Source of the DNA: Cenarchaeum symbiosum A
GTDB taxonomy: Archaea > Thermoproteota > Nitrososphaeria > Nitrososphaerales > Nitrosopumilaceae
Assembly: GCA_000200715.1 (NCBI GenBank)
Contig: DP000238.1
Coordinates: forward strand, 380,832 to 444,831
Reading direction: 5' to 3'
DNA length: 64,000 nt
Both the position numbers and the translations under genes were made by a program. Below, piece by piece: positions 1-64,000 of the stretch (positions are counted from its first letter, which is position 1; each line of letters starts with the position of its first letter). Below the pieces are notes generated by a model. The model was given only the letters and a program-made list of their open reading frames with translations. It ran no database searches and had not been told where the DNA came from.

Positions 1-481
1 AACGATAAACCCCGCCATAACCCATGGAATATCGGAATACGTGGGCTCCATCCGGCCCGGCAGGCTCGCCGATATGGTGCTCTGGTCGCCCAAGTTCTTT
101 GGCGCAAAGCCCAGGTTGATAATCAAGGGCGGGATGATAGCCTATTCGTTGATGGGGGATCCCGGCGCGTCCATACCGACTACCGAGCCAGTCCTGTACA
201 GGCCCATGTTTGGCGCGCACGGGGCGGCGGCCGCCTCCACATCGCTTACGTTCACCTCGCAGATCGCGCTTGATTCCGGCCTGGGGCCGGAGGTTGCGGG
301 GAGGCGCCTTGCCCCCGTCCGGGGATGCCGGCACATTGGCAAAAAGGACATGGTACACAATGATCTCACCCCCGATATACAGATCAACCCAGAGACGTAC
401 GAGGTCCGTGTAGACGGGGCGCTTGCCACCACCGAGCCCGCCAGGAGCGTCTCGCTTGCGCGCCTCTACAACCTGTTCTAG
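1..481 (+). CDS. ureC: Urease alpha subunit, C-terminal part (5' end outside window)
   Basis: This is the last ~160 residues of the nickel hydrolase that splits urea to ammonia and carbamate in the cytoplasm. The frame is open from the first base and reads [20 protein letters not shown], a hallmark of the urease alpha family. It is followed by the conserved [28 protein letters not shown] and [12 protein letters not shown] blocks and ends in the usual LYNLF-type terminus. The nickel ligands and carbamylated lysine lie upstream, outside the window. The urea transporter gene starts 80 nt downstream in the same direction, so uptake and hydrolysis are linked. In an ammonia oxidiser this would feed ammonia into energy metabolism (inference). 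Identification is very secure; only the start is missing. Confidence 0.97.
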
Positions 482-560
482 GCGTGTATATCGGAATTTC
501 TGCCGACATCGGCTAAATTTCTGATATATAGTCGGATGCGGCGGGAATTTTCAAGTAGGC

Positions 561-2576
561 TTGAACGCCAATCCTTTCGTGGACAAAAAGGGCACCTTTA
601 TGGTTGCAGCCTCTGTGCTCGCGCTTGCGGCTCTCGTATCTGCGGGGCCTCCCCAGATGGCAGAGGCCGCAGGCGAGATAGCCCAGGGCTTTGCCATAGG
701 TGACGTCCTCGACGAGGGCTGGGGCTGGTTCATAGTGGTGGGCCTCGGGGCGGTCTTTGCAGTAGTCATAACCGCCGAGATAAAGCTCGAAGAAAAGTAC
801 CTCGGGGTCAAGACCAGCTCCGAGTGGTTCAACACGGCAGGCCGGGTCATAAAGACCGGCCTGACTGCCGCGGCTATAGTATCCGCATGGACCTGGGCCG
901 CCACCCTTCTCCAGTCGTCGACTGTGGCCTACCAGTACGGGGTCAGCGGGCCGTTCTGGTATGCCGCAGGCGCGTCCATACAGGTGCTCCTCTTTGGGAT
1001 ACTGGCCATCGAGCTCAAGCGCAAGGCGCCAAACGCGCACACATTTCTCGAGATAATAAGGGCCAGGTACGGCAACGGCTCCCACAAGGTCTTCCTGGTG
1101 TTTGCCCTGATGACCAACATGATAGTGACGGCTATGCTGCTCCTGGGCGGATCTGCCGTCGTCAACGGCCTGACCGGCATGGACATATCGCTTGCGGCCT
1201 TTCTGATACCTGCGGGGATAATGATATACACGCTCGTCGGCGGCCTCAAGGCCACCTTTGTCGCCGACTATATGCACACGATAATCATATTCATAGTGAT
1301 ACTGACGTTTGTTGCAGCAGTATACATCAACTCGGATCTGACCGGGGGCGTGGAAGGCATGTACGACAAGCTCGTCGAGGCCGCAAGGCTCAACCCGGTA
1401 GAGGGCAACGCGGCGGGCGCGTTTCTGACGATGGCATCGATAGGGGGCCTCATGTTTGGAATAATCAACATAGTGGGCAACTTTGGGACCGTATTCGTTG
1501 ACCAGGCGTACTGGCAGCGGGCCATAGCGGCCAAGCCCTCGTCTACAGTCAAGGGCTTCCTGCTGGGCGGGGCCTGCTGGTTTGCCATACCGTTTACGCT
1601 GGCCACCACCATGGGGCTGACCGCGGTCGCGCTCGGCGTCGACCTTACACCCGAGGAGGTGCAGCTCGGCCTGGTTGTCCCGGCGGCCGCATCCGTCCTG
1701 ATGGGAGAAGTTGGCGCCATACTGGTGCTAACGATGCTATTCATGGCGGTAACATCTGCCGGCTCGGCGGAGCTAATCGCTGTCTCGTCGCTGATCACCT
1801 ACGACATATACAGGACGTACAAGAATCCGCGCGCGACTGGGCGGCAGCTGCTGCGCGTCTCGCGCGGCGCAATCATAGGGTTCGGGGTCGGCATGGGCGG
1901 CCTTGCAGTGATACTGCTGGGCGCTGGGCTGAGCCTGGGATTTGTCTACCTTGCAATGGGAATACTGATAGGCTCGGCCGTCATACCGATAGCCGTGTCA
2001 ATACTGTGGAAGGGAGCCAACCGTGCTGCGGCAACTGCCGCGCCGATAATAGGCCTTGCAGTCTCGCTTACAGTCTGGGTGAGCGTTGCTGCCTCGCTGC
2101 CGCAATACGGGGGCGAGATAACGCTTGCCAGCCTTGGGGACAACTATTCGATGCTGTTTGGCAACATAGCTGGCATACTCACCGGCGGCGCAGTGGTGAT
2201 ACTGGGCAGCCTTGCACGCAAGCCCACCTTTGAATGGGAAGATCTCAAGGACAAGATAACCCTTGTAGATGTGACCCCCGAAGAGTTCGACGAGCGCGAG
2301 AGCGACGAGGCGGAGCTCAAAAAGGCGTTCAAGTTCAGCCTCAAAGGGGGAGGCCTGATGACGCTCGTCCTGATAGTGCTCTGGCCGCTGCCGCTATTCT
2401 TTAGCGACTATGTCTTTGACCTTGGCTTTTACACGCTCTGGGTCGGCATATCAATAGTCTGGGTCAGCGTTGCGGCATTCTTTATAGTCGGCCTGCCGAT
2501 AATAGAGGCCCGCAAGGGATTGATCCAGGTGCTGACCGGCAAAAAGACCGAGCAGTCCGAGGAGGGCGGCACATGA
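561..2576 (+). CDS. Dur3-like urea/sodium (SSS family) symporter
   Basis: Predicted inner-membrane urea importer of the solute:sodium symporter family. The 671 residues hold about 15 hydrophobic helices. Dur3-type signatures include SSEWFNTAGRVIKTGL, AAAIVSAWTWAATLLQSS and YQYGVSGPFWYAAGA near residues 95-145, then APNAHTFLEIIRARYG. The start is either TTG at 561 or ATG at 600 (in frame); a TATA-like box at 523-531 makes the TTG plausible with a very short leader. The N-terminus has an extra hydrophobic, signal-like stretch (MVAASVLALAALVSAG) before the core. Position directly after urease supports urea as substrate. The stop overlaps the next gene by 4 nt (ATGA), so they are probably co-translated. 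Confidence 0.93.
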   Translation: MNANPFVDKKGTFMVAASVLALAALVSAGPPQMAEAAGEIAQGFAIGDVLDEGWGWFIVVGLGAVFAVVITAEIKLEEKYLGVKTSSEWFNTAGRVIKTGLTAAAIVSAWTWAATLLQSSTVAYQYGVSGPFWYAAGASIQVLLFGILAIELKRKAPNAHTFLEIIRARYGNGSHKVFLVFALMTNMIVTAMLLLGGSAVVNGLTGMDISLAAFLIPAGIMIYTLVGGLKATFVADYMHTIIIFIVILTFVAAVYINSDLTGGVEGMYDKLVEAARLNPVEGNAAGAFLTMASIGGLMFGIINIVGNFGTVFVDQAYWQRAIAAKPSSTVKGFLLGGACWFAIPFTLATTMGLTAVALGVDLTPEEVQLGLVVPAAASVLMGEVGAILVLTMLFMAVTSAGSAELIAVSSLITYDIYRTYKNPRATGRQLLRVSRGAIIGFGVGMGGLAVILLGAGLSLGFVYLAMGILIGSAVIPIAVSILWKGANRAAATAAPIIGLAVSLTVWVSVAASLPQYGGEITLASLGDNYSMLFGNIAGILTGGAVVILGSLARKPTFEWEDLKDKITLVDVTPEEFDERESDEAELKKAFKFSLKGGGLMTLVLIVLWPLPLFFSDYVFDLGFYTLWVGISIVWVSVAAFFIVGLPIIEARKGLIQVLTGKKTEQSEEGGT

Positions 2577-3091
2577 CCTCGTGTTCGGGCTGCGGGACGG
2601 TTCTAGGCCGCAAAAAGTACAGGTTCCACAAGATGTGGCGGATACCTGGCCACTATTGCAAAAAGTGCATGCTGGTTCTGGGGCAGGACTTTGATGACCA
2701 CGGCAAACTGACCCTGCCCAAGACGCCTTGCAAGCTGTGCGAGACGGAGATCTTTTTCCCGGTTACAGTCTCAAAGGGAGGCAAAAGGGGCAGGTACTGT
2801 TCCTTGTGCAGCGAGGCTGTCGAGGCCGGGGCAGTGGCAGCCCCCGGGTCCCCGCCAAGCCAGGTGCCAGCGAGGCTCCCGCATGTAATGATGATGTTTG
2901 CGGGCCTTGGAGTCCTTATGATGGCGCTGGGGCTTATCTTTACGCTCGGGGCAGGAGACGGGGGTCTTGTCAACATACTGTTTGGTGCCGTGACTACCGC
3001 GCTCGGCTTTATGCTGTTTAGAAAGACGATACGATCTAGAAGCCTGCTCCTTGGCAAGACAGGGGTCCGGCAGAATGCTGTACAAGACTAG
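2573..3091 (+). CDS. Zinc-ribbon membrane protein linked to urea transporter
   Basis: Not a family I can name. The 172-aa protein has four CxxC pairs (C4/C7, C29/C32, C53/C56, C76/C79), enough for two zinc sites, then a Pro-rich linker and two hydrophobic segments near residues 104-126 and 131-150 with a basic C-terminal tail. The layout suggests a cytoplasmic double zinc ribbon tethered to the membrane. It overlaps the urea transporter stop by 4 nt, so it is translationally coupled to it and may help assemble or regulate the transporter or urease (inference from context only). Confidence 0.8.
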   Translation: MTSCSGCGTVLGRKKYRFHKMWRIPGHYCKKCMLVLGQDFDDHGKLTLPKTPCKLCETEIFFPVTVSKGGKRGRYCSLCSEAVEAGAVAAPGSPPSQVPARLPHVMMMFAGLGVLMMALGLIFTLGAGDGGLVNILFGAVTTALGFMLFRKTIRSRSLLLGKTGVRQNAVQD

Positions 3092-3173
3092 GCTGGCCTT
3101 TTGGAACTGGCAAATGAGATGCCTGATCCCTGCATTGGTAAGGCGTTGGCTTGCCATACCAGACGGCCCATAC

Positions 3174-3213
3174 AGGCGGTAAAAATCCGCCTTGCCACGC
3201 CTCCGCAGAGGCG
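3174..3213. terminator. Two adjacent small hairpins after the urea operon
   Basis: AGGCGG/CCGCCT (3174-3179 with 3187-3192, A-rich loop) and CGCCTC/GAGGCG (3198-3203 with 3208-3213, CGCA loop) form two perfect 6-bp stems about 80 nt after the zinc-ribbon gene. They could mark the transcript end or be processing structures. No long T tract follows at once, so the terminator call is tentative. Confidence 0.3.
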
Positions 3214-3259
3214 AACCTGATTTCGTTATCCTACAGTATGGAGCCTGCATCATGGCGTA

Positions 3260-3475
3260 TTATTCGTAAAAGCCCTTATTGATTATGAAATTAAAATTGT
3301 TTACGGATAATTATATATTAAATATTACTATAATAGTAATATATATAGCATAATTATCCCAAATTTAGGCTTATTAAGAGCTAAATATTACTATAATAGT
3401 ATTATCTAGTCTTCAATTTACTACAACATTATAAATAATGATGTTATTTTAATACTATACTGGAGAAATTACAAT
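3260..3475. other. AT-rich island boundary and promoter region
   Basis: Composition drops abruptly from GC-rich to strongly A+T here, unlike any other intergenic region in the window. The stretch leads into the AbiE-like pair and holds a duplicated palindrome (separate entry) and a TATA-like box at 3447-3454, about 26 nt before the first gene's ATG. The upstream part, 3092-3260, holds only the two hairpins. I see no gene, tRNA or attachment site. It may mark a transferred segment (inference). Confidence 0.6.
3319..3401. promoter_or_regulatory. Duplicated palindromic operator candidate
   Basis: A 20-bp sequence, TAAATATTACTATAATAGTA, occurs at 3319-3338 and again at 3382-3401. The first copy extends into a perfect inverted repeat, ATTACTAT-A-ATAGTAAT (3324-3340). 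The copies are 63 bp apart, roughly six helical turns. AbiEi antitoxins are known to repress their own operon by binding inverted repeats, so these are plausible autoregulatory sites. Confidence 0.5.
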
Positions 3476-4315
3476 ATGGAACTTGGAATGTACATGAGGC
3501 CGATGAGTCACACGGAGCAGAAGCTCTATCTATATCTGGAGAGCATGAGCAAGAACATCTTTAGGCTGCCCGAGATTGAGCACGAACGGCTGGGCCTGAG
3601 CAGGGGGCATTATCACACCCTGATCAGCAGGCTGGTGAAGAAGGGGTGGATAAAACGGGCGGGGCACGGGACCTACCTGCGGAACCCACCACTCTCGGTC
3701 CGTGCGGGGCCGTACTACATAGAGGACCCGTTTGAGACGGGTCTGAAGATGTACGGCGGATACATTGCATTTCATACCGCGATGTATCTGTACGGCCTAA
3801 ATGACAACCAGCCTGTCATGATCTATGTCGCCACACCCAGTAAGTCGGAGACCGTGGACCTGGGCCCCTACCACAGAATAAAGGCGGTAAAGATGGGAAG
3901 GAGGTTCACAGGAATCAGGACAAAGGACAAGTATCGCATATCGACACTGATGAAGACTATCTTTGACTGCTTTGATCATGTGATGCATTCCGGCGGGTAC
4001 CCCGATCTACTAAAATCCATTACCTTTGCAGAGAGCTATGGCTTCGGGGGGAGCCTTGACTGGAATGAGTTCGAGGTGTACCTTGACGAGTTTGCCTCAT
4101 CTAGCCTGTGCCAGAAGATAGGCTACATGCTGTCTCTGCTTAAGGAGGAGGGGATATACGAGACGCCAGACGACCTCATGGAGTACCTCCGGGGCAGGAT
4201 AAAGAACAAGACAAACCTTTTCGGTGGGAGGCTGGGCGGCAAATATGACCGGAACTGGATGGTGGTGGACAATATTGGGAGGCGCGCACTTTTGTCGTGG
4301 CATTATCATGGTTAG
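3476..4315 (+). CDS. AbiEi-like antitoxin / winged-helix regulator
   Basis: Predicted antitoxin and autorepressor of a type IV (AbiE-like) toxin-antitoxin pair. The 279-aa protein has an N-terminal helix-turn-helix (about 12-65, including SRGHYHTLISRLVKKGWIKR), the small GTYL/RAGPYYIEDPF region, and an AbiEi-type core with GGYIAFHTAMYLYGLN near 95-110. ATG 3476 is preceded by GGAG and lies ~26 nt from a TATA-like box. The last 8 nt overlap the nucleotidyltransferase gene, typical of such pairs. Codon use looks less GC-rich than the flanking genes, in line with acquisition by transfer. The family call rests on domain pattern and gene order, not a search. Confidence 0.72.
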   Translation: MELGMYMRPMSHTEQKLYLYLESMSKNIFRLPEIEHERLGLSRGHYHTLISRLVKKGWIKRAGHGTYLRNPPLSVRAGPYYIEDPFETGLKMYGGYIAFHTAMYLYGLNDNQPVMIYVATPSKSETVDLGPYHRIKAVKMGRRFTGIRTKDKYRISTLMKTIFDCFDHVMHSGGYPDLLKSITFAESYGFGGSLDWNEFEVYLDEFASSSLCQKIGYMLSLLKEEGIYETPDDLMEYLRGRIKNKTNLFGGRLGGKYDRNWMVVDNIGRRALLSWHYHG

Positions 4316-5114
4316 CCTCGAAGAGGCCGGTCAGGCATCATCAAATACTGGGATCGGCCTCCAGCTGGTCTTCAAAGAGGAGTATATGTTTGACATCTGG
4401 AACAGCCTATGCTACATTTCGACGGATGAGGTGCTAAAAGATGTGCAGTTCGCATTCAGGGGCGGGACAACATTGAGCAAGGTGTATTTTGGCAGTCGGC
4501 AGAGAATATCCGAGGAAATAAACCTTGACATATTCTTCAAGGATGGCATGACCCGGGAGGAGGCAGTTGACTTTGTCTACAGGAAGATCGTTTCACGTAT
4601 GGGGCCGTATGAAGTTGACGGTCCGTTCGGAAAAGGGCGCGTGTCGCGGCACAGATTCACGTTCACAAATGAGCTTGGTTCAAAAGATCATGTATACGTT
4701 GATTTTAACATAAAAACCACGGCCCCCGTATACGACACTGAGACACGGGGGGCATCAAGCATAATACTTCCGTTAAATATCCGGAACGTGCCGGTATACC
4801 CTTTCCATGTAATTCTTGCACAGAAACTGATAGCGTTTCACGACCGGGCGGAGGGCAAGGATCTGTATGACATACATACCGGCCTCGCAATGGCAGACAA
4901 GTTGGGCCCTGTACTGGACACCCTCCGCGAGATACTGGCCGCAATAAACATCGATTACAGCGACTTCAAGGAAAGAATAGTGGAGAAGCTCTCGGATTAC
5001 AAAGCCATGTGGAACCTGCATCTCTCACTAAACCCGTATGTATTGGATGAGAACAAGTTGGACTGGGGCAAGGCCGCACAGCAGGCCCTGGACAGACTCG
5101 GCCCGCACCTCTAG
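4308..5114 (+). CDS. AbiEii-like nucleotidyltransferase toxin
   Basis: Predicted toxin partner of the preceding gene; AbiEii/COG2253-type proteins are DNA polymerase beta-fold nucleotidyltransferases. The key motif FRGGTTLSKVYFG is clear near residues 45-57, and the C-terminal part carries the usual PFHVILAQKLIAFHDRAEGKDLYDI lysine/aspartate region near 160-185. I chose ATG 4308 (MVSLEEAG) because it gives an 8-nt overlap; upstream in-frame ATGs would overlap the antitoxin by 90 nt. Oddity: the metal-binding segment, usually SEDLDF-like, reads SEEINLDIFF, so the expected first Asp is Glu and the second Asn. The enzyme may be weakened, or may use the following Asp. Confidence 0.75.
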   Translation: MVSLEEAGQASSNTGIGLQLVFKEEYMFDIWNSLCYISTDEVLKDVQFAFRGGTTLSKVYFGSRQRISEEINLDIFFKDGMTREEAVDFVYRKIVSRMGPYEVDGPFGKGRVSRHRFTFTNELGSKDHVYVDFNIKTTAPVYDTETRGASSIILPLNIRNVPVYPFHVILAQKLIAFHDRAEGKDLYDIHTGLAMADKLGPVLDTLREILAAINIDYSDFKERIVEKLSDYKAMWNLHLSLNPYVLDENKLDWGKAAQQALDRLGPHL

Positions 5115-5167
5115 CCCCCCGCCGGCACAGGGCCATCTTTAAGTAGTATGCGTGGTAAAACAGGCAC

Positions 5168-5560
5168 ATGGCATACGAAAAACTGCTAAAGACCATAATG
5201 GACTCTGACACCAACATCAGGCACTGCCTTGTGGCGGACACCGAGGGCAACATCGTGGAGACAAACCACCGCGAGGGGATTACCAACTTTCTCTCACCAG
5301 AAGAGACTGCCGCATCACTCAAGAGGGCCGCATCCGCCTGGAAGGGTAGAAAACAGCTCGCCCCCAAGATCGGCAGGGGCATGTACGCGGTGGCCGCATT
5401 TGAAAAGATAACAAGGCTAACCTTCCCGCTGGGCGATGACCACCTGATATTTGTCAGCTTGGGCTCCGAGCAGACGAGGGTGGACCTGCATGCAGGCGGG
5501 CAGCGGCAGATAGTCGAGCACGTCCTGAACATACTCACAGACGATCCCACCCGGGAATAG
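5168..5560 (+). CDS. Conserved small cytoplasmic protein, possible roadblock/LC7-like fold
   Basis: A 130-aa soluble protein. It alternates amphipathic helices and strands: an N-terminal helix (AYEKLLKTIMDSDTNIR), strands CLVADTEGNIVETN and MYAVAAFEKITRLTFPL, then DDHLIFVSLGSEQ and a C-terminal helix. This resembles small signalling or roadblock-like proteins common in thaumarchaea, but I cannot assign a family firmly. ATG 5168 lies ~27 nt after a TATA-like box (CTTTAAG, 5137-5143), so it is probably leaderless and separately transcribed. It converges with the next gene, leaving 2 nt between stops. Confidence 0.7.
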   Translation: MAYEKLLKTIMDSDTNIRHCLVADTEGNIVETNHREGITNFLSPEETAASLKRAASAWKGRKQLAPKIGRGMYAVAAFEKITRLTFPLGDDHLIFVSLGSEQTRVDLHAGGQRQIVEHVLNILTDDPTRE

Positions 5561-5562
5561 GC

Positions 5563-6729
5563 TCAGACGGCAGGGGCGCCCCTGGGCGCAAAGACCGACT
5601 TTCCCTGCGAGTCTATCTCCCAGCTGATCAGGCCAAGCTCCGAGAGCCTCCCCATGGTGGCCACGCGCCACCCTTCTACCATCTTTGCAGACTCCTCTAC
5701 AGTATGGGATTCGAGGTTTATGTTGTGCCGCTTGGCCTCCTCGGGATGCTCCCTCTGGTATGACACTATTGTCTCGCGGAACCTCTCGTCTAGCAGCTCC
5801 GTGACGGGCCCTTCTGTGTGACCCTTTACCGCCTCGAGCGCCACGTCAAACAGCCTCCCCTCCAGGGGGAGCCTGCGGATCATTCCCGTTATGAAGGCGG
5901 ACTCTTCGCCGGAGAGAGCCCTTGAATATTCACCCGATAGTATCGGGTTCTCCATCATGCAGAACTTGCGCCCCTCCTCTGTAAGGTAGACGCGGTATGC
6001 CCCGTCTTCTTCTGCTGCGCGCGCAAGCCCGAGTGCCGCAGGCGCCCCCTCAAAGTGCCTCTCCTTGGTCCTGCGGTCCTTTCTTATCCTGCCCACATAA
6101 TGGTCCTTAAAGCGCCTCTTGACTGCCACCATTACATCGGGGTCGTCGCCTGCCGCCTTGGGCAGGCCAGTAGATACCTTTCTTGTCCGCTTTATCCCCT
6201 TTGACTTTTCATACTCGACAATATCTGCTGCAAGCGCCGAGGCCACCTCGAAGGCGCGGTCCCTCAGGGCTTCAAGCTCCACGCTCTCGGCATTCCCCTT
6301 GTACAGCATCTCGGCCAGGACCGCCATTGCTATCTTTACTGGCGCAAACCTGCTGTAAAACCGAAAGAGCATCGGGTACGAATCATACTCTATGGGGTTC
6401 TCGGGCCCGTGCAACTTCAGCCCTTTCAAGTATGTAACAGTCTCGCCAAGCCCCTCCCGCAGCGTTGCATGCGCCCCTGCCTCCGGCTCCCCAAAGACCC
6501 TCTCATATTCCTGGGGCTTCCAGATCTTGTTGACCAGCGTCTTTTGCTCGGCGGTAAGCGGATACCCCTGGATTATGTTCAGCGATGATTCCGGGTCAAG
6601 CTCCCATGCGAGCAGTATCTTGACTGCCCTGTCGATGAACGCTTCTGTATTTCTGAACCGCTGCTTTTTTACCAGCCGGTCTATCTTTGCTGCATCCTCA
6701 CTGAGTGGTATGTATCCGGGTTTTGTCAT
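5563..6729 (-). CDS. Unknown protein with N-terminal ribbon-helix-helix-like segment
   Basis: A 388-aa soluble protein I do not recognise. The N-terminus (IPLSEDAAKIDRLVKKQ then TEAFIDRAVKILLAWE) resembles ribbon-helix-helix or CopG-type DNA-binding helices. A mainly helical middle is followed by a basic patch near 200-230 (KRRFKDHYVGRIRKDRRTKE) and a region resembling a winged helix (YRVYLTEEGRKFCM). The N-terminal fold and basic patches suggest a DNA- or RNA-binding protein (inference). ATG 6729 lies 26 nt from a TATA-like box on the minus strand (6751-6760), consistent with a leaderless transcript. Confidence 0.65.
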   Translation of the reverse strand: MTKPGYIPLSEDAAKIDRLVKKQRFRNTEAFIDRAVKILLAWELDPESSLNIIQGYPLTAEQKTLVNKIWKPQEYERVFGEPEAGAHATLREGLGETVTYLKGLKLHGPENPIEYDSYPMLFRFYSRFAPVKIAMAVLAEMLYKGNAESVELEALRDRAFEVASALAADIVEYEKSKGIKRTRKVSTGLPKAAGDDPDVMVAVKRRFKDHYVGRIRKDRRTKERHFEGAPAALGLARAAEEDGAYRVYLTEEGRKFCMMENPILSGEYSRALSGEESAFITGMIRRLPLEGRLFDVALEAVKGHTEGPVTELLDERFRETIVSYQREHPEEAKRHNINLESHTVEESAKMVEGWRVATMGRLSELGLISWEIDSQGKSVFAPRGAPAV

Positions 6730-6888
6730 ATTCTACCGACCCCTTTATCCTATTTATCATGGTTGTTATGGGTATAATTTACCTCTGTCCGTGCCTGAAT
6801 ATGGTTGGAAACACCAGTTACGGTACCCTTGATCTCATTTGTTATGCCTGATTTCAAGTGTGTAAAGCCTTTCTATCTGAAATAAAGT

Positions 6889-6960
6889 CTTAAATATTAT
6901 TTCAACCTCCAAAAACACATGGATTTTAACGAGAGAGAGGTCCGGGAGATCGTCGCGTGA
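6889..6960 (+). promoter_or_regulatory. TATA box and leaderless 13-codon leader ORF
   Basis: CTTAAATAT (6889-6897) is centred 26 nt upstream of ATG 6919, which opens a 13-codon ORF (MDFNEREVREIVA) ending at 6960. The stop overlaps the GTG start of the next gene as GTGA (6957-6960). This is either a translated leader coupled to the membrane-protein gene, or the true N-terminus of that gene separated by a one-base error. Confidence 0.45.
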
Positions 6961-7229
6961 GGCTCAAGAACAAGGCCATCTTCGGGCTGGCTATATTCTT
7001 GACGATTGTGCCCCCGCATGTGTGGGGGGTGCTCATGCTGATATTTGCATGGATATACTACAAGCTGGATCCCCGGGAGGCCGGACCGGCAGGGGCGCGC
7101 GAGAATGCAAGGGAGAGAGTCCAAGAGTATCAGGAGTATCAAGGAAACGACGGGGACAGGCAGTGGCCTGATGCCGGCGAGCAGTATGAGGATGACGGGT
7201 ACAGGAGGAGCAGTAGAAGATGGCGCTAG
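6957..7229 (+). CDS. Small membrane protein partner of PIN protein
   Basis: A 90-aa protein of unknown function. A basic N-terminus (MRLKNK) precedes one or two hydrophobic segments (about 8-38, with a PPHVWG turn), then a charged tail rich in Glu, Arg, Gln and Tyr (residues 45-90). The start is GTG 6957, overlapping the upstream 13-codon ORF. The last 10 nt overlap the PIN-domain gene, so the two are translationally coupled. That arrangement is typical of toxin-antitoxin pairs, but this protein does not look like a classical VapB antitoxin; a membrane anchor or regulator of the PIN protein is an alternative (inference). Confidence 0.6.
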   Translation: MRLKNKAIFGLAIFLTIVPPHVWGVLMLIFAWIYYKLDPREAGPAGARENARERVQEYQEYQGNDGDRQWPDAGEQYEDDGYRRSSRRWR

Positions 7230-7798
7230 TGGTCCCGTCCGCACCATACGGATACACCTTTGATACGTGTGCGATAATCAACGTCTGGAGAAACCCCAAC
7301 ATCAGCACGCCGTTAAGGATGCTGCTTGAAACGGAGGGCTCGATAGTATACATGAACAGCTATGTGGTGGGAGAGCTTGCGGTGAAAAGCCTCGGACAGG
7401 ATGAGGCGGGGCGCATGCTGCACGAGCACCTCGGCGCAGATGCTGGGGCGGACGTCATCTCTACAATGAGGGAGCGTGCAGGGAGCATGCTGCAAAAGCG
7501 CCTAGGAGCAGACGTGTCAGGGGGGGATGTCATCCCCAAGATGAGGGAGCATGCGGTGCAAATGGAGGAGCACTGCCCCACCCTTCACAGTCCGGACAGC
7601 ATAATCCTGGCCTTTGCAATGTATACAAAGACCGTGCTAGTTACACACGACAAGGGCCTGCTGGCCGCGACAGAAAAAATGAAGGCCCCGTGTGTGGATC
7701 CCAACGTCATAGTGGGGGATTGCTCCGCCAAGAGGCGGAGGAACCAGTTCGAGGGCCTAGTCGGGTATATGGGCAGCGCCAGACTCGGGTTCGATTAG
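7220..7798 (+). CDS. PIN-domain protein (VapC-like putative RNase)
   Basis: The 192-aa protein has a PIN-domain skeleton: YTFDTCAIINVW with the first acidic residue near position 15, a Glu in VVGELAVKSL near 50, and the C-terminal HSPDSIILAFAMYTKTVLVTHDKGLL holding the other acidic positions near 130-150. PIN domains are metal-dependent ribonucleases, many of them toxins. AGGAGGAG (7203-7210) sits 9 nt before ATG 7220. It overlaps the small membrane-protein gene by 10 nt. Unusual: residues ~66-114 are a tandem duplication of a 24-25 aa unit inside the domain, making the protein longer than typical VapC (about 130-150 aa). Confidence 0.75.
   Translation: MALVVPSAPYGYTFDTCAIINVWRNPNISTPLRMLLETEGSIVYMNSYVVGELAVKSLGQDEAGRMLHEHLGADAGADVISTMRERAGSMLQKRLGADVSGGDVIPKMREHAVQMEEHCPTLHSPDSIILAFAMYTKTVLVTHDKGLLAATEKMKAPCVDPNVIVGDCSAKRRRNQFEGLVGYMGSARLGFD
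7415..7561 (+). repeat. Internal tandem duplication in the PIN gene
   Basis: Unit 1 (7415-7486, 24 codons, beginning MLHEHLGADAGADVIS) and unit 2 (7487-7561, 25 codons, beginning MLQKRLGADVSGGDVIP) align along their whole length and both carry MRE near the end. The copies sit between the first and last acidic motifs of the PIN domain, as an inserted helical pair. Confidence 0.7.
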
Positions 7799-7824
7799 AC
7801 AAAGTTGCGTAGAGGCCGCAGGTC

Positions 7825-10758
7825 CTAGACGGCATAATCGCACATGCCGGAATAGTCACAGAACATGCATGTGCTGACCGCGGGTGTGGGGTCGAATCTG
7901 CCCTCCCGTATGCCGTCTACGTATTCTTCTATCCGTCCGATGGCACTCTTCACACTTGCCTCGTCGAGCCGGTACTCGACTGTCTCACCGCTCTCAAGGT
8001 AGAGCAGTACTGCCTTTTCGGGCAGCTCTTTGTATAACTTCTTGGCGGCCTCGGCATACAGGTTGAGCTGTACATCCTCTGCTATTTTGCCGGGGGAGAC
8101 CTTGGTCCTGCCGGTCTTGTAGTCTATCAGGACGAGCCCTCCGTCCGGGGTTCTCTCAACCCTGTCTATGCTTCCTCTAAACTCGGCGCCCGCTATTTCC
8201 AGCTCGAACTTTTTTTCAACTGCTATGGGCTTGTTGGGGCTGCCTGCACTCCATTTTACAAACCAGCTGATCATACTTTCTGCCTCCTCTTTTGACTGCT
8301 CAAAAGAGGTCCGGCTATCATAGACGGCATACTTTAGCTGCCCCTCCAGCATGGCAAGGGCACCTGCCTCGTCGGGAGTCTGGCCATTCATCTGGGCATC
8401 GGTGATCTTCTCTAGGACCTTGTGGATGACGCCGCCCATGACCATTGGGATGCCCGGCGGGGACGGGATCGTCATCACGTGGGCAAACCAGTACATCAGG
8501 GGGCATTTTTTGTATGTCCCGATTTTTGTACTGCTCAGCCTCAGAGGAGCCGGCTTTGCAGGCCCGGCGCCGGCCCCGAGTCCGGGGCTCGGGCTCCTTG
8601 CCGCGGGCGGGACAAAGCCGTCGAGGCCTCCGTGCTCCTTCATGTATTCAAGCGCGGCCAGGTCCGTCACCTTTTGCACCGCCGTTCCGTGATCCCCCAC
8701 TGATACGGCGCGCATGGCCTCCTCCTGCAGTCCGGAGACCGTACTGGCAGTACCGGCCCCCTGGGCGGGCCCGCCGGCAAACACAAAAGTCCTGACGAGC
8801 GGGTTTGAACGGAACTGCATCTCCTCTAGGAAGCGGGAGGGTTTTGACTCGGTCTTCTTTGAAGCGTATTCTTTCGAGTATGTTATGCACAGGTTTTTTT
8901 TAGCGCGTGTCATTGCCACGTAGAGCAGCCTCCTTTCTTCTTGCATGTGCCGGTCCTTTTCTTTTCCCTGAGGCCTCCTCCCATGCAACAGTGTCGTGGG
9001 GACCTGGTATTTTCTCCCCTTGTACTTGAGGGGCAGCCTGTCCTCTACCGCATCTGCAATAAAGACCGCGTCAAACTCCCTGCCCTTGCTCTTGTGTATG
9101 GTAGTTACCTCTACGGCGCCACCCGCATCCGCGTCAGAACGCAGGTTCTTGTCCGAGTTTGCCGCCCAGAGGTATCCCACCAGGCCGTCGAGGCCGCCGC
9201 GTGGGTCGAGCAAGTCATACTCTGTGGCCAGCCTGCAGGCCTCGCGCAGATGCTCCGCCCCGGCGCCGTCCTCTAGGTTCCGGAACAACCCCGCAAGGGG
9301 CACCGCTATGTGGTATGCAAGCGTCCCGGGGGAATAGGACCCGGCAAGGGTGATTACCTTGTCTAACCTCCGGACCAGTCCTGCAAGCTCGGCTTTTTTG
9401 CGCACCCCCGAGTTCCCCCCTCGGCGGATCACCTCGAGCACATGGTCGTTGCCATGAATATCGTTGTACGCGGCCTTTTTGGCCTCCGTGTTTATGACTG
9501 CAATGTCCCCCTCGGGTATTCCGTGTTTTTTCATCAGGAGGTTTATCTCCCCTCCTGCGGAGGCCGGGGCGCGGGCTATCTCGAGGTATGTAAGCAGCTC
9601 GCGTGCGGGGCCCGCCGAGAAGATGCCGTCCCCCCCGGAGTATCTTGCGGGCACGCCGCGCAGTTCGAGCTCGTCGGAAAACTTTTTCCCGTCGGCAATT
9701 TTTCTTGTGAGCACCGCTATGCTGTAACCGGCAGACTCGCCTCCGGGGCTCCGTATTTGCACTATCCTGTCGGCTATGCACGCCGCCTCAGAGTCCTCAT
9801 CTGCGCATTCGACTATCTCCACAGGGGATCCCTCCGGGTGTACCGCACCTGCCTGGCTGCCGGACGGGGTGTTTGCAATGCACTGGGCCGCAAGCCCCGC
9901 TATGGTTTTTGTGCAGCGGTAGTTGTTATTCAGACTGATGGTCTCGGCGCCACCTGTGATATCGTCAAAGTTTTCGAAACCCGACGTATATGCCCCTTGA
10001 AAACCGTAAATCGACTGGTTCTCATCCCCCACGGCTGTAATGTTGCCCGCAATCAGCCTGACAAGCTCCAGCTGGGCATAGTTGGCATCCTGGAGCTCGT
10101 CAACTAGTATGTGGGAGTATCTGCCCCCGTATTCTGATCTCACATCGTCCCTCGCCCTGAATAGCCGGACCGCCTCCGATACCATGTCGTCAAAGTCTAT
10201 TATTCCCATCTCCCTGAGGTGCCCCTGGTATCTTTGGTACACGGAGCAGAGGTCCTTTAGCTCGCCGTTCTCCTCCCCCTCGAGATACTTTTCAAGCTCT
10301 CCGGGTGTTACAAGCTCCCGCTTGAAGCCGCTGATCCCCTCCATTATCTTTCTGATCACCTCGTGCGGTCTGATCACCACGCGGTGGCTGCCCAGCTTGA
10401 ACTCGTCTATGTGGGCTGCGGCCCACGCCGCCCCCGCGGGCCCAGATATTGTGCCGCGGGACGTGACTATGCCTGATTCTGGCTCGTTGTCCTCGAGGAT
10501 CTGTTTTGCAAAGGAATGAAAGGTGCACACATCCATCTCTGTAGTGTCTATGCTCTCCTTGAGGCGGCCGAGCATCTCGCCTGCCGCCTTCTCAGAGAAT
10601 GTAAGGCACAGAATCCTGCCGGGATCCGCGCCGTTTCTCACCATGTGCAGCACCCTCTCTACAATCACCCTGGTCTTGCCGCTGCCCGGGCCCGCCCTGA
10701 CCAGCAGTGCGGGACCGCTGTATTCGACGGCCCTCCTCTGCTCCGGGTCAAGATCCAT
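7825..10758 (-). CDS. UvrD/Rep-like helicase fused to RecB-family Fe-S nuclease
   Basis: Single-chain DNA repair helicase-nuclease of 977 aa. The N-terminal SF1A helicase has Walker A AGPGSGKT (22-29), DELQDAN as motif II (~215), VGDENQSIYGFQGA as motif III, the LNNNYRC region, and YVAMTRAKKNL as motif VI. The C-terminal third is a PD-(D/E)XK nuclease: STKIGTYKKCPLMYWF, then GSIDRVERTPDGGLVLIDYKTGR with the catalytic Asp and Lys. Four cysteines (KKC plus the final CMFCDYSGMC, C964/C967/C973) form an AddB/Cas4-like Fe-S site. It resembles a one-polypeptide AddAB analogue acting on DNA ends (inference). The ATG is 27 nt from a minus-strand TATA-like box (10782-10789), divergent from the ribosomal operon. 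Confidence 0.9.
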   Translation of the reverse strand: MDLDPEQRRAVEYSGPALLVRAGPGSGKTRVIVERVLHMVRNGADPGRILCLTFSEKAAGEMLGRLKESIDTTEMDVCTFHSFAKQILEDNEPESGIVTSRGTISGPAGAAWAAAHIDEFKLGSHRVVIRPHEVIRKIMEGISGFKRELVTPGELEKYLEGEENGELKDLCSVYQRYQGHLREMGIIDFDDMVSEAVRLFRARDDVRSEYGGRYSHILVDELQDANYAQLELVRLIAGNITAVGDENQSIYGFQGAYTSGFENFDDITGGAETISLNNNYRCTKTIAGLAAQCIANTPSGSQAGAVHPEGSPVEIVECADEDSEAACIADRIVQIRSPGGESAGYSIAVLTRKIADGKKFSDELELRGVPARYSGGDGIFSAGPARELLTYLEIARAPASAGGEINLLMKKHGIPEGDIAVINTEAKKAAYNDIHGNDHVLEVIRRGGNSGVRKKAELAGLVRRLDKVITLAGSYSPGTLAYHIAVPLAGLFRNLEDGAGAEHLREACRLATEYDLLDPRGGLDGLVGYLWAANSDKNLRSDADAGGAVEVTTIHKSKGREFDAVFIADAVEDRLPLKYKGRKYQVPTTLLHGRRPQGKEKDRHMQEERRLLYVAMTRAKKNLCITYSKEYASKKTESKPSRFLEEMQFRSNPLVRTFVFAGGPAQGAGTASTVSGLQEEAMRAVSVGDHGTAVQKVTDLAALEYMKEHGGLDGFVPPAARSPSPGLGAGAGPAKPAPLRLSSTKIGTYKKCPLMYWFAHVMTIPSPPGIPMVMGGVIHKVLEKITDAQMNGQTPDEAGALAMLEGQLKYAVYDSRTSFEQSKEEAESMISWFVKWSAGSPNKPIAVEKKFELEIAGAEFRGSIDRVERTPDGGLVLIDYKTGRTKVSPGKIAEDVQLNLYAEAAKKLYKELPEKAVLLYLESGETVEYRLDEASVKSAIGRIEEYVDGIREGRFDPTPAVSTCMFCDYSGMCDYAV

Positions 10759-10852
10759 GCAGAGGGGGCGGGCCCGCGGCGCAATTATTCGTTATTACGG
10801 ATCCCCGTAGGCTGGCCGCCGATGGCGTACCGCCCGCCTGCCTTCCCACAGA

Positions 10853-10885
10853 CTGTTAAAATAGGGCCCCCGGAGCATGCGCCCC
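10853..10885 (+). promoter_or_regulatory. Promoter of the L21e-rpoF-ksgA operon
   Basis: GTTAAAATA (10855-10863) lies about 27 nt before the second ATG of the L21e gene (10886). This supports a leaderless transcript starting there and favours ATG 10886 over ATG 10877. Confidence 0.55.
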
Positions 10886-11185
10886 ATGACAACCAAAAAG
10901 CCGTCCGGCCGCTCCCACGGCTTCCGCCACAAGTCGCGCTCGGTCATGACCAAGAGGGCGCCCCGCGGCGTCTCGTTTCTCCTCCGGGAGTACTCGGCAG
11001 GCGACAGGGCGCTCATAATAATAGACCCGAGGCAGCACAAGGGCCTCCCCCACCGCAGGTACCACGGCAAGGTGGGCACAGTCAAGGAGGCGGGCAGGCG
11101 CGCCGTCACCCTGGATGTAAGGCTGGGCGAGAAAATGAAAACCTTAATCACTAGGTACGACCACATCAAGCCGTTCGGTGTATGA
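10886..11185 (+). CDS. rpl21e: 50S ribosomal protein L21e
   Basis: Archaeal/eukaryotic-type large-subunit ribosomal protein of about 100 residues. It is recognised by SHGFRHKSRSVMTK, RAPRGVSFLLREY, a KOW-like HRRYHGKVGTVKEAGRRAV segment and the C-terminal ITRYDHIKPFGV. ATG 10886 (MTTKKPSG) is preferred because of promoter spacing; ATG 10877 adds three residues. It heads the operon with rpoF, the DUF655 gene, ksgA and prmC/hemK, a gene order seen widely in archaea. The stop lies 1 nt before the rpoF ATG. Confidence 0.96.
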   Translation: MTTKKPSGRSHGFRHKSRSVMTKRAPRGVSFLLREYSAGDRALIIIDPRQHKGLPHRRYHGKVGTVKEAGRRAVTLDVRLGEKMKTLITRYDHIKPFGV

Positions 11186-11186
11186 C

Positions 11187-11513
11187 ATGGAAGAGATAAA
11201 GAAGAAACAGCCGGTCTCCATACCCGAGGTCCAGGAGATACTCGGCAAGGGGGATCCCGAGATGATGGACCAGATACAGCGCTGGACATATGATTATGTC
11301 TCAAAGTTTGTGACCGCCGACCCCAAGAACGCAAAAAAGATGAAGCAGGTGCTAGTCAAGGAGTGCGAGCTCACAGAAGAGGAGGCAGTCGAGCTCGTCA
11401 ACATAAGGCCCACCAGCATGGCCGAGCTCCGCTCGTTTACGTTCGGCTGGAAAAAGCTCATACTTGCAGAGACGCTAGAAAAGATACTCCGCACAATCCA
11501 GGAGCACTCCTAG
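11187..11513 (+). CDS. rpoF: RNA polymerase subunit F (Rpb4 homologue)
   Basis: Archaeal Rpb4-like subunit that pairs with subunit E to form the RNA polymerase stalk. The 108-aa product (start ATG 11187, MEEIKKKQPVSIPEV) is helical. It contains QRWTYDYVSKFV, the KQVLVKECELTEEEAVELVNIRPTS helix-hairpin-like segment and a terminal LAETLEKILRTI helix, the standard family plan and length. It sits between L21e (1-nt gap) and the DUF655 gene (7-nt gap), the usual archaeal context. Confidence 0.93.
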   Translation: MEEIKKKQPVSIPEVQEILGKGDPEMMDQIQRWTYDYVSKFVTADPKNAKKMKQVLVKECELTEEEAVELVNIRPTSMAELRSFTFGWKKLILAETLEKILRTIQEHS

Positions 11514-11520
11514 CCGGCGG

Positions 11521-12096
11521 GTGATTCACCTGCAGGAAGACGGGCAGACACCCAGAAGATACGAGGAGCACGCGTACGTGCTCGATGTGCGGCGCCGGGG
11601 CCGCTCTACTACAGTCCGCGGCAGGGAGGGCACGATAGTTACGGCGATAGGCGAGGACAGGCTCACCCTGCTCGAGCTGCTTGGCGCGCCCGATGCCATG
11701 TTCAAGGCGGGCGAGCGCGTCTACATCGGCAAGGAGGGCCGCAAAAAGGTCTCGTCTGTGCTCGGCAAGATGGAGTATGGAAGGATCACCGATTCCGCAA
11801 AGGCGGAGCTCGAAGACGTGGTAAACGGCATAGTGGCAAGCTGCGAGGACAGGTTCGTCCATTATGTGAACAGCTCCCAGCCGCTTACCCCGCGCGTGCA
11901 CGCACTCGAGCTGCTCTCCGGCATAGGCAAGAACTACCTCAAGACTATACTCGGCGAGCGCGAGAAGAAAAAGTTTGAGAGCTTTGCGGATATCGAGGAG
12001 AGGACCGGCCTCAAGCAGCCCGCGGCGCTCTTCTCGAAGAGGATCCTCGAGGAGGTGGCAGGAAAGGCCCGCATGAACATGTTCGTAAAAAGATGA
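11521..12096 (+). CDS. DUF655 family RNA-binding-like protein
   Basis: A 191-aa archaeal DUF655 protein. It has an N-terminal OB-like part (RRYEEHAYVLDVRRRGRS, REGTIVTAIGEDRLTLLELL, AGERVYIGKEGRKKV) and a C-terminal helix-hairpin-helix region (HALELLSGIGKNYLKTILGER). The fold suggests nucleic acid binding, and constant linkage to rpoF and ksgA points to ribosome biogenesis or transcription, but no activity is established that I can name. The start is GTG 11521, 7 nt after rpoF. The end overlaps ksgA by 4 nt (ATGA). Confidence 0.88.
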   Translation: MIHLQEDGQTPRRYEEHAYVLDVRRRGRSTTVRGREGTIVTAIGEDRLTLLELLGAPDAMFKAGERVYIGKEGRKKVSSVLGKMEYGRITDSAKAELEDVVNGIVASCEDRFVHYVNSSQPLTPRVHALELLSGIGKNYLKTILGEREKKKFESFADIEERTGLKQPAALFSKRILEEVAGKARMNMFVKR

Positions 12097-12791
12097 GCGC
12101 GCGCCAAAAGTCGGGGATCCACCTCATGCGCTCCCGGCAGGCGGCCCGGAGAATAGCTGATTCTGCCGGGATATCGCCCGGTGACACGGTCCTCGAGGTG
12201 GGCACCGGACTCGGAGCACTGACAAGGGAGCTCTGCGGAAGAGGCGCCCGCATAATATCCGTCGAGCGCAACGGGCGCCTCTACGGGGAGGCATCTGCTT
12301 CCCTGCATTGTGAGGGGCTTGAGCTGCGCCGCGGCGACGGGTTTGCCGTTGAGGACGGCTTTGATGTCTTTGTGTCGAACCTGCCGTACTCGCAGAGCCG
12401 CAGGGCCGTCGAGTGGCTAGTCCAGCGGGATTTTGCCCGCGGGATAGTCACGGTCCAGAAAGAGTTTGCGGCAAAGCTCATGGAGGCTGATCCGCGCCGC
12501 CGCAGGGCGATAGGCGTGCTTGCAGGCCACTGCTTTGAGATGAGGGTGCTCTTCCCAGTTGCCAGATCCTGCTTTGATCCACCTCCGAGGGTCGACTCTG
12601 TCGTGGTGGAGCTTGCAAAGAGGCGCACCATACCGGGCGGCGTGGTGCGGGCGGTCAACGGGATCTTTTCATACCGCCGCAAGACCATGCGGGGGATAAT
12701 GAAACAGTTCGGCAGGGAGGGCGGACCTGGGCGCCTCGATGATCTATCCGGGGACGAGATTGTGGGGGTGGCCGCAGAGATTGCTCGGTGA
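12093..12791 (+). CDS. ksgA: 16S rRNA dimethyladenosine transferase (KsgA/Dim1)
   Basis: SAM-dependent enzyme that dimethylates two adjacent adenosines near the 3' end of 16S rRNA during small-subunit maturation. Visible motifs are QKSGIHLMRS at the N-terminus, SAM motif I VLEVGTGLGALTREL (~34-48), the acidic ISVERN, and the adenine-binding NLPYSQSR near 95. The C-terminal part includes FDPPPRVDSVVVEL and FSYRRKTMRGIMKQF. At 232 aa it is slightly short for the family because of a trimmed C-terminal domain. It overlaps both neighbours, confirming operon membership. Confidence 0.94.
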   Translation: MSARQKSGIHLMRSRQAARRIADSAGISPGDTVLEVGTGLGALTRELCGRGARIISVERNGRLYGEASASLHCEGLELRRGDGFAVEDGFDVFVSNLPYSQSRRAVEWLVQRDFARGIVTVQKEFAAKLMEADPRRRRAIGVLAGHCFEMRVLFPVARSCFDPPPRVDSVVVELAKRRTIPGGVVRAVNGIFSYRRKTMRGIMKQFGREGGPGRLDDLSGDEIVGVAAEIAR

Positions 12792-13296
12792 GCCGTATTT
12801 GCCCGCGGAGGACACGTACCTGCTTGAGGACTGCATAGCCGGCCGCAGCGGGGATGCCGCGCTCGACATGGGGTGCGGCACGGGCTACATCTCGAGGGCG
12901 CTTGGGCGCTCGTTTGGGACAGTGGTGGGCACAGACGTGGACATGCTATCCCTGCGGGGCGGCAGCATGGACAGAACAGTCTGCTGTACGGGCGCTGACG
13001 CGCTATCCTGCACATTCGACCTCATAGTGTGCAATCCGCCGTACCTTGCGACAGACGGCATACTGGATAGATCCACCGACGGGGGCCGTCTCGGCCTGGA
13101 GGTGCCCGGGAGAATGGTGCGGTCGGCAGCGCCCCTGCTCAAAAGGGGGGGCAGCATGCTGGTGGTCACCTCGTCGCTATCCGACTATGCGGCCCTCATG
13201 GGGGTGGCATCTTCATGCGGGCTCGAATGTACAATATGCGCCAGAAAAAAGCTGTTCTTTGAGGAGCTAATAGTGATAGAGGCAGTCAGGCCCTGA
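12781..13296 (+). CDS. HemK/PrmC-type (Mtq2-like) glutamine N5-methyltransferase
   Basis: Predicted methyltransferase acting on the GGQ motif of the peptide release factor. It shows the family entry motif LPAEDTYLLED, SAM motif I ALDMGCGTGYIS, an acidic VGTDVD, and the diagnostic NPPY tetrad (VCNPPYLATD). At about 171 aa it has only the catalytic domain, as in archaeal and eukaryotic Mtq2 proteins. TTG 12781 gives an 11-nt overlap with ksgA and a normal N-terminus; ATG 12739 in the same frame would overlap by 53 nt. The 3' end converges on icd with an 11-nt overlap. Confidence 0.88.
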   Translation: MLGEPYLPAEDTYLLEDCIAGRSGDAALDMGCGTGYISRALGRSFGTVVGTDVDMLSLRGGSMDRTVCCTGADALSCTFDLIVCNPPYLATDGILDRSTDGGRLGLEVPGRMVRSAAPLLKRGGSMLVVTSSLSDYAALMGVASSCGLECTICARKKLFFEELIVIEAVRP

Positions 13297-14314
13297 GCCT
13301 CGAGGCCGCGCGGCTTGCTATCTCGTCGGACATCTTTTTGGTGCCGGCGTCGCCGCCTATGTCGTAGGTGACGTATTTGCCCTCGTTTATGACCTCTTCT
13401 GTGGCAGCAAATATTGCGTCCCTTATCCCCGGCTCTCCCAGGTACTCTGCCATCCACGCACCCGAGAGAACAGCCGCCGTCGGGTTGACCTTGTCCATTC
13501 CCTTGTACTTTGGGGCGCTGCCGTGGGCAGGCTCGAACATGGCGTACTTGTCGCCCATGTTCGCAGAGTAGACGTTGCCTATGGACCCCGTGTTCCCCGA
13601 GGCGCACTCGGACACTATATCCATGAAAAGATTGGTGCTAGTCAGCACCATCCCGTTGAACCTCTCGGGGTTCTTTACTAGCTGCTGAGTCATGTTGTCG
13701 ATATAGTATTCCTCCAGGCCTATCCCCGGGTTTGCAGAGGCTGCACTTTCCATCTCGGACCAGAATATCCCGTCGGTCCTGCGCAGTATGTTCCTCTTGG
13801 TTATGGCCACTACATTCTTGAGGTTGCGCTCTTTGGCCCACTTGAACGAGGCCTCGGCTATCCTCCTGCAGCCCTTCCGGGTGGTCTTGCGTATGGCTAT
13901 TGCGGAATCCTCGGACGTATCAAACTCTATCCCGGAGTAGAGCCCTTCTGTCGCCTCCCTAAAGCAGACAAAGTCAAGGCTTCTCTCGGGTGAGAGCCTC
14001 TCGTAGGTCTTGATGGGGCGGACGTTGGCGTAAAGGTTGAACTTTTGCCTGGTACTGACCGCCACGCTCCTTGGCGCGTCCGGCAAGGGTATGGTTGTAG
14101 TCGGGCCCTTGTAGCAGGCGTCGCTCTCCTCCATCAACTTTTGTGTATCCGCCGGTATGTACGAGTCGCCCCCGTGCTTCTCCCAGTATTCAGAGCCCGC
14201 CTCGCACTGGACAAGCTCGCTTTGTATGTTGCATTCATTTAGCACGTGCATCATGGCGTCGACAAGCTCGGGGCCCGTGCCGTCACCGTTGATTACAGCT
14301 GCCTTTTTTGACAA
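13286..14314 (-). CDS. icd: Isocitrate/isopropylmalate dehydrogenase family, likely isocitrate dehydrogenase
   Basis: Predicted oxidative decarboxylase making 2-oxoglutarate, a biosynthetic precursor in autotrophs. The 342-aa protein has INGDGTGPELV at the N-terminus, the substrate-loop arginines (YANVRPIKTY, REATEGLYSG), IAITKRN-like VVAITKRNILRRTDG, and the nucleotide-binding FEPAHGSAPKYKG followed by NPTAAVLSGAWMAEYLG. HGSAPK leans towards NAD-type enzymes, and isopropylmalate dehydrogenase remains a weaker alternative. The start is TTG 14314 (MSKKAAVINGDG), 27 nt from a TATA-like box (CTATTTTAG, minus strand). No partner gene is adjacent. Confidence 0.88.
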   Translation of the reverse strand: MSKKAAVINGDGTGPELVDAMMHVLNECNIQSELVQCEAGSEYWEKHGGDSYIPADTQKLMEESDACYKGPTTTIPLPDAPRSVAVSTRQKFNLYANVRPIKTYERLSPERSLDFVCFREATEGLYSGIEFDTSEDSAIAIRKTTRKGCRRIAEASFKWAKERNLKNVVAITKRNILRRTDGIFWSEMESAASANPGIGLEEYYIDNMTQQLVKNPERFNGMVLTSTNLFMDIVSECASGNTGSIGNVYSANMGDKYAMFEPAHGSAPKYKGMDKVNPTAAVLSGAWMAEYLGEPGIRDAIFAATEEVINEGKYVTYDIGGDAGTKKMSDEIASRAASRLRA

Positions 14315-14389
14315 TTCGACGGCGCTCTTAGGGCCAACTATTTTAGAGTTTGGTTTGGCGCAGGACGGATTTTTGGCGGCGCGCGCAGC

Positions 14390-15319
14390 TCAGGCCAGCA
14401 GCGCCGCCACAATATATGCCGCGTATGCCGCGACCAGGCCGGCCCCTATCCACCTGCCTATCCCGCCCGTCTTGGCTGCTGCCAATACGACCAGGCTGAA
14501 GCAGATCATTATGCCGTATTCCGTAAACACACCTGGCGCCACCGGCACGGCAGCTATCATCGAGGCGACCCCCATGATCATGAGTATGTTGTAGATGTTG
14601 CTGCCTATGATGTTGCCCACCCCTATGTCCGTGTGTCCCCTCTTTATCGCCACCACCGAGGTGACCAGCTCGGGAAGCGACGTCCCTATGGCTATTACAG
14701 TAGTCCCTATGACCATCTCGGAGAGGCCAAACGCGCGCGCAAGCACCACTGCATTTTCCACTGCAAGCCATGCACCGGCCCCGAGAAGGGCCACGCCGGC
14801 GGCTATCATCCCCCCTGACTTTAGATAGAACCTGCCGCCGTCGGCAGGCGGGGCGCTGCCTCCGCTTCTCTCCCTTATCCCCCTGAAAGTATACGCCGTA
14901 AACGCAACTAGCACGCCTATCAGAACAATCCCGTCGTATCCGGCGACCTCCCCGTCTATCGAGAGCAACACGAGCAGCAATGAAGCGCCGATCATTATGG
15001 GCACCTCCCGCCTGAGAGTCGAGCGGCTCACCGCTATGAAGACCAGGATGGCCGATATGCCGATTATCATGCCCACGTTTGCTATGTTGCTGCCTATCAC
15101 ATTGCCGAGGATGAGCTCCCCGTGCTCGCCTGACGCGGCCAGGCTTGCCGCAAGCTCTGGCGTGGACGTGCCGTACGCCACCACCGTCATGCCTATTACG
15201 AGCGAGCTTATCCCGAACCTGCGGGCCAGCATGACCCCGCCCGAGACCAGCCAGTTGCCCCCAAAGCAGAGCATTGCAAGCCCCGCCACGGTCAGGGCCC
15301 CCGCAACGATGATCTCCAC
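14390..15319 (-). CDS. Sodium/calcium exchanger (CaCA family)
   Basis: Membrane cation antiporter of about 309 aa with the two inverted alpha repeats of the CaCA family. Repeat 1 contains GMTVVAYGTSTPELAAS and GNVIGSNIANVG; repeat 2 contains GTTVIAIGTSLPELVTS and GNIIGSNIYNILMI. About ten hydrophobic helices are visible, with a hydrophilic loop between the halves (RGIRERSGGSAPPADGG). GTG 15319 (MEIIVAGALTVAG) lies 26 nt from a minus-strand TATA-like box (CTTATAGGA, 15341-15349); an upstream start at 15388 would add a polar, unlikely N-terminus. Transported ions are inferred from family. Confidence 0.9.
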   Translation of the reverse strand: MEIIVAGALTVAGLAMLCFGGNWLVSGGVMLARRFGISSLVIGMTVVAYGTSTPELAASLAASGEHGELILGNVIGSNIANVGMIIGISAILVFIAVSRSTLRREVPIMIGASLLLVLLSIDGEVAGYDGIVLIGVLVAFTAYTFRGIRERSGGSAPPADGGRFYLKSGGMIAAGVALLGAGAWLAVENAVVLARAFGLSEMVIGTTVIAIGTSLPELVTSVVAIKRGHTDIGVGNIIGSNIYNILMIMGVASMIAAVPVAPGVFTEYGIMICFSLVVLAAAKTGGIGRWIGAGLVAAYAAYIVAALLA

Positions 15320-15470
15320 GGAACCCCACGTGGATGCCCGCTTATAGGAATTTTCAATACTCTGGGGCGTGCGCCAAGAGCGGCGCACTATTCTTGCGCG
15401 CCGCGGCCGGGGGCCCGCGGCTGCATCCGGGGCAATCCTTTAAAACAGCCCGCCCGGGCCGTTAACCTGA

Positions 15471-18125
15471 ATGAAGAACGTCTACTATTTCGACGAGGGA
15501 GACTACAAGAACAGGAGGCTGCTTGGCGGCAAGGGGGCAGGCCTCTGCGAGATGACGCATCTCAAGCTGCCCGTCCCGCCGGGCTTTGTGATAACCACCG
15601 AGGTCTGCAAGAGCTATTATGCAAAAAAGGGGTCGCTGCCCGGCGGCTTCATGGCCCAGGTCAAAAAGGGCATAAAGAGGATAGAGCGGGACACTGGCAA
15701 GGGCTGGAACTCGCGGGATGATCCCCTGCTGGTATCCGTAAGATCCGGGGCGGCAATATCGATGCCCGGCATGATGGATACGATACTCAACCTGGGGCTC
15801 AACGACACCACCGTGGACGCGCTGTCCCGGAGCAGCGGGGATCCGCGGTTTGCCTGGGATTCGTACCGGCGGTTTGTGCAGCTCTTCGGCAAGGTGGTAT
15901 TCGGGGTGGATGATTCCAAGTTTGACAAGATACTCGACGGGGCCAAAAAGGACGCAGGCGTCTCTTCTGATGCGGCCCTTGCCGAGGACTCTTTGCGCGG
16001 AGTAGTCAAAAAGTACAAGGAGGCGTGCCGCAAGCACACGGGGAGGAGCTTTCCGTCGGATCCCGACGAGCAGCTGGAACTCGCCATAAGGGCGGTCTTT
16101 AAGAGCTGGATGGGCGAGCGCGCCATCGTGTACAGGGAAAAGTACGGCATCACCCCTGACGTGGCAGACGGTACGGCAGTCAACGTAGTATCCATGGTAT
16201 ACGGGAACATGGGCGATGACAGCGCCACGGGGGTTGTATTTACGAGAAACCCCGGGGACGGGACCCCCGGGCTGTACGGCGACTATCTGATCAACGCCCA
16301 GGGCGAGGACGTGGTGGCGGGCACTAGAACCCCCGAACCCGTTGCCTCGCTCAGGAAAACCATGCCAAAGTCGTACGCCGAGCTTGAGAGGACCTGCAGG
16401 CGCCTCGAGAAGCACTTTAGGGAGCCGCAGGACATCGAGTTTACCATAGAAAAGGGCAGGTTCTACCTGCTGCAGACGAGGGCGGCCAAGATGAACGCTG
16501 TCGCCATGATAAAGACGTCCATTGACATGGTAAAAGAGGGCCTAATCGGCAGGGAGAGGGCGCTAGTCCGGCTCGATGCGGGCCAGCTTGAGCAGCTGCT
16601 GCACAGGAGGATCGACACAGAGGCGGCAGGCTCGCACGAGCGCCTGACAACGGGCATTGCAGCCTCCCCGGGCGCCGCGACGGGCCTTGCAGTATTTGAC
16701 GTAAAAAAGGCGGCCGAGATGGGCGAGGCTGGAACCAGCGTCATACTGGTCAGGGAGGAGACAAAGCCAGAAGACGTGCCGGCTTTCTTTGCAGCCGCAG
16801 GGATACTGACCAGCAGGGGCGGCAAGACCTCGCACGCGGCAGTCGTCGCCCGCGGCATGGGCAAGCCGTGCGTGGTCGGCGCCTCGGATATGAAGATCGA
16901 CTATTCCTCCGGGAGCTGCTCTGCCGCTGGCACTGCGATAAAGGACGGCGACGAGATCACCATAGACGGCAGCAGCGGCCACGTCTTTCTTGGCCGGGTC
17001 CCCACGATAGAGCCGTCTGTAACGGGCGGACTCCGCACCATACTGGAGTGGGCGGGCAAGGCAAAGAAGCTCGGCGTCCGAGCCAACGCGGACACGCCGG
17101 AGGCGGCAAAGCTTGCAAGAAGCTTTGGGGCCCAGGGGATAGGCCTGTGCAGGACCGAGCGCATGTTCAACGCGGCCGACCGGATAGGCCTGTTCGTCGA
17201 GATGATAATGGCCGGCAGCGCAGCCGAGAGAAAAGGCATACTAGACAAGCTAGGCCGCCTCCAGAGGAGCGACTTTGCCAAGATACTGCGGGTAATGGAG
17301 GGGTATCCTGTGACCATACGCCTGCTTGATCCCCCGCTGCACGAGTTTCTACCCAATCCAGAAGAGCTTGCAGGCCGCCTGCGGGAGATGAAGCCGGGCC
17401 CCGAGGAGCGCAGGGCAAGGACGGTCCTGGACAGGGCGCGCGAGCTTGCCGAGACCAACCCCATGATGGGCCACCGCGGCGTGCGCGTGGGGATAACATA
17501 CCCCGAGATATACGAGATGCAGATAAGGGCGGTATTCGAGGCCGCAGCAGGGCTTGCCGCCAAGGGGGTCGACGCGCGGCCACAGATAATGGTCCCCCAG
17601 GTGGGCAGCCTCTCCGAGCTCGGGGCCGTCCGTGACATATACGACAGGATACGCGCCGAGATGGAGAAAAAACATTCTAGAAAACTCAAGATAAACTTTG
17701 GAACCATGATCGAGGTGGTGCGGGCGGCGCTTACCGCGGCCGAGCTTGCAGGCCCCGCAGAGTTTTTCAGCTTTGGGACAAACGATCTTACCCAGGCCAC
17801 TTTTAGCTTCAGCAGGGAGGACGCAGAGGGCAAGTTTCTCCCGGAATACATGGAAAAGGGGCTGCTCGATACCAGCCCGTTCCAGTCGATAGACGAGGAT
17901 GGCGTCGGCCGCCTCATGAAGATGGGCGCGGCAGACGGCCGCGGCAGGCGCCCGGGACTTGAGGTGGGCATATGCGGCGAGCACGGCGGCGACCCGTCGT
18001 CTGTGCGCTTTTGCCACGGCATGGGCCTGAGCTATGTCAGCGCGTCGCCCCACCGCATACCGATAGCGACAGTGGCCGCGGCACAGGCGACGATAGCCGG
18101 CCGCGCAGGCGCCCGGGGCCGCTGA
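15471..18125 (+). CDS. ppdK: Pyruvate, phosphate dikinase
   Basis: Interconverts pyruvate, ATP and phosphate with PEP, AMP and pyrophosphate, giving PEP for gluconeogenesis in autotrophic growth. The 884-aa protein has full family length. It has an N-terminal ATP-grasp domain (LLGGKGAGLCEMT, SVRSGAAISMPGMMDTILNLG), the phosphohistidine domain with LTSRGGKTSHAAVVARGMGKPCVVG (catalytic His near 450), and the C-terminal PEP/pyruvate barrel (GLCRTERMF, NPMMGHRGVR, FFSFGTNDLTQ, GICGEHGGDP with the catalytic Cys). CTTTAAAA (15438-15445) lies ~29 nt before the ATG. The XRE-CBS regulator follows 13 nt downstream. Confidence 0.97.
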   Translation: MKNVYYFDEGDYKNRRLLGGKGAGLCEMTHLKLPVPPGFVITTEVCKSYYAKKGSLPGGFMAQVKKGIKRIERDTGKGWNSRDDPLLVSVRSGAAISMPGMMDTILNLGLNDTTVDALSRSSGDPRFAWDSYRRFVQLFGKVVFGVDDSKFDKILDGAKKDAGVSSDAALAEDSLRGVVKKYKEACRKHTGRSFPSDPDEQLELAIRAVFKSWMGERAIVYREKYGITPDVADGTAVNVVSMVYGNMGDDSATGVVFTRNPGDGTPGLYGDYLINAQGEDVVAGTRTPEPVASLRKTMPKSYAELERTCRRLEKHFREPQDIEFTIEKGRFYLLQTRAAKMNAVAMIKTSIDMVKEGLIGRERALVRLDAGQLEQLLHRRIDTEAAGSHERLTTGIAASPGAATGLAVFDVKKAAEMGEAGTSVILVREETKPEDVPAFFAAAGILTSRGGKTSHAAVVARGMGKPCVVGASDMKIDYSSGSCSAAGTAIKDGDEITIDGSSGHVFLGRVPTIEPSVTGGLRTILEWAGKAKKLGVRANADTPEAAKLARSFGAQGIGLCRTERMFNAADRIGLFVEMIMAGSAAERKGILDKLGRLQRSDFAKILRVMEGYPVTIRLLDPPLHEFLPNPEELAGRLREMKPGPEERRARTVLDRARELAETNPMMGHRGVRVGITYPEIYEMQIRAVFEAAAGLAAKGVDARPQIMVPQVGSLSELGAVRDIYDRIRAEMEKKHSRKLKINFGTMIEVVRAALTAAELAGPAEFFSFGTNDLTQATFSFSREDAEGKFLPEYMEKGLLDTSPFQSIDEDGVGRLMKMGAADGRGRRPGLEVGICGEHGGDPSSVRFCHGMGLSYVSASPHRIPIATVAAAQATIAGRAGARGR

Positions 18126-18138
18126 GCCGGCCGGGGAC

Positions 18139-18696
18139 ATGCTGCCAAGGATCGACTCCATAAGGCAGGTCCGCACCAAGCTGGGCATAACGCAAAAGAG
18201 GCTCGCCTCGCTCGCCGGGGTGAGCACGTCGATGATAAACCAGATAGAATCAGGCAGGAGCCAGCCGAGCTACGAGACTGCAAAGAGGATATTTGACAAC
18301 CTGGCTGCAGCAGAAGGGCACTCTTCATCGCACAAGGCGGGGGACTTTTGCAGCACCGACATAGTAAAGCTCCGCCCGACGGACACCCTCAACGGGGCAA
18401 TACGCCAGATGCAAAAGTACGGCATAAGCCAGATACCCGTATTCGACGGGGCCGCGCCTGCGGGGGTCGTCACCGAAGACGGCATAGTGGGGTACATGGC
18501 AGACCACGGCGCGTCCGGCCTCAAAAAGACCCACGTATCGCAGATAATGAGGCCGGTGCCCCCGATAGTCGACTATGACACGCCTGCCAACGTGCTAGTC
18601 CCGCTCATACGGTTCACAAAGTGCATCCTGGTCTCACGCAACTCGGAGATAGTGGGCATAGTCACAGCACTTGATACGCTCAAGATGATGGAGTAG
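18139..18696 (+). CDS. XRE-type HTH regulator with paired CBS domains
   Basis: A 185-aa DNA-binding regulator. An XRE/Cro helix-turn-helix occupies residues ~5-55 (VRTKLGITQKRLASLAGVS, INQIESGRSQPSYETAKRI). Two CBS motifs follow (STDIVKLRPTDTLNGAI through VTEDGIVGYM, then VSQIMRPVPPIVDYDTPANVL through SEIVGIVTALD). CBS pairs usually bind adenine nucleotides, so the protein may sense ATP/AMP. It lies 13 nt after ppdK, whose reaction consumes ATP and makes AMP, so feedback on ppdK is an attractive inference. Its 3' end overlaps the convergent epimerase gene by 17 nt. Confidence 0.9.
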   Translation: MLPRIDSIRQVRTKLGITQKRLASLAGVSTSMINQIESGRSQPSYETAKRIFDNLAAAEGHSSSHKAGDFCSTDIVKLRPTDTLNGAIRQMQKYGISQIPVFDGAAPAGVVTEDGIVGYMADHGASGLKKTHVSQIMRPVPPIVDYDTPANVLVPLIRFTKCILVSRNSEIVGIVTALDTLKMME

Positions 18697-19078
18697 TGCA
18701 CAGCTCGGCTAGCACGCCGTGGAGCGACCTTGGGTGTATGAAGGTGACCCTGGTCCCCTCGGAGCCCCCGCGTATCCCGCCCAGAAAGTTTATGCCGCAC
18801 CCCTCCATGCGGGAGACCTCGCCGTCTATGTCCTTTGTCCTGAGCGCTATATGGTGCAGGCCCTCGCCCCTCTTTTCCAGAAACTTGGCAATAGGACTCG
18901 CATCGCCTGTCGGCTGCATCAGCTCTATCCTGGCGTCCCCGAGGCGCAGTATGGCCAGCCTTACGCCCTCGCCCTCGACGGTCTCGTACTCTATCTTCTC
19001 TATCCCCAGCGCTCTTCCATAGTCCTTGGCTGCAGCCTCCACGTCGCGCACGGCTATTGCAACATGGTCTATCTCCAT
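18680..19078 (-). CDS. mce: Methylmalonyl-CoA epimerase
   Basis: Metal-dependent vicinal oxygen chelate enzyme converting (S)- to (R)-methylmalonyl-CoA. The 132-aa protein opens with the typical IDHVAIAVRDVEAAAKDY and carries RIELMQPTGDASPIAKFLEKRGEGLHHIAL with the metal-binding His and Glu, ending in the FIHPRSLHGVLAEL region. Its ATG overlaps the mutase TAA by one base, forming an operon meaB-mcmA1-mce. In thaumarchaea this step belongs to the 3-hydroxypropionate/4-hydroxybutyrate cycle (established knowledge). Confidence 0.95.
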   Translation of the reverse strand: MEIDHVAIAVRDVEAAAKDYGRALGIEKIEYETVEGEGVRLAILRLGDARIELMQPTGDASPIAKFLEKRGEGLHHIALRTKDIDGEVSRMEGCGINFLGGIRGGSEGTRVTFIHPRSLHGVLAELCTTPSS

Positions 19079-20664
19079 TAGAACACCTCGTCCGGCCTGT
19101 ACTCGCCAAAGACCTCGCGGAGCGCGTTGCTAATCTCGCCGGTGGTCGCCCTGGCCCGCACCGCGTCTAGTATGGCGGGCATCAGGTTATCTTCGGTGTC
19201 AGCCGCCGCCTGGAGCGCGGTTATGGCAGCCGAGTGCTTTGCCGGGTCGCGCCGCCTCCGGATTGATCGTAACGCCCTTGCCTGGCCGGCGCCTATGCTG
19301 TCGCTTACCCGGAGCAGCTCCCTGCCGCCCTCTTCTTCATCCTTGAACTTGTTTACGCCGACTATGACGCGCCCCTCCGAGTCGACCTCCTTTTTGAGCC
19401 TGTATGCGTTGTTTCTTATCTCCGACTGGAAAAAGCCCTTTTCTATGGCGCGGATGGATCCCCCCATTCTTTCTATCTTTTTGAGGTATTTTAGCACGCC
19501 TTCTTCCATCTCGTCGCAGAGCTGTTCAAGATAGTACGATCCCGCCATCGGGTCGGCGGTCTTTGTTATGCCGCTTTCATGCGCCACTATCTGCTGCGTG
19601 CGGAGCGCTATCTTGGCTGATTCCTTTGTCGGCAGGGAGAGCGCCTCGTCCCGGGAATTCGTATGCAGCGACTGCGTGCCCCCTAAAACTGCCGCCATCG
19701 ACTGTATGGACACCCTTACGACGTTGTTGTCCGGCTGCTGGGCGGTAAGCGATTCCCCGCTAGTCTGCGTGTGGAAGCGCAGCTGCAGCGAGCGCGGATC
19801 CTTTGCGTGGAACTCTTCTTTGAGTATTTTTGCATAGACCCTTCGCGCCACGCGGAACTTGGCTATCTCTTCAAAGAACTCCATCGTGCAGCAGAAGAAA
19901 AACGAGAGGCGCGGTGCAAAGTCGTCTATCTTGAGCCCCTGCGCCAGGCAGGTCCGTATGTAGGCTATGGCGTTTGCCAGGGTGAATGCTACCTCCTGGG
20001 TGGCAGTGGATCCTGCCTCGCGCATGTGGTAGCCCGATATGGACACGGGGTACCACCGGGGCACATGCTTTGCGCAATAGCCTATCATGTCGCCTATTAT
20101 CCTCATCGACGGCTGCGGCGGATAGATGTAGGTGTTTCTTGCAATGTACTCCTTTAGGATGTCGTTCTGGGTCGTCCCGCGGAGCGCCTCCCCGCCGACC
20201 CCCTGGGCCTCGCCCACCGCTATGTAATATGCAAGCAGGGTCGATGCCGTCGAGTTTATCGTCATGGACGTGCTCACCTTGTCTATTGGTATCCCGTCAA
20301 AGGCGGTCATCATGTCGTCTATCGAGGCTATGGAGACGCCCACCTTGCCCACCTCGCCTTCGGCCTGCGGCACGTCGGGGTCGTGGCCTATCTGGGTGGG
20401 GAGGTCAAATGCCATGCTCAGGCCCGTCTGGCCCTTGTCGAGCATGAACTTGAAGCGCTCGTTGGTCAGCCTGGCGTCGCCAAAGCCCGTATACTGGCGC
20501 ATGGTCCAGAGCCTGTCCCTGTACATGCCCGCGTGTATACCGCGGGTATACGGGTATGTGCCCGGTTCTTCTTTGCGCCCTCCGGCCTTTCTATGGTAGA
20601 CCCTGTCGACTGCAAAGTTCGAGTCGGTTACAAACGGGGTGGATGCGGGCTTTTTTGCAGTCAT
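19078..20664 (-). CDS. mcmA1: Methylmalonyl-CoA mutase, large (catalytic) subunit
   Basis: The catalytic half of the B12-dependent mutase converting (R)-methylmalonyl-CoA to succinyl-CoA. The 528-aa protein has the substrate barrel only: YTRGIHAGMYRDRLWTMRQY, GLSMAFDLPTQIGHDPD, VGVSIASIDDM, ISGYHMREAGSTATQEVAFT and FHTQTSGESLTAQQP. There is no C-terminal cobalamin domain; that is the separate gene at 27272, typical of archaeal two-subunit mutases. It starts 4 nt after the meaB stop and runs into mce with a one-base overlap. It acts in the carbon-fixation cycle. Confidence 0.96.
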   Translation of the reverse strand: MTAKKPASTPFVTDSNFAVDRVYHRKAGGRKEEPGTYPYTRGIHAGMYRDRLWTMRQYTGFGDARLTNERFKFMLDKGQTGLSMAFDLPTQIGHDPDVPQAEGEVGKVGVSIASIDDMMTAFDGIPIDKVSTSMTINSTASTLLAYYIAVGEAQGVGGEALRGTTQNDILKEYIARNTYIYPPQPSMRIIGDMIGYCAKHVPRWYPVSISGYHMREAGSTATQEVAFTLANAIAYIRTCLAQGLKIDDFAPRLSFFFCCTMEFFEEIAKFRVARRVYAKILKEEFHAKDPRSLQLRFHTQTSGESLTAQQPDNNVVRVSIQSMAAVLGGTQSLHTNSRDEALSLPTKESAKIALRTQQIVAHESGITKTADPMAGSYYLEQLCDEMEEGVLKYLKKIERMGGSIRAIEKGFFQSEIRNNAYRLKKEVDSEGRVIVGVNKFKDEEEGGRELLRVSDSIGAGQARALRSIRRRRDPAKHSAAITALQAAADTEDNLMPAILDAVRARATTGEISNALREVFGEYRPDEVF

Positions 20665-20668
20665 ATGC

Positions 20669-21568
20669 CTACCCTACCAGCTTCCGCGCGACCTTCTCTG
20701 CCGCCTCCCGGGGATCCATCCTGCGGGCCCTTACCTTTTTGAGGCATTCCTGGTACGTCTCATCGGCGTCGAGCATAGAGTCGATTCTCTCCTTGATGTT
20801 ATTAAGAATAACGCCCCGCAGCTCCTCTTCTAGGCGGCCCTCCCTGCGGGCACCTGCCTCCATCATCTTGTATAACATGCGGGCAAGGGCCTTGACGCCG
20901 GAGCCGGTCTTGGCAGAGGCCATCAGGACGGGCGGCCCCCCGTCTGATCCCACAAACTCCTTTAGGGCCTCCTGGAGCTTTTGCGCCCCCGGGAGGTCCC
21001 CCTTGTTGACCACGCAGATGTCGCCTATCTCGGTTATCCCCGCCTTGACTGCCTGGATGCCGTCCCCGGTATGCGGGTTGAAGACCACCACCGTTATGTC
21101 GGCTATCCGGGAGATCTCCACTTCTGTCTGGCCCGCGCCCACGCTCTCTATTATCACCGGGTTGAACCCGGCATATTCCAGTACGCGCGTTATGTCCCGG
21201 ACGTGCGCAGACACGGCGCCCGTTGCCCCCCTGGATGCTATGCTCCGTATGTACGTCCCAGAGTCGGCTGATTCGGCCATCCTGACCCTGTCGCCCAGGA
21301 TTGCCCCGCCGGTCAGGTGGCTCGTCGGGTCCACTGCAAGGACGGCCGGCCGGGCGCCAAGCCTGCCCAGCTCGATGGCTGCCCTGTTGATAAGCGAGCT
21401 CTTGCCGGAGCCTGCAGGGCCCGTTATCCCTATTATTACAGAATCCCCGGGGTCGCGAAATATGCTCTTCATAAGGGCCCTCGATCCCGCGGCCCCGTTC
21501 TCTACTGATGATATGGCCTTTGCCACGGCGCCCCTCTTGCCACTTTTGAGGTCCGCAAGCAGGCTCAA
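20669..21568 (-). CDS. meaB: MeaB/ArgK-type GTPase, mutase chaperone
   Basis: G3E-family GTPase that protects and reloads methylmalonyl-CoA mutase with cobalamin. Motifs are Walker A GITGPAGSGKSSLI, VLAVDPTSHLTGGAILGDRVRM, the Walker B-like ESVGAGQTEVEISRIAD, and NKGD for guanine recognition. The C-terminal helices include EELRGVILNNIKERID. TTG 21568 (MSLLADLKSG) is 29 nt from a TATA-like box (GTTTTATT, 21593-21600, minus strand); in-frame TTG 21592 would give eight more residues. The operon context with the mutase supports the MeaB role over the historical ArgK name. Confidence 0.93.
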   Translation of the reverse strand: MSLLADLKSGKRGAVAKAISSVENGAAGSRALMKSIFRDPGDSVIIGITGPAGSGKSSLINRAAIELGRLGARPAVLAVDPTSHLTGGAILGDRVRMAESADSGTYIRSIASRGATGAVSAHVRDITRVLEYAGFNPVIIESVGAGQTEVEISRIADITVVVFNPHTGDGIQAVKAGITEIGDICVVNKGDLPGAQKLQEALKEFVGSDGGPPVLMASAKTGSGVKALARMLYKMMEAGARREGRLEEELRGVILNNIKERIDSMLDADETYQECLKKVRARRMDPREAAEKVARKLVG

Positions 21569-21607
21569 CGGGCCGCCTCGTACATACCGCAATAAAACCC
21601 TGTGTCC

Positions 21608-21997
21608 CTACCTGCCGAATATCACGCGGGGGGCGGGCCCGCCGGCGGGGCGGACCTCGGTCTTTGCGTGTATCATGCCGTACTCTATATGGTCTATCTC
21701 CAGGATTATTGGGTGCGCCTGCCAGCCGTATCTCGGCTCTGCAAAGGGGATGGTCTCGGAGAATGAACTCGAGTCGTACGTGCGCCGGAATGATTCCTGC
21801 ATGCCCAGCATCTCCAGTGTTACAGACGATGTGCCGCCGCTCCTGTCCTCGTAGGTAATCTCGACTGCCTCGCCGTCATATTCCGCCCCTATGAGCAGCG
21901 TTTCTCCCAGGCCCGCCTCCTGGGGCGCCGCGGCCCCTACAACGGCAGCTATGACCAGCGCAGATATGATGGCCGCACCTGCCAGCAGCGCCCTCAT
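21608..21997 (-). CDS. Small secreted protein of unknown function
   Basis: A 129-aa protein with a clear N-terminal signal segment (MRALLAGAAIISALVIAAVVGAA), then a short beta-rich domain (TLLIGAEYDGEAVEITYEDR, HPIILEIDHIEYGMIHAKTEV). I do not recognise the domain. It begins 3 nt after the M1 aminopeptidase stop, so the two are likely co-transcribed, which may hint at an extracytoplasmic partner (inference). Confidence 0.7.
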   Translation of the reverse strand: MRALLAGAAIISALVIAAVVGAAAPQEAGLGETLLIGAEYDGEAVEITYEDRSGGTSSVTLEMLGMQESFRRTYDSSSFSETIPFAEPRYGWQAHPIILEIDHIEYGMIHAKTEVRPAGGPAPRVIFGR

Positions 21998-22000
21998 CTG

Positions 22001-24487
22001 TCAGGCCCCGAACTCCGCCGAGGCCCTTGCAAGAAAGGCGCGCCGCATGCCGGAGGCCTCGAGCGCCTGCCGGAGGGTCATCTCCGTGCCAGGTGCGGGG
22101 TTTCTCTTGTAGAACAGCCTTGCCTCTTCTTCTATTTTTTTGTCGGCTACCAGCGAGAGGCTGCCCACTATCCTGTTGAGCAGCGGGTTGCCCGTTCCTG
22201 TCTTTTTTGTTATCACAGTCCAGTTCTTTTTCATCCAGGGCCAGACGATCGCCGTACCGTGTGGATTTGCCGCAATGCGGGCCGCCGGTATGTGCATGTT
22301 CTGCGGCCGGACCGCCGCTCCCAGAGAGTAGTCCAGCGTCTTTTGCAGCAGCTTGGAATCTGCCGGGTGGCACAGGGCGCCAAGCAGGCGCGTCCTCTCC
22401 TCTTCGGTGGGCGCCGCCTCGTACATGGCGGCTATCTCCTTGTACTCTTTGGCGCCGCCGTTCCAGGCTATTACAGAGTATACCGCCTCGCGCAGGTCCG
22501 CCGGCAGCGGGCGCCCCCTGCGGAGCCCCGCAAAGCGCCTTCTTGCCTCCTCCAGTATTCCTTCGTCCCCCATCCTGCCAAGGACGGATATCACAAGGCC
22601 CCTGAGCAGCGCGTCGGTATGGGCCTCCCCTTTTCTTGCATCCCAGCCGAGCCTCGAGTGCATGCCTGTATAATGCCGGATGCACCTTGCTTGTATCATG
22701 TGATAGTACGGCTCGTGGTACGTCCTGAGGCGTATCGAGTTGAGGTTGGCCGAGACGCCCATTGCGGCGAGATACCCCCCCTCGTTAGAGTAGGCGTCTG
22801 CCATGTCGAGATAGTCTGACAGGGTGGCCTCGCCGGCAAGGCAGAGCGCGTACAAGTCGTCTTGTACGGCCCACCTGTCTATGTGGGGTATCGCCTTGCT
22901 CTCTACTGCATACTTTAGGTCTAGCAGGCAGCTCTGGTCGTATTTGGCGCGGTAAAAGCCGTACCTGCCGTGGTTTAGAACAAGCTCCCCGCCGCTGACG
23001 GGGATGCTGGCCGACTCTTTTTCCATCAGCGTCCTGTAGAGGGGCTTTTTGCGGCCTATTGTAACTGGTATAGACCATCTTCCCCCTGCTTTTCCGCGGG
23101 GCCCCATGAGAAAGCGCCTCTGTTTGAGCCGCATGGTGGAGCCGTGCCTTGCGGCCTCCACAACGGGAAAGCCCGTCTGGCCTATCCAGCCCTCCATCAT
23201 GCGGCGGACCGGGCGGCCGGACTCCCTGCCTATGGCGTCCCAGAGATCCCCACCTTCGGCGTTTCCATAGGCGAACTTTTTGATGTACGCCCGGAGGCCC
23301 CTGCGGAACTTTGCCGCGGTCACATACTCTTCGAGCATCCTCAGTATGCAGCCGCCCTTGTCGTAGGATATGGCGTCGAATATCTCCCTTATCTCGGAGG
23401 GTTCTCGGACCTTGACGTCTATCGGGTGTGACGACTTTAGCGCGTCGAGGGCCATCGCAGTCGGCATCGCATCGCCGACAAACTGCTCCCAGAGCTCCCA
23501 CTCGGGGTATATCTTGTCGAGGATCTTTGTGGCCATGAAAGTGGCAAAGCTCTCGTTGAGCCACAGGTCGTTCCACCACTTCATGGTGACCAGGTTGCCG
23601 AACCACTGGTGCGCTATCTCGTGGGATATCACCTCGGCTATGAGCTGCTTTGTGCGGGTGGTCGACGACTTTGGGTCGTACAGCAGCAGGGCCTCCCTGA
23701 ATGTTATGGCGCCCCAGTTCTCCATTGCCCCTGCTGCAAAGTCGGGTATCGCTATCAAGTCGAGCTTTGGCAGCGGGTACTTTGCGCCAAAGTATTTTTC
23801 ATACTCGCCCAGTATGCTCTTTCCAAGGTCTAGCGCGTACCTTGCGCTGCGTATCTTGCCCGCTGTCGCGGCAACCCTGACGGTCACGTTTCCGTGCTTT
23901 CCGCTTACAAACTCAAACTCGCCCGCCCCGAGGTAGACAAGGTAGGTCGACATGACGGGGGTGGTCGCAAAGACATACTTTGTCCTGGGGCCGGATCTTT
24001 TTTTGGACGTTTCTGGCATGTTTGATATGGCGGTGTTTTTGTTCCCGGTGGTGATCGATATGTCAAAGGTGGCCTTGGCCTCGGGCTCGTCCCAGCAGGG
24101 AAACGCCCTTCTTGCATCCGCCGCTTCAAACTGGGTCGTGGCAAGGTGCTTTGTCTTTTTTCCCGACTTGTACCTGCTCAGGTAGAGGCCGCGCAGCTCG
24201 TCTTTGAGTTTGCCTGCAAACTCTATGTTCAGCTTGCACCTGCCGGATACTTTTTCAGCAGAGCGTAACAGCAGGAGCTCTGCTTTTTCATCCTGAATAA
24301 TCTTGGCCGGGACGGTCCTGCCGGGCATATCTATCGAGGCCTTTGTTATAGATAGGTCGGCCGAGTGCAGCTTGAACTCGGAGGTGGGCCGGGGCGCAGC
24401 AACCCGCACTGTCTCGCTGCACGAGAATGTAAGCTTGTCTAGGTCGATGACATAGTCGAGGCGGTAGTTTTCCGGGGTGTACGACAT
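22001..24487 (-). CDS. M1 family zinc aminopeptidase (tricorn factor F-like)
   Basis: Cytoplasmic metallo-aminopeptidase finishing peptide degradation after the proteasome. The substrate motif GAMENWGAITFRE and zinc motif HEIAHQWFGNLVTMKWWNDLWLNESFA (HExxH with the downstream Glu) are intact. An N-terminal beta saddle (YRLDYVIDLDKLTFSCSETV) and a helical ERAP1-like C-terminal domain complete the ~828 residues usual for tricorn-interacting factors. I chose ATG 24487 (MSYTPENYRLDY) because it fits the family start; the 45 codons upstream to 24622 look non-coding. A Gly/Arg-rich stretch follows the catalytic domain. Confidence 0.94.
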   Translation of the reverse strand: MSYTPENYRLDYVIDLDKLTFSCSETVRVAAPRPTSEFKLHSADLSITKASIDMPGRTVPAKIIQDEKAELLLLRSAEKVSGRCKLNIEFAGKLKDELRGLYLSRYKSGKKTKHLATTQFEAADARRAFPCWDEPEAKATFDISITTGNKNTAISNMPETSKKRSGPRTKYVFATTPVMSTYLVYLGAGEFEFVSGKHGNVTVRVAATAGKIRSARYALDLGKSILGEYEKYFGAKYPLPKLDLIAIPDFAAGAMENWGAITFREALLLYDPKSSTTRTKQLIAEVISHEIAHQWFGNLVTMKWWNDLWLNESFATFMATKILDKIYPEWELWEQFVGDAMPTAMALDALKSSHPIDVKVREPSEIREIFDAISYDKGGCILRMLEEYVTAAKFRRGLRAYIKKFAYGNAEGGDLWDAIGRESGRPVRRMMEGWIGQTGFPVVEAARHGSTMRLKQRRFLMGPRGKAGGRWSIPVTIGRKKPLYRTLMEKESASIPVSGGELVLNHGRYGFYRAKYDQSCLLDLKYAVESKAIPHIDRWAVQDDLYALCLAGEATLSDYLDMADAYSNEGGYLAAMGVSANLNSIRLRTYHEPYYHMIQARCIRHYTGMHSRLGWDARKGEAHTDALLRGLVISVLGRMGDEGILEEARRRFAGLRRGRPLPADLREAVYSVIAWNGGAKEYKEIAAMYEAAPTEEERTRLLGALCHPADSKLLQKTLDYSLGAAVRPQNMHIPAARIAANPHGTAIVWPWMKKNWTVITKKTGTGNPLLNRIVGSLSLVADKKIEEEARLFYKRNPAPGTEMTLRQALEASGMRRAFLARASAEFGA

Positions 24488-25024
24488 GGGTGCCTTTTGC
24501 CATGCTTTGCGCGCCCCGCCCGTGCGCCGCCCTGATGCCATGGGATGGGCGGCATCTCCGGGGGTTATTTGCCTTGTCCCCGGGGTGGAGGGATACACCA
24601 GGTTCTGGCATGCATTATACACTCTTGGATCAGCTTGTCACCCGGTACGGGATCCGGTCTTCCGGCCCGGGGACCTTGTCCCGATCTCACCCGGGATCGG
24701 TCTCAATCTTTATTATCGCCGCAAGGCAAGGATGGCATTATGACTGGATTGCTGGGAATTGCGCCTTCTGGCCGTGCCTTGAGTCTGCTAGATGCAGCCG
24801 GATTGCAGGTATGGGGCCTGACATGGCCGAATCCGGCACGGCGTTTTGAATCCATTAACCCTGGGCGGCAAAACTGCGGGGGGGGGGGGGCATCCGAGAA
24901 CAGGCGCCTGTTATGGGCCACGTCCGGTAGATATTCGTGAAGGGCGCGGTGCCGCATCGAGAACGGGCGCGCCTAGTACGCCCTGGACCAGAGGCGCTTT
25001 CAGCAATGAGGGCCGGTGCATCAT
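24488..25024. other. Intergenic region with promoter-like box and G13 tract
   Basis: A 537-bp stretch between divergent genes. It holds a TATA-like box (CTTTATTAT, 24710-24718), a possible small ORF from 24740, and a run of 13 G (24878-24890). No tRNA, repeat or recognisable coding sequence was found in the rest. Confidence 0.5.
24740..24940 (+). CDS. Possible small ORF containing G13 tract
   Basis: A 66-codon frame beginning MTGLLGIAPSGRALSLLDA. Its only support is that ATG 24740 lies 26-27 nt from a TATA-like box, the pattern seen for many real genes here. The G13 run encodes GGGG, so one base more or less would change everything after residue ~50; the other two frames end at different stops. 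The protein resembles nothing I know and may be spurious. Confidence 0.25.
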   Translation: MTGLLGIAPSGRALSLLDAAGLQVWGLTWPNPARRFESINPGRQNCGGGGASENRRLLWATSGRYS

Positions 25025-27187
25025 ATGATCCGGGCGGGGGCCGGAATGGGGCATTTGATGCTGCTGGTGGCGGCATCCTTTGCCATTTCGGCACTACTTG
25101 CTCCGGCAAACGGGGAGGCCGGCGCGCAGATGCCGTATCCGCAATGCCAGGCGGTTCAAAAACCGGCACTGTTGGGCGATGTATCCGCACCGCCACTCTC
25201 GGTGGCGGCTGACAAGAGCGCATATTCGTACGGCGATATCGTCTACATATCCGGAAGGACCAGCTCCCTTTTTGGATCGGGCCCGGCCGACACGCTGCTT
25301 TTGATAAATCCCCTTGGAAACGCGATAGTTGTGGCCAAACCCGAACCCCGTCCTGACGGCATGCTTGCCATGGCAGTGGCGGCGGGGGGGCCGATGTGGG
25401 CGGGGGGCACATATGAAATCAGGGTCCGGGACGGGACACTCGAGGCCTCTGATACATTTGAGTACTCGGGGAACATAACTGACCGCAGGCCCGACTTTGA
25501 TCCGATAGCGTCAATGCCGGCCCTTTCAGTGGGCACTGACAGGCCCGGATACTTTAGGGGCGACGCCGTGACCGTCGCCGGAAGAATCTGGGACCTGTCT
25601 GATTATCCGCAGGATGTCACCATAACCGTGTTTGACAATTCCAGCGGGGACGCCGTCCTGCCGGCGCAAAACCCCGGCCTGCTCTCCCGCGGCTTTGCAC
25701 TGATAGCCGCGGCCCAGGTTTCTCCCACGGCAGGCGGGTATTATGAATCGCCAGTACAGACTGACGGCCCCCAATGGAGATGGGCCGGGGAGCGCGTGGT
25801 TCTGGCCCAGTACGGGGGCAGGCAATCGGCCTGCATGTTTGACTATTCTGCAACCGACTGGACCCCGTTTGAGTTTGCCGCCGGCGGCGGGGATGCGTTA
25901 GACGGGTCCACCATCGGCCTCACACCGGGCGACACGCTGGTCATAACGCCCAACGAGCTCACCGGCAATTCACAGGCCGCCTTTGACATGGAAGTGATCC
26001 TCTCCGATGCAGGCGGAAGCGCGGCCAGCGTGTATTACAACAGTGTGGGCGCCTTTCTTGGAAAGACATGCGGCGGGGAGGTCATCACATCAGGCCTGAT
26101 CTATACGTGCGACGAAAAATCGGTAATACTCGGGGGCGCCACATACTCAACCCGGGGCACGTACCTTGACAGCATTGGCATACCGTTCCAGGACGGCTTT
26201 GAAGGAACACTGAGCATATTTCTGCGTGACAGCCGGGGCGTACCGCTGGCCACCCATGACACGGACCGATACACGATATCCGCCGTCCCCGCCGGGCCGT
26301 CCCCTGAACTGCCCACCGAGCCGCGGCCATCCCCGGTTGTCAGGTCGCGCGGCGGCGGGGGAGGGGGCGGAGGCGGCGGAGGCGGAGGCGGCGCACCGGC
26401 AATGGGCGCAGGCCTTGGACAGGCGGTATCCCTTGGATTTACGGCCCACGGGGATGACGTACTGGACGGATCTGAGATAAGCCTTGATCCGGGTGATCCA
26501 CTGATCATATCCGTATCGTCCATGGACGGGGATCCAATCAGCATCTATGATCTGGAGATAACAATGACCGGAAAGGAGGGGCAGCAGGCGGACGTATACT
26601 ACAACAGGATAGGCGCATTTTACGGAAGGGAATGCGGCATCAACGCAACGACTTCGGGCAACATGTACACCTGCGATGTGTCATCGCTCATATCGCAGGG
26701 CAGTGCGCGCTATTCACACTCTGCAAACGGCTCACTCGAGAGCATTACCATACCCTTGGAAGGGGAGTTCTCCGGCACCCTTAGCATAGCCCCGCGTGAC
26801 AACCAGGGCCTGCTGCTTGCACCGCGTGAAGGCAGCGTGTACAGGGTGAGCGCGGCAGAACTGCCCCCCGTTGAGCCTGACGTTCCCGCAGACAGCCCAC
26901 CGGATCAGCAGATACCCACAGCACATGTGGTGGATGCCCAGCAGGCCCGGCCTGAGCCTGACATGGATCTAGAGCCCGAGGAGCCTGCCCCGGAGCCCCC
27001 CCATGCAGCCGGTTCAAGAGCCCGCAGTACAGCCGACTCCCCCGGAGCCTGCCACAGTACAGGCACCGCCCGGTGTAGAGTCCACGCCTGCCGAACCATC
27101 CAACGTATCGCAGGCACATGCCGGGCCTCAGGACGAGGACTATCTGGGGATGCTCGTGGAGTTTCTAAGATCTGCGCTGGGGCTTGA
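25025..27187 (+). CDS. Secreted surface protein with two C-x12-C domains; 3' end frameshifted
   Basis: Large exported protein. A signal segment (MIRAGAGMGHLMLLVAASFAIS) is followed by two Ig/macroglobulin-like domains (ADKSAYSYGDIVYISGR and TDRPGYFRGDAVTVAGR, ~55-145 and 165-270). Two copies of a ~140-aa beta domain come next, separated by a 14-Gly linker (26350-26391). Each copy has the DGS-I-L-GD opening, VYYN-GAF and an invariant C-x12-C pair (GKTC...YTCD; GREC...YTCD). A Pro/Glu-rich stalk follows. The same C-terminal domain ends the giant protein at 45.7 kb. After 27002 the frame runs into Arg/Cys-rich nonsense; the expected tail is in the next frame. GTG 25016 and ATG 25046 are alternative starts. 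Likely a cell-surface protein (inference). Confidence 0.8.
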   Translation: MIRAGAGMGHLMLLVAASFAISALLAPANGEAGAQMPYPQCQAVQKPALLGDVSAPPLSVAADKSAYSYGDIVYISGRTSSLFGSGPADTLLLINPLGNAIVVAKPEPRPDGMLAMAVAAGGPMWAGGTYEIRVRDGTLEASDTFEYSGNITDRRPDFDPIASMPALSVGTDRPGYFRGDAVTVAGRIWDLSDYPQDVTITVFDNSSGDAVLPAQNPGLLSRGFALIAAAQVSPTAGGYYESPVQTDGPQWRWAGERVVLAQYGGRQSACMFDYSATDWTPFEFAAGGGDALDGSTIGLTPGDTLVITPNELTGNSQAAFDMEVILSDAGGSAASVYYNSVGAFLGKTCGGEVITSGLIYTCDEKSVILGGATYSTRGTYLDSIGIPFQDGFEGTLSIFLRDSRGVPLATHDTDRYTISAVPAGPSPELPTEPRPSPVVRSRGGGGGGGGGGGGGGAPAMGAGLGQAVSLGFTAHGDDVLDGSEISLDPGDPLIISVSSMDGDPISIYDLEITMTGKEGQQADVYYNRIGAFYGRECGINATTSGNMYTCDVSSLISQGSARYSHSANGSLESITIPLEGEFSGTLSIAPRDNQGLLLAPREGSVYRVSAAELPPVEPDVPADSPPDQQIPTAHVVDAQQARPEPDMDLEPEEPAPEPPHAAGSRARSTADSPGACHSTGTARCRVHACRTIQRIAGTCRASGRGLSGDARGVSKICAGA
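26996..27002 (+). other. C7 tract: apparent +1 frameshift site
   Basis: Seven C's follow GAG. With six, the reading would continue E-P-P-M-Q-P-V-Q-E into an open, Pro/Glu-rich frame. The extra base is a sequencing error, a real mutation, or a slippery switch; the sequence alone cannot decide. Confidence 0.7.
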
Positions 27188-27221
27188 CGGCACAGATGCC
27201 ACCGGGAATGCTGAAGGATAG
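27003..27221 (+). pseudogene. Out-of-frame C-terminal tail of the surface protein
   Basis: This frame continues the Pro/Glu stalk (QPVQEPAVQPTPPEPATVQ) and ends with an amphipathic segment, YLGMLVEFLRSALGL, then DGTDATGNAEG. The segment aligns without gaps to the last 15 residues of the giant protein (ILDAIIGFFRSLFGM), sharing F-x-R-S-x-x-G. It is the likely native terminus, cut off by the C7 tract. If joined, the protein would be about 731 aa from ATG 25025. Confidence 0.75.
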
Positions 27222-27271
27222 AGCATCAGGCCGGGGAAAATCAAATAAACTACGTGTGTATAGCATTACCC

Positions 27272-27694
27272 ATGAAGCAAAAGTCCGTCTCTAGAAGCAT
27301 AAAGATACTGGTGGCAAAGCTTGGCCTCGACGGCCACGACCGGGGGGCCCTTGTCCTGTGCAGGGCGTTTAGGGATGCCGGCATGGAGGTCATATACTCT
27401 GGCCTGTTTGCCACGCCCGAGCGGGTTGCCCGGATGGCCGAGGATGAAGATGTAGACGCGATAGCCCTAAGCCTGCTCAACGGGGCACACGGGACGCTAT
27501 TCCCCCGGGTGGTAAAGGCCGTGGAAAAAAAGGGCCTCAAGGATGTACTCATAGTGGGGGGCGGCATAATACCTGAAGTCGACATAAAAAAGCTCGAAAA
27601 GGCGGGCATCGACGGAGTCTTTGGGCCCGGCACCACGCTACCCGAGGTGATAGACCACATAACTGCCGGCGTCAAGAGGCTGCGCAAGGTATAG
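27272..27694 (+). CDS. mcmA2: Methylmalonyl-CoA mutase, cobalamin-binding subunit
   Basis: Small B12-binding subunit partnering the large subunit at 19.1-20.7 kb. The 140-aa protein has the base-off cobalamin motif LGLDGHDRG with the axial His, the SLLNGAHGTLFP region, and GGGIIPEVDIKKLEKAGIDGVFGPGT. ATG 27272 is preferred: CAAATAAA (27242-27249) lies 27 nt upstream, indicating a leaderless mRNA; an upstream in-frame start at 27254 would add six residues. It is separated from its partner by ~7 kb, so subunit balance must be set by separate promoters. Confidence 0.95.
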   Translation: MKQKSVSRSIKILVAKLGLDGHDRGALVLCRAFRDAGMEVIYSGLFATPERVARMAEDEDVDAIALSLLNGAHGTLFPRVVKAVEKKGLKDVLIVGGGIIPEVDIKKLEKAGIDGVFGPGTTLPEVIDHITAGVKRLRKV

Positions 27695-27736
27695 CCTTAC
27701 CAACAACATTATACCGAATGAACAGAGGGTAGATCC

Positions 27737-29005
27737 ATGAAGATATCCGCCGTGATAATAGGCGCCATCGGGCTCGCCGCCGGCCTCTCTGTCGGCCTAT
27801 CCCTCGGGTTCTCTTATGCTGGAACAGATGCGGGCGGCCCGGCCATATCCTTTGAACAACCCGCCGGCAGCATGGTCCCCTCGGGCACGGTAAACATAGG
27901 ACTGGTGGTGCCCCTCACGGGCGAGATCTCGACCATTGGCAATGACAACGAGATGGCGGCACGGCTCGCAGTGGAGGATTTCAACCTGTATCTGGACAAG
28001 ATAGGCGCCGGGTGGGAGTTCAACCTGGTAGTAGAGGACAGCCAGGCCGACCCGATAGTGGCGCTTGAAAAGGTCCAGTCGCTAAACTCAAAGGGGATAC
28101 AGCTTGTGCTCGGCCCTGACAGCAGCACCGAGCTCCGCAACGTAAAGAGCTATACGGGCTCCAACGGGATGCTGCTCATATCCTCGACGAGCACAACCCC
28201 GACGCTTTCCATAGACGACAACATATTCCGGCTCGTCCCCGATGACACTCAACAGGGCAGGGCGATAGCAACCCTGGCAGAATCGCGGGGGATTACCACG
28301 CTTATACCCGTGCACAGGGGGGATGTATGGGGCGATGGATTGTACGAATCAACCAAGACATGGTTCGAGGCCCGGGGCGGCACATTCGACGAGGGGATAC
28401 GCTATTCCCCGGAGAACTCTGTCTTTTCCATCGAGGCGTACCTGCTCAGCGAGAGGCTGGCGGGGTACCTGCAGGAGAGGCCTGCCTCCGAGGTGGCCAT
28501 TGTGATGATGACCTTTGAAGAGGGGGTTCACATTTTCCAGTCGGCCAGCTCTTACGACGAGCTCAGGTCGGTCCTGTGGATTGGCACGGACACGCTGAGC
28601 AACAACGGCCTGCTAGTAGAGGACTCGATCACGGCCGGGTTCCTGAGTGATGTGGACTTTGTATCGGGACAGTTTGCGGTATCGGAGAACGACCATTACA
28701 ACCGCGTCAAGGGGATACTTACCGACAGGATGGGCTCATCGCCTGCCAACTATGCATACCCGACCTACGATTCAGTGTGGCTGATAGGCCTGGGCATACT
28801 GCAGTTGCAGACGACCGACTCGGAGCTGCTAATAGAGGCGCTCCCGATGGTGGCAAGCCACTATTCCGGCGCCCTCGGTGCGGTAATACTCAATGATGCA
28901 GGCGATCTTGCGATCTCCGACTATGGATTATTCGCCGTGCGAGACGGGAAATGGGTCGACTATGGCTTGTATGATGCCCGGACTGACACGGTAATCGTGC
29001 GATAG
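27737..29005 (+). CDS. Periplasmic-type ligand-binding protein (LivK/Peripla_BP_6-like)
   Basis: Extracellular solute receptor of the branched-chain amino acid/amide ABC family. A signal or membrane-anchor segment (MKISAVIIGAIGLAAGLSVGLSLGF) precedes the type I periplasmic fold: NIGLVVPLTGEISTIGNDNEMAARLAVEDFN, EDSQADPIVALEKVQSL, GPDSSTELRNVKSY, then the second lobe with ANYAYPTYDSVWLIGLGIL. The 422-aa length fits. No permease or ATPase genes are adjacent, so it may serve a remote transporter or be a sensory receptor; the ligand is unknown. A TATA-like box (CATTATAC, 27707-27714) lies 27 nt before the ATG. Confidence 0.88.
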   Translation: MKISAVIIGAIGLAAGLSVGLSLGFSYAGTDAGGPAISFEQPAGSMVPSGTVNIGLVVPLTGEISTIGNDNEMAARLAVEDFNLYLDKIGAGWEFNLVVEDSQADPIVALEKVQSLNSKGIQLVLGPDSSTELRNVKSYTGSNGMLLISSTSTTPTLSIDDNIFRLVPDDTQQGRAIATLAESRGITTLIPVHRGDVWGDGLYESTKTWFEARGGTFDEGIRYSPENSVFSIEAYLLSERLAGYLQERPASEVAIVMMTFEEGVHIFQSASSYDELRSVLWIGTDTLSNNGLLVEDSITAGFLSDVDFVSGQFAVSENDHYNRVKGILTDRMGSSPANYAYPTYDSVWLIGLGILQLQTTDSELLIEALPMVASHYSGALGAVILNDAGDLAISDYGLFAVRDGKWVDYGLYDARTDTVIVR

Positions 29006-29066
29006 CGCCCCCCAACTGGGCCGCATACAGCTAGTTATTTTAACCACTTCGGCAATCCTTTGTCAT

Positions 29067-30836
29067 ATGCAAAAACACGTCCTCGGAGAGTGGGATCTTA
29101 CCGAGCTGGTACGGGATCCGCGGGGGCCCGCATTTGAGAGGCAGGAAGGGGACGTGCTGGCGCGGGCAAAAAAGTTCCAGAGGCACAGAAAGTCGCTTGA
29201 TCCCTCGATGGAGAGAAAAAAGTTCCGTGATATCCTCGACGAGCTGGAATCCATCCACGAAAAGACTAGCATCGTGCACGGGTATGCCTCGCTTGATTAT
29301 TCCGCCGACACCCAGTCCGACAAGGCCACGGCCCTGCTCAGCAGGGCGGGCAAGATGGGCGCCGATGTCGCAAACAGCCTGGTCTTTTTCGACCTGTGGT
29401 GGAAAAAAACCATAGATGACAAAAACGCGCGGCGGCTCATAAAAGAATCAGGGGACCTTGCAAACCTCCTCTCCCACAAGCGGCTAGTAGCCAGATACTC
29501 CCTTACAGAGCCAGAAGAGCGCATAATCAACACGCTCGACGTGACTGGCGCATCGGCGCTAGTCAAGCTGTACGACAAGATAACCAACGCCTTTCTATAC
29601 GAGGTAAGGGTCCGCGGCAAAAAAAAGACAATGGGCAGGGAGGAGCTGGTCACCCTGGTCCGCGGGACAGATGCCGCGGCAAGGGAGTCTGCCTACCGCT
29701 CGCTTTTGGGAAAGTACGAATCAAACAGGGGCGTATTGGGCGAGATATACCAGAATATTGTGCTCAACTGGCGGGATGAAGGCGTGGACATACGAGGCTA
29801 CGATTCCCCCATATCCATGAGAAATACTGCCAATGACATAGACGATGCGACCATCTCGTCGCTCCTCAAAGTCTGCAAGGGCAACGCCCGCGTCTTCCGG
29901 GACTTTTTCTCGCTAAAGGCCAAGATGCTCGGCATGAAAAAGATGCGAAGGTACGACCTCTACGCGCCTGCCGCCAAAGACGGAGAGAAAAACTACACCT
30001 ACGACAAGTCAGTAAAACTTGTGCTTGAATCACTAGAGCGGTTCAGCCCCGTCCTCTCGGAATACGCAAGCCGGGTCTTTGAGAGCAGGCACGTGGACTC
30101 GTCGGTCAGAAAAGGCAAGAGGGGCGGGGCCTTTTGCAGCACCATCTCGCCTGGGATAACGCCGTACGTGATGCTCAGCTTTGACGGCAAGTCAAAGGAC
30201 GTATTCACCCTGGCACACGAGCTTGGGCACGCAGTCCACAGCATATCTGCCTCCAAGCGGTCCATACTGGTCCAGGAGGCGCCCCTTCCATTGGCCGAGA
30301 CCGCCTCCACATTCTCGGAGCTATTGCTCTACGACAACCTTTCTGATTCCATGCCGGACGACGAAAAGCGGTCCATGCTAGTAGAAAAAGTAGACGACTT
30401 GTACGCCTCGATAATGAGGCAGTCGTTTTTCACCATATTCGAGATGGAAGCGCACAAGCTGATAGCGGGCTCGGCCACTGTGGACGAGCTGTCTGGCGCG
30501 TACCTTGGCGGCCTCCGGGGCCAGTTTGGATCATCCGTTGACGTTTCAGACGACTTTGCCATAGAGTGGAGCTGCATCCCGCACTTTCACCACGCGCCAT
30601 TCTACTGCTATGCATACTCCTTTGGGAACCTGCTGGCGCTATCCCTGTTCAGGCGCTTTAAAAAAGAGGGCGACGACTTTGTGCCCTCGTACCTTGCGAT
30701 ACTCTCTTCGGGGGGCTCGCAAAAACCAGAGAAACTCCTGGCAGAGCACGGCATAGACATATCGTCAGAGAAATTCTGGCAGGACGGCTTTGATCAGATC
30801 CGCGAGCAGGTCCGCTCGCTGGCAAAACTCAGATGA
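29067..30836 (+). CDS. pepF: Oligoendopeptidase F-like M3 metallopeptidase
   Basis: Cytoplasmic zinc peptidase cleaving medium-size peptides. The 589-aa protein contains the M3 signature FTLAHELGHAVHS (HExxH, near residue 387) with the downstream ETASTFSELLLYD zinc ligand region, and earlier family landmarks (GAFCSTISPGITPYVMLSF, YCYAYSFGNLLALSLF). Length is normal for PepF. TATTTTAA (29036-29043) lies 27 nt from the ATG, so the mRNA is probably leaderless. It converges on the Dps-like gene across a 232-bp gap holding a hairpin. Confidence 0.93.
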   Translation: MQKHVLGEWDLTELVRDPRGPAFERQEGDVLARAKKFQRHRKSLDPSMERKKFRDILDELESIHEKTSIVHGYASLDYSADTQSDKATALLSRAGKMGADVANSLVFFDLWWKKTIDDKNARRLIKESGDLANLLSHKRLVARYSLTEPEERIINTLDVTGASALVKLYDKITNAFLYEVRVRGKKKTMGREELVTLVRGTDAAARESAYRSLLGKYESNRGVLGEIYQNIVLNWRDEGVDIRGYDSPISMRNTANDIDDATISSLLKVCKGNARVFRDFFSLKAKMLGMKKMRRYDLYAPAAKDGEKNYTYDKSVKLVLESLERFSPVLSEYASRVFESRHVDSSVRKGKRGGAFCSTISPGITPYVMLSFDGKSKDVFTLAHELGHAVHSISASKRSILVQEAPLPLAETASTFSELLLYDNLSDSMPDDEKRSMLVEKVDDLYASIMRQSFFTIFEMEAHKLIAGSATVDELSGAYLGGLRGQFGSSVDVSDDFAIEWSCIPHFHHAPFYCYAYSFGNLLALSLFRRFKKEGDDFVPSYLAILSSGGSQKPEKLLAEHGIDISSEKFWQDGFDQIREQVRSLAKLR

Positions 30837-30845
30837 TATAATGGG

Positions 30846-30876
30846 GGCTGGCGGCCTAACGCACAGGCCACCAGCC
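30846..30876. terminator. Strong hairpin between convergent genes
   Basis: GGCTGG-C-GGCCT (30846-30857) pairs with AGGCC-A-CCAGCC (30865-30876) around an AACGCAC loop: eleven pairs with one mismatch, starting 10 nt after the pepF stop. It probably stabilises or ends the pepF transcript. The rest of the gap (30877-31068) shows no gene; a T-arm-like GGTTTGAATC there does not fold as a tRNA. Confidence 0.45.
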
Positions 30877-31068
30877 TTGTTCCCCGATCGGTTTGAATCG
30901 ATGTCAAGCGGGACCCACCTATATGGGGATTTAAACCTTTGAAGTTTTCTCCCGGCTAGGTACGGCATTTGCCCGGGCCTGATGCCTTCATGTTCTCTCG
31001 GGGCCGGACGGGGCCTCCAAAAAAAGAGGCCCCTCCAACTCGGAGCCGCCCGCCGGGGCGCGCTGTAC

Positions 31069-31650
31069 TCACATGTCCAGGGCTGTCGAGTGCTTGCTTG
31101 TATGGGGCCGCTCGCCGGGGAACTTTCTGCGCATGTGTCCCGAGGGCCTGCCGTATATCAGCTCGAGGAACCACGATTCATGCTCAATCTCCTCGGCCAG
31201 GATGTCCTTGGCTATGTCATACGTCATGGGGTCCTTTCCCTCGGTCATCTTGCACACCTTGAGCCAGTTGACGATTGCACCCTGCTCGGCTTTGAGGCAC
31301 TTTTTCATTATCTCCATGTGGTCCGTCCGCTTCTTTGGCAGCTGCAGAAACTCGCACCCTGACATCTTGATGTAGTCGATGGGGTCTATTGGGAGCGTGC
31401 CCCCGAGCTGGTATATCCGGGCGATGCTGGATTCAAAGTGGCTGAGGTCCTCCATCCGCGCGTCCTCGATTACATACTTTATCCCCTCGCCCTCGACGCC
31501 CACGCAGTGGGCGCGCAGCAGCGTAAAGTAATAGTACGCCGCAAACTCTACCGACGAGTTGATGACCAGCTGTTTTATCAAGGCATCAACGTCCAGACCC
31601 GCCTGCTTTAGCACCTCTATGCCTACAACATGTGGCTTGGTATCCGCCAT
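31069..31650 (-). CDS. Dps-like ferritin-family protein
   Basis: A 193-aa four-helix ferritin-like protein. The expected diiron ligands are visible: Glu in NSSVEFAAYYYFTLLRAH, Glu/His in ARMEDLSHFESSIARI, Glu in KAEQGAIVNW, and EEIEHESWFLELI near the end. The pattern is close to archaeal Dps-like (DPSL) proteins that use peroxide to oxidise and store iron. A basic C-terminal tail (GHMRRKFPGERPHTSKHS) could bind DNA or membrane. A minus-strand TATA-like box (CTTAAATAT, ~31669-31677) sits ~23 nt before ATG 31650. In an ammonia oxidiser it would guard against oxidative stress (inference). Confidence 0.87.
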   Translation of the reverse strand: MADTKPHVVGIEVLKQAGLDVDALIKQLVINSSVEFAAYYYFTLLRAHCVGVEGEGIKYVIEDARMEDLSHFESSIARIYQLGGTLPIDPIDYIKMSGCEFLQLPKKRTDHMEIMKKCLKAEQGAIVNWLKVCKMTEGKDPMTYDIAKDILAEEIEHESWFLELIYGRPSGHMRRKFPGERPHTSKHSTALDM

Positions 31651-31901
31651 GCGTTGAATACGTCGGTTTGATATTTAAGACACACGCGTTTTGCCGGGTC
31701 CGGCATTCTGCCCATTATAACCCCAAACTTTAGTCGCAGGGGCCGGGACTCCAAACCTTGCACAAGGGTGTACCGGGGGGAAAATTATGCCCGGGTGCAA
31801 AGACCGCACAAGTTCGCAGTGCGATGGATGCCCTATACCGCAGGGCCCCGTGCAGGGCTGCGCCCACAAGCTTAATACCGCATAGCCGGGGCGCCACGCC
31901 G
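31651..31901. other. Divergent promoter region
   Basis: This 251-bp gap between the Dps-like and membrane-protein genes holds a TATA-like box for each side (about 31672 and 31871-31878). No ORF with supporting signals or RNA gene is visible. Confidence 0.5.
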
Positions 31902-33056
31902 TTGAACCGCCTCCTGCTACTGGCCGCATTTTGCGTGCTGTTCATGCCGCTTGCCGCGTCCGCCCAGGAGCTCCGCTTTGCCACCTTCCAGGAGACGGCG
32001 CAGGTGCTAGTCGATGCCGGCGCCTCTAATGTGACCGCATCTGTGACTTTACAGAGCACCAGCGAACGGGAGATGAAGGTGCCACCGGAGATCGCAGACC
32101 GCATCACCGGGGATGAAAACATAGCATCGGTGGTGCTGACCAACGAGGACGTCTGCGTGCTTGGCGTCTCTGGGGAATCGTGCATACTGGTCAACGTGGC
32201 AAGAAACCCCGACTGGGGGGGCATATCGGGCACCCAGGAGGCGGCCAAGATAATAGGCGACTCGCTCATAGGCGAGCTAAACGACTTTTTCGACACGCAG
32301 GCCAGCTTCCACTCTGTATTCCTGCATCACAGCGATGATGTCAACGTGGCATTTGACACATCTGGGGCGGTCTCTGGCAGGGGGACGGTCTCGGCAGTCT
32401 ACACCATGCCGAGGGAGGCTACCGACTCCATGTATGAGAAGATCTCCGCCCTGCTGCTCTCCCAGGAGATAAGGGCTTCCGGGGGCTTTTACGACGCGGC
32501 CCGCGGATTAGCGGCAGACGAATCCTCGTCGATGAGCTTTGCAATCATCAGGGGCGGCCCGCTGTACCAGCTCAAGGTCTCCCTTGTGCAGGGCGGCAGC
32601 CCCGGGGATGTGATAAACCCGCTTGAATACCTGCAGGCAGAGACCCTGCACCGCTCGGAGCACTTTTCGGGCGGATTCTTTCCGCTCAACTCGATAGTGC
32701 AGGTGGCCGTGATAGGCAAAGGCGGCATAACCGGCGTCTCCCCGGGCCTTGTCGACTTTGACGTGGTCGAGGACACGCCCATCCCCACGGATCTCACCCA
32801 GACGGGATGGATAGACCAGAGCGCCGAGGGCGCGGGCGAGATGGTCTTTTTGTTTGGCGAGAGAAACTCTGTGGGCTCGGGCGAGCTTGCCGTCATGCTG
32901 GGGGAGAATCCCGCCGCGCCCCCGCGGCCGGGCCTCATCGATGGCATCCCCGACGAATCACTTGTTGTGCTGATTATAGCAGTCGCAGGCGCCAGTGGTG
33001 CGGCTGCGCTGTTCTTGCGCGGCTACAAGAGGGCGCCCGGGTCCCGGGCGCGCTAG
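31902..33056 (+). CDS. Exported type I membrane protein of unknown function
   Basis: A 384-aa protein with an N-terminal signal peptide (LLLLAAFCVLFMPLAASAQ), a long extracytoplasmic region rich in strands, and one C-terminal transmembrane helix (LVVLIIAVAGASGAAALFL) followed by a basic tail. I do not recognise the outer domain. TTG 31902 is chosen because CTTAATAC (31871-31878) is 27 nt upstream and it starts exactly at the signal peptide; longer upstream frames are implausible. The gene ends 4 nt inside the convergent arginine decarboxylase gene. Confidence 0.8.
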   Translation: MNRLLLLAAFCVLFMPLAASAQELRFATFQETAQVLVDAGASNVTASVTLQSTSEREMKVPPEIADRITGDENIASVVLTNEDVCVLGVSGESCILVNVARNPDWGGISGTQEAAKIIGDSLIGELNDFFDTQASFHSVFLHHSDDVNVAFDTSGAVSGRGTVSAVYTMPREATDSMYEKISALLLSQEIRASGGFYDAARGLAADESSSMSFAIIRGGPLYQLKVSLVQGGSPGDVINPLEYLQAETLHRSEHFSGGFFPLNSIVQVAVIGKGGITGVSPGLVDFDVVEDTPIPTDLTQTGWIDQSAEGAGEMVFLFGERNSVGSGELAVMLGENPAAPPRPGLIDGIPDESLVVLIIAVAGASGAAALFLRGYKRAPGSRAR

Positions 33057-33619
33057 AACAGCAGGCAGGCTGCCGCAAAGACCGTGGTCCACTTGCCGTC
33101 CTTGTTGCCTACAGCGGTCTGCGTGATGTTCTGCGTCTTGTATATCTCTCCCGATATGTTCCACTGCTGCCTCTTTTCGTCCCAGCTCTTGTCAATATCG
33201 AACGGTATCCCGAGCGACGAGGCTAGCATCTGGGCGGATACATCCTCGGCATAGTCTCCCGCGGTCTTTTCGGACTGGCCAAAGGACTCGTACTCCGAGA
33301 GGTATCCGTACCTGTCGGGGTCCTTGGGCCGGGCCACGCCCACGGAGGCGGCCACCAGCCTGTGCGGCTCGCTGGTCTGGTTCTTTGAGTATATCGTGAA
33401 GAGTATCTGGCCGTGCCTTATCAGCTTGAGGCCCTCGCTCTTGGGGACCAGCTTGGCCTTTGGCGGGAATATGCTCGATATGAGGACAAGGTTGGTCCCC
33501 GATATGCCCGCGTCCCTGAGCGCGTACTCGAAGCTCGTCAGCTTGTCCTCGTGCACCCCCTTGCCCTTTGTCAAGAACAGTTTCTTCGCAACAAGGTCAA
33601 GCAACTCCAAATCCGTCAA
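33053..33619 (-). CDS. pdaD: Pyruvoyl-dependent arginine decarboxylase
   Basis: Makes agmatine, the first step of archaeal polyamine synthesis and a source for modified tRNA. The 188-aa proenzyme shows FLTKGKGVHEDKLTSFEYAL, the self-cleavage region NLVLISSIFPPKA (the second Ser would become the pyruvoyl group), the RLVAASVGVARPKDPDRYGYLSEYESFGQ block and AEDVSAQMLASSL. The length matches the family. The C-terminal 4 nt overlap the convergent membrane-protein gene. Confidence 0.9.
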   Translation of the reverse strand: MTDLELLDLVAKKLFLTKGKGVHEDKLTSFEYALRDAGISGTNLVLISSIFPPKAKLVPKSEGLKLIRHGQILFTIYSKNQTSEPHRLVAASVGVARPKDPDRYGYLSEYESFGQSEKTAGDYAEDVSAQMLASSLGIPFDIDKSWDEKRQQWNISGEIYKTQNITQTAVGNKDGKWTTVFAAACLLF

Positions 33620-33703
33620 GATCCCTAGTTATTATATTGATCCCATGCCGGGCCGCATATCCCGGGCATTTCTTTTATACGATCGGCCGCATGCTAGTGT
33701 ATC

Positions 33704-34273
33704 TTGGACTTTGACTTTTTCCAGTCCGAGGGCTTTGTGGTGGGCTATTACGTGCTAACGGTGGGCGCGTCGCTGCTGCTCGTCCGGGAGACCAGGTCCC
33801 GCCTGCGCGATCTGCGAAAGGGCCTGCGCTCTGCCTGGTACGCCCCGCTGCCATTCGGGGTGGTGCTGGTGTACGTGATAGTCGGCTTTGGGCCGCTCGA
33901 CGAGATACCTATACTCAACTGGAGCTGGCTTGGCTACAACATAGCGTTTGGCCCCTATGCGGGCGAGGGCATCTGGGGGATACTGCCGTTTGTGCCGCTG
34001 CTTGTGTACATGTTCATCCACATAAACTACATCGAGGAGCTCTACTTTAGAAAGTCCAAAAAGATGGTCGTGGCATGGGCACTTTTGCACATCGCCATGG
34101 GGATAAAGGTGCACACCGCACTCATCCTCATACCGATAGGCTTCCTCTTCAAATACATATACGACAAAAAGGGGGTCCGGCACGCTTATGCCATGCACTT
34201 TGCGGCAAACACGCTAGTCGTCGTGTCGCTTCTTCTTACGACTGTCGCGCAGGCGGGGTTTCTGGGTGAGTAG
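33704..34273 (+). CDS. CPBP/CAAX-like intramembrane protease homologue
   Basis: A 189-aa protein with about five hydrophobic helices. It carries the three CPBP (Abi) signatures: EELYFR (EExxxR, ~113), LLHIAMG with a conserved His, and MHFAAN (HxxxN) near the C-terminus. CPBP proteins are glutamic intramembrane proteases, some processing prenylated or bacteriocin-type substrates. The start is TTG 33704; TTTTATAC (33673-33680) is 27 nt upstream. Its last 60 nt overlap the convergent small membrane-protein gene. Substrate unknown; motifs are intact but overall similarity is modest. Confidence 0.7.
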   Translation: MDFDFFQSEGFVVGYYVLTVGASLLLVRETRSRLRDLRKGLRSAWYAPLPFGVVLVYVIVGFGPLDEIPILNWSWLGYNIAFGPYAGEGIWGILPFVPLLVYMFIHINYIEELYFRKSKKMVVAWALLHIAMGIKVHTALILIPIGFLFKYIYDKKGVRHAYAMHFAANTLVVVSLLLTTVAQAGFLGE

Positions 34274-34438
34274 CATCCAGCCGGTGAGGCCGCCTATGCA
34301 GAACAGCCCGGTCCCAAACGCGGTCATCATCAGGCCGCCGCCCTGGCTTATCCCCATTATCATGCCGAGCGCGCCCGAGCCAAAGAACATGCCGGTCAGC
34401 ACCTTGAGCTTCTTTGGGGGAAAGTACTTGAAGCCCAT
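34214..34438 (-). CDS. Small two-helix membrane protein
   Basis: A 74-aa protein with a basic start (MGFKYFPPKKLKV), two glycine-rich hydrophobic helices (about 14-34 and 37-56) and a strongly basic tail (RLRDSRKKKRHDD). Function unknown. Support for a real gene: a minus-strand TATA-like box (TATAAAAAAT at 34461-34470) lies 27 nt before ATG 34438. It overlaps the convergent CPBP gene by 60 nt, an unusually long 3' overlap. Confidence 0.6.
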   Translation of the reverse strand: MGFKYFPPKKLKVLTGMFFGSGALGMIMGISQGGGLMMTAFGTGLFCIGGLTGWMLLTQKPRLRDSRKKKRHDD

Positions 34439-34513
34439 TGTACAGCGGGCTCACCCATGGTATAAAAAATGCTGGTTTGGGGCCGCCCTGGCAAGCTCGC
34501 ACCCGCCCGGTTA

Positions 34514-34524
34514 TGTTTTATACC
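34514..34524 (+). promoter_or_regulatory. TATA box of the tRNA-Thr gene
   Basis: TGTTTTATACC is centred about 30 nt before the first tRNA base, the expected archaeal spacing for a tRNA transcript with a very short leader. Confidence 0.6.
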
Positions 34525-34548
34525 ACCGGCTGATGCGCCGAATCCTGT

Positions 34549-34622
34549 GCCAATGTAGCTCAGCCTGGTAGAGCATTCGCCTTGTAAGCGAAAGGTCGAG
34601 GGTTCAAAGCCCTCCATTGGCT
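34549..34622 (+). tRNA. tRNA-Thr (anticodon TGT)
   Basis: A full cloverleaf is readable. The acceptor GCCAATG (34549-34555) pairs with CATTGGC (34615-34621), with discriminator T at 34622. The D-arm GCTC...GAGC, anticodon stem TTCGC/GCGAA with loop CTTGTAA (anticodon TGT, 34583-34585), a short variable loop, and T-arm GAGGG-TTCAAAG-CCCTC are all intact. CCA is not encoded and there is no intron. U73 suits an archaeal threonine tRNA. Confidence 0.95.
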
Positions 34623-34695
34623 TCAACACTACCCTGCCCCTGCGGTTGCACGGTCCAGCCGTGGCATGCCGCCGGGCCGGATCCCCCAACAAGCG

Positions 34696-34773
34696 TTTAT
34701 TAATGCCCGAAAAGGGGTTTGGCTAGGAATAACGATGGACCGGCAACAGCTCTTCTATCGCCGGGAAAAATGA
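34696..34773 (+). promoter_or_regulatory. Promoter and leader with 12-codon uORF of helicase gene
   Basis: TTTATTAA (34696-34703) predicts transcription from about 34726. That leaves a ~52-nt leader, unlike most neighbours. ATG 34735 opens MDRQQLFYRREK and stops at 34773, 4 nt before the helicase ATG. The uORF may couple or regulate helicase translation. Confidence 0.4.
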
Positions 34774-34777
34774 AAGT

Positions 34778-36082
34778 ATGACAAAATTCGAGGAACTGGG
34801 GATAAAGCAGAACGTGCTAGACGCGCTGCGCGACATGGGCTTTGAAAAGGCCTTTCCCATACAGGAGGCCGCAATACCCGTATTGCTCACGGGCCGGGAC
34901 GTGGTGGGCCAGGCCCACACCGGCACCGGCAAGACCGGGGCGTACTCGATATCGATGCTCCAGGAGATCAAGGAAGGCGGGGGCATCCAGGGCCTGATAG
35001 TGGCGCCCACCCGGGAGCTCGCAGTCCAGATCACCGAAGAGGTGAAAAAGTTTGCAAAGTATACAAAGGTGCGGCCCGTCGCTATCTACGGGGGCCAGAG
35101 CATGGGCGTCCAGCTCGACGCGCTCAAAAGGGGCGCCGAGATCCTGGTCGCCACACCGGGCAGGCTGATAGACCACATCAAGCGGGGCTCCATATCGATA
35201 GACAGGGTGACGCACCTGGTCCTCGACGAGGCAGATACGATGCTCGACATGGGCTTTATCGACGACATACAGTTCATACTCGATCTTACCCCGGACGAAA
35301 AGGTCATGTCGCTCTTCTCGGCCACCATGCCGATAGAGATCCTGCGGCTATCCGAAGAGTACCTAAAGAACCCCAAGCAGTTCCTGCTCGATGCAGACGA
35401 CCTGAGCGGCGAGGGCATAGACCAGTCGTATCTGGTCATAAGGGACCGCGAAAAGATGGACTATCTGGTCGACTTTATCAAGGAGAACGGCAAGGGGCAG
35501 ACCATAGTATTCTGCTCTACAAAGTACAGGACCCGGGACGTGGCCCGGATGCTGCACAAGAGAAACTATGGCGCGGTGGCCATCGAGGGTGATATGTCAC
35601 AGCACCGCAGGGAGCAGTCGATGTCGCGGTTCAGGACCGCCAAGGCGCAGATACTCGTCGCTACCGACGTGGCGGCCAGGGGGATAGATGTGCCCCGCGT
35701 GGCGCTGGTGGTCAACTATGATGTGCCCAACCAGGAGATGATCTACTTTCACAGGATAGGCAGGACCGCCAGGGCCGGCGCAAAGGGCCGGGCCATAACG
35801 CTCGTCTCATATTCTTCAGTATCCGAGTTCGATGTGATAAAGCGTCAGATAAAGGCCAAGGTGACCTATCTAAATGATGAAATGGGCATAGTCGTAAAGA
35901 TACCCGACCCGCTAAAGAGGGAGTCGGCGCGGAGGCGCGGGGGCCCGCAGAGGCTCGGCCAGCGGCGGCAGTCCCGGGAGAGGTCAGATCCCCGAGACGA
36001 GCGGCGCCGGTCTGCTCGGCGCAAGTCGGGTGCAATCCGGCACGGCCCGGGGTACTATCGCGGCCTCAAGAGCCGCTGGTAG
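34778..36082 (+). CDS. DEAD-box ATP-dependent RNA helicase
   Basis: A 434-aa RNA helicase with the full motif set: Q-motif (FEELGI...GFEKAFPIQEAAIP), AHTGTGKT (motif I), PTRELA (Ia), TPGR (Ib), VLDEAD (II), SAT (III), IVFCSTKYRTRD (IV), ATDVAARGIDVP (V) and HRIGRTARAG (VI). A short Arg-rich, low-complexity C-terminal tail (about 385-434, many RR and RS pairs) probably adds RNA affinity. Such proteins act in RNA unfolding, ribosome assembly or cold adaptation. It has a leader with a uORF; a cold-shock protein gene lies 2.7 kb downstream. Confidence 0.95.
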   Translation: MTKFEELGIKQNVLDALRDMGFEKAFPIQEAAIPVLLTGRDVVGQAHTGTGKTGAYSISMLQEIKEGGGIQGLIVAPTRELAVQITEEVKKFAKYTKVRPVAIYGGQSMGVQLDALKRGAEILVATPGRLIDHIKRGSISIDRVTHLVLDEADTMLDMGFIDDIQFILDLTPDEKVMSLFSATMPIEILRLSEEYLKNPKQFLLDADDLSGEGIDQSYLVIRDREKMDYLVDFIKENGKGQTIVFCSTKYRTRDVARMLHKRNYGAVAIEGDMSQHRREQSMSRFRTAKAQILVATDVAARGIDVPRVALVVNYDVPNQEMIYFHRIGRTARAGAKGRAITLVSYSSVSEFDVIKRQIKAKVTYLNDEMGIVVKIPDPLKRESARRRGGPQRLGQRRQSRERSDPRDERRRSARRKSGAIRHGPGYYRGLKSRW

Positions 36083-36119
36083 GCGTAGACACTAATAGCT
36101 GAGAGGCCCTGTGTATGCA

Positions 36120-36344
36120 TTGAAGATAAGATGCCCCCGGTGCAAGGGGGCCGCCGAGCTATTTTCGGACTTTACTGCTGTAAAGTGCGACGGCTGCGAC
36201 CTTGACATGAGCTACGGCGAGTACGTCCGGTATGTGGCCCACAGCGATTCGACCTATTCCGACATACTGGGCGACTATACCGGGAGCACATCGGGCCAGG
36301 CTGCGGGCACGCTAGACGAGTGGGACGCCCAGGACCAGTCCTGA
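36120..36344 (+). CDS. Small zinc-ribbon protein
   Basis: A 74-aa soluble protein beginning MKIRCPRCKGAAELF, with a second pair VKCDGCDLDMSY; the two CxxC pairs (~20 residues apart) form a single zinc ribbon. The C-terminal half is acidic and low in complexity (SDSTYSDILGDYTGSTSGQ). TTG 36120 is chosen because CACTAATAG (36090-36098) is ~26 nt upstream; GTG 36111 would add three residues. Function unknown; perhaps a transcription or RNA-processing accessory. Confidence 0.65.
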   Translation: MKIRCPRCKGAAELFSDFTAVKCDGCDLDMSYGEYVRYVAHSDSTYSDILGDYTGSTSGQAAGTLDEWDAQDQS

Positions 36345-36394
36345 TCCCGGGCGTAAAACGGCCTCTCCGAACTACGGTGGCGGACGCGCCTCCC

Positions 36395-37444
36395 CTACGG
36401 CGCGCCGGGATCCACAAAGCAGTCCGTCCTCACGCCCTCCTCCTCGAAGAGAAGGCGGCGGGGATCCTCATCGATGCATACGTGTGAAAAATCCGAGGCC
36501 TCCCGGTTGTAATACCCTATAATCAGGTGGGCACTCCTGTCGCCGTCCTGTGCAACAAAGCCTAACCGGACCGAGGCCGTGCTCATATCGGAGAAGGTTA
36601 TGTCGCGCCCCTCGTACATCTCATGGAACGCCTTGACCTCCGGCAGGCCCATCAACTCATCCATGTGGCCCTCCACGGAACCGTAGGTGGAGTTTTCAAA
36701 AGGCCACAACGACCTCATGCGCCCCTCGCGCATATCCTCCTCATGGGCCGCCTCATAGACCGACTGGTCCAGACAGGGCCTCTTTATGACGCCGGGGACA
36801 TCGAACTTGGGCATCCATGCAAGCCAGGCTATCTCCCATCTCAGATCATCCGCGGGCAGCGACTCACTTTCCACGTTGTTCTTTGCAATGCCGCCCTCGA
36901 CAAGGTACAGCCCCCCGCTTGGCGCGATGGTCCTAAAGTCCGAGAGGTGCCTGGTCCTGCAGGATCCCTCACTAAGGAACATTATGAAATGCTCGCCTGG
37001 GATCACCTCGTGGCGGTCATAATTCATGGAATACCGCTCGGTCTCGCCCCCGGTGACCGCGACGCTGATGATCTTTTTCTCCATGCTCCCCCTTAGGACC
37101 TCCATGACCTCCACCATGTATACCGTGTCCACATTCACCGTGTACTCTGCGTCCTCGTCCCTGTAGCCCATCGCCGACCATCTCTCCATTACCGTCCCGT
37201 TGAGAATCCTGCCCTCGATTATCCACTCTGTGGCGGATATCTTGAAGGGCAGGGGCAGGTACGACTCGCTTGCAAATACGTTTATCCGCGCCTTCCCGGG
37301 CTCCGTGCCGGCGTGCCCTGCATCCTGTGGCGCCGGGGCGGAATCCGCGGGCAGGGAAATCTCTGCCGTACCGCCCGCCGGGGCTATGATGCCCCCCAGG
37401 CTGATCATACCCGCCGCTGCCAGCAGAACAGCTAGACTCCTCAT
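36395..37444 (-). CDS. Exported protein of unknown function
   Basis: A 349-aa secreted protein. A signal peptide (MRSLAVLLAAAGMISLGGIIAPAGG) is followed by a Pro/Ala linker and a beta-rich region (ISATEWIIEGRILNGTVMERW, NVDTVYMVEVMEVLRGSMEKK, HEVIPGEHFIMFLSEG). Three or four cysteines occur in the second half, including the final CFVDPGAP. I recognise no family. ATG 37444 starts right at the signal peptide. It probably sits at the cell surface or pseudo-periplasm. Confidence 0.65.
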   Translation of the reverse strand: MRSLAVLLAAAGMISLGGIIAPAGGTAEISLPADSAPAPQDAGHAGTEPGKARINVFASESYLPLPFKISATEWIIEGRILNGTVMERWSAMGYRDEDAEYTVNVDTVYMVEVMEVLRGSMEKKIISVAVTGGETERYSMNYDRHEVIPGEHFIMFLSEGSCRTRHLSDFRTIAPSGGLYLVEGGIAKNNVESESLPADDLRWEIAWLAWMPKFDVPGVIKRPCLDQSVYEAAHEEDMREGRMRSLWPFENSTYGSVEGHMDELMGLPEVKAFHEMYEGRDITFSDMSTASVRLGFVAQDGDRSAHLIIGYYNREASDFSHVCIDEDPRRLLFEEEGVRTDCFVDPGAP

Positions 37445-37999
37445 CGGCACATCCCCTGCACGGACTCTTGCGGGGCGGCAGCAGTAACAACGGCGCCTTG
37501 CGGCCCGGCCCCTCCGAATGCGCGTGTACTAGTGTGGCTGCAGCCAAGTGCCGCGGGACCCGACACAGATAGAGCCCTGCCGTGCCCGCGCATCTCATCA
37601 GCCTAACCGGCAACTGGCATAAAAGGAGCCCGCGGACTTTCTCATGTATGACCCTGCCCCGTACGTGCCTCCGCATCCGGCGGATGCCGGCCCGGGGATG
37701 CGCCTGCGAGCACGTGGGCATTCAAAGGAGAGCCCCCCTGCGGCGCACCCCTGCCATGGCAGGACCCCGGACACATCCGTATAGACACGTTGCATTGCCG
37801 CGGCACAGGATCTATCACAACCCTGCAAAACAGGCGGATTGATGGGGACTCAACTGTCGGGACTTTGTGCACCGGGCCACAGGTGCCGCGGCCTCCGGTT
37901 CCATCTTCCTGATTGCGGACGGGGGACTGCCAATGTTAAATACCACCCCTGCCTGCCTGCCGCCAATGTATACAAGACTCCGCCTGTAACATATTGCAT
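37445..37999. other. 555-bp region without a convincing gene
   Basis: An Arg-rich 64-codon frame (37648-37842) has a TATA-like box (GCATAAAA) 27 nt upstream but looks like random GC-rich sequence. A 7-codon ORF (37966-37989) precedes the next gene. No RNA gene or repeat was found. Confidence 0.4.
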
Positions 38000-38368
38000 A
38001 TGACGCGCGACAACACTGGCTGGGGGGAAAGATGCTGGGACGTCATGGAGGGCGCCTCGTCTGGCTTTTTTCACAGGGGTGACAGGACAAGGCTGCTGTA
38101 CCTGGCGCTTCCCGCGCTCGGGTACCTGCTCCTTCCTGCGGAAGCGGCGTTCAACCGGCTCGGCTATCCCCTCAACCCCTCGGCCTTTCCGATGCTGTTC
38201 TTTCACACTGCCGCAGGGCCGCTGATTGGCTATAAGGCGGCTTCCATCATTGCCATGACACTCATCCACATCCCCGTCTGGCTTGCCGTGGCGCAGGTAA
38301 CGGTATGGCTGGCAAGGCTCCTGCAAAGGTTCAGGACGGGGCCGCAGGGGCCCCTGCCCGGCCCGTAA
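38000..38368 (+). CDS. Small membrane protein, unknown
   Basis: A 122-aa protein with a polar start (MTRDNTGWGERCWDVMEGA) and two or three hydrophobic helices (LLYLALPALGYLLL; AAGPLIGYKAASIIAMTLIHIPVWLAVAQ), ending in a basic Pro-rich tail. ATG 38000 is preferred over TTG 37994; a TATA-like GTATACAA lies ~28 nt upstream. Function unknown; no informative neighbours. Confidence 0.6.
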   Translation: MTRDNTGWGERCWDVMEGASSGFFHRGDRTRLLYLALPALGYLLLPAEAAFNRLGYPLNPSAFPMLFFHTAAGPLIGYKAASIIAMTLIHIPVWLAVAQVTVWLARLLQRFRTGPQGPLPGP

Positions 38369-38468
38369 CCCGGTGCATGCTGCACGTGATGGCGCATGCC
38401 GGGAAAGGCGCAGGAACTGCAAAGAACACCTCAATCGATTTATAACTGCGGGATCCGGGGCAGTATCC

Positions 38469-38756
38469 ATGGAGACTATCGAGTACGAGGGGACAGTCTG
38501 GGCCATAAACCACAACAATCCCGAGCCCTTGGTAGAGCATTCGATAAAAAAGCTCCAGGACTATGGCGTCAAAAAAGAGGACATAAAGCTGACCGATGCG
38601 CCCGACGACATCAAGGTGGGGGCCATAGTAGTCGAGATGTGGCCGCACCACCTCGACGTTACCCGCATCAGGACCGTCAGAAACGAGTCGTTTATCAGCG
38701 GGACTGTCATGACCATCCAGCTCAACACGGACGCCGCGGGCAAGTACATCGACTGA
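38469..38756 (+). CDS. Conserved small protein, unknown
   Basis: A 95-aa soluble alpha/beta protein (METIEYEGTVWAINHNNPEP, an amphipathic helix LVEHSIKKLQDYGVKKEDIK, strands VGAIVVEMWPHHLDV and VMTIQLNTD). I cannot name the family. ATG 38469 is 27 nt after ATTTATAA (38438-38445), a textbook leaderless arrangement, so the gene is real. The upstream in-frame extension to 38373 is rejected. Confidence 0.7.
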   Translation: METIEYEGTVWAINHNNPEPLVEHSIKKLQDYGVKKEDIKLTDAPDDIKVGAIVVEMWPHHLDVTRIRTVRNESFISGTVMTIQLNTDAAGKYID

Positions 38757-38818
38757 TCCGCCCGATCTCATCCCGGGCAGTATCTTAATATACATCGATC
38801 CCGGCATGTGCGCAACAC

Positions 38819-39010
38819 ATGGAACAAGGTACCGTAAAATGGTTCAACCGCACGAGGGGCTTCGGCTTCATCGAGAGGGAGACAGGCGCCGATCTATTCG
38901 TCCACAAGACGAACATCGACGGCAACCTCAGAGATGGCGACAAAGTCGAATTCGAGGTCGGGGAAGGCCCAAAAGGTCCTAGTGCTGTCAACGTAAAGAA
39001 GGCGGAGTAG
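38819..39010 (+). CDS. Cold-shock domain protein (CspA-like)
   Basis: A single-domain OB-fold nucleic-acid chaperone of 63 aa. Both RNA-binding motifs are present: RNP1 as RGFGFI and RNP2 as DLFVHKTNI, after GTVKWFN. Such proteins are widespread in bacteria but found in only some archaea, including marine thaumarchaea (established knowledge). A TATA-like box (CTTAATATAC, 38783-38792) lies ~30 nt before the ATG. Confidence 0.95.
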
Positions 39011-39106
39011 GAATAGACAAGTCGCGGGCAAACACCCGCACGCTGTATACTTTTTAACATATTTTGAAGGAATTGTATTAATAACCTCGCCGCAGCATCC
39101 GCCGCA

Positions 39107-39589
39107 TTGAAGGGCAAGGGGGCCGTACTGGCCGCCGTCGCGGCCGCTGTAATATTGGCGGCAGTCGGGTACAACTATCATGCGGACCAGCTGCGCATCA
39201 GCGGCGGCATCTTTGGCAATGAGCTGCAGGCCATACAGGACGACCTGACTGCTCAGCAGGATCTCTTCTCTGCCGAGCTTGCCTCATACGAGGGCGGCTC
39301 GTCTACCCGCGCCGAGTTTCTTGCAGCATCGGAGGGGCACTTTGTCGAGATGGACGGGATACTCGACAGGTACGATTCCCTGCGGCCGCCGCCTGCGTTT
39401 GAATCCTCGGTGGAGCTCTTCCGCCTCTCGACAGAATCCCAGATAGGGCGCGACCAGGAGGTGGTCTTATGGGTGGAGACCGGGGATCCGTCACACAACC
39501 TGCGCGCAGACGAGCTGCACCAAGAATCGTTTGCATACGAGCTTGCCGCCCTTGCAGACTACAAGGCGGCCCAGTCCGGAGCGCGCTGA
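39107..39589 (+). CDS. Membrane-anchored extracytoplasmic helical protein
   Basis: A 160-aa protein with one N-terminal transmembrane helix (AVLAAVAAAVILAAVGYNY) and a helical outer domain (ELQAIQDDLTAQQDLFSAEL, SEGHFVEMDGILDRYDSL, ESSVELFRLSTESQIGRDQE). The length and helix pattern resemble a small four-helix sensor-like domain, but no family is assigned. The start is TTG 39107; GTATTAAT (39075-39082) is ~27 nt upstream. It converges on the next gene with a 2-nt gap. Confidence 0.7.
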   Translation: MKGKGAVLAAVAAAVILAAVGYNYHADQLRISGGIFGNELQAIQDDLTAQQDLFSAELASYEGGSSTRAEFLAASEGHFVEMDGILDRYDSLRPPPAFESSVELFRLSTESQIGRDQEVVLWVETGDPSHNLRADELHQESFAYELAALADYKAAQSGAR

Positions 39590-39591
39590 CC

Positions 39592-40053
39592 CTATACCAG
39601 GCCGTGCCGCTGCAGGCCGTCTAGCACGGGCGATAGCGGAGCGCGCAGGCCCTTTTCGCCGAGCGGCGCGGGCTCTGCAAACCTGACGGGAAATGTGACT
39701 GTCAGCATGTCCTGGTCTGTATGCGATATGTTCACGTAATGGTATGGGATATCCCCGCCTGACAGGTACTCTTTCCACTGGGATATCCTGGTTGCAGCAT
39801 CGCCCAGCCTCTCCTCGAGGCCTGTTATGTCGGAATTATAGTCGCCCTGGAATATGCCGAACTTTACCATCCCCACCATCATGTGGCCGCCGGGCACGGG
39901 ATCGTGATTCCTCCACATGGCGTCTATCAGCTCCTCTTCTCTCTCCTTGGGGACTATCTCCCCGTAGTCGGGATCAAAATAGCCCGCGATGTTCTTTTTT
40001 CCGTCCAGTATGCGCAGGTAGTATTCCTCCTGCTCGAGCCTCCAAGTGGTCAT
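39592..40053 (-). CDS. Unknown protein co-transcribed with DsbA-like gene
   Basis: A 153-aa soluble protein beginning MTTWRLEQEEYYLRILDGKK. It has mixed strands and helices (MMVGMVKFGIFQGDYNSDI, DQDMLTVTFPVRFAEP) and no motif I can identify. Its ATG overlaps the stop of the upstream DsbA-like gene by 4 nt, so the two are translated together and may share a role in protein quality or redox control (inference). Confidence 0.65.
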   Translation of the reverse strand: MTTWRLEQEEYYLRILDGKKNIAGYFDPDYGEIVPKEREEELIDAMWRNHDPVPGGHMMVGMVKFGIFQGDYNSDITGLEERLGDAATRISQWKEYLSGGDIPYHYVNISHTDQDMLTVTFPVRFAEPAPLGEKGLRAPLSPVLDGLQRHGLV

Positions 40054-40790
40054 CCGAGCTTTGATTCTATTATCGAGCGGAACGATTCATAGGGCTTTGC
40101 ACCCGAGACCTTTGTGTATCCGACGTCGTCATTTCCTATGAAAAATGTGGGCGTGCCAGTCACGCCGTATCCGGACCCCTGGGCAAGATCCTTGCGCACC
40201 TCGGAGACCGTATCCGGCATGACCATGCACTCGTCAAAGCCCGACCCGACGCCGAGCTCGTCGGCGTACGCGCCAAGCTGCTCAATCAGGTCGGCTGGGC
40301 CAAGCCTGCCCCACTGTCCGGCCCTGTCAAAGAGCAGGTCGTGGTACTCCCAAAACGCCCCCTGCCCGTCGGCGCACTCGGCGGCCATGTGCGCGGGCAG
40401 CGCGTTTGGGTGTATGTCAAGTGGCATGTCCCTGAATACCAGGTTGACCTTTCCCGTATCGATGTACTCGCGCTCAAGCTGGGGCAGCGTATCCTGGTAG
40501 AACCTGTTGCAGAACGGGCACTGAAAGTCCGAGAACTCTATCACGGTCAGCGGCGCGTCAGGGCTGCCCTTGACTGGGTCGTCATCGGTAGATGCAAACA
40601 CCAGCTGTCCCGCGTCCGGGCGGGGTGGTGCAGCCACGGGGGCTGCGGGGGCCGCAGGCGCGGCCTGGTATTGTGCTGACGCGGGGGCAGTCTCGCCCCC
40701 GAGCGCGTACCCGCCGAGGAACGCGGCCGCCACCACGGCGGCCACAAGGCCCCCCACAAGATACCTTGAATTTCCCGTCTTGGCGGACAT
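40050..40790 (-). CDS. DsbA-like membrane-anchored thiol-disulfide oxidoreductase
   Basis: Exported redox enzyme of 246 aa. An N-terminal membrane helix (YLVGGLVAAVVAAAFLGGYAL) and an Ala/Pro linker precede a thioredoxin/DsbA domain. The active site CPFC lies in EFSDFQCPFCNRFY, and the cis-Pro loop GVTGTPTFFIGN is near the C-terminus; the insert helical domain includes AAECADGQGAFWEYHDLLF. It resembles BdbD/thioredoxin_4 proteins that form disulfides outside the cell. ATG 40790 is 27 nt from ATAAATA (40814-40820, minus strand); the longer upstream frame is rejected. It could oxidise Cys pairs such as those in the surface proteins here (inference). Confidence 0.9.
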   Translation of the reverse strand: MSAKTGNSRYLVGGLVAAVVAAAFLGGYALGGETAPASAQYQAAPAAPAAPVAAPPRPDAGQLVFASTDDDPVKGSPDAPLTVIEFSDFQCPFCNRFYQDTLPQLEREYIDTGKVNLVFRDMPLDIHPNALPAHMAAECADGQGAFWEYHDLLFDRAGQWGRLGPADLIEQLGAYADELGVGSGFDECMVMPDTVSEVRKDLAQGSGYGVTGTPTFFIGNDDVGYTKVSGAKPYESFRSIIESKLG

Positions 40791-40923
40791 TACACCGTTG
40801 AACGCATGTATCCATAAATAATTTTGGTATTCCTGGATGATCCGCGGGTGCTGTGCACGCCCCGGACCGCCCTCTGCAGGCCCGTCTTGAAGGCACAAAT
40901 ATGCGGTATCCTGGCTTCATTCA

Positions 40924-41244
40924 ATGGGAATCCCGGAGGAGATCAAGGGGTACATCGAGGGGCAGATCGACTACTATATCAGCGAGGCAGGATCCTACAG
41001 GCAGATCGCAGAAGAGTATACTCCCGAGGTGGGATCCGTGCCAGACGCCGCGTTTGGCATCATAGCGGGGTGCGTCTATTCTGCCTTTTTGCAGGCGTAC
41101 CAGGGCAGGGGGATGTCGCCCTCGCTAGTAGATATGCGCGAGTTCAACGTGCTGCTCAAGGGCAGGGCCCCCCTGATAAAAGGGGCCATCCTGGGCTCGC
41201 TGCCGGGGCATCAAAAGGATCATAAGCCGACTGCCCGGACATAG
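40924..41244 (+). CDS. Small protein of unknown function
   Basis: A 106-aa protein with a helical N-terminal half (IPEEIKGYIEGQIDYYISEA), a small hydrophobic patch (AAFGIIAGCVYSAFLQAY) and a basic C-terminal region. Family unknown. ATG 40924 lies ~25 nt from a TATA-like CAAATATG (40896-40903). It is followed after 4 nt by a 28-codon membrane peptide gene. Confidence 0.55.
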   Translation: MGIPEEIKGYIEGQIDYYISEAGSYRQIAEEYTPEVGSVPDAAFGIIAGCVYSAFLQAYQGRGMSPSLVDMREFNVLLKGRAPLIKGAILGSLPGHQKDHKPTART

Positions 41245-41248
41245 GGAC

Positions 41249-41335
41249 ATGGACGGCAGCAAGGTAATATTCATGACCGGCGTGGGCGGGGCAGTGGTGC
41301 TGACGGCTGTCGTCTTTTTTATCGCCATCCGCTAG
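41249..41335 (+). CDS. 28-residue single-helix membrane peptide
   Basis: A tiny gene below usual length cut-offs. MDGSKVIFMTG is followed by a single hydrophobic helix (VGGAVVLTAVVFFIAI) and a final Arg. It starts 4 nt after the preceding stop with GGGA just upstream, suggesting the second cistron of an operon. The organisation and clean transmembrane profile favour a real small protein. Confidence 0.5.
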   Translation: MDGSKVIFMTGVGGAVVLTAVVFFIAIR

Positions 41336-41366
41336 AGATAAATGCAAAACATCCCCGTTTAGCGCC

Positions 41367-41687
41367 ATGTCCGAGATCAACGAGTTCAAGGTCCAGCAGA
41401 TAGTGGACAACGGCAGGGTCATACAGCTCTCGCTCGTCGAGAACGTGCAGACCGAGCAGATCTCGCAAAAACAGATGATCCAGGAGAGCATCTCGAAAAA
41501 CCTCGATTCCGAGACCCGCGGCCAGATAATGCCCATACTCAACGCGATACTCCAGGCCCAGCCCACCATCAAGATCAAGAGCTACCAGCAGACGGGCATC
41601 AACATTACGATGCCCCGCAACCGCTACGAGCGGATGGGCCGGCCCCAGGTCGGCCAGATAGTCGAAGTGGACCTGCGGAAAAAGTAG
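41367..41687 (+). CDS. Conserved small protein, unknown
   Basis: A 106-aa soluble protein (MSEINEFKVQQIVDNGRVIQ) with two predicted helices (EQISQKQMIQESISKNLD; RGQIMPILNAILQAQPTIKI) and a basic C-terminus ending VGQIVEVDLRKK. Family not recognised. ATG 41367 is 27 nt from GATAAATG (41337-41344), which supports a leaderless transcript. Confidence 0.65.
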   Translation: MSEINEFKVQQIVDNGRVIQLSLVENVQTEQISQKQMIQESISKNLDSETRGQIMPILNAILQAQPTIKIKSYQQTGINITMPRNRYERMGRPQVGQIVEVDLRKK

Positions 41688-41727
41688 GCCCGATGACGTT
41701 TAAATCGGGCGCCGCCGCATATACCGC

Positions 41728-41898
41728 ATGCTAGGAGGCGAGATAAGAGACGAGATGCGGCACGGGATCAACGAGATCTCTGATCACTCGGACGACTTTG
41801 CCGCGGCGGGGCCCGTGGGGATATTCTCACTGTTAATGGCGCTCGCCGATATGCTGCTGGGCGCGGCGGGCCTGCTGCTCATGCTGTTCCGGCGCTAG
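41728..41898 (+). CDS. 56-residue membrane protein
   Basis: A small protein: a charged amphipathic N-terminus ([20 protein letters not shown]), an acidic turn, then a long hydrophobic segment ([19 protein letters not shown]...LLLMLF) ending RR. GTTTAAAT (41698-41705) is 26 nt upstream of the ATG. The stop overlaps the end of the convergent YyaL gene by 4 nt. Function unknown. Confidence 0.6.
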
Positions 41899-43925
41899 AG
41901 CAGCGCCTCTACCCCATTCATTGTATCCTGTGGCGCAGAGCACGTCTTGTTTCTGCAAATGTATGCCGTGCTGTTCCCGCCAAAGCTCTTTCCCGCAAAG
42001 AATGGATACCTGGATAGCGCGTCGAGCTGGCCCTGGCTTGCAACGTTGATCAGCAGCGCCTCGGGGAGGAATTTTTCTGCCAGGCCCCTTGGTATCTCGC
42101 CTCCTTTGTCCAGCACTGTAATCTCCGCGGGCCCCAATATGTGCATGTACATGACGTTGAGCATGTGCCCAAAGGCAAACGGGTTCTCGGCTGCAGCCTG
42201 CGCCTGCGAGGACATCGTTCTCTCGGCCGTCTTGAGGCAGCTTTCATCGCCGGTCAGGTGGTACAGCCGGAGCATCAGATGTGCGGCAGCCGAGTTGCCC
42301 GACGGGAGGGACAGGTCGTAGCCGCTCCTCGGCCTGACTATGAGCCCCTCGTGCACGTCAGATGTCATAAAGAATCCGCCCCTCTCCTCGTCCCAAAAGT
42401 TCTGCACAAGATGTGATCCTATCTCGGATGCCCTGCGCAAGTACCGCTCTTCTGCGTCAACCTCGAATGCATCAAGAAGGGCGCAGCCGTAATACGCGTG
42501 GTCGTCAAGGTATCCGGGTATCCTGGCTTCGCCCTTGTAGGTCCGCATAAGTGCCCCGTCCCGGTGCATCTTTGCATCTATAAAGCCGAGGCAGCGGCGC
42601 GCGGCATCAAGATATCTGGCCTCCCCCGAGGCCCTGTACCCGCGCGCCAGCGCCGTCACCATCAGCGAGTTCCAAGAGGCCAGCACCTTGTCGTCAAGCC
42701 CCGGCGGCACCCTTCCTGAGCGCGCTTCTAGCAGCTTTGCCGCGCTGCGCTCGATTATCCCGTCCAGCTCGCCTACTGTAATCCCGCACTGGAATGCGAC
42801 GGCAGAGGGGGCCGCCCCGTTGTACAGTATAGTCTTGCCCTCCCAGTTGCCGCCGTCTGTCACATCATAGAACATGCAAAAGGCGTCGGCATCCGCGCCC
42901 AGAATCTCCTTTACCTCTTTTTTTGACCATACGTAATACCTTCCCTCCTCGCCTTCCGTGTCTGCATCCTGCGAGGAATAGAATCCGCCCTCCGGGGAGG
43001 ATAGCTCGCGCAATACATAGTCGAGAGTCTTTTCCATGATGCGAAGATACGCTGGGCTGCCCGTCACCTGGTATGCCTCTGCATAGTTGACCGGTATGAG
43101 GGCGTTGTCGTACAGCATCTTTTCAAAGTGGGGGGCCAGCCAGCGCTCGTCCGTCGAATACCTGTGGAAGCCGCCGCCCACCTGGTCGAATATCCCGCCC
43201 CTGGCCATCCTGTCGAGAGTCAAGAGCGCAAACCGCGTGAACTTTGATATTCCAGATAACTTGCCGTACCTGAACAGGAACGATATATTGGCGGAGCCTG
43301 GAAACTTGGGCGCCCTTCCGAACCCGCCGTGAGTCGTGTCGGCCATCTGCAGCAGGTTGACTGCCGCCTCGTCGAGAACAGACCTGTCGGGCTCGGCGGG
43401 AGCAGTGGCCCGCTCTCCTCCCCGGAGCGTCTCGAGGAACTTTTCTGCCGTTCCCTTTATGTCCCCGGGCTTTTCTTTCCACGCCTGGGAGAGCTGCCGC
43501 AGTATGCTCTCAAAGCCGTTTCTGCCGTGCGAGCTCGACGGCGGTATGTACGTGCCGATATAGAACGGCTTGCGGTCCGGCGTGAGAAACGCGCTCAGCG
43601 GCCAGCCGCCCTGCCCCGTCGCCAGCTGGCAGCCCTTCTGGTATATGTCGTCTATGTCGGGCCGCTCCTCCCTGTCGACCTTTATGTTGATAAAATTCTC
43701 GTTCATTATATCGGCTATGTTCTCGTTCTCAAATGATTCGTGCGCCATCACGTGGCACCAGTGGCATGCGCTGTACCCTATGCTGAGAAATATCGGCTTG
43801 TCCTCGTCCACAGCCCTTCCCAGGGCCTCCTTGTTCCAGGCGTACCACTCGACGGGATTCTGGGCGTGCTGAAGAAGGTACGGGCTGGTCTCGTGGATCA
43901 GGCTGTTGGGCACAGCATATCCCAT
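41895..43925 (-). CDS. YyaL/SSP411-like thioredoxin-domain protein (DUF255)
   Basis: A 676-aa protein of the YyaL/spermatogenesis-associated protein 20 family. The N-terminal thioredoxin-like domain has [18 protein letters not shown] and the CHWC pair in [14 protein letters not shown] (~50-64). The rest is an (alpha/alpha)6-barrel like N-acylglucosamine epimerases ([53 protein letters not shown]). Biochemical function is not settled. ATG 43925 is used; GTG 43913 (MPNSLIHET) matches the common family N-terminus and is an alternative. Confidence 0.93.
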
Positions 43926-43956
43926 TTGTGCAGTTATTTGTATTTTGGCCGCCTGT

Positions 43957-44292
43957 TCAGGCGCCTGCAGGCGGGGCCCCGTTCCATTGCCCCCTTGAGC
44001 TGCACCCGAATTTTTCCATGTTATACGCTGTGCTCCACCCGTACATCAGGTATATCACGAGCGCAAGAAACCCAAGATCCACCCCCAGCATGTAATAATG
44101 GCTTATAGTCCACTCTGCAGCATAATAGCCCTCGCCTGCGGCGTATGCGATGAGCATGTTTATGGGGATCGACAAAAGTGATACGACCAGCCATCTCCGG
44201 GTCTTTTTCATCTTGAGCGTCCAGAACAGGGCAAATATGGATCCCGCAAAGAAACAGGCCCAGAACCTGCTGACAGGGGCATTGTGCTTCAT
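43957..44292 (-). CDS. Three-helix membrane protein
   Basis: A 111-aa protein with three predicted helices ([60 protein letters not shown]) and a hydrophilic C-terminus. No family recognised. ATG 44292 lies ~27 nt from a minus-strand TATA-like GATATAG, supporting an independent leaderless transcript. The 202-bp gap upstream (44293-44494) holds that promoter and no gene. Confidence 0.65.
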
Positions 44293-44494
44293 GCACCGGG
44301 CCGATACGCCCCAGCTATATCAAAGCTCAGCATTGAATGATCCGGGGTCGGCCAGGGGGGCCGGCCCTCGGTAGAACCGGGGCAGCGTGCTCTATGGTGC
44401 TGCCCCCTGGCACGGGATCCGGGCCTTGCTGCTCATGCAGCGGGCCCGCCTGCCGGCGGATGCCCACCTGGGCGTCCACTCCGCGGCATGGCTC

Positions 44495-44767
44495 CTACCT
44501 GTAGGACTGACCCTCTATTCCCTTCAGGGTCAGGGTAGACCTTACGCGTCCCAGCCTCCTGATCCTCCAGGTTATGATCTCGCGCAGTTCGCTCTCGCTG
44601 CCTGCGTGGACCTCTGCAACGATGTCATACGCCCCAAATGTCTCCCGGGCGTTCTCCACGCCTCCGATCTTCTGAAGGTCGGAGATGATCTCTTCTTTGC
44701 ATCCCAGATCGCAGTTGATCAGGACGAACGCAGAATGCCTCGTCTCCGGAGCCAGTTCCAGTGCCAT
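44495..44767 (-). CDS. Stand-alone Lrp/AsnC ligand-binding (RAM) domain protein
   Basis: A 90-aa protein matching the C-terminal regulatory domain of Lrp/AsnC regulators without the DNA-binding half. It runs HSAFVLINCDLGCKEEIISDLQ, GGVENARETFGAYDIVAEVHAG, SESELREIITWRIRRLGRVRSTLTL. Such RAM-only proteins bind amino acids and modulate full-length Lrp partners (family knowledge). ATG 44767 (MALELAPETR) is ~27 nt from CTTAATATATTAG on the minus strand; a longer frame from 44800 would run into the TATA box itself. The AT-rich 44800-44885 may hold regulatory sites. Confidence 0.85.
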   Translation of the reverse strand: MALELAPETRHSAFVLINCDLGCKEEIISDLQKIGGVENARETFGAYDIVAEVHAGSESELREIITWRIRRLGRVRSTLTLKGIEGQSYR

Positions 44768-44885
44768 GCTTGTATATGCGGATTCTAATATATTAAGCAT
44801 ATTTTAGAAAAACCTTACATTTGTTTGATAATTTACAATATATGATAGCGATCGCAAAGTAAATTGGATGAGGCTGGTGGCAGGG

Positions 44886-45551
44886 CTATCTGCGGGAACA
44901 GTATACCTCGCTGTACCATTTGCGCAGATCTGCATACTCTTCGGGTATTCTAGAGGGCTTTGGCGTTATGGGGCCTGATTTTCTCGAGGGGTGGAACCGC
45001 TCGCCCCTCTTGTAGAGCCTGTACATGCCGCGCCCTGTGCGGTAGAGCTTTCTGTGGGGGGATCCGCCCCTGGAGGCCGCGCTGTTTGCCACACAGAGGT
45101 TGGTCACGTGGGTCTCTATGGTGGAATCCGAGACGGAGCAGAGCTCCTGCTCTCTTACCTTTGAGATGATTGCATCCTTTGTAAAGGACTCCTCCTTGCC
45201 GTGCTCCCTGTGCAGCGTGGCTGCCGCTATCCAGACTGCCACCGCGGTGGGGACGTGCACGGCGCGGGGCTCTGTATCGTCATCACTCTCCAGGCCGTCC
45301 TTTTCCGGGCCCTCCCGGGGCATCCCAGTGCTCTCCCTGTAGGTGAGCATAAAGTCGAAAAAGGCCCCGCCGCGGTGCACCTCTTTGATCTCTACACTTT
45401 TGTCCATCTTCAGCCTGGTGGCAAGGCCCGACATCTCCTCCTGGGATATGCCCAAGATCCCCCTGAGGTCGCCCATGTATGCTCCCTTGCTTGACCTTAT
45501 CAGGTGGAGCAGCTTCTCCGCCTGAAGATCTGTATTCCTGCTGGCCGCCAT
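44886..45551 (-). CDS. Putative double winged-helix DNA-binding protein (DUF7669-like C-domain)
   Basis: A 221-aa protein. The N-terminal segment (LQAEKLLHLIRSSKGAYMGDLRGILGISQEEMSGLATRLKM) looks like a winged helix. The C-terminal part (FTKDAIISKVREQ, SDSTIETHVTNLCVANSA, YRTGRGMYRLYKRGE) fits the winged-helix module often seen next to restriction or defence genes, which I recall as DUF7669. A charged linker separates them. It lies just downstream of the giant surface gene on the same strand (112-bp gap), so it might be co-transcribed or regulate it (inference). Confidence 0.65.
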   Translation of the reverse strand: MAASRNTDLQAEKLLHLIRSSKGAYMGDLRGILGISQEEMSGLATRLKMDKSVEIKEVHRGGAFFDFMLTYRESTGMPREGPEKDGLESDDDTEPRAVHVPTAVAVWIAAATLHREHGKEESFTKDAIISKVREQELCSVSDSTIETHVTNLCVANSAASRGGSPHRKLYRTGRGMYRLYKRGERFHPSRKSGPITPKPSRIPEEYADLRKWYSEVYCSRR

Positions 45552-45663
45552 TATGCCGTCCGGTGCGGCCTAGGGCGCGCAGGGCCGGAGGCGGCCTGCC
45601 ACCCTGGATCGTCGCTTCATGCGCGCCGATGCGCGGTATGTCTAATTAACCTAGCAGGGCCCG
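45552..45663. other. Gap after the giant gene
   Basis: 112 bp with an AT-rich centre (GTCTAATTAACC, 45639-45650) that could act as a TATA-like element for the downstream regulator or as the giant gene's transcript end. No gene seen. Confidence 0.35.
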
Positions 45664-46450
45664 TCACATTCCGAACAGGGATCTAAAGAAGCCGATTATT
45701 GCATCCAGGATGCCCTCGCCGGGTTCTGTCTCCGGGCCCGCATCGGCAGGCTCCATGGCGGGCGAATCCGGCTCCATCTCGGGCTCTGCCACGGCGGGCT
45801 CCGGATCCATCTCCGGGGGAACCTCGGGCTCGGATGCGGGCGGCTCGGGCTCTGCCGCGGGCTCTGGCTCTGCTGCCGCAGGCTCGGGCTCCGGATCCAT
45901 CTCGGGCTCTGCCGCAGTCTCTGTTTCGGGCAGTGATACGGATACCGGTTCTGTCTCGGATAGTATCGTGTATGATCCCCTTTCATGGGACGCGAGCAGC
46001 AGGCCCTGGTTGTCGCGCAGCATTATCGTCATCCTGCCGGAGAAGCCGTCCTCGAAGGGTATGCTGATCTCCTCAAGCGATCCGCCTTTTGCGGAATAGG
46101 ACGCCCCTCCGGATATGGCAGATGACATGTCACATGTGTGCACCCTGTCGGATGCGGTCATCTCGCCCTGGCACTCCTTGCCTATGAACGCGCCAAGCCT
46201 GTTGTAGTATACCTTCGCTGCTATACCCTCCGCGTCGGATAGTATCATTTCCATGTCATAGACGGTAGTCCCCCCGGGTGTCAGAACGGGGGCTATGCCC
46301 ATGGCTACCCCCTGTTCAAGGCGTATCAGGGGTAAATTCGGAACATCCTCGGCCCCGGTAAAGGTGAACGATACGTCATAGCCCAGGCTGTTCCCGCTTA
46401 TGGATACGCCGCTTCTGCTGCCGCCACCGCCCCCTCCTCCTCTGGGACTC
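45664..46450 (-). other. C-terminal anchor-like module of the giant protein
   Basis: In protein order: PRGGGGGGGSRSG linker; a ~130-aa domain with VYYNRLGAF, GKEC and HTCD (C-x12-C); IPFEDGFSGRMTIMLRDNQG; a ~75-aa stalk of Pro/Glu/Ala; and a terminal ILDAIIGFFRSLFGM. Every element recurs in the protein at 25.0-27.2 kb. Confidence 0.8.
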
Positions 46451-49400
46451 GGCTGGGGCGCCGGTTCAGGCGGCAGCACGGGTGGAGTCTCGTCTTCAGG
46501 AGTTGATCCGCGTTCGTCCAGTCCGGGCGCGTCCGAAGATGAGAGCCTCACGTCGACGCGCACCTTCTCGGATACTGCCGGGGCGTCTGACTTCCTGTCT
46601 ACGTTGACTATTGCATCTCCACGAGTCAACAGGCTTGGCGCGTCCGATGATGATAGACTCACGCCCACGCCTGCCCTGTCTGATACTGCCGGGGTCTCTG
46701 TCTCCCTGATCATACCTGAGATTGCCGAGTCCCCGCTAGTTGTCAGCCCAGGAGTATCTGCAACTGAGAGTTTCACGCCGATGCCTGCCTTGTCCGATAC
46801 TGCGGGCTCGTCGGGCGCCATTCTCATGCCGCCACTCGGGGCCAATCCGCCATCGCCCAGCTCCGGCGTATCTGAAACCTGCAGCTCTGCACCGATGGTC
46901 ACCCTGTCCGATACTGCGGGCTCGTCGGGCGCCATTCTCATGCCGCCACTCGGGGCCAATCCGCCATCGCCCAGCTCCGGCGTATCTGAAACCTGCAGCT
47001 CTGCACCGATGGTCACCCTGTCCGATACTGCGGGCTCGTCGGGCGCCATTCTCATGCCGCCACTCGGGGCACTCGCGCCATCTGCCAGCTCCGGCGTATC
47101 TGAAACCTGCAGCTCTGCACCGATGGTCACCCTGTCCGATACTGCGGGCTCGTCGGGCGCCATTCTCATGCCGCCACTCGGGGCACTCGCGCCATCTGCC
47201 AGCTCCGGCGTATCTGAAACCTGCAGCTCTGCGCCGATGGTCGCCCTGTCCGATACTGCGGGCTCATCAGGCGCCATTCTCATGCCGCCACTCGGGGCAC
47301 TCGCGCCATCACCCAGCTCCGGCGTATCTGAAACCTGCAGCCCTGCACCGATGGTCACCCTGTCCGATACTGCGGGCTCATCGGGCGCCATTCTCATGCC
47401 GCTGCCCGGGGCGGTCGCACCATCGCCCAGAACCGGCGCATCTGAAACCTGCAGCTTTGCACCAAAGCCCGAGCTTTCCGATACGCTCGGGGCATCCGAC
47501 TCATCGATTATGTTCACGCCCTCGACTGCCGACTCACCGCGTGTCTCCAGGCTGGGCGCATCCGAGGATGAGAGCCTTGCGCCGACTCCTGCCCCGTCGA
47601 ATGCGGCAAGCCCGTCTGCCGCGACCAAGTCAGTTGTATTCACGGCAGCTAGTATGCGAACAGGGTGCGTGCCCAGCTGATACCAGTGGACTGCGCCGAG
47701 CTGGGTAAAGGGATGGTCCGTAAAGAATATGCGCAGGCCGTCGGAGGAGAACGCCAGCCCGGTGGGGCCCCTGATCTTCCCCGCCACGCTGAAGGATCCC
47801 GTGTATTCCGCACTGCCCACATCGTATGCAGAACCAAGCTCATACCTGTTCACGCGGTCTGCGGCTCCGCTTAGTATGAACATCAAACGGCCGTCATCCG
47901 AGAATGCCACCTCCGTGGGATCCTCCCCTTGAGCAGCCACGCTGAAGTTTGCCCCAAGGGAGTCGGCCGGAATGGATCCGCCCAGCTCGTACTGCCCCGC
48001 AAGACTGTATTCATACACGGCATCTTCTGCGGTGCCCACGACAAAGAGCCCCTCCCCGTCTGGCGTAAACGCAATACCGTTGGGGGATGCCTCGGATCCG
48101 CCAACGGAAAAGGATCCGTTGAGGGAGTGCGTCCCGGTAAGGTTGAGGGGGGATGCCAGGTCGTATCTGTGCACGCTGCCGCTCTGCCTGCCCACGACAA
48201 AGAACGAGCTGCCGTCGGCCGAAAAGTCCACGTCCCGGGGCCTGTTGTCTTCGGCGGTGGTGTTAAAGAATCCGCGGTACGTGGCAGTCGACAGGTCAAA
48301 CGGCTGGTCCACCGTGTACCTGTATACCGCCCCCCTGCCTATCCCCGAGACCAGCATGGCGGTGCCGTCAGACGAGAACGCCACTCCCGTGATCCCGCCC
48401 TCTTGCAGGACGAACCTTCCCGTGGGTGGGCTGTCAAAACTGTACGGGCCGTAGAGCTCGTATTCGTGGATGGAATTGGCGGCAGAGTCCGTTATGAATA
48501 CAAGCCTGCCGTCGGCCGAGAATGCCAGATCCGTGGGTGTGCCCGAATCCACTGCGTCCAAAGATCCCGTGTACGAGTGCCCTGAGAGATTAAACGCATT
48601 ATCCAGCTCGTACCTGTGCAGCGAACCCGAGTCCGTTCCCGTTATGAACATGAGTGTGCCGTCGGCAGAGAACTCGACGCCCTGGGTGCTGTTCTCCTGG
48701 CCTGACACGTCAATGGAGACTCCGCTGTATATTGCAGTGCCGATGTCAAAGGCCGTGCCCAGCGTATACTGGTGGACTGCATCGCTGATCTGCCCCGCTA
48801 TAAACATCTGCAGCCCGTCGGGGGAGATGGCAATCCCCCGGGGCGACGGTGCCTCCGGCCGCACCCGGAACGTATCGCCCGTCGGAGTGGCGCCAACTAT
48901 GCTATACGGCTCTGCCAGCCTGTAGGCGTGGACGGTGTCGGCCGTCCCGCCGAGCACCAGCATCAGCCTACCCCCGTCTGCAAGGGCCAGCGCCACGGGC
49001 GCTATCCCCTGCGTTCCAAGGGAGTCGCCCGTGTATGCGGCGGTAGCTGTATCATAGGCCTCGGACAGGTTGTACTGGTGCACGGCGGCAGAGACCGTCC
49101 CCACAACCAGCATGCGCGTGCCGTCGGGAGAGAATGCCGCGTCCCGGAGGTCGCCCTCCTGGGCCGCCACATTCAGCGCGCCGCCGTATGCGGGCAGGGG
49201 CAGAGCAAACTGCCGCGGGAACCTACCGCCGCCCTCGCCGCTTAGCGCGCCGGCATCAAAGTGCAGCCGGGCGCTTGCATAGCCGAGTATCTCCACCAGG
49301 CCCTCCCTGGCCAGGCTGAATGAGACTGTATCATTGCCGCCTGTGCTTGCAAGCCCCGACAGCGCCAGCCCGGAAGTTTCATTGCCGTCCCTTATGTGGA

Positions 49401-52400
49401 TTCTTGACGCGTTTACCGTAGAGTGGTCGATGGGCTGATCAAAGGTAATGTGCAGCGTGCCCGCGCTGTCTACCTCTGCTAAGAGCAGCACTGGGATGGC
49501 GGGCGGCACCGCCGATGCACTGTCGGATATCTGCGGCGCATCCCGGGGAACGGCGATAGGGGGTAGATCAACCGGGTGTGTGCCCAGCAGGTACCAGTGG
49601 ACTGAGTCGGTGTCTTGTTCGGTAGTGAACATCCGCAGGCCGTCGGAGGAGAACGCCAGCCCGGTGTGGGCGCTGCCCTGCCCGCCCACATTGAAGGAGC
49701 CCGTGTATTCTGAGGTGCCTATCCCGTGGGCGGAACCGAGCCCGTACCTGAGCACAGAGTTTCCTGCGTCGCTTGCCGCGAACATGACGCGGCCGTCGGG
49801 TGAAAAGGACACCGCCGTGGGGCTGCCGCTCTGCCCCCTGACACTGAAGGATCCTGCAAGGGAGTTGGCCGGGTCGGAGTCGACAAGCTCGTACGGTCCC
49901 TCGAGCCTGTATTCCTGCACGGCATCCTCGGCAGTTCCCACAATGAACAACCCCTCCCCGTCTGGCGTGAACTCAAGGCCGGTGGGGCCCGACTCGGAAT
50001 CGCCGATGAAAAATGATCCGTTTAGCGAAGGATCTGTTATGTTGAATGGCGATGCCAGGTCGTACCTGTGCACACTGTCGCTCTGCCTGCCTATTATGAA
50101 TACAGAGCCGCCGTCTGCTGATAACTTCACGTCCCTCAAGTTGTTGTCCTGCGCGGAGACACTAAAGGTTCCAATCGATGCGGGTGCCGACAGGTCAAAT
50201 GGCGAATCCAACTCGTAGCCGAGCACCGCGTCCCTGACGTTTCCCGATATCAGCATGATTGTGCCGTCATCCGAGAATGCAACACCCGTGGGCTCCCCGT
50301 CGGGCAGGTCGAACGCTCCCGTGGGCGGGCCGTCGAAACTGTACGGGCCGTCCAACTCGTATTCGTTGATAGTATCAGGCCCAGAGTCTGATATGAATAC
50401 ACGCCTGCCGTCTGTTGAGAACGCCACCTCGGTGGGCACGTCCGTATCCTTGCCCACGTGCACAGACCCTGTGTACGAGTGCCCCGAGAGATCAAAGGCG
50501 CCGTCCAGCTCATATCTGTGCAGGGACAGGGAGTCTGCTCCTGTTATGAACACAAGCGTTCCGTCAGCCGAGAATGCGACGCCCTGGGGCCTGCCCTCCT
50601 GCCCCGATACGTCCATGGAGGATCCGCTGTATGCTGCCGTGCTGATATCAAAGGCCGTGCCCAGCAAATACTGGTGCACTGCATCGCTGCCGGACCCGAC
50701 TATGAAGAACCGCCGTCCGTCGGGGGAGATGGCAATACCCCTTGGCGCCTGTTCTTCCTGATCCACCAGTAATGTCTCCCCGGACGGGGCGGCGCCGCCC
50801 ACGTCGTAGGGCACAGCCAGCCTGTATGCATGGACGGTGTCGTCGGCCCCGCCGAGTACCAGCAGCAGCCTCCCGCCGTCTGCAAGCGCCAGGGATACGG
50901 GGGCTATCCCGGTTGTCGCAAGGGAGGTGCCCGTGTATGCGGCAGACGTCACGTCATGGGCTCCGCGCAGGTCGTACTGGTATATGGTATTGCTGCCAGT
51001 TCCGGCAACTAGCATGCGCATGCCGTCGGCCGAGAATGTCACGGCCTGGGTTATATCCTCCTGTTCCCTCACGCTGAACTCGTCCCTGTACGCGGGCAGG
51101 GGCAGAGCAAACTGCTGCGGGAAACTCCCGCCGTCCTCGCCGCTTAGCGCGTCAGCATCAAAGTGCAGCCGGGCTCTCGTATACCCGAGCACCGCCTCCA
51201 GGCCCTCCCGGTCCAGGTCGAAGGAGACGGTCTCATTGCTGCCTGAGCTTGCAAGCCCCGACAGCGCCAGCCCGGCGGTTTCATTGCCGTCCCTTATGTG
51301 GATCCTCGACGCGTTTACCGTAGAGTGGTCGATGGGCTGATCAAATGTAATGTGCAGCGTGCCCGTATTGTTTACCGCTGCCAAGTGCAGCACAGGGATG
51401 GCGGGCGGTGATGCTGATGCGGTGTCGGATACCTGCGGTGCATCCCGGGGAACGGCGACAGGGGGCAGATTAACCGGGTATGTGCCCAGCAAGAACCAGT
51501 GGACTGAGTCTGTGTCTTGCTTAGTGACGAACATGCGCAGGCCGTCGGAGGAGAACGCCAGGCCTGTCTGGATCCCGTCCTGCCCATCGACGCTAAAGGA
51601 GCCCGTGTATGCCGCGGTGTCTATTCCGTGGGCGGAACTGAGCCCGTACCTGAGCACGGCGTTTCCTGCGTCGCTTGCAGCGAACATGACGCGGCCGTCG
51701 GGTGAAAAGGACACCGCCGTGGGGTTGTCACTCTGCCCCCTGACACTGAAGGATCTTGCAAGGGAGCTGGCCGGATCGGCGCCGACAAGCTCGTACGGGC
51801 CCGCAAGCCTGTATTCCTGCACGGTATCCTCGGCAGTTCCCACAATGAACAACCCCTCCCCGTCTGGCGTGAACTCAAGGCCGGTGGGGCCCGACTCGGA
51901 ATCGCCGATGAAAAATGATCCGTTGAACGAAGGATCTGTTATGTTGAACGGGGATGCCAGGTCGTACCTGTACACGCTGTCCCTCTGCCTGCCTATTATG
52001 AATACAGAACCGCCGTCTGCTGATAATTCCACGTCCCGGACGTTGTCGTCCTCGGCGGAGACGCTGAAGGTCCCGATGGATACGGGTGCAGACAGGTCAA
52101 ACGGCGAATCCAGCTCGTAGCCGAAGACTGCGTCCCTGACGTTTCCCGATATCAGCATGATTGTGCCGTCATCCGAGAACGCAACACCCGTGGGCTCCCC
52201 GTCGGGCAGGCCGAATGTTCCCGTGGGCGGGCCTGCCAGGCTGTACGGTCCGTCTAGCTTGTATTCGTTGACTGTATCGGCCCCAGAGTCCGATATGAAC
52301 ACGCGCCTGCCGTCTGGTGAGAACGCCATCCCCGTGGGCACCCCCGTGTCCTTGCCCACATGCAGGGATCCCGTGTACGAGTGCCCCGAGAGGTCAAAGG

Positions 52401-55400
52401 GATCATCCAGCTCATACCTGTGCAGGGACAGGGAGTCCGCCCCGGTTATGAACATCAGGGTGCCGCCGGCCGAGAATGCAACATCCTGGGATCTTCCATC
52501 CTGCTCTGCCACGCTAATGGAATCCCCGCTGTAAACTGCCGTGCTGATGTCAAAGGCCGTGCCCAGTGAATACTGGTGCACAGCATCGCTGCCGGCCCCG
52601 ACTATAAAGATCCGCAGCCCGTCGGGGGAGATGGCCATCCCCCTTGGCGCCTGTTCTTCCTGTCTAACCTGGAATGTCTCCCCCGACCGGGTGGCGCCGC
52701 CCACGTCGTAGGGAACAGCCAGCCTGTATGCATGGACTCTATCGTCGGTCCCGCCGAGTACCAGCAGCAGCCTCCCGCCGTCCGCCAAAGCCAGCGCCAC
52801 GGGGCTTATCCCCGTCGTCGCAAGGGAGGTGCCCCTGTATACTGCAGACGTCACGTCATGGGCCTCCCGCAGGTTGTACTGGTGCACGGAATTGCTGCCC
52901 GACCCGGCAACTAGCATGCGCATGCCGTCGGCCGAGAACGCCACGCCCTGGGCGCTGCCCTCCTGCCCGCCCACACTGAACTCGTCCCTGTACGCGGGCA
53001 GTGGCAGCGCAAACTGCTGCGGGAAACTCTTCTCAAAGTTGCTGCTCAGCGCGCCTGCATCAAAGTGCAGGCGGGTGCTTGCATATCCGAGTATCTCCGC
53101 CAGCCCCTCCCCGGCCAGGTTGAAGGAGACGGTCTCGTTGCTGCCCAAGTTCGCAAGCCCCGACAGCGTAATCCCGGCAGTTTCATTGCCGTCCCTTACG
53201 TGGATTCTAGACGCGTTTACTGACGAGTGGTTGATGGGCTGATCAAACGTGACATTGAGCATCCCCGTCTTGTCTATTGCCGCCGAGAGCAGAACGGGGA
53301 TGCCGGGAGCCACTGCGGATGCGGCATCGTATACCTGCGGGGTGTCGCGCGCATCTGCGGCCGAGAACAGATCAACCGGGTACGTGCCCATCTGATACCA
53401 GTGTGCGCTGCCGCTGCCTAGCACGACTCCCGGCGCGTTAGTAAAGAACATGCGCAGGCCGTCGGGGCTGAACGCCAGCCCTTCTGGGTTGTTGCCCTGC
53501 TGCGCCACCCTGAAGGATCCTGCATATTCCATGCTGCCCACATCATAGGGCGAGCCAAGCTCGTACCTGCTTACGTGTTTTGCGGCCAGACTCAGCACGT
53601 ACATGACGCGGCCGTCCCCCGAGAAGGACACCCCCGTGGGATTCTCGCCCTGCTGCGCCACACTGAAGGAGCCCACAAGGGAATCGGACGGGGTGGAGCC
53701 GGACAGATTGTACGGCCCGGCAAGCCTGTATTCATGCACGGCATCTTCTGCGGTTCCCACGACGAACAGGCCCTCCCCGTCTGGCGTAAATGCAATGCCG
53801 CTGGGGGCCGACTCGGCATCGCCCACGGAAAAGGATCCTCTGCGGGTGGGAGGCGGGTCGGTATCATAGGGGGATACTAGCTCGTACTCGTGCACCCTGT
53901 CTCTCTGCTTTCCTACGATGAAGATGGATCCGCCATCCGTCGAAAAGACCACGTCCTGGGGGGAGCCGTCGGCGTCGGATATGGAAAAGGAGCTGAGGAA
54001 CCCGGACGTCGACAGATCAAACGGCTGGTCCAGCGTGTACCTGTATACCGCCCTCCTGTCAACCCCCGTGATTAACATGTGGGTGCCGTCTGCCGAAAAC
54101 GCCATTCCTGTGGCCGATTTATCAAGTGGTGCCTGGGTTCCCGTGGGGGGGCCGTCGAAACTGTACGGGCCGTCGAGCTCGTACTGGTGTATGGCGCCAG
54201 AAGAGTCCGGCATGAATGCAACCCTGCCTCCTGCCGAGAACGCCAGGCCGGCTACTGCGCCCGCGTCTCTCGCGTCCAGGGATCCCGTGTACGAGTGCCC
54301 AGAGAGGTCAAAGGCGCCATCCAGCTCGTACCTGTGCAGCGATGCCGAGCCCTGGCCAGCTATAAACATGAGCCTGCCGTCGGCCGAGAATGCGACGCCC
54401 TGGGGGCTGCCCTCCCGGCCCGATACGTCGATGGAGACTCCGCTGTATGCCGCCGTTCCTATGTTAAAGGCCGTGCCCAGGGAATACTGGTGCACGGCAC
54501 CGCCGCCCGACACTATGAATATACGCAGCCCGTCGGTGGAGACGGCCATTCCCCGGGGCGCGGGTGCCTCCGACTGTACCATGAACGTATCCCCCGTCAG
54601 GGCGGCATTGACTATCTCGTAGGGCTCTGCCAGGCTGTACGCATGCACGGTGTCATTGTCGAGGATCAGCATCAGCCTCCCGCCGTCAGCAAGAACCAGG
54701 GCCACGGGGTCTATCCCCGCCGTGGCGAAGGAGGCGCCTGCATACTCGGCGGACGTCACATCATGGGCCTCCGTCAGGTCATACTGGTGCACGGCGCTGC
54801 TGTTCGTACCTGCGACTAGCATGCGCGTCCCGTCGGGCGAGAATGCGACGCCCTGGGGGCCGTTCTGCTGCGCCGACACATTCAACGCTCCCCCGTACCT
54901 GGGCAGGGGCAGAGCAAACTGTTCCGGGAAACTTGTGCCGTTCTCGTCGTTTAGCGCGTCCGCGTCAAAGTGCAGCCGGGGGTTTGCATAACTGCTTATC
55001 TCCTCCCGGCCCTCCATGGTCAGGCCAAAGGAGACGGTGCTGCCGGTGCCGGAGCTTGCAATATTCACCTCCGACAGCGTGATTCCGTCTGCGTCGTTGC
55101 CGTCCCTTACGTGGATCCTTGACGCGTCTACTGTAGAGTGGTTTATGGGCAGGTCAAACACAATGTCCAGCATGTTCGCGTTGTTGATGGAGGCGGAGAG
55201 CAGCACGGGGCTGGGGGGACGCTCGGGAACCTCTATTATGAGTTCGGCTGTAGCGCCGTCGTCCACACCGGGTGTGCTCCTGCCAACTGCAACCGCGTCA
55301 CCTGCCATGCCGCCGTCATCTATGCCCGGCGCATCGCCTTTTGATATCTTTACCATGCGGGCCGTCGTGGCGCCGTCGTCCACGACGGGCGTGCTCTTTG

Positions 55401-58400
55401 CAATTGCATCTGTTCCTAGAACGGCTGCCGCGCCGTCGTCCACGACGGGCGTGCTCCTGGCAATTGCATCTGTTCCTAGAACGGCCGTGGCGCCGTCGTC
55501 CACGACGGGCGTGCTCCTGGCAATTGCATCTGTTCCTAGAACGGCTGTAGCGCCGTCGTCTACACCGGGCGTGCTCCTCGCAATTGCGTCGCCTAAGATA
55601 ACGGCTGCCGCATCGTCGTCATTGATGCTCGGCGCATCATCTTCCATTATAACGGCCAGCTTTGCCGTTTGCGGGCTGTCAGACACGCCTGGCGCATCAC
55701 CTGCGCTTATCCGCTCTATTCCAGCTGTCGGCATGCTGACGTTCAAATCCGGGGCGTCACCTGCCAGCACGTGGATGGGCACGGGGCCCGCCAGATCAAA
55801 CAGGTATACCAGATCCCTTTGCTGCCCAACAAAGAACAATCTCGAGCCGTCCTCTGAAAACGCAATTCCCCGGAGATCGTTTTCAAGCATCCCCACGTTG
55901 ATCAATCCCGTATACACGGCGGTCGAAAGATTGTACGCAGCGGTCATATCGTACCTATGTATGGAATCACTCGAGACCCCCGTCATGAACAGCCTCTTGC
56001 CGTCGGACGACAATGCAAGCCCGGTGGGATTGGTATCCCTTGCAAGTACATTGAGGGATTCTACATAGGCAGTGGTATTGTCAAGAGAATACGGGTTGCT
56101 TAGGATATAGTGATGTATTAACCGGTCCGTCTCGTCTATCATAAACAGGTCCGTCCCGTCAGACGAGAACCTAATTGCCGAGGGGCTGGTTACCGCCGCG
56201 TCTCCCGATGGCGCGTTTGCCGCGCTGCCGGTGATAAAGCTGCCTGCAAGCTGGGCCGTGGATACGTCAAATGCCGTGCTCAGACTGTATGTATGAATTG
56301 CCCGGCCGGTAACACGATCTGGATTAATGCTGGCGGAGGGCACGTCCCATCCCGCCAAGAACATCAGCGTCCCGTTGGGTGAGAACTCCATTGCGTTTAC
56401 GTTGGTGTCCTGGGGGCGAATGCTGGGCGAGTCATCCGACTGCACGGAGGTATGCAGGTCGTACGGCTGGCGGAGGGTATAGTCATGGACCATGTCCCGT
56501 AGGTTGTTGAATACTAGCACCGAGCCGCCGTCATTGCTTACGGATATGTCACTCGGAGTGGGATTACTGCCGTCGGTCACCGCAATGACCGCGGCGCGGG
56601 CAGACGAGGTTACATCATAGGGTGATGTCAGGTTGTACGTCTCTACGTTGTTGTTTCGGGACCCGACGATGAACATCTTTCTGCCGTCTCCAGAGAACGC
56701 CATATCGTTGGAATTGGGCTCGTCGTTGAACACCTCAGAGTCTATAAACAGGGAGCCCTTCAGGGTGTACGGCGTTAAAAGGTCGTACCTGTGCACAGTC
56801 TCGGTGTTATCCACTATGAAGAGCCTGTGCCCGTCTGACGAGTATGCAAGCCCCACAGGATTCAGCCCGTCCTGTATGCTAAACGGCGCCTCCACGGCGC
56901 CGGATATATCAAACGGGCTAGAAAGGTTGTATTCCTGTATAAAGCCGGGGTTTTCCACTGCAAGCAGCATGATGGTCCCTTCGGGGCTGAATACCACGTC
57001 CATCTGCGCATTGTTCTGCGCTGTAGTTATCTCGTACGTGTCGTTTTGCACGGCCGATGTTATGTTGTACGGAGTATCGAGTGTATACGAGTATACGTTC
57101 TGCCCGTCTCGCCCGGTGGTAAACATCCAGAGGCCGTCAGCGGAGAATTCCACGTCAAAGGGGCGATCGCGGGTGAGGCCAGGGGCAATGGCCGTGGTAT
57201 AAGAGTCTGCGGCTGCAGCAGTCGTCACAGCATAGGGGACTGCCAGGTCGTACGATTGTACGGTTCCCGCAGCATGAGTGGAGATGAACATCTGCAGGCC
57301 GTCAGAGGAAAATTCAATCCCCGTCGGGTTCCTGCCGGGCCCGTCCGGGTTGTCGTCCCGGTGGTACAGGTTGAAGGTGGGACCGTTACCCGCCCTGTCC
57401 CGGGCTACATCGTACGCTGCGCCAAGATCATATCTGTGCACTTCATCCCTCTGCGTGCCCGTGACAAAGAGCAGCCTCCCGTCGGCAGATGCCGCCATCC
57501 CCTCCGGGTTGTTGTCCTGGCTCCGGACCAGCAGGGATCCCACATACCCCGCGGTGGATATATCGTGCGGCTCGTCTATTCCGTACATGTACACCCTGTC
57601 GTCTTCTCCGCCGAGCACCAGCATGTTGCGGCCGTCTTCTGAGACTGTGACCCCGCGGGGCAAATCATCCTGTAATACCGTGCTAAAGTTTCCCGCATGG
57701 ACGGGCTGGATGGTTATGTCATATGGGCTTGACAGGTTGTACTGTTGTATGGCGCCGTTGTCCGCCCCCGATAGGTACAACCGGGTGCCGTTGCGGCCAA
57801 AGTCAACCCCCGTGACCAGGCCATCCTCGGCCGCGCCAAAGCTGCCCCCGGGTACGGGGGCGGGACTGAAGCCAAACGGGGTCGCCAGTGCATACTGGTG
57901 TATGTTTCCCGAGCCGCCGGCGACGAACAGACCGAGTCCGTCTGCGGAGAATGCCAGCCCGCGGGGGTCCTCCTCCTGGGCGTTCACGTTGTGCGAGCCG
58001 TCAATTCTTGCCGAGGATATGTCGTAGGGCTGTTCGAGCACATACCGGAATATAGTATTCTGGTCGAGACCCACCGTGATCATTATCCTGCCGTCCGCCG
58101 AGAATGCAAGCCCCTGCGGCGATCCCTCGGTGTTGTTGAGGTTTATTGATGCCGTGTCCAGCCCGTACGGGTACAGCGAATCCGGGAGCCTGTATCCTAT
58201 ATCGGGCAGTCCCTGCCCGAGCGCCCCGATTTCGACCCGCAGCCGGGGATCCGCGTAATCCCGCACCAGGTCCAGTTTGTTCCCGTCCAGCACATAGCGC
58301 AGACTGTTATCCACGGCCTGCTCAAACTCGCCGATGGACAGGGGTATCCGCCCGGCTGGCGCATACCCGTCGGCGATGCTGATCAAGCCGTGTTCTACAT

Positions 58401-61400
58401 TGCCTGCGTTCACCAATCCGTCAAAGGTTATCTCCAGTACGCCGCTGCTGTACAGCACGGTGGAAACGACCTGCCGCGCGGTCGCCACTATCCCGTCTAC
58501 GCCAGTGTGCTCTGCGCCGTCGCTCACTACGGGCGCACTTGTCCCTTCTGCAACATGCTTTCCCTCCACACGGGGCGCCCCATCGTCTGCAATGCCCGGC
58601 GCATCATCTCCTGATATTGTGCCCATGCGGGCTGTCGTGGCCCCGTCGCTAACTCCGGGCTTACTTGTCCCTTCTGCAACATCCTTGCCCATTACTTTTG
58701 GCTTGCCGCCGTCTATAACGCCTGGCGCATCATCTCCTGATATTGTGCCCATGCGGGCTGTCGTGGCGCCGTCGCTAACTACGGGCTTACTTGTCCCTTC
58801 TGCAACATCCTTGCCCATTACTTTTGGCTTGCCGCCGTCTATAACGCCCGGCGCATCATCTCCTGATATTGTGCCCATGCGGGCTGTAATGGCGCCGTCG
58901 CTAACTACGGGCTTACTTGTCCCTTCTGCAACATCCTTGCCCATTACTTTTGGCTTGCCGCCGTCTATAACGCCCGGCGCATCATCTCCTGATATTGTGC
59001 CCATGCGGGCTGTAATGGCGCCGTCGCTAACTACGGGCTTACTTGTCCCTTCTGCAACATCCTTGCCCAATACTTTTGGCTTGCCGCCGTCTATAACGCC
59101 TGGCGCATCATCTCCTGTTATGTTCAGGTCCCGCGGAGCCGCGGCCCTAATGCCGATCGGATGCGTGCCGAGCTGATACGAATAGACGGCGTCGGCGCCC
59201 GCATCGGTAAAGAACAAGCGCAGGCCGTCGGAGGAGAAAGCCATCCCGGTGGGGGACCTGCCCTGATCCCTCACACTGTATGATCCCGCGTATTCCGCGG
59301 TGTCCGTGTCATGCGCAGAGTCGAGCTCGTACCTTAGCACGGCGTCTCTACTGTCGCTTATAGTTAGCATGACATGCCCGTCGGGTGAAAAGTACAAGCC
59401 CGTGGGGTTGTTGCCCTGATCCCTCACACTGAAGGATCTGACAAGGGATTCGGACGGCCTGGAGCCTCCCAGGTCGTACGGGCCCGCAAGGTTGTACCTG
59501 AACACCGTGTCTTCTGTGACGCCCACTACGAATAGCACTGTACCGTCTGGCGTGAATGCAAAATCGGTGGAGGCCGTCTCGGATCCAAACACGGAAAAGA
59601 ATCCGGCGACGGGGGGCGCAGTTATGTTGTAGGGGGATGCCAGGTCGTACCTGAGCACGCGGTCGAACTGCCTGCCTATGATGAATAGCGAGCTGCCGTC
59701 TGCAGAAAAGTCCACGTCCCGCGGCGAGCTGTCCTGAAAGCTGGTGCTAAATGATTCAATGGGCACCGGCGCCGACAGGTCAAACGGGGGATCCAGCGCA
59801 AACCCGTACACCATGTCCCCGCCGTTCCCCGAGACGACCATGACGGTGCCGTCCGCCGATAACGCCATTCCGGTGGGTTCTGAATCTGACAGCCCGTACA
59901 TGGAAACGGGGGGGCCGCCAAAGCCGTACGGGCCGTCGAGCTCATACTCGTGGATTGCTCCAGAGTTCATATCAGATATGAATACAAGCCTGCCGTCGGC
60001 CGAAAAGGCCAGGCCGCTGGGCGTCCCCAAATTATTCCTCATGAACAGGGACCCCGCGTACGTGTGCCCCGACAGGTCAAAGGGATCATCCAGCTCGTAC
60101 CTGTGCAGCGAATCAGAGCTTGTCCCCGTTATGAACATGAGTGTGCCGTCTGCCGAGAATGCCACGCCCTGGGCGGACCCCTCCTGCCCGGCTATGCTGG
60201 CGGAATCCCCGCTGTAAGCTGCCGTGCTGATGTTAAAGGCCGTGCCCAATTCATACTGGTGGACTGCATCGCTGAGCTGCCCCGTTATGAACATCCGCAT
60301 CCCGTCGGGGGAGACTGCAATGCCCCGGGGCGCCTGTTCCTGCGGCCGAACGGGCAACGTGTCCCCGGTCTTGGCGGCACCGCTTATGTCGTAGGGCTCT
60401 GCAAGGCTGTACGCATGCACTCTGTCGGCAGTCCCTCCAAGGACAAGCAGCAGCCTTCCCCCGTCCGCTAGCTCCAGCGCCACGGGATCTATCCCCGGAG
60501 TCTCAAAGAATATTCCCGTGTACTCTGCGGACGTCACGTCATAGGCTTTTGGCAGCTCGTACTGGTGCACAGAGCTGTTCCCAGTACCTGCCAATAGCAT
60601 GCGCATGCCGTCGGGCGAAAATGCCACCCCGTGGGCGGTCTCCACCTGCCCTGCCACACCAAACGCGCCCCCGTATGCGGGCAGGGGCAGCGCAAACGGC
60701 ACGGGGAATGGATCCCCCGTGGCGTCCCTGAGGGCATCGGCATCAAAGTGCAGCCGGGGGCTCGAATAACCGAGTATCTCCCGGAGGCGCTCGTCTGGCA
60801 GCATAAAGGAGATGGTGTTGTTGTCGGCAGGATCCGCAAGTTCCACCTCCAGCAGCGTCAGGCCGGCGGTGGAGTTGCTGTCCCTCACATGGATCCTCGA
60901 CGCGTTTACCGTCGAATGGTCTATCAACTGGTCGAACGCGATGCTCAGGACGCCATCCGCGTCGGCGGTTACAGAGGTCACCCTGGGCCTTGGGGTGGTA
61001 ACGGCAGATGCGCCGTCGGAGAATAGCGGACTGTCCGAGGCTGCACCGGACAGGACGATCCCGACCGGGTACGTGCCCAGCTCATACCAGTGGATCGAAT
61101 CGGTGCCCGGGTCGGTAAAGAACAAGTGTAGGCCGTCTGCCGAGTATGCAAGCCCCGTGGGGGATCTGCCCTGATTCTTCACGCTAAATGAGCCCGCGTA
61201 TTCGGCGGTGTCTATATCGTAGGCGGCTCCAAGCTCGTACCTGAGCACAAAGCCCCTGTCGTCGCTTGCAACAAGCATGACATTCCCGCCGGGCAAAAAG
61301 TACACATCAGTAGGGCGGTCCCCCCGTGCCCCGAGATTGAAGGATCCGACAAGGGAGTCGGTGGGCACGGAGCTATTCAGGTCGTATGGGCCCGCAAGGC

Positions 61401-64000
61401 CGTACTCGTACACGGTATCCCCCGCAAAGCCCGTGATGAACAACCCCTCCCCGTCTGCCGTGAACGCAAGGCCGTTGGGGGTTCCCTCGGATCCGCCGAC
61501 GAAAAATGATCCGTTGGGTGTAGGCGCGGTTATGTCGTAGGGTGATGCCAGGTCGTACCTGTATACACTGTTGGTTTCCCTGCCTATTACAAAGACCGAG
61601 CCGCCGTCGGCCGAGAGGTCCACATCCCGGGGGTTCGTGTCCTCGCCTGCTGTGCTAAATGATCCGGCGGACTCTATCCCCGACAGGTCAAACGGCGGAT
61701 CCAGTGTAAACCCGTACACCGCATCCCCGCCGTTCCCCGAGATCAGCATGAGCGTCCCGTCTGCCGAGAACGCCGCCCCTGTGGGTGCCCCGTCGGGCAG
61801 GCCGTACGAGTCAGTGGGGGAGACATCAAAGCTGTACGGGTTGTCGAGCTCGTATCTGTATATGGAATCAGAGGAGGAATCCGATATGAATACAAGCCTG
61901 CCGTCAGACGAGAATGCCAGGTCGGTGGGCATCCCCCCGCCGGCCCGCAAGTCCAGAGACCCCGCGTACGAGGCACCCGCGAGATCAAAGGAGCTATCCA
62001 GCTCGTACATGTGCAGCAAATCCGAGATTGTACCGGTTAGGAACATGAGGCCGCCTCCGGCGGAGAATGCAACGCCCTGGAGGTTGGCCTCCTGGTCAAC
62101 CACGCTGACGGATTTCCTGTATGATGCAGTGCTCAGTTCAAAGGCCGTGCCCAGGGAATACTGGTGCACGGAATTGCTGCCCTGTCCAGTCACAAATATA
62201 CTCAGCCCGTCGGGGGAGATGGCGACACCGCGGGGCTCATGCTCCCGCCCCGCCGGCGAGAGTATCCCCCCTGTAGGGGCTGCAGTGCTTATGTTGTAGG
62301 GATCTGTCATCTCGTAGGCGCGAACCGGGCCGGCGAACCCGCCAAGGGTTATCAGCAGCCTCCCGCTGTCTGCGAACGCCAGGGACACGGGGTCCAGCCC
62401 CGGCGTCTCAAGGGATGTGGAGTACTCGGCGGCCTCTATATCATAGGCCCTGGGCAGGTCGTACCGGTGTATGGAGTCGCTGCCCGTACCTGCAACTAGC
62501 ATGATCATCCCGTCGGGCGAGAATGCTACGCCCTGCGGGGTCCGGTCCTGTGCCGCCACGTCAAACGAGCCCTTTTGTGCGGGCAGGGGCAGCACAAACG
62601 GCTCGGGGAATATCCCACGGTCTGTAGCGTTCAATGCGCCTGCGTCAAAGTGCAGCCTGGGGTTTGAATGGTTTGATATCTCCCCCCGGCGGTCCGCGGA
62701 CAGCCTGAACGAGACGGTATTCTCGGCGCCAGGTGCCGCAAGCTCCGACTGCACCATAGTCAGCCCTGCCGCCCCGCCGTCCCTTATGTGGATTCTCGAT
62801 GCGTTTACCGTCGAGTGGTCGACGGGCCGGTCAAATACAATGCTCAGAATGTCCGCCAAGTCTAAAACGGCCGAGACCAGCACGGGGCTCTCCCCCCGGG
62901 GTGGAATGGCCGCAGCATCCGAGTTAACATCCGGCGCATCGCGCGCCATTGCGTCAAACATGACTATGCGCAGCACGTCATCATCCAGGACGGGCCCGTC
63001 CCTTGGATTTAGCTTCCCCGGTATCACGGCATCCCCGAGGATTCCCACGCTTGGCGCATCGCCTGCCGTTACTATCCTGGTTATGCGGGATATCTCGCCC
63101 ACGCCGGGCGCGTCGCGCGCCCTTGCCACCTGCTCCCCGTCCTTCAGGGCAACATCCGACAAGGCGAGCCTGTCGCCAGGTATCAAATGCGCAATGAATC
63201 TGGTGGGGACCTCGACTGTTATCTCTTCAAGCATGGGCCCGTCGGAACCGTTCAAGGCAGCCGTGCGCCTGGCGGGATACCCCCCGAACTCAAAGCTAGC
63301 CACCGCCCTGGTGCCCCCGTCGAGGCCAAACAGCGTGCGGCCGTCATCCGAGAACGACAGGGCCTGGAGGGACTCTGTCCCCGTGAGGAAGCTTCCCACG
63401 CGCGTGGCGTTGATTATATTGTACGCGGCATCCAGGGCATAGTGGTGCACCTGGCCATCGTCATCGGAGACATACAGCGCGCCGCCTGTGCGTGAAAAGT
63501 ACAAATCTGTCGGAGTCAGGCCGTCGAGCTCAAGACCCGCCTCGTATGCGGCCCCGGTTACATCGTACGGCGTGCTTAGTCCATACTGATGTATTGTACC
63601 GCCGGCGCCCCCGGCGACGACAATTTTGGTGCCGTCATCAGAGAGGGCGACCCCCACCGGGTTGATATCGCGCAGCGATACGTTGAGCATGCTGTGCACG
63701 GTGATGCTGCTGGTGTCGTACTCGCCGGGCAGCGTGAGCCTGTGGACGAAGGGGGGGCTGCTGCCCACCGTGTACATCTCTGCCCTGCCCGCGGGAAAGT
63801 ACACCCCCTTGGGGGACTCTTGCCATCCGGTGGTCTGGGTTCTCTGCAAGGTCGCGGTGGACAGGTCGTATTCCGTCGGCATATTGTACCAGCGCACACT
63901 CCCCTGGGAATCGTCGGTCACGTACAGGCTGGATCCCCCGGGCACAATGAACATGCCGCTCGGTGAGTCTCCATGAACATCGAGCGCGGCAAGATTCTGC
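45664..64000 (-). CDS. Giant modular beta-propeller surface protein (N-terminus outside window)
   Basis: One uninterrupted frame of 6,111 codons, still open at the window edge; ATG 63954 is inside a blade and is not the start. Order from the N-terminal side: at least five blades; a linker; then seven modules, each a ~110-aa cadherin/SwmB-like domain (FDQPIDHSTVNASRIHIRDG ... FALPLPAY) followed by ~50-aa YVTN/NHL-like blades (P-x-G-V-A-F-S-x-D-G, V-H-x-Y-x-L, F-D-x-S-T). My count is ten blades per module, except fifteen in module 3. Linkers carry DAPxVxD signatures. The C-terminus has a poly-Gly linker, a C-x12-C domain, a Pro/Glu stalk, and a final amphipathic GFFRSLFGM. It is almost certainly extracellular, perhaps for adhesion or host contact (inference). 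No frameshift is visible. Confidence 0.88.
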   Translation of the reverse strand, partial: QNLAALDVHGDSPSGMFIVPGGSSLYVTDDSQGSVRWYNMPTEYDLSTATLQRTQTTGWQESPKGVYFPAGRAEMYTVGSSPPFVHRLTLPGEYDTSSITVHSMLNVSLRDINPVGVALSDDGTKIVVAGGAGGTIHQYGLSTPYDVTGAAYEAGLELDGLTPTDLYFSRTGGALYVSDDDGQVHHYALDAAYNIINATRVGSFLTGTESLQALSFSDDGRTLFGLDGGTRAVASFEFGGYPARRTAALNGSDGPMLEEITVEVPTRFIAHLIPGDRLALSDVALKDGEQVARARDAPGVGEISRITRIVTAGDAPSVGILGDAVIPGKLNPRDGPVLDDDVLRIVMFDAMARDAPDVNSDAAAIPPRGESPVLVSAVLDLADILSIVFDRPVDHSTVNASRIHIRDGGAAGLTMVQSELAAPGAENTVSFRLSADRRGEISNHSNPRLHFDAGALNATDRGIFPEPFVLPLPAQKGSFDVAAQDRTPQGVAFSPDGMIMLVAGTGSDSIHRYDLPRAYDIEAAEYSTSLETPGLDPVSLAFADSGRLLITLGGFAGPVRAYEMTDPYNISTAAPTGGILSPAGREHEPRGVAISPDGLSIFVTGQGSNSVHQYSLGTAFELSTASYRKSVSVVDQEANLQGVAFSAGGGLMFLTGTISDLLHMYELDSSFDLAGASYAGSLDLRAGGGMPTDLAFSSDGRLVFISDSSSDSIYRYELDNPYSFDVSPTDSYGLPDGAPTGAAFSADGTLMLISGNGGDAVYGFTLDPPFDLSGIESAGSFSTAGEDTNPRDVDLSADGGSVFVIGRETNSVYRYDLASPYDITAPTPNGSFFVGGSEGTPNGLAFTADGEGLFITGFAGDTVYEYGLAGPYDLNSSVPTDSLVGSFNLGARGDRPTDVYFLPGGNVMLVASDDRGFVLRYELGAAYDIDTAEYAGSFSVKNQGRSPTGLAYSADGLHLFFTDPGTDSIHWYELGTYPVGIVLSGAASDSPLFSDGASAVTTPRPRVTSVTADADGVLSIAFDQLIDHSTVNASRIHVRDSNSTAGLTLLEVELADPADNNTISFMLPDERLREILGYSSPRLHFDADALRDATGDPFPVPFALPLPAYGGAFGVAGQVETAHGVAFSPDGMRMLLAGTGNSSVHQYELPKAYDVTSAEYTGIFFETPGIDPVALELADGGRLLLVLGGTADRVHAYSLAEPYDISGAAKTGDTLPVRPQEQAPRGIAVSPDGMRMFITGQLSDAVHQYELGTAFNISTAAYSGDSASIAGQEGSAQGVAFSADGTLMFITGTSSDSLHRYELDDPFDLSGHTYAGSLFMRNNLGTPSGLAFSADGRLVFISDMNSGAIHEYELDGPYGFGGPPVSMYGLSDSEPTGMALSADGTVMVVSGNGGDMVYGFALDPPFDLSAPVPIESFSTSFQDSSPRDVDFSADGSSLFIIGRQFDRVLRYDLASPYNITAPPVAGFFSVFGSETASTDFAFTPDGTVLFVVGVTEDTVFRYNLAGPYDLGGSRPSESLVRSFSVRDQGNNPTGLYFSPDGHVMLTISDSRDAVLRYELDSAHDTDTAEYAGSYSVRDQGRSPTGMAFSSDGLRLFFTDAGADAVYSYQLGTHPIGIRAAAPRDLNITGDDAPGVIDGGKPKVLGKDVAEGTSKPVVSDGAITARMGTISGDDAPGVIDGGKPKVMGKDVAEGTSKPVVSDGAITARMGTISGDDAPGVIDGGKPKVMGKDVAEGTSKPVVSDGATTARMGTISGDDAPGVIDGGKPKVMGKDVAEGTSKPGVSDGATTARMGTISGDDAPGIADDGAPRVEGKHVAEGTSAPVVSDGAEHTGVDGIVATARQVVSTVLYSSGVLEITFDGLVNAGNVEHGLISIADGYAPAGRIPLSIGEFEQAVDNSLRYVLDGNKLDLVRDYADPRLRVEIGALGQGLPDIGYRLPDSLYPYGLDTASINLNNTEGSPQGLAFSADGRIMITVGLDQNTIFRYVLEQPYDISSARIDGSHNVNAQEEDPRGLAFSADGLGLFVAGGSGNIHQYALATPFGFSPAPVPGGSFGAAEDGLVTGVDFGRNGTRLYLSGADNGAIQQYNLSSPYDITIQPVHAGNFSTVLQDDLPRGVTVSEDGRNMLVLGGEDDRVYMYGIDEPHDISTAGYVGSLLVRSQDNNPEGMAASADGRLLFVTGTQRDEVHRYDLGAAYDVARDRAGNGPTFNLYHRDDNPDGPGRNPTGIEFSSDGLQMFISTHAAGTVQSYDLAVPYAVTTAAAADSYTTAIAPGLTRDRPFDVEFSADGLWMFTTGRDGQNVYSYTLDTPYNITSAVQNDTYEITTAQNNAQMDVVFSPEGTIMLLAVENPGFIQEYNLSSPFDISGAVEAPFSIQDGLNPVGLAYSSDGHRLFIVDNTETVHRYDLLTPYTLKGSLFIDSEVFNDEPNSNDMAFSGDGRKMFIVGSRNNNVETYNLTSPYDVTSSARAAVIAVTDGSNPTPSDISVSNDGGSVLVFNNLRDMVHDYTLRQPYDLHTSVQSDDSPSIRPQDTNVNAMEFSPNGTLMFLAGWDVPSASINPDRVTGRAIHTYSLSTAFDVSTAQLAGSFITGSAANAPSGDAAVTSPSAIRFSSDGTDLFMIDETDRLIHHYILSNPYSLDNTTAYVESLNVLARDTNPTGLALSSDGKRLFMTGVSSDSIHRYDMTAAYNLSTAVYTGLINVGMLENDLRGIAFSEDGSRLFFVGQQRDLVYLFDLAGPVPIHVLAGDAPDLNVSMPTAGIERISAGDAPGVSDSPQTAKLAVIMEDDAPSINDDDAAAVILGDAIARSTPGVDDGATAVLGTDAIARSTPVVDDGATAVLGTDAIARSTPVVDDGAAAVLGTDAIAKSTPVVDDGATTARMVKISKGDAPGIDDGGMAGDAVAVGRSTPGVDDGATAELIIEVPERPPSPVLLSASINNANMLDIVFDLPINHSTVDASRIHVRDGNDADGITLSEVNIASSGTGSTVSFGLTMEGREEISSYANPRLHFDADALNDENGTSFPEQFALPLPRYGGALNVSAQQNGPQGVAFSPDGTRMLVAGTNSSAVHQYDLTEAHDVTSAEYAGASFATAGIDPVALVLADGGRLMLILDNDTVHAYSLAEPYEIVNAALTGDTFMVQSEAPAPRGMAVSTDGLRIFIVSGGGAVHQYSLGTAFNIGTAAYSGVSIDVSGREGSPQGVAFSADGRLMFIAGQGSASLHRYELDGAFDLSGHSYTGSLDARDAGAVAGLAFSAGGRVAFMPDSSGAIHQYELDGPYSFDGPPTGTQAPLDKSATGMAFSADGTHMLITGVDRRAVYRYTLDQPFDLSTSGFLSSFSISDADGSPQDVVFSTDGGSIFIVGKQRDRVHEYELVSPYDTDPPPTRRGSFSVGDAESAPSGIAFTPDGEGLFVVGTAEDAVHEYRLAGPYNLSGSTPSDSLVGSFSVAQQGENPTGVSFSGDGRVMYVLSLAAKHVSRYELGSPYDVGSMEYAGSFRVAQQGNNPEGLAFSPDGLRMFFTNAPGVVLGSGSAHWYQMGTYPVDLFSAADARDTPQVYDAASAVAPGIPVLLSAAIDKTGMLNVTFDQPINHSSVNASRIHVRDGNETAGITLSGLANLGSNETVSFNLAGEGLAEILGYASTRLHFDAGALSSNFEKSFPQQFALPLPAYRDEFSVGGQEGSAQGVAFSADGMRMLVAGSGSNSVHQYNLREAHDVTSAVYRGTSLATTGISPVALALADGGRLLLVLGGTDDRVHAYRLAVPYDVGGATRSGETFQVRQEEQAPRGMAISPDGLRIFIVGAGSDAVHQYSLGTAFDISTAVYSGDSISVAEQDGRSQDVAFSAGGTLMFITGADSLSLHRYELDDPFDLSGHSYTGSLHVGKDTGVPTGMAFSPDGRRVFISDSGADTVNEYKLDGPYSLAGPPTGTFGLPDGEPTGVAFSDDGTIMLISGNVRDAVFGYELDSPFDLSAPVSIGTFSVSAEDDNVRDVELSADGGSVFIIGRQRDSVYRYDLASPFNITDPSFNGSFFIGDSESGPTGLEFTPDGEGLFIVGTAEDTVQEYRLAGPYELVGADPASSLARSFSVRGQSDNPTAVSFSPDGRVMFAASDAGNAVLRYGLSSAHGIDTAAYTGSFSVDGQDGIQTGLAFSSDGLRMFVTKQDTDSVHWFLLGTYPVNLPPVAVPRDAPQVSDTASASPPAIPVLHLAAVNNTGTLHITFDQPIDHSTVNASRIHIRDGNETAGLALSGLASSGSNETVSFDLDREGLEAVLGYTRARLHFDADALSGEDGGSFPQQFALPLPAYRDEFSVREQEDITQAVTFSADGMRMLVAGTGSNTIYQYDLRGAHDVTSAAYTGTSLATTGIAPVSLALADGGRLLLVLGGADDTVHAYRLAVPYDVGGAAPSGETLLVDQEEQAPRGIAISPDGRRFFIVGSGSDAVHQYLLGTAFDISTAAYSGSSMDVSGQEGRPQGVAFSADGTLVFITGADSLSLHRYELDGAFDLSGHSYTGSVHVGKDTDVPTEVAFSTDGRRVFISDSGPDTINEYELDGPYSFDGPPTGAFDLPDGEPTGVAFSDDGTIMLISGNVRDAVLGYELDSPFDLSAPASIGTFSVSAQDNNLRDVKLSADGGSVFIIGRQSDSVHRYDLASPFNITDPSLNGSFFIGDSESGPTGLEFTPDGEGLFIVGTAEDAVQEYRLEGPYELVDSDPANSLAGSFSVRGQSGSPTAVSFSPDGRVMFAASDAGNSVLRYGLGSAHGIGTSEYTGSFNVGGQGSAHTGLAFSSDGLRMFTTEQDTDSVHWYLLGTHPVDLPPIAVPRDAPQISDSASAVPPAIPVLLLAEVDSAGTLHITFDQPIDHSTVNASRIHIRDGNETSGLALSGLASTGGNDTVSFSLAREGLVEILGYASARLHFDAGALSGEGGGRFPRQFALPLPAYGGALNVAAQEGDLRDAAFSPDGTRMLVVGTVSAAVHQYNLSEAYDTATAAYTGDSLGTQGIAPVALALADGGRLMLVLGGTADTVHAYRLAEPYSIVGATPTGDTFRVRPEAPSPRGIAISPDGLQMFIAGQISDAVHQYTLGTAFDIGTAIYSGVSIDVSGQENSTQGVEFSADGTLMFITGTDSGSLHRYELDNAFNLSGHSYTGSLDAVDSGTPTDLAFSADGRLVFITDSAANSIHEYELYGPYSFDSPPTGRFVLQEGGITGVAFSSDGTAMLVSGIGRGAVYRYTVDQPFDLSTATYRGFFNTTAEDNRPRDVDFSADGSSFFVVGRQSGSVHRYDLASPLNLTGTHSLNGSFSVGGSEASPNGIAFTPDGEGLFVVGTAEDAVYEYSLAGQYELGGSIPADSLGANFSVAAQGEDPTEVAFSDDGRLMFILSGAADRVNRYELGSAYDVGSAEYTGSFSVAGKIRGPTGLAFSSDGLRIFFTDHPFTQLGAVHWYQLGTHPVRILAAVNTTDLVAADGLAAFDGAGVGARLSSSDAPSLETRGESAVEGVNIIDESDAPSVSESSGFGAKLQVSDAPVLGDGATAPGSGMRMAPDEPAVSDRVTIGAGLQVSDTPELGDGASAPSGGMRMAPDEPAVSDRATIGAELQVSDTPELADGASAPSGGMRMAPDEPAVSDRVTIGAELQVSDTPELADGASAPSGGMRMAPDEPAVSDRVTIGAELQVSDTPELGDGGLAPSGGMRMAPDEPAVSDRVTIGAELQVSDTPELGDGGLAPSGGMRMAPDEPAVSDKAGIGVKLSVADTPGLTTSGDSAISGMIRETETPAVSDRAGVGVSLSSSDAPSLLTRGDAIVNVDRKSDAPAVSEKVRVDVRLSSSDAPGLDERGSTPEDETPPVLPPEPAPQPSPRGGGGGGGSRSGVSISGNSLGYDVSFTFTGAEDVPNLPLIRLEQGVAMGIAPVLTPGGTTVYDMEMILSDAEGIAAKVYYNRLGAFIGKECQGEMTASDRVHTCDMSSAISGGASYSAKGGSLEEISIPFEDGFSGRMTIMLRDNQGLLLASHERGSYTILSETEPVSVSLPETETAAEPEMDPEPEPAAAEPEPAAEPEPPASEPEVPPEMDPEPAVAEPEMEPDSPAMEPADAGPETEPGEGILDAIIGFFRSLFGM
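46790..47450 (-). repeat. 114-bp tandem linker array (six units)
   Basis: Six units with exact 114-bp spacing; the TCGGGCGCCA-type landmark falls at 46811, 46925, 47039, 47153, 47267 and 47381. Each encodes 38 residues containing LQVSDTPELxDG and GGMRMAPDEPAVSD. Units are almost identical at the nucleotide level, so the array expanded recently or is homogenised. Confidence 0.9.
47640..49500 (-). repeat. Propeller module 7 (domain + 10 blades)
   Basis: The HSTVNASRIHIRD landmark lies near 49396-49435. The beta domain is followed by ten blades ending HWYQLGTHPV. It is about 1.9 kb from the matching point of module 6. Confidence 0.85.
49560..51400 (-). repeat. Propeller module 6 (domain + 10 blades)
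   Basis: Landmark near 51298-51332; ten blades ending HWYLLGTHPV. It is very close to module 5 in sequence, blade by blade. Confidence 0.85.
51460..53300 (-). repeat. Propeller module 5 (domain + 10 blades)
   Basis: Landmark near 53197-53235 (HSSVNASRIHVRD); ten blades ending HWFLLGTYPV. Confidence 0.85.
53370..55210 (-). repeat. Propeller module 4 (domain + 10 blades)
   Basis: Landmark near 55107-55142 (HSTVDASRIHVRD); ten blades ending HWYQMGTYPV. Blades 2, 3 and 5 are slightly shortened. Confidence 0.85.
55375..55610 (-). repeat. 60-bp tandem linker array (four units)
   Basis: Four 20-residue units, GTDAIARSTPVVDDGATAVL and close variants, repeat with exact 60-bp period between modules 3 and 4. 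They are flanked by DAPGIDDG and DAPSINDD linkers. Confidence 0.9.
55770..58490 (-). repeat. Diverged propeller module 3 (degenerate domain + 15 blades)
   Basis: The beta domain is poorly conserved (FDGLVNAGNVEHGLISIADG replaces the usual landmark). I count fifteen blades, more varied in length and sequence than in other modules and with no matching blade order. Confidence 0.75.
58500..59125 (-). repeat. 126-bp tandem linker array (five units)
   Basis: The GCATCATCTCCTG landmark recurs at 58601, 58727, 58853, 58979 and 59105, an exact 126-bp period. Each unit encodes 42 residues such as DDAPGVIDGGKPKVMGKDVA followed by EGTSKPVVSDGA. Four units are nearly identical; the fifth, C-terminal one is diverged. 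Confidence 0.9.
59140..60990 (-). repeat. Propeller module 2 (domain + 10 blades)
   Basis: Landmark near 60888-60925 (HSTVNASRIHVRDSN); ten blades ending YSYQLGTHPI. Confidence 0.85.
61050..62890 (-). repeat. Propeller module 1 (domain + 10 blades)
   Basis: Landmark near 62788-62820 (HSTVNASRIHIRDGG); ten blades ending HWYELGTYPV. Further N-terminal, 63260-64000 encodes at least five more blades of an incomplete module, with a DAP-type linker between (62900-63240). Confidence 0.85.

Follow-up and report, generated by a model that had tools for sequence, protein, structure and literature searches.

A conserved C-terminal tail lies out of frame behind a C7 run in one member of a 32-gene surface-protein family of Cenarchaeum symbiosum A

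The window analyzed here (64,000 nucleotides, positions 380,832 to 444,831 of contig DP000238.1 of Cenarchaeum symbiosum A, whose genome is a single contig of 2,045,086 bases) contains an open reading frame, ORF 25016-27187, that passes through seven consecutive cytosines close to its 3' end. This raises the question of whether the proper end of the protein has been put out of frame at the C7 run and, if so, whether the run is a switch for that end or an ordinary stretch of proline codons whose length is wrong by one base. Translation and alignment of the part of the gene ahead of the run revealed a signal-peptide-like start, an N-terminal domain, two copies of a module and a Pro/Glu stalk (Table 1). 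Elsewhere in the genome the ORF matched the modules of 31 sister genes, defining a family of 32 genes whose open frames range from 623 to 12,016 aa and together occupy 297 kb, approximately 14.5% of the genome. Its module contains the Cys pair and the preceding polyglycine and, when aligned to those of the 31 sisters, retains the invariant Cys and Gly columns. The DNA of each sister gene was read to its stop, and in all 31 the stalk and the tail were in frame: each protein ends in a stalk that is rich in Pro and mostly also in Glu, and behind it a tail resembling FxxIIxFFRSLFG, with a few sisters having additional residues behind it and one (L036) being strongly diverged. The stalk and tail of ORF 25016-27187 are not in the frame of its module; they are present in the +1 frame after C7, which from 27003 reads MQPVQEPAVQPTPPEPATVQAPPGVESTPAEPSNVSQAHAGPQDEDYLGMLVEFLRSALGLDGTDATGNAEG. 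One base at C7 thus separates the ORF frame from the tail frame, giving two different products.

Table 1. Position of the features discussed (window coordinates, except where genome positions are indicated).
Feature	Position	Strand	Details
Long G/C tracts at 5' ends of family genes	window 24878-24890; genome C1 503350, 598936, 839948, 1387616, 1909800, 1915815		L090, L091, L092, L096, L100, L101
G13 tract, intergenic	24878..24890	+	126-138 bp upstream of GTG at 25016; candidate switch
ORF 25016-27187	25016..27187	+	723 aa; GTG start at 25016; stop 27185-27187
Surface-protein ORF in coding frame up to C run	25016..26995	+	660 aa
Probable signal peptide region, MIRAGAGMGHLMLLVAASFAISALLAPANGEAGAQ	25025..25129	+	putative, read from translation
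First module copy	25829..26302	+	aligned to second copy and to module of giant protein
Second module and start of stalk (Pro/Glu)	26303..26995	+	27-46% identity to 31 sister modules
Polyglycine run preceding second module	26351..26392	+	family feature
C7 run, coding frame lost	26996..27002	+	Pro-Pro-His (CCC CCC CAT) in ORF frame
Arg/Cys-rich out-of-family extension and stop, ORF frame	27003..27187	+	codon score -0.51 bits/codon
Remaining stalk, family tail and stop, +1 frame	27003..27220	+	no internal stops; stop codon 27218-27220
Amphipathic tail helix, YLGMLVEFLRSALGL	27141..27185	+	profile 27.3 bits; hydrophobic moment 0.49
Giant sister protein	45664..63954	-	has this module, stalk and tail, all in frame; tail located at 45717-45667

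The displacement of the tail was assessed with two scores. A profile built from the tails of the 31 sister genes gave 27.3 bits for EDYLGMLVEFLRSALGL; among all the stop-free 17-mers that the six reading frames of the window yield (86,812), just one, the tail of the giant protein, was higher (52.4 bits), and the next-best 17-mer after these two reached 9.3 bits. A codon-usage score, trained on the other long ORFs of the window (mostly the giant family ORF), fell in the ORF frame from +0.34 bits/codon before C7 (26303-26995) to -0.51 after it, and rose in the +1 frame from -0.53 to +0.10. The best single frame switch according to codon usage was located between 26974 and 27075, with a score of 84.6 with the switch versus 47.1 without it; within this interval C7 is the sole run of at least six bases, and there is a C5 at 27039. 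The profile and codon-usage results confirmed the observation from which the analysis started, namely that the family C-terminus of ORF 25016-27187 sits in the +1 frame after C7.

Accordingly, the preliminary description was right in placing a conserved tail out of frame at C7, since the profile detects the tail and codon usage shifts frame at the same place; in describing the ORF frame behind the run as Arg/Cys-rich (its codon score is non-coding); and in attributing the separation of the two frames to one base, on which frames, codon score and profile agree. Two of its details required correction. The next frame does carry the Pro/Glu stalk into YLGMLVEFLRSALGL, but the protein does not end there and extends 11 residues further (DGTDATGNAEG); and the likeness of the tail to that of the giant protein, although correct, is shared with all 31 sister genes rather than with the giant alone. 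Its interpretation held in part: a genuine, conserved tail is indeed put out of frame at C7, but the case for C7 as a switch is weak, runs of this kind being at chance level in the stalks (see below). What the C7 finding provides is a corrected C-terminus for one protein, and it reveals a conserved tail common to all 32 members of the family.

This tail is strongly amphipathic (hydrophobic moment 0.49-0.70 versus 0.25 in shuffles), and its helix is probably an anchor that binds the membrane or the envelope. An AlphaFold2 model of the end of the giant sister, calculated from three window sequences, was of low confidence (pLDDT 62) and showed an all-beta module, a stalk in unstructured coil and a terminal helix. 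Foldseek matches to this model (p53 core, rmsd about 8-13) were judged meaningless. The family is one of secreted surface proteins in which a polyglycine run and an all-beta module are followed by a Pro/Glu stalk and, at the C-terminus, by a short amphipathic helix. In having a short conserved C-terminal element behind a Pro-rich low-complexity stalk, it is like secreted proteins of the sortase LPXTG and archaeosortase PGF-CTERM types. Sorting signals of those types contain a transmembrane segment that terminates in basic residues, whereas the family tail is an amphipathic helix of approximately 15 residues with an internal Arg-Ser.

A search of 200 genomes of the taxonomic family found relatives of part of the N-terminal region in 193 of them. 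A profile covering module, stalk and tail gave nothing convincing against 120 other genomes of the taxonomic family, the two weak matches including one in G010 that was chance-like on inspection, and a single-protein scan of genome contigs detected no relatives outside the source genome. Pfam contained no match for the protein or its module, NCBIfam only weak sub-threshold low-complexity matches to either (none of them usable), and the PDB sequences no match for the module. Within the coding sequence of the polyglycine and the module, runs of at least six G were counted in the C-terminal ORFs of the 31 sisters (L009-L039): one was seen, versus 25.6 expected from synonymous shuffles. G runs are thus strongly avoided in this part of the family genes, as would be expected if selection acted there against slippage.

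The C7 run itself is most likely a run of proline codons at which one base has been gained or lost by chance, through an error or an indel, and we put the probability of this reading at roughly three in four. The run would be an ordinary one, one base off frame in the consensus, and not a dedicated switch; the cause would be either a mistake in sequencing or assembly or an indel of one base that is private to the sequenced clone. In synonymous-codon shuffles, 2.7 +/- 1.5 runs of at least seven C were expected in the 31 family stalks and two were seen, while across the C-terminal ORFs there were nine runs of at least six C versus 17.2 expected. The tract is therefore neither longer nor commoner in stalks than coding constraints give. 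Moreover, two sister genes hold a C7 and remain in frame. Both the shuffle rate in the stalks and these two sisters argue for a chance run, and the fact that all 31 sister tails are in frame while the tail and the coding signal of ORF 25016-27187 lie in the +1 frame argues that its C7 is off frame. Besides this run, the window has seven in-ORF G/C runs of seven, six of which fall inside family genes or inside genes whose Pfam domains lie along one frame; extrapolated from the window density, the genome would contain approximately 350 G/C runs of at least seven. What counts against a chance error or indel is that the site of the break coincides with a homopolymer, which is what slippage predicts; a polymorphic mixture of C6 and C7 molecules is conceivable.

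In a survey of frameshifted genes, lone cases were ascribed to indels or sequencing error, and those near the 3' end were more often real indels (PMC3711429). By that survey, the position of the present break near the 3' end, with nearly all of the protein intact, would favor a real indel over an error. ORF 25016-27187 is like the GeneTack singletons of that survey in being one family member broken by one base near its 3' end while the others are intact, and unlike them in that the break is on a homopolymer and that further family breaks occur in the same genome. If the copy is real, the protein would have intact modules and no tail helix, and might be shed or mislocalized.

Three other explanations for C7 were weighed against the chance run. 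According to the one proposed by the preliminary description, C7 is a phase-variation tract at which slipped-strand mispairing toggles between a tailed, anchored protein and a tail-less one in parts of the population. In its favor, the archaeon is probably host-associated and the gene codes for a surface protein; the break coincides with a homopolymer, the genome yielded no MutS homologue, and several family genes have long G/C tracts at their 5' ends. Poly-G/C tracts of at least seven bases mark phase-variable loci in Campylobacter jejuni (PMC4965091), and a change from 8C to 7C has been recorded for mga (PMC11868660). In such contingency loci, in C. jejuni, Neisseria and the C8/C7 case of mga, one base in a G/C run sets the frame of a surface-protein gene, as it does here, and the longer 5'-end runs of related genes are a further point in common. 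Unlike those bacterial tracts, the run in this archaeon has only seven bases, lies at the 3' end and occurs at the frequency that chance gives for proline codons, and it is known from one consensus sequence with a single tract length. The absence of enrichment in stalks, the abundance of C7 runs across the genome and the two sisters that keep theirs in frame all stand against a switch, as does the fact that the long-tract class of this genome begins at 11 bases (15 runs), runs of 8 to 10 numbering only 13. Phase variation at C7 is therefore unlikely; in the family it is still plausible, but at the G/C tracts of 11-17 bases near the 5' ends.

Recoding, in which a +1 slip of the ribosome on CCC-CCC-C or a slip of RNA polymerase yields both C-termini from one gene, would agree with the direction of the required shift, and CCC-C is prone to +1 slippage. 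Nevertheless, the first frame stays open for 61 codons with neither a stop nor an obvious stalling site directly after C7, the shift site is not conserved among homologues, none of the 31 sisters needing a shift at this place, and two of them read C7 in frame. These data make recoding very improbable. That evolution has recently made a genuine C-terminus of the Arg/Cys-rich frame is harder still to credit: those same 61 open codons speak for it, but their codon score is that of non-coding sequence, and the tail frame scores positively, is free of stops and has kept its likeness to the family tail.

Any evolved on/off switching of the family would more likely reside in the G/C tracts of 11-17 bases at the 5' ends of its genes, which on the basis of sequence are better switch candidates than C7. 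Using a Markov model of the window, approximately 180 G/C runs of at least eight were expected in the genome and 28 were found, and approximately five of at least 11 were expected and 15 were found (lengths 11-17). Runs of 8-10 are hence depleted genome-wide and those of at least 11 in excess. For seven of the 15 long runs, including the G13 upstream of ORF 25016-27187, the distance to the 5' end of the open frame of a family gene is no more than about 135 bp, two of them (in L019 and L022, related neighbors) possibly representing one event in this count. If the tracts were distributed at random among gene starts, this would have a P of about 1.5e-9 by gene share (for a gene count that we take to be about 2,017), and under a deliberately lenient share of 14.5% P = 0.003. 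The placement of the tracts varies. L017 has a C13 directly behind a TATA-like stretch, which its sister L014 shares without having a tract; L033 has a G12 three bases upstream of the ATG of its signal peptide, where sister L021 has only five G's; L019 and L022 each have a G11 in the leader; and a C17 lies ahead of L032. In L035 (1381 aa; L139, C1 503406-499261, minus strand) a C12 at 503350-503361 stands between a frame resembling a signal peptide and the frame of the body: the former (MTGISYAVLAAVVLVHVTEAGALPG...) enters the tract and stops just past it, and the body is in another frame. As sequenced, this arrangement would correspond to the classic anatomy of a contingency locus. A fusion of ORF 25016-27187 to the upstream leader ORF through its G13 was considered and discarded because the gene's own frame contains a stop immediately upstream of its start.

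No MutS homologue was detected in the genome with a search that was positive in 11 of the 14 control genomes. We tentatively propose that this archaeal symbiont may use the 5' poly-G/C tracts of a lineage-restricted surface family as contingency switches, without MutS-type mismatch repair, in seven of the 32 genes including ORF 25016-27187, with C7 having no more than a secondary role in switching the anchoring tail. If the tracts of 11-17 bases vary among cells, the archaeon would randomize its surface toward the host, as many host-associated bacteria do. A literature search on phase variation in the genus found nothing related, and a review states that explaining phase variation would benefit from mapping such loci across archaea (PMC11868660). 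A warning comes from a genome of the same genus (G001; L145-L164), which contains 178 G/C runs of at least 11 in 3.2 Mb, most genomes of the taxonomic family having none. Its sampled stretches have 70% GC, the tracts lie mostly outside coding stretches (by the codon score trained on the window), and no obvious surface-gene pattern was seen in 20 sampled regions. Such tracts can thus arise neutrally, which counts against reading the 5' tracts as switches.

Other frame breaks were found in the family. Five sister genes (L011, L018, L020, L029 and L031) have clear breaks at the 5' edge of their open frames without any run above five bases, which would be errors or real indels, and one further break, in L035, is at the C12. 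Breaks that have nothing to do with long tracts are therefore frequent in the family, which speaks for a chance event at C7 as well. Including ORF 25016-27187, the 297 kb of the family contain seven breaks, or about one per 42 kb, be they errors or real indels. From their 5' edges (L115, L122, L124, L133 and L135, respectively), the first five genes continue upstream in another frame, the absence of homopolymers above five bases applying to the interval that could hold each break.

Inspection by eye of further tracts in the genome showed a G12 at the junction of a glycosyltransferase-like and a UDP-GlcNAc 2-epimerase-like gene (L093, C1 1049891-1049902) and a G12 in frame inside a methyltransferase-like gene (L094, C1 1061485-1061496). 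On the minus strand, a TATA-like stretch is closely followed by a G11 whose end is one base upstream of the ATG of an ORF that has a signal peptide but does not belong to the family (L098, C1 1681999-1682009). A G13 lies in a coding stretch whose frame apparently breaks at the tract (L088, C1 219284-219296), and two C8 runs (L102, C1 1903768 and 1903801) are part of a 33-base tandem repeat within one 784-aa ORF.

Follow-up and report, generated by a model that had tools for sequence, protein, structure and literature searches.

A giant propeller protein of Cenarchaeum symbiosum A and the five-blade quantum of its blade arrays

Among the described systems closest to the locus reported here, the archaeal surface-layer protein of PDB 1l0q has a seven-bladed propeller, and tachylectin-2 is a five-bladed propeller. 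The former protein is credited to Jing et al. 2002 in PMC6697440, and a five-bladed propeller has also been described in a phage receptor-binding protein, that of phi11 (PMC4901313). Propellers that arose by amplification of single blades and are highly repetitive have been reported (PMC9218822), and in Apilactobacillus kunkeei several giant extracellular proteins, Giant1-5, account for ∼6% of a small symbiont genome (PMC12863079). Propellers as such, propeller-bearing surface proteins of archaea and giant surface proteins belong to known kinds; as far as checked, what is new here is that this blade type keeps to a strict quantum of five, builds giant tandem modules and takes up so large a share of the genome, along with the C-terminal tail.

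Gene and module architecture

The gene was found in a window of 64,000 nucleotides (positions 380,832 to 444,831 of contig DP000238.1, assembly GCA_000200715.1) from Cenarchaeum symbiosum A, a sponge symbiont whose genome is a single contig of 2,045,086 bases. All features of this gene lie on the minus strand and are given in window positions. The part of the giant ORF within the window (45664..64000) has its stop at 45664-45666 and spans 6,111 codons, still open at the edge of the window, in agreement with the original prediction of an open frame exceeding 6,100 codons. With the flanking genome included, the stop-to-stop frame comprises 6,886 codons, and the upstream continuation to an ATG at the window equivalent of ∼66201, the first plausible start, yields a protein of 6,845 aa with the N-terminus MIRAKRSAGILMVMAAAALAGAAAFPEAYGH. 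This N-terminus is signal-peptide-like (judged by eye), and the complete protein is acidic (D+E 903 vs K+R 385).

Blades were counted using a blade HMM over the complete protein, which resolved eight arrays of 10, 10, 10, 15, 10, 10, 10 and 10 blades in protein order. The array that straddles the window edge is represented by its C-terminal part, M0 (63249..64000; blade HMM), with the remainder upstream (L002). Six of the seven complete modules, M1, M2 and M4-M7, have exactly ten blades each, as had been counted by hand, and M3, the fourth array of the protein, has 15. Pfam matches above cut-off for the whole protein were SGL and Lactonase, with WD40 in M7 and in the M3 stretch; together with the PDB matches described below, these leave no doubt that the blades belong to the propeller family. 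The known-profile matches and the D-A-B-C strand pattern in the models identify the fold as a beta-propeller (YVTN/SGL/WD40-like). A search of PHROGs gave weak, unnamed matches only.

Each complete array in the window follows an Ig-like beta domain of ∼100 aa, which carries the invariant motif HS.V.AS.IH.RD and whose strands are seen in the model; the five-blade blocks that follow were delimited by the blade HMM. M1 comprises its Ig-like domain (62587..62889; invariant motif and model strands), block a with blades 1-5 (61822..62586) and block b with blades 6-10 (61054..61833), and M2 the corresponding domain (60685..60990) and blocks (59914..60684 and 59146..59925). The Ig-like domain of M3 (58165..58479; approximate limits, by eye) is followed by blocks a (57400..58167), b (56605..57375) and c (55768..56604) of the 15-blade array. 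In the remaining modules the Ig-like domain and the two blocks lie at 54907..55212 and 53380..54906 (54148-54906, 53380-54162) for M4, at 53002..53301 (a domain also present in the model) and 51463..53001 (52231-53001, 51463-52242) for M5, whose array was modelled whole and as a half, at 51100..51399 and 49561..51099 (50329-51099, 49561-50340) for M6, and at 49198..49497 and 47659..49197 (48430-49197, 47659-48441) for M7. Some modules are separated by tandem spacer repeats of 126, 60 or 114 bp, namely an array of 126-bp (42-aa) repeats, ...DDAPGVIDGGKPKV..., at 58514..59121, one of 60-bp (20-aa) repeats, ...TPVVDDGATAVLGTDAIARS..., at 55370..55620, and one of 114-bp (38-aa) repeats at 46791..47463 (5.9 copies, 95% identity).

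Blade spacing in the ten-blade modules of the window is 49-55 aa, with a short step of 47-48 aa from blade 5 to blade 6. Equivalent positions in M4-M7 are 634 aa apart, matching the landmark interval of ∼1.9 kb noted earlier. Two motifs said to recur in every module were found to be less constant: the unusual form of blade 2, LALADGGRLLLVLGG, is found unaltered in M5 and M6 and with slight variation in the other modules, and the ending of blade 10, HWYxLGTxPV, is replaced by YSYQLGTHPI in M2 and HWFLLGTYPV in M5.

Across the six typical modules (M1, M2, M4-M7), the nearest neighbor of every blade (60/60) was the same-numbered blade of a different module, and whole modules were therefore copied, as proposed from the grouping of blades by position. 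M5 and M6 share 83% identity over the propeller part (85% at the DNA level), and the other modules share 53-64%. M1 resembles modules in two other genes (75%) more closely than its own neighbors, and the M1-M2-M3 pattern of 10, 10 and 15 blades reappears as the last three arrays of a 5,299-codon frame; multi-module stretches were thus copied between genes. The copied blades are already divergent (25-30% identity), and blades i and i+5 are no more alike than other pairs, so that there is no sign of a recent origin of the ten-blade modules from a single doubled five-blade block. The gene grew by the copying of whole Ig-plus-propeller modules, and propeller arrays gain or lose five blades at a time.

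The five-blade quantum in this genome and beyond

The blade type fills ∼31 frames, the longest of 12,016 codons. Together these frames amount to 100,537 codons, 14.7% of the genome. Within these frames, ∼1,200 blades fall into 120 runs, 110 of which have a length that is a multiple of five (5: 23; 10: 61; 15: 24; 20: one; 25: one); the binomial P is ∼1e-64 at a 20% chance, a figure that overstates independence since the runs share ancestry. Under a stricter counting rule, 101 of 130 runs were multiples of five. Some off-quantum runs lie at frame breaks or locus ends, including a broken-frame pair of 3 + 7 blades. This pair (contig positions 676301-683608/683563-685434), together making ten blades, is among several overlapping neighbor frames that resemble split genes (the others at contig positions 859578-875345/875183-877651; 764062-768948/768747-804797; 533070-534998/523798-533127), which may stem from sequencing error, a recent break or frameshifting. 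Homologous runs are offset by exactly 0, 5 or 10 blades, as in pairs of 20 and 15 blades at 82% identity, 20 and 10 at 46%, and 10 and 5 at 47-49%, and all run pairs at ≥45% identity (185/185) are in phase.

Outside this genome, 149 of 193 complete runs are single five-blade runs, the prevailing form in other archaea, in bacteria and in marine phages. Strict counts at virus loci gave 102 runs of five blades, 28 of ten, two of 15 and eight of other lengths (n = 140), and 47 of 53 runs in other genomes had exactly five blades. The first counts of 6 and 11 blades in phages were mostly miscounts caused by a leading partial blade, and disappeared under the strict rule. The blade family is also present in a Nitrosopumilus MAG, and in Nitrosopumilaceae relatives the five-blade runs stand alone. 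By these counts the five-blade rule holds across archaea, bacteria and phages. The step from blade 5 to blade 6 in phage ten-blade runs measures 55 or 39 aa in 28 of 28 cases, compared with a normal 51 aa, with inserts at the junction in L160 and L165 and deletions in L148 and L124.

Several observations were made alongside this survey. Scans of the collection with the whole module, which used only patterns from the beta domain, returned no matches. A genome of the same genus (G001, 3.2 Mb; L070, L071) gave only weak matches, to another, NHL-like blade type; it seems to be without this family and has a tandem NHL-like propeller (FGSRGAGDGQFDDPRSVAYSPSGG). In Reichenbachiella faecimaris, a bacterial frame (L093) contains at least six successive five-blade runs ∼380 aa apart, and in a further genome (G032; L061, L062) this blade type lies beside DVSSVTDMSSMF-type repeats in one protein. 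Hypothetical proteins of Lentibacter phage ICBM2 (L210) and Roseobacter phage CRP-9 (L211) carry this blade type amid phage tail genes, and in ICBM2 the blade genes and those annotated as tail assembly chaperones are interleaved.

On sequence grounds, five blades and not ten are the unit of the arrays. The original prediction took the ten-blade block to be the structural unit, a claim not supported by run lengths that are quantised at five here and in relatives, viruses and bacteria. Each ten-blade run could nevertheless be one ten-bladed ring, the quantum of five reflecting only the size of the copied DNA block. Ten is the commonest run length in this genome, and ten-bladed rings are known, as in the Vps10 domain of sortilin (PMC9356209). 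Moreover, blade spacing at 5/6 shows no marked break in this genome and the linker is ordinary, which counts against two rings; a PYD turn is kept at this linker in 87% of the ten-blade runs, and at true run ends in 4-21%. Runs of 5, 15 and 25 blades of one type are however incompatible with ten-bladed rings, five-blade runs are free-standing in many lineages, homologous runs differ by five, and the phage homologues have insertions and deletions exactly at the 5/6 junction. We consider a single ring of ten blades unlikely, and the structure models below point the same way.

Structure models and ring closure

AlphaFold2 modelling of the M5 module (612 aa) gave a pLDDT of 87.7 and a pTM of 0.78, and blades 6-10 alone were predicted as a compact domain with five blades of strands (pLDDT 93, pTM 0.91). 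In the half model the first D strand was assigned as a strand, which only the last blade of the fragment is free to pair with, and the limits were the same in the 612-aa model. Run lengths, lone five-blade runs and the well-modelled fragment agree on five blades per independent folding unit.

The best PDB matches to the 612-aa model were tandem WD40 proteins with low TM-scores. Among viral models, a 403-aa protein of a Lentibacter phage, whose sequence shows five blades and one weak leading partial match, superposed at TMq 0.40 and TMt 0.61 over about 240-245 residues, the size of one five-blade block. A 564-aa marine-virus match extended over 530 aligned columns at a TMq of only 0.40, as expected for two loosely linked rings rather than one ring of ten. 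The Foldseek list of PDB matches for the half model was taken up by seven-bladed WD40-type proteins at TMq ∼0.5-0.6, which alone is no proof of a five-bladed ring. A profile of the five-blade unit had its best PDB match in 1l0q (E 1.8e-22), the propeller of the archaeal surface-layer protein. A strand-coupling test found signal inside the blocks that was missing at 5/6, and the closure pairs C5-D1 and C10-D6 were not significant.

Based on the size of the phage superposition, the confidence of the half model and the strand assignment at its start, a ten-blade array is most likely two five-bladed rings. Prediction thus favors the pair of smaller propellers that had been named in advance as the outcome contrary to a ten-blade unit. 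Each ring would probably be closed by the first strand (D) of a five-blade block, which would join strands A-B-C of the last blade to make a full sheet. Arrays might instead be open, as a continuous superhelix, or composed of other ring sizes, e.g. 7+8 for the 15-blade array, as modelled for 15-blade WD40-like arrays of another family (PMC9218822). With run lengths at multiples of five, not at 6-9, and a high-confidence half model whose first strand is probably paired, such arrangements are very improbable.

C-terminal cassette, function and known systems

The protein ends with a glycine-run linker (PRGGGGGGGGSRSG; 46402..46455, approximate limits), a beta domain with two cysteines (45817..46401, approximate limits) without a Pfam or NCBIfam match, a Pro/Glu-rich linker (45715-45816) and an amphipathic tail, GILDAIIGFFRSLFGM (45667-45714); the C-terminal 662 aa as a whole had no NCBIfam match. 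This cassette, with an FFRSLFGL-like tail, is shared by ∼30 large proteins, and the FFRSLFGL-type end occurs in most blade frames as well as in proteins that lack such propellers. The cassette is carried by a subtilisin-like protein (L197) devoid of the blade type and by L198, L199, L200 and L201, the glycine run being present in all of L198-L201. Among 60 related genomes there was one weak match to the tail. An archaeosortase-type sorting signal, which consists of a motif, a transmembrane helix and a basic cluster, was considered and rejected, as the tail is a 16-aa segment ending in FFRSLFGM with no basic end. The tail may be an envelope-attachment or export signal, and is a concrete lead for the former.

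The gene, its copied modules, the five-blade quantum and the shared tail are probably best explained by a secreted surface adhesin in which tandem five-bladed propellers alternate with Ig-like domains ahead of the shared C-terminal tail. The putative signal peptide would direct the protein out of the cell, the repeating head module would consist of an Ig-like domain and two tandem five-bladed propellers (three in one case), the 20-42-aa repeats would serve as spacers, and the C-terminal cassette would hold the protein at the envelope. Several features suggest that the giant protein is displayed at the surface and acts in binding: the putative secretion signal, the alternation of Ig-like domains and propellers, the acidic composition, and the kinship both with an archaeal surface protein and with propellers from marine phage tail regions. 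Judged from architecture, the ligand could be the sponge or a glycan. Whatever the ring size, these proteins could serve as building material of the envelope or S-layer and not as host-binding adhesins. Among solved structures, their closest relative is a propeller-containing surface-layer protein of an archaeon, their composition is acidic, and for the expanded S-layer-like proteins of sponge symbionts ammonium concentration or adhesion has been suggested (PMC6790972). We consider this role rather doubtful, as ∼31 strongly divergent frames of very different lengths and orders resemble a diversified repertoire rather than a lattice protein.

On the surface adhesin reading, the giant protein is a candidate means of contact between a sponge-associated archaeon and its host. 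We also propose, tentatively and with less than even confidence, that ∼15% of the symbiont genome encodes lineage-specific giant surface binders built of interchangeable five-bladed units, exported or anchored by the hitherto undescribed FFRSLFGL-like tail and akin to the propellers of marine phage tail regions, i.e. a modular recognition system shaped by recombination. In place of a rare ten-bladed propeller, the analysis offers a rule, that arrays of this blade type are built in multiples of five in archaea, bacteria and phages alike, which provides a testable structural unit and allows the largest proteins of this archaeon to be divided into their parts.

The parallel with Vps10/sortilin, originally drawn because that propeller has ten blades per module, the count of the typical modules here, was not borne out. 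The giant protein has 50-aa YVTN/WD-like blades and a five-blade quantum, the Asp-box ([ST].[DN].G.[TS][WFY]) had 0 strict hits in its 6,845 aa, and Vps10/sortilin was not found among the listed structural matches of the 612-aa model. A sortilin-like ring was set aside as unlikely on the missing Asp-box motif and the five-blade quantum, and the fold matches likewise favor 2 x 5. The archaeal 1l0q protein is secreted, as is predicted for the giant protein, and both carry a propeller together with an Ig-like (PKD) domain, but the giant protein differs in its tandem five-blade blocks, giant size and C-terminal cassette. The phi11 receptor-binding protein and tachylectin-2 have five blades, closure by an N-terminal strand, and sugar or receptor binding; their likeness to the giant protein, whose function is putative, is at the level of blade number and probable closure, without a demonstrated sequence match, while the marine phage homologues have the same blade type. 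Giant1-5 are built of beta-solenoid domains, in contrast to the propellers that here occupy ∼14.7% of the genome. Lastly, the highly repetitive propellers of PMC9218822 share growth by duplication and large blade arrays with the system described here, yet they grow by single blades, whereas the units of copying here are blocks of five and whole modules.
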